From a virus: a DNA stretch of 23,569 nucleotides. A model generated the notes under the pieces. The model searched no databases. It worked only from the letters and a program-made list of their open reading frames with translations, and had not been told where the DNA came from. This document shows, piece after piece, positions 1-23,569 of the stretch (positions are counted from its first letter, which is position 1; every line of letters starts with the position of its first letter). The position numbers were made by a program, and so were the translations under genes. The stretch covers positions 1-23,569 of the IMG/VR virus record IMGVR_UViG_3300031772_000291; one strand, given 5' to 3'.

Positions 1-1
1 C

Positions 2-352
2 ACCAATAAATCGGCTAGTATTGTTTGGTATGTATTAGATGATACAGGCACAGTTACAATTTATGAAAATCGTGGCCAAATCAAAGCTAAGAATGCTGTA
101 TGGGGATATAATGGTATGGGCAAATTTAATGCTATAGGGCAAGGTGGTGGTGGGTCATTCTGGACCGGATCTATAGCTGAAATATGTGTATGGACAGCAT
201 CGTTTACACAACAAGATGTATATAATATGTGGGATGGATATTTTAATACACGATATACAGCATCTGCTCCACCAAATGTATCAGGATTCGGTTATAGAGT
301 ATTAATTGCTGGAGACGTTCCACCAACAGGATCATACGTGCAGGGAACATAA
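2..352 (+). CDS. C-terminal end of a LamG/concanavalin-like surface protein (5' truncated)
   Basis: This frame is open from the first base, so the gene begins upstream and only its last 116 codons are present. A methionine codon at 116 lies inside the frame and is probably not the start. The segment around IAEICVWTASFTQQDVYNMW, followed by a Tyr/Phe-rich strand, resembles the last strands of LamG-type jelly-roll domains, where an 'IAEv.iw...ls..ei' pattern is common. Such domains bind carbohydrate and are frequent on phage tail fibres and host-binding proteins. A Gly-rich run (GQGGGGSFW) precedes it. The next gene starts 3 bases after the stop and has an AGGGA ribosome site within this gene's last codons, suggesting co-transcription. 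The domain call rests on pattern only; the virion role is inferred from context. Confidence 0.6.
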   Translation, partial: TNKSASIVWYVLDDTGTVTIYENRGQIKAKNAVWGYNGMGKFNAIGQGGGGSFWTGSIAEICVWTASFTQQDVYNMWDGYFNTRYTASAPPNVSGFGYRVLIAGDVPPTGSYVQGT

Positions 353-355
353 TTT

Positions 356-1246
356 ATGCCAACTTATTATACAGCAATAACGTCATCATTAACTACTATT
401 GGGGCAAGAACGAACAATGGGATTAGGGATCAGTATTTTAAAGGTGGTCAGTGTTTAATGGTTAGGCCGTTCACAGAAAGCCTTGTTGCGTCCGGTTCGT
501 GGGTGGAATTGTGGTTGGGGTTTAGATGGAGAATGAATTTGGGTTGGAACTGGCCGGCGCTAGAGGGGACCAGCCCGACTCAGAAGTTATGGATGGAAAA
601 TTATCATACGGTAGGTGTGGGCATATGTGATACTTCTGGATTGGTTGCTGGGGAAACGGGGAGTAAAACGGCAAATTCGGATATATCACATTCGCTTGGA
701 GTTAACGCTGGGTTTAACGCGGGCCTAATGTATGGTGTTCAATATAGAGATACATCAACAACTATAACAAGTTCATTCGCTTATAGTTCTGTATTGGTAA
801 ATTCATATGTTACAGGTAGTCGAATGCTAGCCGGATCGGGTGTACAAGCATTTGTAATACCAACTAATATATCATCTTCTCAGAATAGAAATTTTTGGCT
901 TATGAGATTCGCTACTTCAAGCGGAGACCCCAAATCGTGGATAGTTTCAGTGATGCGACCATATGCAAATGAAATAGATTCTAGCGGATTGAGAACATTT
1001 ACTACAGACTGGTCAGCATCAATGCAATTGGTTGATTTATTTACATTTAATAGTTGGACGGGACTTACAGCATATGCACAATCGTTAGGGTATGGGATCT
1101 CGAACTTCTCGGCAATATCAACTGATCAAAAGACGAATGGATTTTTTGATGGCATATATATTGAATGGCCAAAATATTGGGATAACATAGAAATAAGTGA
1201 TGTAGTGGTTCGTGCTATTACATCATCAGTAGATGTAGCATGGTAA
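356..1246 (+). CDS. Putative virion surface/tail-fibre protein, first of a tandem related pair
   Basis: This is a 296-residue protein rich in Ser, Thr, Gly, Trp and aromatic residues, with no signal peptide or membrane segment, which suits a beta-rich exposed virion protein. I do not recognise a named family. The start is supported by AGGGA about nine bases upstream. Segments such as VGVGICDTSG, SHSLGVNAG and the C-terminal FDGIYIEWPKYWDNIEISDVVV have counterparts in the same order in the next gene (AAGVCSKD, PHFLGVSTNGG, LDTLNFYW...INLLIRDIII), so the two look like diverged duplicates. The first part of the gene is visibly richer in G and C than its neighbours, which may reflect recent exchange. 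A host-recognition role is inferred from neighbours and composition only. Confidence 0.6.
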   Translation: MPTYYTAITSSLTTIGARTNNGIRDQYFKGGQCLMVRPFTESLVASGSWVELWLGFRWRMNLGWNWPALEGTSPTQKLWMENYHTVGVGICDTSGLVAGETGSKTANSDISHSLGVNAGFNAGLMYGVQYRDTSTTITSSFAYSSVLVNSYVTGSRMLAGSGVQAFVIPTNISSSQNRNFWLMRFATSSGDPKSWIVSVMRPYANEIDSSGLRTFTTDWSASMQLVDLFTFNSWTGLTAYAQSLGYGISNFSAISTDQKTNGFFDGIYIEWPKYWDNIEISDVVVRAITSSVDVAW

Positions 1247-1262
1247 ATATAGGATATAAACT

Positions 1263-2240
1263 ATGAGAGTATATAGCGACCCCAAAATTGTAACAAGATA
1301 CGCAAAGAATGAAACTACCGTTGGTGTCACGGATAGTGTAAAAACTATTCTTATGCCATCTGATTCGGAATGGACTCGGCAATTGCCTATAGGATCGTTG
1401 TCAACCGACTGGAAAACGCTGGCTATTTATTGGAAAATGTCTATAGAAAATGCTCCATCTGACGGAAATTTTAGTGGGTTGTTGGCAGCTGGTGTTTGTA
1501 GTAAAGATAGGTCGTTTGGAAAAATATATACTCCCAACCGGGGAACCTCAGATTATCCACATTTTTTGGGTGTTTCAACTAACGGTGGATCTGGGGGGCA
1601 TCTTCCTGGTACATGGACGGGAGTAAAAGATACTTCAGCGGTGCCTGGTTTAATGACAGGAGAAAATATGTGTTTCTCATATCCAACTTGGCCGTTAGTA
1701 TATGGAAGTGATACAACTCAGGGAGCATCGGGAACAAGTACTCTAGTGTGTCCACGATATGATATGAATATGTCCGGATCATATGCTTCTGAAAGTATAT
1801 CGGGATATGGATGGACTCAGACGGGATTAATTATTGCAAAAGATGACTTGAACAATTCTTATTCTCCAGGGACTGATGCGGTAAGAACTTACTGGTTTAC
1901 TGGCGCCGACATCGGCCTAAAGTCTCAAATAAACATGCCATCAAGAGTGTATAGATTTGCTTTAAGCGATATCGCATCTTCCGGCAACGATGCTGCAATC
2001 ACATATAACAATTGGTACAATGAAGTTGATGCAAGAAATTTTGCTGACGGTCTCACTAAATGGACCAACCACACCAGTTTGGATTACACTGGAATATTGG
2101 ATGAAGCAACCTATGGTTCGTTGGATACTTTAAACTTTTATTGGAGAGCAACAGGGTCAAATAGAACATATGAGGGAATCAATTTATTAATACGAGACAT
2201 AATTATTATACGGTGGTCAAAATTTGACTTGATTACTTAA
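1263..2240 (+). CDS. Putative virion surface/tail-fibre protein, second of the pair
   Basis: This 325-residue protein is rich in Ser, Thr, Tyr and Trp and lacks membrane segments. It starts 16 bases after the previous stop, with AGGA seven bases before the ATG. It shares an ordered set of weak matches with the preceding protein: a central GVCSKD / FLGVSTNGG region and a final block of alternating hydrophobic residues (NLLIRDIIIIRW). This suggests duplication followed by strong divergence, as expected of receptor-binding proteins. No enzymatic motif is visible. The stop codon lies inside the first copy of an 11-bp tandem repeat. The family is unknown to me; a role as fibre or surface decoration is inferred from location. 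Confidence 0.6.
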   Translation: MRVYSDPKIVTRYAKNETTVGVTDSVKTILMPSDSEWTRQLPIGSLSTDWKTLAIYWKMSIENAPSDGNFSGLLAAGVCSKDRSFGKIYTPNRGTSDYPHFLGVSTNGGSGGHLPGTWTGVKDTSAVPGLMTGENMCFSYPTWPLVYGSDTTQGASGTSTLVCPRYDMNMSGSYASESISGYGWTQTGLIIAKDDLNNSYSPGTDAVRTYWFTGADIGLKSQINMPSRVYRFALSDIASSGNDAAITYNNWYNEVDARNFADGLTKWTNHTSLDYTGILDEATYGSLDTLNFYWRATGSNRTYEGINLLIRDIIIIRWSKFDLIT

Positions 2241-2257
2241 AGTTTGCTTAAAGTTTG
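2236..2257 (+). repeat. 11-bp perfect tandem repeat in the gap before the propeller gene
   Basis: CTTAAAGTTTG occurs twice back to back. The first copy contains the TAA stop of the upstream gene. An AT-rich TATATATT stretch follows directly. It may be part of a promoter region or a replication-slippage product; nothing in the sequence decides between these. Confidence 0.6.
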
Positions 2258-2280
2258 ATATATATTGAATAGAACGAAAT

Positions 2281-5139
2281 ATGGCACAAGTATTAGTTAT
2301 ACATAACGAAAATTACGGATATTCGGTAGCATCATATGATAATTTTGCTTCTGTTGGAAATCCGTCTTTGTTGAAGTATGTCGATCCTACAGGAAGTTTA
2401 GCAACTGGATCGGTAGATATATACAAATATAATAACGTATCCGATCTTCACGATTTAAAGAAGACCGTTTATAGGCCCCTTTCTCCAGATGAGGTGGTTT
2501 ATATTAATACAGAAGACGCAAATCTTCAATGGCAAAATCTTCATTATTCTTTCTGGGAACAACTCACAGAATCTCTGTGGCAAAATTTTAATGCTAATAA
2601 TTTAGATTTGCTAATAAAAACTGAAGATACTGGAAATGTTTCTTATACGTCAAATTCCGAATTAATTATTGATGGCGGAAACTATTTTTCTGCTTCAGAA
2701 GATGATTTTGGTCATGCCATAGACATGAATCGATTTACGTTGGCAGTAGGAAGTAGATACTTTAAGAGTGAATATGAAATAGGACCCCATTCTATTGTAA
2801 TCACAGGATCAGGATATGTATATCTTTATGATTTATCTCGGCTAAATCTTACTCCATACGATACATATCAACAGCCTGTGTGGTTACAGTGGGATGTTGG
2901 TGCGAGCGATTCGTTGATGGGTATATGGATGCCTCCAGGTCACAATTTTAGTCAAATTGTTTTTGAGGGATATAGTCCCGGCGGCGCTCCGCTGCCTGAT
3001 ATCGGTTGGCATGTTGTGAGCGTCGAAACAGTTACCACGGATGTATTTGGGTTGGATAATCTTTTTCAATTTACCGTGCCAAATTCTATTGCTCTTTATT
3101 ATTCAACTTATAGAGTAACAGGCATTAGAGGAATAGATCCATATGTATCCTATATACAAGGCCCGGCGTCAGGCTCGGTTACGTCGTCTACTGTAGAAAC
3201 ATCGTCATTTGGTTACTCAGTATCTCTTAACGATGAGTGGCTAGCGGTTGGTGACCCAGATCAGTATGGATATCAAGGAGTGGTTCATCTTTATAGAAAG
3301 TATAAAGGAATATATGGAAGTCCGGCAAGCTGGTCATATTTCCAAACAATTACAGCCAGCGATTCTGCTCCATCTGATCGATTCGGTCAATCTTTAGCGT
3401 TAAATAAAGGAACGGGATCATTTAGTTCAAGTATGGTGGTAGGATCGTTAAGATCCGCGGGGGCCAAGGTATATTATTTTGAATATAATGGAAGTTGTGC
3501 TAGTAGCGAAAGTGCTATTATACCATTCTCAACAAATAGTGTTTGGCAAGAAAAATATACCCTTGAGCCAAATTATGCTTCTTATCCATTAACATTTTTA
3601 CCTGATGTATATCCGATTTTATCTGCATCCCAAGGAGAAGATGGATACGGGCAATCCGTCGATATTTACGGAAACACAGTAATCGTTGGCGCTCCTACGG
3701 ATAGAGTTATATATGAATATTCTGGTTCTCCAGCTTTTAAACAAGGCGCTGCATATATTTATGAAAAATGTCCTAATGCTCCTCTTACATTTGAATTGAA
3801 GTTAAAAACATATGGCAATGAGAAAACTTTAAAAAATAACAAACTTGGATGGTCAACAGGCGTCTGGGGTGAACATGCAGTAGCGGGATCACCAAACATA
3901 AATGTAGAAAGCATGAGTTTGTGTTATATCCGTGGAACTTTATTTCAAGAACATTTTGGAACCGCCGAGGAAGAAGAAATTGAAAACCAAAGTAAATACA
4001 ACGGGCAGTTTATATTATTTCAAAAAGATACGTCTTCGTTAGATTGGGATATACTGAATGTGTATCAAAATAAAAAGAAATTAAAAGAGCCGTATCGAAA
4101 CTTCGGGTATGACGTTTCTACATCAGAAGATTTTATTGTTGTTGGCGCTCCCCTCACCATATCAGGTTCTTATCGTAGAATGGACATGGGCAACACCGGA
4201 AGTTATACGTGGGATGGCAATGCTGATGATCTGGGAGATGTTCATGGAAAAGCATACATATATAATTTAGCAAATTTAAGAGAAACTTTTTATGTTGGTA
4301 ATGTATTTTATCGAAACGGAAAACTTGTAATCATGACTTCTGGTTCATCTTTTGCAGGCATCCTAATAAATACAGTATCGACAAATGAATATTCATATGA
4401 ATTAGATTTTAAATCTAGCCATGTGTTGTATGAAAAACAAATTATTTGTCCAGTTGATGTGGGAGAGTTCAATGTAAGTACAAATCCAACATCACTTATT
4501 CAAAATTCATCTTCGTTGGACCTTAATAATAACGGAAAATTCGATTTTCAAGATGTAGATGTATTATTAAGATTTTTGAAATATCGTAATACAGAAGGAT
4601 CTAGTACTTCTAATGTATCGTTCGATTGGAGTTCTTCGATTTTATCCACCGCCGATGAAATTAGTTATTACAATTTGCAATACAATTTGGAATCGAATTA
4701 TAACAGTAGAGCGGTGTATGTATACAGTCAAAGTTTCGATACGATGAATGCATCATATTATTCTCTACTTGATATCAATGGCGATAATTTGGCGGATAAT
4801 AAAGATATAGGAATGATATGGAAGTATTTCTCCAATAGATTAAATCAAAATAACTATGAAGATTATATTACTCCAAATTCTCAACGGCAAACTTTTCAAG
4901 ACATTATGGGGTATTTGGAATCTATTTCTAAACGAAATGACAACCCCAAAATTTTAACCGAATTTTTTAATTATTCAACAAATATAAAATCAGACCCAAC
5001 GGGATCGTATTTAGTTCCAATGACGACAACCATTGGATTGTATTCCGGAACCGAGTTGGTCGCTGTAGCGAAACTGGGGGCACCAATTAAACTTGCCCCC
5101 GATTTCCCCATAAACTTCATAGTTAAATTAGATTTTTAA
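2281..5139 (+). CDS. Seven-motif FG-GAP beta-propeller protein with two dockerin-like calcium loops
   Basis: This is a 952-residue probable virion protein. FG-GAP/integrin-like motifs (F/Y-G-x-S-V ... VGAP) recur near residues 11 (NYGYSV), 141 (DDFGHAID), 309 (SFGYSVSLNDEWLAVGDP), 366 (DRFGQSLA), 454 (DGYGQSVDIYGNTVIVGAP), 520 (NKLGWSTG) and 607 (RNFGYDV...VVGAP). Each is followed by a strand such as G-x-V-x-L-Y, as in propeller blades. Seven motifs would close one seven-bladed propeller. Blades 1-2 and 2-3 are separated by long insertions. After the propeller come two loops with dockerin/EF-hand spacing of Asp and Asn: DLNNNGKFDFQD at 747-758 and DINGDNLADNKD at 831-842, each followed by a hydrophobic helix. 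They are about 84 residues apart, wider than in cellulosomal dockerins. No signal peptide is seen. Surface binding is inferred; the propeller is well supported and the dockerin call less so. Confidence 0.75.
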   Translation: MAQVLVIHNENYGYSVASYDNFASVGNPSLLKYVDPTGSLATGSVDIYKYNNVSDLHDLKKTVYRPLSPDEVVYINTEDANLQWQNLHYSFWEQLTESLWQNFNANNLDLLIKTEDTGNVSYTSNSELIIDGGNYFSASEDDFGHAIDMNRFTLAVGSRYFKSEYEIGPHSIVITGSGYVYLYDLSRLNLTPYDTYQQPVWLQWDVGASDSLMGIWMPPGHNFSQIVFEGYSPGGAPLPDIGWHVVSVETVTTDVFGLDNLFQFTVPNSIALYYSTYRVTGIRGIDPYVSYIQGPASGSVTSSTVETSSFGYSVSLNDEWLAVGDPDQYGYQGVVHLYRKYKGIYGSPASWSYFQTITASDSAPSDRFGQSLALNKGTGSFSSSMVVGSLRSAGAKVYYFEYNGSCASSESAIIPFSTNSVWQEKYTLEPNYASYPLTFLPDVYPILSASQGEDGYGQSVDIYGNTVIVGAPTDRVIYEYSGSPAFKQGAAYIYEKCPNAPLTFELKLKTYGNEKTLKNNKLGWSTGVWGEHAVAGSPNINVESMSLCYIRGTLFQEHFGTAEEEEIENQSKYNGQFILFQKDTSSLDWDILNVYQNKKKLKEPYRNFGYDVSTSEDFIVVGAPLTISGSYRRMDMGNTGSYTWDGNADDLGDVHGKAYIYNLANLRETFYVGNVFYRNGKLVIMTSGSSFAGILINTVSTNEYSYELDFKSSHVLYEKQIICPVDVGEFNVSTNPTSLIQNSSSLDLNNNGKFDFQDVDVLLRFLKYRNTEGSSTSNVSFDWSSSILSTADEISYYNLQYNLESNYNSRAVYVYSQSFDTMNASYYSLLDINGDNLADNKDIGMIWKYFSNRLNQNNYEDYITPNSQRQTFQDIMGYLESISKRNDNPKILTEFFNYSTNIKSDPTGSYLVPMTTTIGLYSGTELVAVAKLGAPIKLAPDFPINFIVKLDF

Positions 5140-5165
5140 TTGGATTTATGGATAAATAAGTTAAA

Positions 5166-5261
5166 ATGATTAGGATACAATATCAATATATTTGGGAATC
5201 GGATTGGAAAAAATTTAAATTAAATAATAAAATGGGAGATATTTATACATATGAAGGATAA
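5166..5261 (+). CDS. Possible small gene, 31 codons
   Basis: An ATG opens a 31-codon frame between the propeller gene and the 75-residue gene. The product starts MIRIQYQYIWESDWKKFK and is rich in aromatic and basic residues. The frame ends eight bases before the next ATG, and that gene's AAGGA ribosome site lies in its last codons, an arrangement typical of tightly packed phage genes. Its own ribosome site is weak, though a GATAAATA motif resembling a T4 late promoter box lies just upstream at 5151-5158. It could equally be leader sequence of the downstream gene. No function can be assigned. Confidence 0.3.
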   Translation: MIRIQYQYIWESDWKKFKLNNKMGDIYTYEG

Positions 5262-5269
5262 AAATTATT

Positions 5270-5497
5270 ATGCCAATACCAACTGAAAGACAATCAATAG
5301 ACGTGACGCTTGAGGAACGATACGCCACTCAAAAAGTAGGCGGAGCGTATGACGCAAAACAAGCCGGTAAAAACTTTGTTGATGATTTTAACAATGAATT
5401 TGCAGACGGATTTACCAAAGGTGGACAAAATACAAACCTTCCAAAAAAGGATTCGTCACTAGTTCAGGGGTTAGATACAAGACGTTATAAATCATAA
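5270..5497 (+). CDS. Small hydrophilic protein, function unknown
   Basis: This 75-residue protein is hydrophilic and contains many charged, Gly and Asn residues, with no membrane segment, cysteine pair or recognisable motif. The start is supported by AAGGA about 11 bases upstream. The middle (KQAGKNFVDDFNNEFADGF) may form a short helix and the remainder looks flexible. It sits between the putative surface proteins and the replication block, so it could be a small structural or accessory protein, but nothing in the sequence shows this. The downstream 97-base gap holds a start-less open frame that ends in an ATGA overlap with the next gene. Confidence 0.6.
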   Translation: MPIPTERQSIDVTLEERYATQKVGGAYDAKQAGKNFVDDFNNEFADGFTKGGQNTNLPKKDSSLVQGLDTRRYKS

Positions 5498-5598
5498 CAT
5501 TAGATTATGTCAGGCAAAATGAAATTATACAACATTTACATCCAGCAGAATTTTGGAGATTCGATGAACAAGATAACGAAATGAGGAAAATTTTATGA
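5491..5598 (+). other. Start-less open frame ending in an ATGA overlap (possible gene remnant)
   Basis: The frame after a TAA at 5488-5490 is open for 35 codons and reads like protein (HPAEFWRFDEQDNEMRKIL). Its TGA overlaps the ATG of the next gene as ATGA, a classic coupled junction. No ATG, GTG or TTG start lies upstream of its centre. It may be the tail of a degraded gene, a gene with a rare start, or chance. An alternative 25-codon ATG frame (5507-5584) overlaps it and looks less protein-like. Confidence 0.25.
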
Positions 5599-5909
5599 AT
5601 AAATATCAATTAAGAGATTTGATTAGGGAGGTTATACAGGAAGTGACATCTCCATTTTATGAAACTTTAGGCCAAGCACTTGACGCTCTTGAAGTATATA
5701 TTCAAAAAGAGCGGGCCGTTCTAGATCCTCAAGAACATCCAGAAGGTGTGAGGGAACCATTTGCCTTGGATGGTATTGCCTACGAAACTAAGAAAGATGC
5801 TAATTATAAACTTATTTCTTATAAAGGAAAACCTACACGTAAATATCTTCACGTCAGTATATATAGGATGCCAACTGGTCGATATGAATTGACTCATTAC
5901 GTAATGTAA
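5595..5909 (+). CDS. Small protein with a possible capsid-targeting N-terminus
   Basis: This 104-residue protein has no assigned family. The start is supported by GAGG eight bases upstream. The first 17 residues (MNKYQLRDLIREVIQEV) form an amphipathic helix with two I-x-E steps. This resembles the leader of T4 internal head proteins, where the prohead protease cuts after Glu in an (I/L)-x-E context. The start of the incomplete gene at 22665 has a similar N-terminus. The rest, including SYKGKPTRKYLHVSIYRMPTGRYELTHYV, looks like a small alpha/beta domain with alternating hydrophobic strands. If the leader is real, the protein would be packaged into the prohead and processed; that is inference. 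Its last codons include a perfect palindrome (5895-5906). Confidence 0.6.
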   Translation: MNKYQLRDLIREVIQEVTSPFYETLGQALDALEVYIQKERAVLDPQEHPEGVREPFALDGIAYETKKDANYKLISYKGKPTRKYLHVSIYRMPTGRYELTHYVM

Positions 5910-5925
5910 GTTGGTATTTTATAAT
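5895..5925 (+). promoter_or_regulatory. Palindrome plus TATAAT box upstream of the resolvase gene
   Basis: CATTACGTAATG at 5895-5906 is a perfect 12-bp palindrome, preceded directly by TTGACT (5889-5894). A perfect TATAAT lies at 5920-5925, six bases before the resolvase ATG. The 25-base gap between TTGACT and TATAAT is too long for a standard sigma70 promoter, so any promoter here would rely on the -10 box or an activator. Confidence 0.3.
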
Positions 5926-5930
5926 ATGTT

Positions 5931-6455
5931 ATGACAATATTGGGATTCGATTGTAGCACTTCATGTTGCGGTTGGGCATTTTCTACAGACGGAATTGTTC
6001 AGGATGCTGGTTTTATAGATATTTCTAAAAAGGAAACCACCAAAGAAAAGGCGTTTCTTGTTATTGAAACTCTCAAAAACCATCCACTGACCCCCCAGAT
6101 TAATCACATAAATTTAGAAACGGCCTTATTGGGATTCAATCATGGAAAATCTAAACAACAAATTATAATCAAATTAATTCGGCTTAACGCTATTTTTGAA
6201 TATATTATAAGCGAATATTGGAAAAAACCAGTAAATTTATTGAACGTCTCCACAATGAGAAAAAAAGTTTTGGGCAAAGCCCGTATAAAACTTCCTAATA
6301 GTAAGAAAAACATGCCCTCTAAAGATTTTGTAAAACAAGAATTACCAAAAGTTGTGCCAAATCTATCAAAATTCGATAAAATGAATACAAAAAATCGGTG
6401 GAATAAAAAAAATTCTGATACATATGACGCAATAATTGCATCGTTATTTGGTTAA
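5931..6455 (+). CDS. RuvC-like Holliday junction resolvase / RNase H-fold nuclease
   Basis: This 174-residue protein matches the RuvC-type resolvase pattern. Enzymes of this fold cut four-way DNA junctions using two metal ions held by acidic residues. The first strand has the hallmark GFDCSTSCCGWA with Asp7. A second acid is Glu63 in INLETALLG, and the C-terminal helix holds Asp163 and Asp166 in SDTYDAIIAS. Length fits RuvC (about 170 residues). The ATG at 5931 is fixed by the need to keep Asp7 close to the N-terminus. In phages such enzymes resolve recombination intermediates and trim branched concatemers before packaging, which fits the neighbouring primase and Mre11-Rad50 genes. T4 uses an unrelated enzyme (gp49) for this job. 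The fold is confident; the exact substrate is inferred. Confidence 0.8.
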   Translation: MTILGFDCSTSCCGWAFSTDGIVQDAGFIDISKKETTKEKAFLVIETLKNHPLTPQINHINLETALLGFNHGKSKQQIIIKLIRLNAIFEYIISEYWKKPVNLLNVSTMRKKVLGKARIKLPNSKKNMPSKDFVKQELPKVVPNLSKFDKMNTKNRWNKKNSDTYDAIIASLFG

Positions 6456-6467
6456 AAACATAATAAA

Positions 6468-6496
6468 TTGACACTTTTAGGTTTGTAACCTATATT
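6468..6496 (+). promoter_or_regulatory. Sigma70-like promoter with operator-like palindrome, upstream of the primase
   Basis: TTGACA (6468-6473) and TATATT (6491-6496) are separated by exactly 17 bases, a near-perfect host sigma70 promoter. Within the spacer a perfect inverted repeat, TAGGTT-TGT-AACCTA (6478-6492), overlaps the -10 box, where a repressor would block transcription. The expected start, about seven bases after the -10 box, falls at the primase ATG (6504), so the transcript could be leaderless. The regulatory role is inferred. Confidence 0.6.
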
Positions 6497-6503
6497 CTCT
6501 TCA

Positions 6504-7448
6504 ATGTTATTAATACAATCGCAACTACTTTCTTTATTGAACAGGGTGCTGAACCAGACGGCATTACTAAGAAAAGGCGGAGTTCAAGCGGTATATCAAT
6601 GTTCATTCTGTCATCATTACAAAAAAAAACTGGAAATCAATCTCTCTACTCAAGAATATCATTGTTGGGTTTGTAATACGGCAGGAAAATCTATAAGAAG
6701 TTTATTTAAGAGACTTCAAGTTGAACAGTCTTATTATCAAGAATTATACAAAATTTTGCCTCCTGATAAGTCTTACAGAAAACCTCAAAACGAAACCGAA
6801 AGTGTAGAAGAGTTTCATACCCTACCTCAAGAGTTTATACCACTATCTATTTCTACAAAATCCTCTTTTGAATATGGAAACGCTTTGTATTATTTAAAAA
6901 GTAGAGGTATAACCAAGTGTGACATTGTAAGATATAACATTGGATATTGTGAACGAGGAGCATATCAACGACGAATAATCATACCATCATACGATAAAAA
7001 CGGAAAACTTAACTTTTTCACTTCGAGAATATATTACGAAACCGAAGGAATATCTAAATACAAAAATCCGCCGTGGAACAGAGACATAATAGGGTTTGAG
7101 TTGTTTATAAACTGGAAACTCCCTATAACATTGGTAGAATCGGTTTTTAATGCTATTACCATAAAACGAAATGCTATACCACTATTTGGAAAAATTTTAT
7201 CTCCCACATTAAAAGAGAGATTAATAGAAAACGGGGTGAGTAGGGTAAATGTTTGTTTGGATAAAGATGCTAAGAAAGATTCTTTGTTGATATGTGAAAA
7301 ATTATTGTCTATGGAAATCGATCCATATTTTGTAGAATTAACCAAAAAAGATCCTAATGAAATAGGATTTGAAAAAATGAACGAATTAATTTCTAATGCC
7401 AAAATGGTAGATTTTTCATTTATAATCAATAAAAAACTAAATTTTTAG
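6504..7448 (+). CDS. DNA primase, zinc-finger plus TOPRIM (T4 gp61/DnaG type)
   Basis: This 314-residue protein has the layout of a phage DnaG-type primase, which makes RNA primers for lagging-strand synthesis with the replicative helicase. The N-terminal zinc finger is C33-x2-C36 ... C54-x2-C57, with the typical KLEINL and YHCWVC surroundings. The core segment RRIIIPSYDKNGKLNFFTSR matches the primase catalytic core. TOPRIM motifs follow: Glu212 in VESVFNA, then LFGK, then Asp253 and Asp255 in CLDKDAKKDS. The ATG at 6504 has no good ribosome site; it lies where the promoter upstream would start transcription, and a GTG at 6546 is the main alternative start. After its TAG stop, a second, diverged copy of the primase C-terminus continues in the same frame. 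No helicase gene is visible in this window. Confidence 0.85.
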   Translation: MLLIQSQLLSLLNRVLNQTALLRKGGVQAVYQCSFCHHYKKKLEINLSTQEYHCWVCNTAGKSIRSLFKRLQVEQSYYQELYKILPPDKSYRKPQNETESVEEFHTLPQEFIPLSISTKSSFEYGNALYYLKSRGITKCDIVRYNIGYCERGAYQRRIIIPSYDKNGKLNFFTSRIYYETEGISKYKNPPWNRDIIGFELFINWKLPITLVESVFNAITIKRNAIPLFGKILSPTLKERLIENGVSRVNVCLDKDAKKDSLLICEKLLSMEIDPYFVELTKKDPNEIGFEKMNELISNAKMVDFSFIINKKLNF

Positions 7449-7598
7449 GATGTGAGTTTATTTCATTGGAAGAAAAAAATGATAAAACTTGACGGCAAAG
7501 ACCCATCTGTGATAGGTTTCAACAGAGTAAATCAGTTGATTAGTAATTCTAAACCGATGGATTTCGCAGAAATGATTACTGCTAAACTGAATTTGTAA
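7449..7598 (+). pseudogene. Leftover second copy of a primase C-terminus
   Basis: Directly after the primase TAG, the same frame stays open for 49 codons to a TAA at 7596-7598. Its product contains KDPSVIGFNRVNQLISN...MDFAEMITAKLNL, which aligns with the primase's own end (KDPNEIGFEKMNELISN...VDFSFIINKKLNF). I count 18 identities over the last 34 residues. The upstream part (DVSLFHWKKKM) also fits the strand before this block in gp61-type primases. A GTG at 7452 or ATG at 7479 could start a small product, but a stranded fragment of another primase allele is more likely. Readthrough of the TAG would give a double-tailed primase; I see no signal for that. Confidence 0.65.
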
Positions 7599-7610
7599 GG
7601 AATATAAAGA

Positions 7611-10600
7611 ATGTTGCTAAATATACTAAATACAAACATCCCAAATTTTACTCATATAATCCATTTGGCCGATATTCATTGCCGTCTTTTAAAACGACAC
7701 GACGAATATGTTGGAGTATTCAATCGGTTGTATGATTCAATAAAAAAAACTCCTGATACTACTGTAATTTGTGTTTTGGGAGATATAGTACATTCAAAAA
7801 CCGACCTCTCTCCTGAATGTGTTCAGTTGGCAAAAGATTTTTTGTATTCTTTATCAGATTTAAGACCAACAATTTTAATTGCTGGAAATCACGACGCAAT
7901 GATTTCTAATAAAAGTCGTTTAGATAGTTTGTCTCCAATCGTAGATGCTATACGGCATCCACAATTATTTTATCTAAAACAATCGGGTTTGTATGCGCTG
8001 GGGAATGTTTTATTCAACAACTATAGTATTTTTGATGACTCCGCTGAAAAATATATTTATGGAAAAGATATACCACAGATATACCGAAATAAATATGAAT
8101 ATTTTGTGGCTCTGTTTCACGGGCCGATCAATAACGCGTTGACAGATTTGGGGTTTGTCGTATCCAATTCATCAACACCTCCCGAAATTTTTGATTACCA
8201 CGATATTGCTTTATTGGGTGATATTCATATGATGCAGGATGTGCAGAGATATAACCTATCAGAAAACATACCAACAGTGCATTACTGTGGATCTCTTATT
8301 CAACAAAATCACGGAGAAACAATTCATTCTCATGGATATTCGTTGTGGGATTTGAAAAGTAGGAGTTATACTCATGTCGATATTCCAAACGATTATGGGT
8401 TCTTTACTGTTTTGATAAACAAAGGACAGTTAGATAGCAGTATAGATAATCTTCCAAAAAAAGTAATATTGAGAATGCAATGTTTTGAATCGGTACAAAC
8501 CGAAGTGAAAGCGTTGTTAACAAAAATTCGATCTCTCACAGAAGTTATAGCAGTTTCATATGTAAGAGTAGAATCCCCCGAAGACAAAAAGTCGTTGACC
8601 ATCGGTGCAAACATACGAATAAACGATTTATCTAACCCAGACTATCAAAATGAACTTTTAGCTGATTATCTCAAAAAAAGAATGGGGGTGGAGGATCAGA
8701 AACTTATAAACCAAGTATTGGTCATTAATAAATTTGTCAACGAGTCGTTAAAGCGGGATGAAACTAACAGAAACATTCGGTGGAGACCAAAAACATTTGA
8801 GTTTGACAATATGTTTTCTTATGGCGAAGGTAATGTTATTGATTTTAGTAAACTCCACAATGTAGTGGGGTTATTCGCCCCAAATACGGCTGGCAAATCC
8901 AGTATATTGTCTGCTCTTTCGTTCTGTATTTTTGATAAATGTGATAGAGAATTTAAAGCGTGTAATATTCTTAACGTCCAAAAAATGGGGTTCAGATGTA
9001 AGTTTAGTTTTGAAGTCGATGGGGTGGATTATTTCATTGAAAGAAACGGAAATGCCGATAAAAACGGAAATGTTAAAGTTAATGTTAGATTTTGGAAATG
9101 TGAAGGTGAGCAAGAAGTCGATCTGAACGGAGAAGGACGTAGAGATACAAACGAAGTTATAAGAGAATATCTTGGAAGTTATGACGATTTTGTATTGACT
9201 ACATTAAGTGTTCAGAACGTTAAGAATGTTGGATCTTTTATTGATATGGGTCATACTGATAGAAAAGATCTACTGGCTCAGTTTATGGGATTGACGGTGT
9301 ATGATCGATTATACAATCAAGCCTATGAGAGATATAGAGAACTATCTGTAATATTGAAACAATACAAAAACGACGACTTTACCAATAAATTAGTCGTTAT
9401 TACTGGGGCTCTGATGCAAGCCGAAAGCGCTTTTAATTCTGAGTCGGAAGACAGTTCCAAAAATGGTGTAGAAAAAGAAGTTGTTCAAAAACGTATTATT
9501 GAAAACTCTCAAGGAATTATAAAACTTGAAGGCAGCATACCTCCGCTCATCGTTTCCGAAAAAGATAAAAAAGATTATCTTCGTGTCATAGAAGAATGCA
9601 CAAGGATGATTGACGACATACAAAGGTTGGTGGAATCGTGTGAAAAAGAGTCGGATGCGTTAGAAATAGAAATTAGAAAGATGGAAGAAATGGATCTGTC
9701 TAAAACACACAAACAACATCAAGATTTAATTTTTCAACGTAGTGTATTACAGACTTCTATAGAAAGAAAAAAGGCTGAGATACGTGGAAGAATCGAGAGG
9801 GTGGAACGAGCTAGAGATTACAAATATAATCCGGAGTGTGAGTTTTGTTTATCTAACGCTAACGTATTAGTAAAAGAGGCGGCTGAATCCCATAACCATT
9901 TAAAACAGGATAAACTTGCTGCGGAACTTCTGGTAGATCAACTCAACAAAATAAAGAAAAATTTGGAAGACGTTGAGTGGGTCGTAAAGATGTATGAGAC
10001 GTATACTCAATCGTTGGAAAAACGAAACAAAGTAAAAGACAATTATATTCGTTATAAAGAACGTCTTGACAAATTCGTTAAAAATTTAGATGAAGCTAAA
10101 AAGAGATTAGAAGCCGTCGAACAGAATATAGATTTATATCAAAAAAATAAAGAATCTATAGAAGTCAATAATAAAATTAATATACAGATTCAAGAAGATG
10201 GGGGCATTTTGATGTTAACTGAGGGAAAGTTGAAAAGAAATCAAAAACTCATCATGGAGCTTAACGGAAAAATCACCGTGTTCAAAACTCAAATCGAAGA
10301 AATCAAACAGAAAATTCAATCGGCAAAACAAATTGAAGAAGAGTATAAATCATACGAATCCTACATTCAAGCAATTAGTAGAGACGGTATTCCATATGAG
10401 GTTATTTCTTCCACTGTTCCTGAAATTGAAAGAGAAATAAACAACATACTAAGCCAAATTGTTGAATTTCACGTTTCTCTTGAAGTTGATGGTAAAAATG
10501 TAGTTCCATACATAGTGTATGATGAAAAGAAATGGGTTATGAGTTTGACGAGTGGATTTGAAAGGTTTGTGTTATCGTTGGCTATTCGTGTAGCTCTTAT

Positions 10601-10823
10601 AAATATATCCAATTTACCACGACCAAACTTTTTGGTAGTTGATGAGGGATTTGGTGTGTTGGATGCCGAGCATTTGCCGTCTGTTCAAACACTATTTTCA
10701 TATCTAAAAACAAACTTTGATTTTATACTGATCGTCTCTCACCTTGATAGTTTGAGGGATATGGTGGATACTCACGTAGAAATAAAGAAAGAAGGCGGGT
10801 TTTCCAGAGTCAATTTTGAGTAA
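7611..10823 (+). CDS. Mre11-Rad50 (SbcD-SbcC, T4 gp47-gp46) fusion, recombination nuclease/ATPase
   Basis: One uninterrupted 1070-residue polypeptide carries both halves of the Mre11-Rad50 complex, which processes DNA ends for recombination-dependent replication. The N-terminal metallophosphoesterase has Asp21 and His23 (LADIHC), Asp58 (LGDIVHS), N93-H94-D95 (AGNHDA), His170 (LFHGPIN), D204-x-H206 (LLGDIHMM) and the Mre11-type CGSLIQQNHGE. A linker near 330-395 leads to the Rad50 ATPase: Walker A GLFAPNTAGKSS with Lys429, two long coiled-coil arms, a zinc hook C743-E-F-C746, the ABC signature TSGFERF near 981, Walker B FLVVDEG with Asp1011-Glu1012, and the switch histidine in IVSHLD. All key residues are present, so it looks active. 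T4 makes the two as separate proteins of 339 and 560 residues. The start is set by AAGGA nine bases upstream. Confidence 0.92.
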   Translation: MLLNILNTNIPNFTHIIHLADIHCRLLKRHDEYVGVFNRLYDSIKKTPDTTVICVLGDIVHSKTDLSPECVQLAKDFLYSLSDLRPTILIAGNHDAMISNKSRLDSLSPIVDAIRHPQLFYLKQSGLYALGNVLFNNYSIFDDSAEKYIYGKDIPQIYRNKYEYFVALFHGPINNALTDLGFVVSNSSTPPEIFDYHDIALLGDIHMMQDVQRYNLSENIPTVHYCGSLIQQNHGETIHSHGYSLWDLKSRSYTHVDIPNDYGFFTVLINKGQLDSSIDNLPKKVILRMQCFESVQTEVKALLTKIRSLTEVIAVSYVRVESPEDKKSLTIGANIRINDLSNPDYQNELLADYLKKRMGVEDQKLINQVLVINKFVNESLKRDETNRNIRWRPKTFEFDNMFSYGEGNVIDFSKLHNVVGLFAPNTAGKSSILSALSFCIFDKCDREFKACNILNVQKMGFRCKFSFEVDGVDYFIERNGNADKNGNVKVNVRFWKCEGEQEVDLNGEGRRDTNEVIREYLGSYDDFVLTTLSVQNVKNVGSFIDMGHTDRKDLLAQFMGLTVYDRLYNQAYERYRELSVILKQYKNDDFTNKLVVITGALMQAESAFNSESEDSSKNGVEKEVVQKRIIENSQGIIKLEGSIPPLIVSEKDKKDYLRVIEECTRMIDDIQRLVESCEKESDALEIEIRKMEEMDLSKTHKQHQDLIFQRSVLQTSIERKKAEIRGRIERVERARDYKYNPECEFCLSNANVLVKEAAESHNHLKQDKLAAELLVDQLNKIKKNLEDVEWVVKMYETYTQSLEKRNKVKDNYIRYKERLDKFVKNLDEAKKRLEAVEQNIDLYQKNKESIEVNNKINIQIQEDGGILMLTEGKLKRNQKLIMELNGKITVFKTQIEEIKQKIQSAKQIEEEYKSYESYIQAISRDGIPYEVISSTVPEIEREINNILSQIVEFHVSLEVDGKNVVPYIVYDEKKWVMSLTSGFERFVLSLAIRVALINISNLPRPNFLVVDEGFGVLDAEHLPSVQTLFSYLKTNFDFILIVSHLDSLRDMVDTHVEIKKEGGFSRVNFE

Positions 10824-10855
10824 TATAACCGCTGGGGACTCATATTTATGGGTAT

Positions 10856-13171
10856 ATGAGTTTAAATTTACTCGATAATACCACAAATAAAGGTGTTCAG
10901 TATAACATTGCGACCAAACAAGTTGATATAGAAGATACTGCATATCTGTCTAATTACTTTATTTTAAACGATTTTAAACCTGTTCTTACCGCTGGAAAAA
11001 ACGCTATTGCTCTAAATGGATCAAATTTGTTAAAACTGGGGTCCGAAATATTGGTTGAATGTACGGATTCGGACGGAAATGCTCTTTATATAGAGATGGC
11101 TAGAAACTCCACTACTCCAACAGGTAAAGCATATAAAGAATCCACATCATACATTTTATCAATACATGTCTATGGAAATACTAAACAGGGTGTGGGGAAG
11201 TTGTATTTGCTTGGAACCACCACTAAAAACCAATCCGTTAGATGGAAAGCAGACGTGACCGTTGATAAAACTCTCAAAAACACATCGAAAGTAAGGTTTT
11301 ATAGTAAACCAACGTTGTCTGTAAGATCCATTTTGATTCCTGTGATAGATTCCACTATTGCAGTATCCCTAAAAAGCACTTTAGTATTGACAGGACAATT
11401 TGATGGTCTTTGTGTCACTCCATCAAGAGACGTGGAAAAATCTACAGTTAATAGGAAAAATGTTGATATTGATTATAGAATTAATAATACAGACAATAGC
11501 ATTACACGATTCACCGACCCCCGATACACATTTAATTCACAAATACAAAACAACAAAGTTTATTTATGGATCGAAAAAATTAAAAAACCATTTTCAAATG
11601 ACGAAATTCCGCCGAGTGGTAGTAACTATACATCATCTCTTCCCGTTAAAAAAATATTAAATAGTAAGACACTCATAGTAGACGATCCGTATTATTACCC
11701 CGACGAAAGAAAAAATAATATATCAACAAACATAGTAGACGGAACGTTTACTATTAGTTATCCTTATATAACTTATTATACAGGATCTACGATATATCAA
11801 GTCACCGTTATCGGTGGCGTTGGCATGGTCGTTAGAAATTCGTATGCTGATATAACATATGAAAACATCAAAACGTTTTCAGGGGTTGTTGCTAGACATA
11901 AAGTATATAGAAAAAGTTTAATATCTCCTGGAGAATTTGATTTAATAGTTGATGAGCCACTATTTACGAACGAATTGTTAAGAAATACCATCACCAATAA
12001 TAAATTTTATGAATATATAGGACGATTTTATAATCAATTTCATATTAATAGATATTGGTTGACAAGTTCGGTGTCTTTTTCTTTGCAACACACTCCAGAT
12101 ATAATGATGGATTCGGTGCAAATAGCTCCGTCCGCCAGTAATTACAATACCGTTGATGGATTCACGTATATGATCGCTAAGAGCGATACTTCCATAACAG
12201 GAACTATCACAAGAGATTCAGCATATCTTCCATATGATAGCAACGAATTTCTTTTGAGTTCGGGATCTAAGTATGATTCAAATTTTATAGAATTGAAACC
12301 CGATGTTCAATACATTTTGTCTACAAATGCTATAATGCACAAAAATGTAAATGAGACTGATGCTAAAATTACATTTTATTTCACAAGTTCCATTCCTGAA
12401 GCGACTCAAGAAAATAACTTTTCTTCTCAATTTGGTATAAAATTGGGGGAACTTAAATTTGAAGACGTTGGTAAGACCGATAAAAACTTTGTTCAAGAAG
12501 AAATGTTTTTGTTTACACCAGCAAATAATTTGTATGGAACGTTAGTCGCTGTTCCATATAGATGTTCTGCTGAATTATATAACGTATCTTTAAGAAATTA
12601 TGGTGATGATGGTGTATCTCCTGATATGTTTACCACAAGATTGCCGTGGGGAGTCAGAACTGCTGGAGAAACCTACGAAATAAAATCCGAACTTTTTGAT
12701 ATTAATTCCAACCTAGTATATTCCAATCTCAGAACTATTGAAAGTTTTGATCCGTCAGGCAGTTCTCTCATTCCATATATTCCTGGAGGAAGTTTAGATC
12801 CATCCACAACAACTTTTATTTCTGGAAGTTTACAAATATCAATGAGCTTGTTGGTTGGTGATGATGCAATCATTACAAACGATTTATATCTGGGAAACCC
12901 GAGCATATGGTCTGCTGCTGTTAATGGTGATAAGAAGCGATTCGCCGGATGGATTGGAGATGCTGGGTTTCAAAGATTTTGTATAACAAATGTTGTTGAT
13001 CTTTATCACGATGATGGTCATATCTATCTAAAGACAGGATCACTAAATTTGTTATCGCTTGATTTTCCTGCTCCAATAGAACGAAAAACTTTAGCGGCAG
13101 AATGGGAATCTACATCGGGAAGAAAAGTATATTGGATAAATGGATCAACGAAAACCGTGGAAAATGGATAA
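10856..13171 (+). CDS. Large beta-rich virion structural protein (putative)
   Basis: This 771-residue protein is rich in Ser, Thr, Asn, Tyr and Val and has no membrane segments, which suits a virion protein built of beta domains. The N-terminal part (about 30-160, with SNYFILNDFKPVLTAGKNA and GSEILVECTDSDGNALYIEM) looks like immunoglobulin-like or jelly-roll strands. A Pro/Tyr-rich middle part and a region near 480-600 (ELKPDVQYILST ... AELYNVSLRNYGDDGVSP) resemble carbohydrate-binding-module sandwiches. No enzymatic motif is seen. It lies 32 bases after the Mre11-Rad50 fusion. The start at 10856 has only a distant GGGG upstream, and an ATG at 10848 gives three codons only. I do not recognise the exact family; a baseplate, neck or fibre protein is plausible. 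Confidence 0.6.
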   Translation: MSLNLLDNTTNKGVQYNIATKQVDIEDTAYLSNYFILNDFKPVLTAGKNAIALNGSNLLKLGSEILVECTDSDGNALYIEMARNSTTPTGKAYKESTSYILSIHVYGNTKQGVGKLYLLGTTTKNQSVRWKADVTVDKTLKNTSKVRFYSKPTLSVRSILIPVIDSTIAVSLKSTLVLTGQFDGLCVTPSRDVEKSTVNRKNVDIDYRINNTDNSITRFTDPRYTFNSQIQNNKVYLWIEKIKKPFSNDEIPPSGSNYTSSLPVKKILNSKTLIVDDPYYYPDERKNNISTNIVDGTFTISYPYITYYTGSTIYQVTVIGGVGMVVRNSYADITYENIKTFSGVVARHKVYRKSLISPGEFDLIVDEPLFTNELLRNTITNNKFYEYIGRFYNQFHINRYWLTSSVSFSLQHTPDIMMDSVQIAPSASNYNTVDGFTYMIAKSDTSITGTITRDSAYLPYDSNEFLLSSGSKYDSNFIELKPDVQYILSTNAIMHKNVNETDAKITFYFTSSIPEATQENNFSSQFGIKLGELKFEDVGKTDKNFVQEEMFLFTPANNLYGTLVAVPYRCSAELYNVSLRNYGDDGVSPDMFTTRLPWGVRTAGETYEIKSELFDINSNLVYSNLRTIESFDPSGSSLIPYIPGGSLDPSTTTFISGSLQISMSLLVGDDAIITNDLYLGNPSIWSAAVNGDKKRFAGWIGDAGFQRFCITNVVDLYHDDGHIYLKTGSLNLLSLDFPAPIERKTLAAEWESTSGRKVYWINGSTKTVENG

Positions 13172-13191
13172 TTATTATATTTATAGATAAT

Positions 13192-14538
13192 ATGACGGAT
13201 AGAGAAGATATTATAAAATATGGAAAACATTTAGCAGATGTCCTTCAAATCGATTTAACCGAATTTTTGGACAATCTATTTAATGAGGGATTTAATGTTG
13301 AAAATGAAAATCTTTTGTTATGTGGAGGAGCTTTTGGACATCTCGCCCATCCATATGAAGATGCTGATTTAACGTTTGATGATATAAAAGAAATTATTAC
13401 GTTAGCTCTTTCAGGTAAGTTAGAAACCTATGAAAAGGTTGATGGTCAAAATCTTATGATTACTTGGAAAGATGGTGGTCTTAGAGCCGCTAGAAATAAA
13501 GGACATCTGAAAAATTCTGGAGAAAATTCTCTCACAAAAGATCAGTTAGATACTATGTTTGCCGATAAACCCGAAAATGTTAGAAAAGCATTTTCAATGG
13601 CTATGGATGATTTATCCGTTACACTATCAAGAATATCTCCACAAACGTTACAGACGATGTTTCAGAATGGAAAACGGTTTATGAATATTGAGGTTCTTTT
13701 GCCTACAACTCAAAACGTTATTCCTTATGGCATGAATATTTTAATGTTCCACGGAATAATAGAATATGATGATGGAGGAAATTCTATAGAGAATGTCGAT
13801 CAAGGTGCTGAAATACTATATAAGATTGTCCAGAGTGTAAACGCGGATGTTCAAAATACATTTACCATCAAGGGGCCAAACAAAGTATTGTTAAGTAAAT
13901 TAAAAGATTTTCCTGAGAAACGAGTTCATTATTTCTCGATGTTAAGTAATATACAAAACGAACTCCATGATGGTGATAAAGTTATAAAATATCATATCAA
14001 AGAATGGCATAAAATAATTATTAACAAAACTAAAGAGTTGGGGTATGAAATTCCCAGTGATATTTTAAATTTGTTGATTGATCGTTGGGCACTGGGGAAG
14101 AAAACCACGAACATATCTCAAGTAACTAAGAAAATAAACAACAATGAATTTGCTATTTGGATAAAAGAGTTTGATAAAAAAGAAGCGGAAAAAACGGCCA
14201 AGAAAATAAATCAACCGTTGGAAAACTTATTTTTAAAACTTGGTGTTGAAGTGTTATTTAACGCATCTGGATTTTTAGCTTCTCAATCAAGCGAATCGGC
14301 TAAAGAAATTGCTCAACACGTTTCTTTGGAAGCTGAAAAAATTCGTAAAAGTGGAGATCCTGAATCGATTAAGAAATTGGAATATGAGCTGGAGAGAATA
14401 CAATCTATAGGAGGATTAGAAAAACTGGTTGGAAGTGAGGGAGTTGTTTTTTATAGAAATGGTAAGATATATAAGTTCACGGGACTTTTTTCACCAATTA
14501 ATTCCATACTTGGTATGATAAAATACCAAAGAAAGTAA
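13192..14538 (+). CDS. Divergent ligase-like covalent nucleotidyltransferase
   Basis: This 448-residue protein carries an ordered set of motifs resembling ATP-dependent DNA/RNA ligases and capping enzymes. Motif I is EKVDGQN with candidate nucleotide-accepting Lys82. An Arg-rich segment LRAARNKG (98-104) follows. A motif III-like FMNIEVLLP has Glu167, motif IV is SEGVVF near 415-420, and motif V is KIYKF with Lys428. A long helical insertion (about 200-400) separates motifs III and IV, far longer than in T4 RNA ligases. The N-terminal GGAFGHLAHPYEDADL block seems peculiar to this phage group. The frame opens earlier at 13102, but I chose 13192 because it lies just after the upstream stop and avoids a 70-base overlap. 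Substrate and product are unknown: end joining, repair and protein or RNA modification are all possible. Confidence 0.6.
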   Translation: MTDREDIIKYGKHLADVLQIDLTEFLDNLFNEGFNVENENLLLCGGAFGHLAHPYEDADLTFDDIKEIITLALSGKLETYEKVDGQNLMITWKDGGLRAARNKGHLKNSGENSLTKDQLDTMFADKPENVRKAFSMAMDDLSVTLSRISPQTLQTMFQNGKRFMNIEVLLPTTQNVIPYGMNILMFHGIIEYDDGGNSIENVDQGAEILYKIVQSVNADVQNTFTIKGPNKVLLSKLKDFPEKRVHYFSMLSNIQNELHDGDKVIKYHIKEWHKIIINKTKELGYEIPSDILNLLIDRWALGKKTTNISQVTKKINNNEFAIWIKEFDKKEAEKTAKKINQPLENLFLKLGVEVLFNASGFLASQSSESAKEIAQHVSLEAEKIRKSGDPESIKKLEYELERIQSIGGLEKLVGSEGVVFYRNGKIYKFTGLFSPINSILGMIKYQRK

Positions 14539-14541
14539 GTT
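14536..14541 (+). repeat. TAAGTT, left copy flanking the GIY-YIG gene
   Basis: This hexamer contains the stop codon of the nucleotidyltransferase gene. The same hexamer recurs at 15235-15240, where it contains the stop of the homing endonuclease gene. The pair may mark the ends of the inserted element. Confidence 0.4.
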
Positions 14542-14544
14542 GTT

Positions 14545-15237
14545 ATGGGGGATGGTATATATAAAACTGAAAATATTATCAACGGAGTTTATAAAATAAG
14601 AAATATTATAAACAACAATTTTTACGTTGGTAGTTGTTCTTCGAAAGGCGGATTTAAAGAAAGATGGAGAAAACACATTCAAACATTAAACGATAATAAA
14701 CATTATAATTCATATTTACAAAATGCTTGGAATAAATATGGAGAAAACAATTTTGAGTTTAGTGTTTTAGAAAAATGTTTTCCTGGCAAATGCTTATCGA
14801 GAGAACAGTTTTATTTAGATACGTTGCATCCAAAATACAATCTATATAAAATAGCTGGTAGTCCTTTAGGTAGAAAGTTGTCGGATTCATCGAAAAATAA
14901 AATATCTATATCGTTAAAAGGACATTTAATGTCTGAAAACACAAAGAAAAAAATATCTATGGCGTTAAAAGGAAAGCTTAAATCAGAAAATCACAAAAAC
15001 AAAGTTAAATCCATTTTGTGGGGGAAAAATGGCAAATTAAGATTAAAATTTGGTGGAGGAAGGTTTTCAGGATACTATGTATTTTTTAACATCATTACAA
15101 AAGAAAAAATTAAATGTGCTAAATTTGAATTAGCAGATAAATATAATATAGATAGATCGTTTGTTTATAGGATGTGTAATGGTAAATCATCATCGTGTAA
15201 AGGATGGGTTTGTTTAAGAAAAGTAGAAAGGAAATAA
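14545..15237 (+). CDS. Free-standing GIY-YIG homing endonuclease with NUMOD repeats
   Basis: This 230-residue protein is a GIY-YIG nuclease like the Seg enzymes of T4. It would cut a related phage genome lacking the gene and so spread by recombination. The GIY and YIG motifs are GVYKIRN and FYVGS, the catalytic Arg is in FKERWRKH, and the catalytic Glu is in LSREQFYLD. Three NUMOD3-type DNA-binding repeats follow (GRKLSDSSKNKIS, GHLMSENTKKKIS, GKLKSENHKNKVK). The C-terminal FELADKYNIDRSFVYRMCNG is a NUMOD1-like helix-turn-helix. The gene is more AT-rich than its neighbours and starts six bases after the upstream stop. It probably inserted between the nucleotidyltransferase and zinc-finger genes, since its last codons now supply the ribosome site (AAGGA) of the next gene. 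All catalytic residues seem present. Confidence 0.9.
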   Translation: MGDGIYKTENIINGVYKIRNIINNNFYVGSCSSKGGFKERWRKHIQTLNDNKHYNSYLQNAWNKYGENNFEFSVLEKCFPGKCLSREQFYLDTLHPKYNLYKIAGSPLGRKLSDSSKNKISISLKGHLMSENTKKKISMALKGKLKSENHKNKVKSILWGKNGKLRLKFGGGRFSGYYVFFNIITKEKIKCAKFELADKYNIDRSFVYRMCNGKSSSCKGWVCLRKVERK

Positions 15238-15240
15238 GTT
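15235..15240 (+). repeat. TAAGTT, right copy flanking the GIY-YIG gene
   Basis: This copy overlaps the stop codon of the GIY-YIG gene and abuts the ATG of the next gene. It matches the copy at 14536-14541, 699 bases upstream. Confidence 0.4.
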
Positions 15241-15864
15241 ATGGCTAGAAGACGTTGGAAAATGGAAGATATTAGAGCTGCACAAGCAGGAGAGCAGCCC
15301 TTTATACAATTTGGTTATGCTCCAGCAGAACCCCCACATCACAAAGTTGGAGATGTATGGATAGATCTTCACGGCGTAAAATGGGAGCAACGAAACGGAT
15401 ACCGACTAAAAGTCAATACACAAGCTAATTCTATTAGAGAGTTGGTCAAAAGAAAGTGTAGAAAATGTGGTATAGATTTAGATGTGTTAGGAGATCATCA
15501 TGACGAAAGTTTTTATAATAAAACGGGATTATGCGCAGACTGCTTAATATTTGATGAGACTACACTGAGAGCATCGGGTAAATATGATGAATACGAAAAC
15601 CGAAAACTTCTCATAAATCAATTATCATTTCTTATAGAGTTGAGAAAAAATACCATTGAAACGATTGAGTATCTGGAAAAAGATGATGCTAAAACAGAGT
15701 GGGTCACTTCACAGGGAGTCATCGTAACGTGGATAGGAAAACAAAACGCCGAAATATTGGAAGGCGCTAAAAAAGATTTGGTAGAAATTGAAAAAGATAT
15801 AAAGATAGCTAAAGAACGGATGGCAATATTAAATGAAAACGTTGCCGATCTAAAAGAAAATTAA
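15241..15864 (+). CDS. Zinc-finger/coiled-coil protein just before the terminase (small-terminase position)
   Basis: This 207-residue protein has a four-cysteine zinc site, C73-x2-C76 and C98-x2-C101, enclosing GIDLDVLGDHHDESFYNKTG. Before it is a compact segment (VGDVWIDLHGVKWEQRNGYRL), and after it about 85 residues of heptad-like helix, probably a coiled coil (115-205). AAGGA lies about nine bases before the ATG, and the stop is one base before the terminase ATG, so the two are surely co-translated. In T4 the gene just before the large terminase encodes the small terminase gp16, which has a central coiled coil and oligomerises on DNA. Position and coiled coil suggest a similar partner role, but a zinc finger is not a known gp16 feature, so this is only a hypothesis. 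Confidence 0.6.
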   Translation: MARRRWKMEDIRAAQAGEQPFIQFGYAPAEPPHHKVGDVWIDLHGVKWEQRNGYRLKVNTQANSIRELVKRKCRKCGIDLDVLGDHHDESFYNKTGLCADCLIFDETTLRASGKYDEYENRKLLINQLSFLIELRKNTIETIEYLEKDDAKTEWVTSQGVIVTWIGKQNAEILEGAKKDLVEIEKDIKIAKERMAILNENVADLKEN

Positions 15865-15865
15865 T

Positions 15866-18586
15866 ATGGCAGAACAACCAAATCTAAGAGATATAATTAA
15901 GCAAGAAATTAAGAAATGTGTGGTTGACCCTGTATATTTTATGAAGAAATATGTAAAAATTCAACACCCCCACAGAGGAACAATACCGTTCGACCTTTAT
16001 ACATTTCAGGAAAGTACATTACAAAATTTTGCAGAAGATCGTTTTACTTTAATTCTCAAATCCCGTCAGATGGGCATCACAACTTTAGTAGCTGCCTATT
16101 CCTTGTGGTTAATGATATTTAATAGTGATAAAAACATTCTTATCATATCCATTAAACAGGAAGTATCCAAGGAAATCATCACCAAAGTCCGTTTTGCGAA
16201 TGATCATCTTCCATCATGGTTAAAAGTTCCAGCGACGACGGATAACCTATTATCTTTAAGATTACGGAATGGTTCTCAGATTAAAGCTACTTCGTCATCA
16301 AAAGATGCCGGGCGATCTATGGCTTTGAGTTTATTAGTTCTTGACGAAGCGGCCTTCATTGACGATATAGAAGACATCTGGACATCGGCGTTTAATACAC
16401 TGTCTACGGGTGGCCGAGCCATAGTTCTCTCGACGCCTAATGGTGTCGGCAATTGGTTTCACCAAAAGTGGGTGGAAGCGGAACGTAAGAAAAACGACTT
16501 TAAAACAATTGTTCTTCTTTGGAGCCTTCATCCAGACCGAAATCAATTGTGGAGGGATGAACAGGATAAACAGTTGGGTATGAAAAAAGCAACACAGGAA
16601 TGCTTTAGTGGAAATGTAATAGTTTATACTAAAAGTGGACCTAAAAAAATATCTGAAATTTCTGTGGGTGACAATGTATTAACTCATAATGGAAAATATA
16701 AACCCGTCACACATACTTTTAGAAAACTATCAAAAGCTTATAAAATATCTTCAAATAATAATTTTTTAGAAAAGTTTGTGACAAAAAATCATCCATTCTT
16801 AACAGACGATGGGTGGAAGGAAGTGGGGAAATTAAAAAAAGATGATTATATTTTTACATTTCCAATCAATATTGATATTTTTCAGCAAACCAAAACTACA
16901 TTAGATTTATATTCTATTGTTAATCCTAAATACTTTTCTAAAATATTATGTGATGATGATCAAAGATTTTATATTAACGATAGAAAACACAAAACAATTC
17001 ATAATAGATACATTTCTGTTGATTATAAATTTGGGTATTTGATAGGATTATATTTAGCAGAAGGAAGCGGATGCCGATTAAGGAAAGTATTTAATTTTAA
17101 TTATGAAAAAGAAATAAATGGTTGGCCAAAAACATTAAAAGAAATAGTTAAAGATTTATTTAAGTTTTCAAATAATCAAATAAGAAATCTTGGTAATACG
17201 GGACATTTGAGTTTTTGTTCTGAAATATTTTCTTCTGTTATTGATTGCTTCGTGCGTGGTGATGATTGTTATAACAAGCAATTAACATCATTTGCTTATG
17301 ATGTTATGAATAAAGAATTTGCTAAAGGTATAATAGATGGCGTATTTCGTGGCGGCGGATGTTTAAAAAAGGAGTATTACAAAACTATATCAACAACAAG
17401 TCAGAATTTAATTTATGACGTTTCCTATTTATTAAATTTATTATCTATAACAGATTTTTCAATCAGACATATGGTTGGTGGTAATGAAGGCGTGATAGAT
17501 AATAGAAAATTCATTTGTAGTGATAAGTGGGAAATAAAAATTAGAAAAACTAAAAACGTCGAAGTGAAGGAATTGTCTGATATATTAACATTATCCAATT
17601 TAAACATTTCAAATATAAACCTTAATAATGTATGCATAGATGTTGAAGTGTTTAATCTCGGCGTGGAAGACGACCATTCGTATATAACAGAATATGGTAT
17701 TGTTCATAATTGTGATTGCAATTTCTTGACATCAGGAGCCAGTTTAATAGATTTGATGACCCTTAAATGGTATGAGGAGAATCAAGTAAAAAACCCCATT
17801 GAAATGAGAATGGGAAACACGTTATGGATATTTTCTCCTCCTGATTATACTAAAGATTATATTGTTTGTGCTGACGTGGCTAGGGGAGACGGTAGTGATT
17901 TTTCGGCCGCCCACGTATTTGACGCCGAAACTATGGAACAAGTGGCTGAATATCAAGATCAAGTGGGAACAAAAGAATATGGAAACATTCTCGTATCTCT
18001 CGCTACGGAATACAATGACGCGCTTCTTATAGTAGAAAGAGAAAACATTGGTTGGGCAGTATTACAAGAAATTATTAATAGAGAATATAAAAACACTTTT
18101 TATTCTTCTTCCGATCTAAAAATTGTGGATGTTCACCGCCAACTAAAAAACAAATATCTAAGCGAAGACCGAAAAATGGTTCCTGGATTTTCAACCAATG
18201 TAGGAACACGGCCGTTGATAATAAATACAATTGAAAAATATTTTAGGGAAAAAACCCCCACCATTCATTCTATTCGTGTTATAAACGAACTAAAGACATT
18301 TATATGGGAAAGAGGAAAACCGCAAGCAGCGCCTGGCTATTTTGATGATTTAGTAATGTCTTTGGGACTTGGACTGTGGGTCAGAGATACGGCATTAAAA
18401 TTAAGACAAGAGGGAATATTTTTAACAAAAAGTATGTTAGATAAAATCCGAGTGCCAAAGGCTCCGGATGGTCCGGCACCTATTTATAGTTCTACCGGTG
18501 CGCATAGCGTTGGTAGAGATTATTGGAAGATGAAAGTTGGAGCTAATAAAATAGAACCATCGGAAGATCTGACTTGGTTATTGTAA
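15866..18586 (+). CDS. Terminase large subunit (T4 gp17 type) interrupted by an intein
   Basis: This is the DNA packaging motor ATPase and headful nuclease; the 906-residue precursor should splice to about 536 residues. The ATPase domain has Walker A LKSRQMGITT (64-73), Walker B LLVLDEAAF with Asp160-Glu161, and the coupling motif STPNG (189-193). The RNase H-like nuclease domain has an Asp in CADVARGDGSDFS, a Glu in IVERENIGW and a C-terminal acidic pair in GYFDDLVMSLG. The intein spans residues 246-615; joining the flanks gives ATQE-CDCNFLTSGASL, a normal terminase sequence between the two domains. T4 gp17 has 610 residues, so the spliced form is somewhat short. It follows the zinc-finger gene by one base. 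Without splicing, ATPase and nuclease would be separated and probably inactive together. Confidence 0.95.
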   Translation: MAEQPNLRDIIKQEIKKCVVDPVYFMKKYVKIQHPHRGTIPFDLYTFQESTLQNFAEDRFTLILKSRQMGITTLVAAYSLWLMIFNSDKNILIISIKQEVSKEIITKVRFANDHLPSWLKVPATTDNLLSLRLRNGSQIKATSSSKDAGRSMALSLLVLDEAAFIDDIEDIWTSAFNTLSTGGRAIVLSTPNGVGNWFHQKWVEAERKKNDFKTIVLLWSLHPDRNQLWRDEQDKQLGMKKATQECFSGNVIVYTKSGPKKISEISVGDNVLTHNGKYKPVTHTFRKLSKAYKISSNNNFLEKFVTKNHPFLTDDGWKEVGKLKKDDYIFTFPINIDIFQQTKTTLDLYSIVNPKYFSKILCDDDQRFYINDRKHKTIHNRYISVDYKFGYLIGLYLAEGSGCRLRKVFNFNYEKEINGWPKTLKEIVKDLFKFSNNQIRNLGNTGHLSFCSEIFSSVIDCFVRGDDCYNKQLTSFAYDVMNKEFAKGIIDGVFRGGGCLKKEYYKTISTTSQNLIYDVSYLLNLLSITDFSIRHMVGGNEGVIDNRKFICSDKWEIKIRKTKNVEVKELSDILTLSNLNISNINLNNVCIDVEVFNLGVEDDHSYITEYGIVHNCDCNFLTSGASLIDLMTLKWYEENQVKNPIEMRMGNTLWIFSPPDYTKDYIVCADVARGDGSDFSAAHVFDAETMEQVAEYQDQVGTKEYGNILVSLATEYNDALLIVERENIGWAVLQEIINREYKNTFYSSSDLKIVDVHRQLKNKYLSEDRKMVPGFSTNVGTRPLIINTIEKYFREKTPTIHSIRVINELKTFIWERGKPQAAPGYFDDLVMSLGLGLWVRDTALKLRQEGIFLTKSMLDKIRVPKAPDGPAPIYSSTGAHSVGRDYWKMKVGANKIEPSEDLTWLL
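16601..17710 (+). mobile_element. Intein with LAGLIDADG endonuclease domain in the large terminase gene
   Basis: This 370-residue protein splicing element removes itself from the terminase precursor. It begins with Cys246 in block A (CFSGNVIVYTKSGPKKISEI). Block B has Thr and His in KFVTKNHPFL. It ends with HSYITEYGIVHN, with Asn615 preceded by His614, and the following extein residue is Cys616: all canonical for splicing. Between lies a LAGLIDADG homing endonuclease. Its first motif, LIGLYLAEGSG, keeps the acid Glu399. The second, GIIDGVFRGGGC, has Gly497 where relatives usually have Asp (GDG), so DNA cleavage is probably lost. The endonuclease part is more AT-rich than the terminase. Confidence 0.92.
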
Positions 18587-18666
18587 AGGGTGTAGTAAAA
18601 ACCACATTATATGTGTGTAAGTTAGTATTTATTAGTGTGTAAAATTGTATAAAAAGGAAACAAAAT

Positions 18667-21600
18667 ATGGCATCACCCATGAGACCGGAAGTTAGACCAG
18701 ACGAAGAAGTTGACGTAAAGCAGAAATCTTTGTTTGCAAGGTTAAAAAGATTATTTGCGTCTGGAGTAGTCGTTCGAAATATCGGTGGTAAGAAACTCAA
18801 GGTCAAAGATACTAGCGACTTGATGTATGCCACGGATAGAAATAGCCTTCGTGATCGATACAACAGAGTAAGATCCACTGGTTATAACGCTTACACCAGA
18901 GATTTCGCACTTTCCTATCAAGCCGCTAGAATTGATTTGTTCAGAGATTATGATTGTGTTGGACCAGATACTATCATTCCGTTGCCTGATGGTTCCAGAC
19001 CAACTATCAAGGAATTGACTGAAAAATACAAAGATAAACCACAAGAAAGATTTTTGGTATATTCATATGACCATGAAACAGATTCCATTAAGTTAGGAAG
19101 GGCGTATCATCCTAGAAAGAAGGGCGGTGGTACCAGAGAGGGATTTAAAGTTACACTCGATAATGGGCAATATGTTATTGGGAGTATTAAACATCCGTTT
19201 TTGATGCGAGATGGCACATATAAGCGAATCCTTGAACTTGAAGTTGGGGATTCGGTGATGCCGTTTTATCAACATGAATATGGTTATAAAAAGAATGGCA
19301 TTAAACCTTATAGAAAGGTTTATAATTTTTCGAAAGGATACCAATCAGCACACAAAGTTGTGGCCGAACAATTTTATCGACCACTCGAAAAAAATGAGGT
19401 GGTACACCACAAAGATTTTAACGGGTTTAATAATTCTCCCGAAAATTTACAAATAATGGATAGGAAAAAACACGATGAATTTCATTCTAACCACAGTAAA
19501 AATATAATATGGGGGGAAGAAAATTACGAAAATCAATTCAACAAGTTGAAATCTCACCCAAACTATATTGACCGAAAGTTTCATCGTTGGAACGGTGAAC
19601 GACAAGGTGAAAATAATCCGTTTTTCGGTAAACAACATTCTGATGAATCAAATGAAACGAGGTCGAAAACTCTTAAAGAAGTGTTTGTTAATAGAGATCA
19701 AAATGGAGATAAGAATCCAAAATATCGTGATGATTTAACCATTGAAGTATTGAAGGTTCGAGCGTCAGAACATTATAAACAAAATGGAAAATTAACTTCT
19801 TGGAGCCTTGTAAAAGATTTGGGGTGTGGTTATTCCGTTCTTCAAAACCGTTTAAAACAAAATAATACAAACTGGAAATCTTTTAAAAATGAAGTGATAT
19901 CTACACTTAATCATAAAATAGTATCAATAGAACATATTGGACCATTGGAAGTTTATGATGTTACCGTAGAGGAGTATCATAATTTTGCCACTGATAGTTG
20001 TTTCGTGAAAAATACTATGGACATGGACCCTATTGTAGCTTCTGCATTAGATATTTACTCCGATGAATGTCTAACTAATAACGAAATGGGTAAAATGTTA
20101 ATTGTGGCTTGTGATGACGATAACATTAAAGGAATTCTTTATAACCTCTTTTACGATATTCTCAATGTGGAATTTAATATGTGGTCTTGGACCCGAAATA
20201 TGTGTAAATATGGTGATTTTTATCTTCGACTTTATATCTCTCCTGAATATGGAGTATATCAGGCCGAACCAATTTCATCTTATAATGTAGAGAGAATAGA
20301 AAACTCCGATCCGCTAAATAAAAACTATGTAAAATTTCAGCTCAGACCTACTGATACATCTCAGGTCGAGACTTTGGAATCGTTTGAATGCGCTCATTTT
20401 AGACTGCTTTCCGATAGTAATTTTTTACCCTATGGTAAAAGTATGATCGAAGGTGGCCGTAGAGTGTGGAAACAACTTTCTTTAATGGAGGACGCTATGT
20501 TAATCCACAGAATTATGAGAGCCCCTGAGAAAAGAATTATCAAGTTGGATGTAGGAAATATTCCTCCAAACGAAGTTGATTCTTTTATGGAAAAAACCAT
20601 GAATCAAATGAAGAAAGTTCCCTATATTGATGCCCAAACAGGTGATTATAATCTACGTTTCAACATGCAAAATATGGTAGAAGATTTCTATTTGCCGGTT
20701 CGTGGATCTGATAGCGGAACTTCCATTGATACTTTGAGTGGTATGGAGTTTACGGGTATTGATGATATTGAGTATCTTCGTAATAAATTCTTGGCAGCTC
20801 TTAAAATTCCGAAAGCTTTCTTAGGATATGAAGAAGAACTTTCTGGAAAAGCTACTTTGGCAGCCGAAGATATTAGATTTGCCCGAACTATTCAAAGAGT
20901 TCAGAAAATCCTTGTGTCGGAATTAGAAAAAATCGCCATCGTCCATCTATATTCTCAAGGATACAGAGACGAAAGTTTGGTAAAATTCTCATTGCAACTT
21001 ACGAATCCGAGCACGGTATTTGAAAAAGAAAAAATTGATATTTGGTCTAATAAAGTTGATGTTGCTAAGGGGATGATGGAAAACAACCTTTTTCCAAAAC
21101 AGTGGATATATAAACATTTATTTAACCTTTCGGATGATGATGAGAAGGAACTACTTGATCACATCATCGAAGACGCTAAACAAACGTGGAGAATCACGAC
21201 CATTCAAGAAGATGGAAATGATCCGGCTAAACCTTTTAAAAAAATAAACCCTGATAAAGAAACTGGGGGCGCACCTGCCCCAGGCGGCCCAGCGGGTGAA
21301 ATGGGGGGAGGGGCAGGAGGTCCAGAGGCCGGTCCAGAGAAAGAATTAACAGCAGCATTAGGCGAGCCGAGCGGCCCACCAGCAGGAGAATTAAAAGAAG
21401 TAGATTCTATTGAAGAAAAGCACGGTGAACATGCTAAAAATTGGAAAAGGCCGTCTCAAAAAGGAGAGAAAAACGCTAGAGATTATCCGTTTGGTGAAGA
21501 TCCATTAGGAAGTTTAGAAAATAATGCTGATTATTCTACAGAAAGAAATCCAAATCATAAATATAAAAATGATTCTCCTTTAAGTTTGGAATCCATTAGT

Positions 21601-21729
21601 CGTAGTCCATTAATTAAAAGTTTAAAGGGGTATTTGGATGCTCATGAAAGTAAAAAAATTCTTCGTGAACAAAAAAAAGACATAACTGTACCATCTTTGT
21701 TGGATGAATCAAATATAATAGAGGAATAA
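18667..21729 (+). CDS. Portal protein (T4 gp20 type) interrupted by an intein
   Basis: This protein forms the dodecameric portal ring at the capsid vertex, through which the terminase threads DNA. The 1020-residue precursor should splice to about 667 residues. Flanking the intein, RIDLFRDYD and TMDMDPIVASALDIYSDEC join to the typical start of gp20-like portals. Later portal segments include WSWTRNMCKYGDFYLRLY, FLPYGKSMIEGGRRVWKQL, the stem-like HRIMRAPEKRIIKLDVGN, and LAALKIPKAFLGYEE. The C-terminus (from about 867) is a Gly/Pro/Ala-rich stretch of about 40 residues, followed by about 110 hydrophilic residues; T4 gp20 has only 524 residues, so this tail is an extension. The start is supported by AAGGA about eight bases upstream. 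A 5-bp hairpin lies in the 80-base gap before it, without a T-run. Confidence 0.93.
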   Translation: MASPMRPEVRPDEEVDVKQKSLFARLKRLFASGVVVRNIGGKKLKVKDTSDLMYATDRNSLRDRYNRVRSTGYNAYTRDFALSYQAARIDLFRDYDCVGPDTIIPLPDGSRPTIKELTEKYKDKPQERFLVYSYDHETDSIKLGRAYHPRKKGGGTREGFKVTLDNGQYVIGSIKHPFLMRDGTYKRILELEVGDSVMPFYQHEYGYKKNGIKPYRKVYNFSKGYQSAHKVVAEQFYRPLEKNEVVHHKDFNGFNNSPENLQIMDRKKHDEFHSNHSKNIIWGEENYENQFNKLKSHPNYIDRKFHRWNGERQGENNPFFGKQHSDESNETRSKTLKEVFVNRDQNGDKNPKYRDDLTIEVLKVRASEHYKQNGKLTSWSLVKDLGCGYSVLQNRLKQNNTNWKSFKNEVISTLNHKIVSIEHIGPLEVYDVTVEEYHNFATDSCFVKNTMDMDPIVASALDIYSDECLTNNEMGKMLIVACDDDNIKGILYNLFYDILNVEFNMWSWTRNMCKYGDFYLRLYISPEYGVYQAEPISSYNVERIENSDPLNKNYVKFQLRPTDTSQVETLESFECAHFRLLSDSNFLPYGKSMIEGGRRVWKQLSLMEDAMLIHRIMRAPEKRIIKLDVGNIPPNEVDSFMEKTMNQMKKVPYIDAQTGDYNLRFNMQNMVEDFYLPVRGSDSGTSIDTLSGMEFTGIDDIEYLRNKFLAALKIPKAFLGYEEELSGKATLAAEDIRFARTIQRVQKILVSELEKIAIVHLYSQGYRDESLVKFSLQLTNPSTVFEKEKIDIWSNKVDVAKGMMENNLFPKQWIYKHLFNLSDDDEKELLDHIIEDAKQTWRITTIQEDGNDPAKPFKKINPDKETGGAPAPGGPAGEMGGGAGGPEAGPEKELTAALGEPSGPPAGELKEVDSIEEKHGEHAKNWKRPSQKGEKNARDYPFGEDPLGSLENNADYSTERNPNHKYKNDSPLSLESISRSPLIKSLKGYLDAHESKKILREQKKDITVPSLLDESNIIEE
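18955..20013 (+). mobile_element. Intein with HNH endonuclease domain in the portal gene
   Basis: This 353-residue intein begins with Cys97 (CVGPDTIIPLPDGSRP) and ends with NFATDSCFVKN, Asn449, followed by extein Thr450. Block B is IGSIKHPF, with Ser in place of the usual Thr. The residue before the terminal Asn is Lys448, not the usual His. The endonuclease is of the HNH type: VVHHKDFNGFNNSPENLQIM with His247-His248 and Asn255-Asn256, and a further His269. NUMOD-like DNA-binding segments follow (GENNPFFGKQHSDESNETRS, then WSLVKDLGCGYSVLQNRL). It is unrelated to the LAGLIDADG intein in the terminase gene, so the two inteins arrived independently. Confidence 0.9.
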
Positions 21730-21758
21730 TAGAGTTTTTTGATGATTTAGATTATATT

Positions 21759-21766
21759 TATAAATT
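21759..21766 (+). promoter_or_regulatory. T4 late-promoter-like box
   Basis: TATAAATT matches seven of eight bases of the T4 late consensus TATAAATA. It sits 21 bases before the ATG of the following gene and 29 bases after the portal stop, a suitable place for late head-gene transcription. In an AT-rich genome such a match is weak evidence. Confidence 0.3.
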
Positions 21767-21787
21767 AAGTAGAAGTGTTTAAAATTT

Positions 21788-22672
21788 ATGCCTAAAAAAA
21801 TGCGTCATTCGAAGTTTAGGAATACAGGTATTTTGTTTGAATTGCTTGTCCGACAGATTACCGCGGATATTATAGCAGGAAAAGAAACCTCGGGAGCGCG
21901 TGACCTTCTATTCAAATATTTCAAAGAAACGACAGAACTAGGAAAAGAGTGGCGATTATACGGATATCTTCTCAATGAAAAGTTGAAAGATCAAAATAAG
22001 GCTGAACGATTTTTGAATGTCGTTGTAGAACAAAGAAAACGACTTAGCAACGCAAAGTTATCGAAAGAAAAATACAGTTTAATCAGAGAACTTAAGGATT
22101 TGTATCCTATTGACTACCTTTTAAAAGCAAATATTAAAAACTATAGAACGTTAGCATCGATTTTTAAACTCTTCGAAGATGCTTCTACTATTGCTGATGC
22201 AAAATTTGACGCAAAAGAATTATATCAAGCAAAAACGTGTATAGTTGAACATATTTCTGATAGAACAAGTAAGAAATCGGAGGATGATGATACGATTAGG
22301 TTATATGAACAACAAAATGAAGAAGTTCGATTGTTAACATATAGATTATTGGTCGAAGGCGTTAACAAAAAATATGCTAATTTGGATGATAACCAGAAAT
22401 CGGTATTAAGAGAATATATTAACAACGTCTCTAATACTAACTCTCTTGGGTCGTTTATACAAGAAAAGATACAAGATATTAAACAACAACTTGAATCTCT
22501 CATGGAAAAAATCGATTCTGATGTAGTAAAAATCAAAATCAACGAAGTTCATAACCAGTTGAATAGTATTAAACCATCCCGTATTGTAAAAGACAATCAC
22601 GTTATGGTAGTTCTCCTTGCTTATGAATTGTTAAAAGAATGCAGATCAGCGATAGGAAAAATAAATGAATAA
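21788..22672 (+). CDS. Alpha-helical protein after the portal, possible head-assembly factor
   Basis: This 294-residue, highly charged, nearly all-helical protein has no membrane segment or enzymatic motif. The N-terminus KMRHSKFRNTGILFELLVRQITADIIAGK is a conserved-looking basic segment followed by an amphipathic helix. The C-terminal half (FIQEKIQDIKQQLESLMEKI) has heptad-like repeats suggesting a coiled coil. In T4 the genes after the portal gene encode prohead core and scaffold proteins plus the prohead protease; position and composition fit a core or scaffold-like role, but no protease residues are visible. The ribosome site is weak. The gene ends in an ATGAATAA overlap with the next gene, so the two are probably translationally coupled. 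Confidence 0.65.
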   Translation: MPKKMRHSKFRNTGILFELLVRQITADIIAGKETSGARDLLFKYFKETTELGKEWRLYGYLLNEKLKDQNKAERFLNVVVEQRKRLSNAKLSKEKYSLIRELKDLYPIDYLLKANIKNYRTLASIFKLFEDASTIADAKFDAKELYQAKTCIVEHISDRTSKKSEDDDTIRLYEQQNEEVRLLTYRLLVEGVNKKYANLDDNQKSVLREYINNVSNTNSLGSFIQEKIQDIKQQLESLMEKIDSDVVKIKINEVHNQLNSIKPSRIVKDNHVMVVLLAYELLKECRSAIGKINE

Positions 22673-23569
22673 ATCCGATTTATATAAAATTATTACAGAA
22701 TGTATCAAGGAAGTTTTGGAAGAAGGTCATTCCGATCCAGATAGAGAAGAGATGTTATCATTTCTTAAATCTCAGTTTGGAAAAGAAGCGGGGTTTGAAG
22801 ATGATGCGGAAGTAGCCATATATTGGTTTGCCAATCATCATCATGGTGGTCAATGGAGCAATCTCTATTCTGTTTTAAGCACTTCTCCATTTAGTCCTGG
22901 TCCGATTTCCAGAGGGCCAGAAAAGGATTCAATGGAAGAATTGATGTATAATTCTTTGGTCGATGAATTTGGTGGAGGAACGGTAAAAAAGGAGATTCAA
23001 GACCCAAGATTCCAAACTGAACCTGTAATGAAAGCGGTCAATACAGAAGGTGAAGAAAAACCGTGGACCGAAATTGACCATGGGTTTTATAAAGTTGATA
23101 CTGGTATGGCCACTAAACTGGCAGGAGGAAATCTTCCTAAGACAGGATATGAAAAATTGGTTAGAGCACCGGCAGGGTTTCCGTCTTCAAATGGATTCGT
23201 ATGGTTGGCTCAAACAAAAGTAAGAAACGAAATGGTTTGGTCTATTAGAGACGCTAAAGGATGGAGAATGGAAAACGGAGTAGCGGTTTTTGGGTTCAGT
23301 TTACAAGAAACTTATAATCGTGGCGGAGACGTTACGGATTTTGAACAAGAGTGGGAAGATACAAGTAAAAAATTAGAGATGATTAAACGGGTTGGATTAG
23401 AACACGAATATGAAACACTGATGGATGGAATTTTCAGACTCTCACTTGCTCAGTTTGATGCTAGGGCTAAAAAACTTGAAGCTCTTGAAGATAAAGCCAG
23501 ACAAATGGATAAAGAGATGAAAGAAGTTTCCACTACTGGCGGAGTAGCTGGTTATCAATCCAAAAACGC
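22665..23569 (+). CDS. Partial protein with possible capsid-targeting N-terminus (3' end outside window)
   Basis: An ATG inside the end of the previous gene (overlap ATGAATAA) opens a frame with no stop through the last base, giving about 301 residues of an incomplete protein. AGGA eight bases upstream supports this start. The N-terminus MNKSDLYKIITECIKEVLEE is an amphipathic helix with I-T-E, I-K-E and L-E-E steps. It resembles the leader of the gene at 5595 and T4 internal-protein leaders cut by the prohead protease. The middle is mixed, with Gly/Pro-rich parts (STSPFSPGPISRGP, GFPSSNGFVW), and the end (RAKKLEALEDKARQMDKEMKEV) looks like a coiled coil. I do not recognise the family. Position after the portal suggests an internal head or core protein. 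Confidence 0.7.
   Translation, partial: MNKSDLYKIITECIKEVLEEGHSDPDREEMLSFLKSQFGKEAGFEDDAEVAIYWFANHHHGGQWSNLYSVLSTSPFSPGPISRGPEKDSMEELMYNSLVDEFGGGTVKKEIQDPRFQTEPVMKAVNTEGEEKPWTEIDHGFYKVDTGMATKLAGGNLPKTGYEKLVRAPAGFPSSNGFVWLAQTKVRNEMVWSIRDAKGWRMENGVAVFGFSLQETYNRGGDVTDFEQEWEDTSKKLEMIKRVGLEHEYETLMDGIFRLSLAQFDARAKKLEALEDKARQMDKEMKEVSTTGGVAGYQSKN

Follow-up and report, generated by a model that had tools for sequence, protein, structure and literature searches.

The window (the whole stretch of 23,569 nucleotides that was analysed) is a 23.6 kb viral record with undefined ends from a T4-like phage, as judged by its portal and terminase exteins, which match Portal_T4 and Terminase_6N, respectively. 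A GIY-YIG gene is followed, within a span of 5.5 kb, by two inteins, one interrupting the large terminase and one, of HNH type, the portal (Table 1). The earlier note had read three homing endonuclease families in this span, and the assignment holds: the GIY-YIG domain scores above the Pfam cut-off, the HNH domain matches HNH_3, and the LAGLIDADG domain of the terminase intein, weak in Pfam, is supported by hhalign against relatives with a probability of 95–97%. The three elements are no chance reading of ORFs. A second assembly (L082) matches positions 13525–18545 of the window at 99.96% over 5,021 bases; it includes the GIY-YIG gene and the terminase intein and ends before the portal intein. 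The two assemblies show two differences in total, both within the terminase intein and both protein-changing.

Table 1. Features of the packaging-gene locus in the window.
Feature	Coordinates	Strand	Length	Remarks
Free-standing GIY-YIG homing endonuclease gene	14545..15237	+	230 aa	N-terminal catalytic domain and NUMOD3
Gene between GIY-YIG and terminase	15241..15864	+	207 aa	Without family match
Large terminase N-extein	15866..16600	+		ATPase domain; terminates in KKATQE
Terminase intein	16601..17710	+	370 aa	LAGLIDADG type; site T245 (E^CDC)
LAGLIDADG motif 1	17039..17065	+		LIGLYLAEG; acid Glu154 retained
LAGLIDADG motif 2	17333..17359	+		IDGVFRGGG; codon 17354-17356 GGC = Gly252, Asp in relatives
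Large terminase C-extein	17711..18586	+		Nuclease domain; starts with CDCNFL
Portal N-extein	18667..18954	+
Portal intein	18955..20013	+	353 aa	HNH_3 and NUMOD3; site P96 (D^TMDMDP)
Portal intein HNH core	19399..19449	+		VVHHKDFNGFNNSPENL; intact
Portal C-extein	20014..21729	+		Portal_T4

The product of the gene between GIY-YIG and the terminase is possibly the small terminase, judged solely by its position. In L221, which is free of GIY, the counterpart of this gene sits 18 bp past its upstream neighbour. Elsewhere in the window, a single 1070 aa ORF (7611–10823) fuses SbcD-like phosphoesterase and SbcC-like ATPase halves, and positions 2281–5139 encode a large structural-type protein with FG-GAP repeats and, by eye, two dockerin-like calcium-loop stretches.

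The GIY-YIG ORF matches the Pfam GIY-YIG family above the cut-off (1.1e-7), the group I intron endonuclease model TIGR01453 (5e-28) and the catalytic domain of I-TevI in the PDB (3e-13), and the equivalents of Arg27 and Glu75 of I-TevI are retained. Its NUMOD3 match lies at the cut-off (20.4 bits), indicating that a modular DNA-binding region is present. By domain content the gene is a putative homing endonuclease, for which site-specific cleavage is predicted. It begins 6 bp past the stop of the preceding gene and ends 3 bp ahead of the following start. As a search for a group I intron gave no Rfam match anywhere in the window and the gene lies between two intact ORFs, it is, as far as tested, free-standing and outside any such intron. 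L014 and L108 carry a GIY gene in the identical slot, and the L014 gene is the nearest relative found (60%).

The junctions of the terminase intein fall between E and CFSGN and between VHN and CDC, and the element has the features of a class 1 intein (Cys1, a TxxH block B with the sequence TKNHPF, a His-Asn end and Cys+1). The intein_Cterm model matches above its cut-off. The LAGLIDADG domain scores 15.9 bits in Pfam, under the cut-off of 22.5, and an AlphaFold model of the intein was unusable (pLDDT of 36). Motif 2 has Gly252 in place of Asp in both of the available variants (the window and L082), so that an acid is present in only one of the two motifs. The Asp is kept by the aligned intein in NrdA of Tenacibaculum phage PTm1 and by those in the L012 and L175 terminases. 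LAGLIDADG enzymes need one acid per motif; the terminase intein is therefore predicted to be non-cutting, and its nuclease is probably catalytically dead. The LAGLIDADG intein described in the earlier note thus stands as an intein and probably as a member of this family, but its nuclease is degenerate. L082 is the only relative of this intein among viral contigs, and in named phages the matches were confined to remote Hint proteins, among them NrdA and polymerase. With no close relative in the collections besides L082, its arrival cannot be dated. A degenerate middle member is an addition to a known kind of arrangement.

The junctions of the portal intein fall between D and CVGPD and between VKN and TMD. 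This element too has the features of class 1 (Cys1, block B SIKHPF, an Asn end and Thr+1), with Lys rather than His as the penultimate residue. The intein_Nterm and intein_Cterm models both match above their cut-offs, and Pfam gives Intein_splicing at 7e-13 and HNH_3 at 1.4e-7 within the intein. The H-H-N catalytic core is intact in the window and kept in 41 of the 43 sequences of this intein; one sequence has lost it and one has another HNH type. In L215 (1874–3148) the portal intein occupies the usual site and the HNH_3 nuclease is swapped for a different HNH type.

Relatives were collected via the host genes, both inteins and the GIY gene, and their insertions were then mapped. The main sites are covered in 98 loci, all of them metagenomic assemblies. 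As these were partly picked by the element queries, base rates were taken instead from the loci found with host genes only, in which the portal intein is present in 15/129, an element at terminase site 247 (T247) in 5/121 and the GIY gene in 2/69. Among the 98 loci, 58 are empty, nine have the portal intein alone, four GIY alone and three the T247 element alone; mixed states also occur. On the host-protein tree, the portal intein requires 19 changes for 40 carriers, GIY eight changes for eight carriers and any terminase element 14 changes for 15 carriers. The side-by-side trio, which had been called unusual, is rare overall but recurs within the clade: L088, L108 and L195 combine GIY and the portal intein with other terminase elements. 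Terminase and portal elements co-occur above expectation as a trend only (2/6 versus 9/111, Fisher p = 0.10; independent pairs 6.3 to 1.0, median p = 0.125), an excess compatible with a degree of cooperation, or just with lineages rich in inteins. Terminase elements lack an intact nuclease in five of 15 cases beside a portal intein and in none of four without one; the cases are too few, and more frequent nuclease loss where two elements coexist is not claimed.

The portal intein of the window is 83% identical to its closest counterpart, that of L175, and the host proteins of these two phages share 63% identity, whereas the closest intein-carrying hosts (74–76% host protein) have portal inteins of 60–70%. 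A tree that groups the window intein with that of L014 is rejected (p-AU of 0.0004). The portal intein therefore groups with phages that are remote by host protein and is incongruent with its host, and since the nearest GIY relative is in L014, the two elements differ in their nearest relatives. The independent arrivals proposed in the earlier note are borne out here: the elements occur singly, they are scattered on the host tree and the portal intein is incongruent with the host. The three elements are not a unit and were probably acquired separately.

We consider it likely that three homing elements arrived separately at three sites of a hotspot in the packaging genes, and that the terminase nuclease has since decayed while the portal HNH nuclease has stayed intact. 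On co-infection, each element would cut the unoccupied site of a related phage (the terminase intein would have done so formerly), recombinational repair would copy the element in, usually with little flanking DNA, and the inteins would then splice out of the host protein. The clustering would arise because conserved sites are numerous in the terminase and portal and not because of joint travel.

The view that essential, conserved packaging genes are good targets is supported. Across the relatives and the window, terminase elements lie at five positions in host numbering (161, 190, 245, 247 and ~298); site 161 is at Walker B, site 190 at STPNG and site ~298 ahead of ADVARGDG. Site 245 is occupied in the window only, two codons from T247. 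The portal is interrupted at 96, near 110, at 229 and at 372–380, and neighbouring gaps in relatives house other free-standing nuclease genes. In Microcystis phage Mel-JY01, an isolate, the terminase is normal in length and no gene separates it from the portal. Group I introns were considered for the terminase gaps of the relatives; there was no Rfam match. These gaps can be read as split inteins, and in most cases a nuclease-like ORF separates the two halves. In the L108 type, this ORF may be of the kind labelled EDxHD. L088 (8130–8660) and L108 (8136–9338) have the same split terminase intein with halves that are 95% identical; the nuclease ORF is present in L108 and absent from L088, which suggests a recent loss or gain. 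L190 has a portal ORF of 1943 aa (7701–13529) that reads as four inteins, the third of which seems to begin with Pro and not Cys or Ser at the junction, and a LAGLIDADG intein in the terminase on the same contig.

The density of intein sites in the terminase and portal of this clade is unusual, with some sites two codons apart, and the inteins that occupy them are partly contiguous and partly split and carry different nucleases. Mycobacteriophage TerL likewise has inteins at several sites at functional motifs of one terminase (PMC5050341); some of these sites are one residue apart, and portal inteins are also known (PMC5050341). The present case differs in the T4-like clade, in the sites, in the use of adjacent positions by contiguous inteins and split ones and in the simultaneous interruption of the portal. 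The T247 and T161 elements of the relatives resemble the atypical split inteins AceL-TerL and GOS-TerL (PMC11766414), which are also in TerL: their N-half is short and their C-half is ~110 aa long, a likeness of layout; the window terminase intein is unlike them in being contiguous and of LAGLIDADG type.

Near-identical elements in diverged host genes allow repair tracts to be measured without a cross, and the clade provides a natural experiment on the open question of whether neighbouring homing elements cooperate. The measurements come from pairs of relatives, none from the window itself. The portal inteins of L180 and L181 differ at 5/1056 positions, and the first flank mismatches occur 10 bp upstream and 9 bp downstream; over 1 kb, 33% of upstream and 25% of downstream positions are mismatched. 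The T161 split intein and its nuclease in L195 and L216 show 12 mismatches in 1,533 bases, with flanks that diverge within ~10 bp of the element and terminase flanks mostly at 72–81%. The GIY genes of L060 and L088 are 96–99% identical over the first 600 bp and less so beyond; the upstream flank is weakly or not alignable, and the similar stretch extends into the next gene. L185 and L186 are an exception: divergence starts 13 bp upstream, and the 1,000 bp of downstream sequence that were compared are free of mismatches, which may reflect a tract that ran at least 1 kb to one side or an assembly chimera. Repair tracts thus usually leave neighbours behind, as near-identical elements of two types sit in flanks that diverge within ~10 bp, and long tracts may happen. 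The suggestion that the repair tract of one endonuclease carries its neighbours along does not describe the usual outcome in relatives, where solo moves are seen, and keeps some footing in L185/L186. The measured tracts add to a kind that is itself known.

These footprints of ~10 bp outside two element types argue against block movement here. An HEG-island, a model published for other phages (PMC10448857), would here comprise the nucleases and the intervening packaging genes as one composite block that moves together, the nucleases aiding their neighbours; in the published islands the cargo is >90% identical in otherwise dissimilar phages. The present locus resembles the HEG clusters and islands of that study in that nucleases of several families surround essential genes, the terminase among them, and in contents that vary between relatives. 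The weak co-occurrence excess and the L185/L186 pair would also agree with such a block. However, the pattern is reversed here: the cargo stays behind, elements up to 99% identical enter host genes of 70–80% identity singly, and they are seen alone and in many mixtures, so that cargo and nucleases are not conserved as one block. Compared with three intein-free relatives, L108 has private differences clustered in the 500 bp upstream of the terminase element, followed by a stretch free of them; further on, ahead of the portal site, they reappear as a second cluster and as isolated positions. Its terminase and portal inteins thus lie in separate patches, with the difference-free stretch in between, and do not derive from one uniform tract. 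For the relatives a composite block is largely refuted, and for the window we regard it as unlikely.

A narrower form of cooperation would have the dead terminase intein mobilised by its live neighbours, through repair of a GIY-YIG or portal HNH break across the intein. The intein with its degenerate motif 2 does lie between two intact nucleases, 1.4 kb from the GIY-YIG gene upstream and 1.2 kb from the portal HNH downstream, and tracts of ~0.5 kb (L108) and at least 1 kb (L186) occur. In T4, the nrdB intron with its defunct I-TevIII is mobilised in trans by MobE (PMC2988022); there too a defunct element lies beside an intact nuclease, the parallel here being one of sequence state. Most measured tracts are nevertheless of ~10 bp, the terminase intein is in no second phage, so that no transfer event is seen, and decay after a single arrival explains the dead intein equally well. 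We judge mobilisation improbable. Equally so is a guild of three in which the dead intein would persist and spread only through conversion by the flanking intact nucleases, the middle member being a passenger that is perhaps tolerated since repair would be hindered by a third break at such close range. Separate acquisition followed by decay is preferred, in line with the neighbouring MCM inteins of Haloarchaea (PMC10643990), which are adjacent and have separate histories, with co-homing unsupported; those are two active inteins in one gene, and here mixed families occupy two genes and a free-standing gene.

The GIY-YIG gene could instead be a domesticated packaging nuclease. In several phages it lies directly ahead of the terminase genes, and HNH genes adjoining some terminases offer a precedent (discussed in PMC10448857). 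Its scattered distribution, with as many changes as carriers and absence from most relatives, and its recent horizontal transfers, which break off sharply on the upstream side, make this highly improbable, and we retain the homing gene. Among relatives (L012 at 6805–7596 and 10597–11427, L176 and L177), a second free-standing GIY-YIG gene lies between terminase and portal and a NUMOD3 gene past the portal. In L014 (6045–6998), L002 and L199, an inserted gene for a PARP-like ADP-ribosyltransferase (Pfam match run on the L014 gene) separates the small ORF from the terminase.
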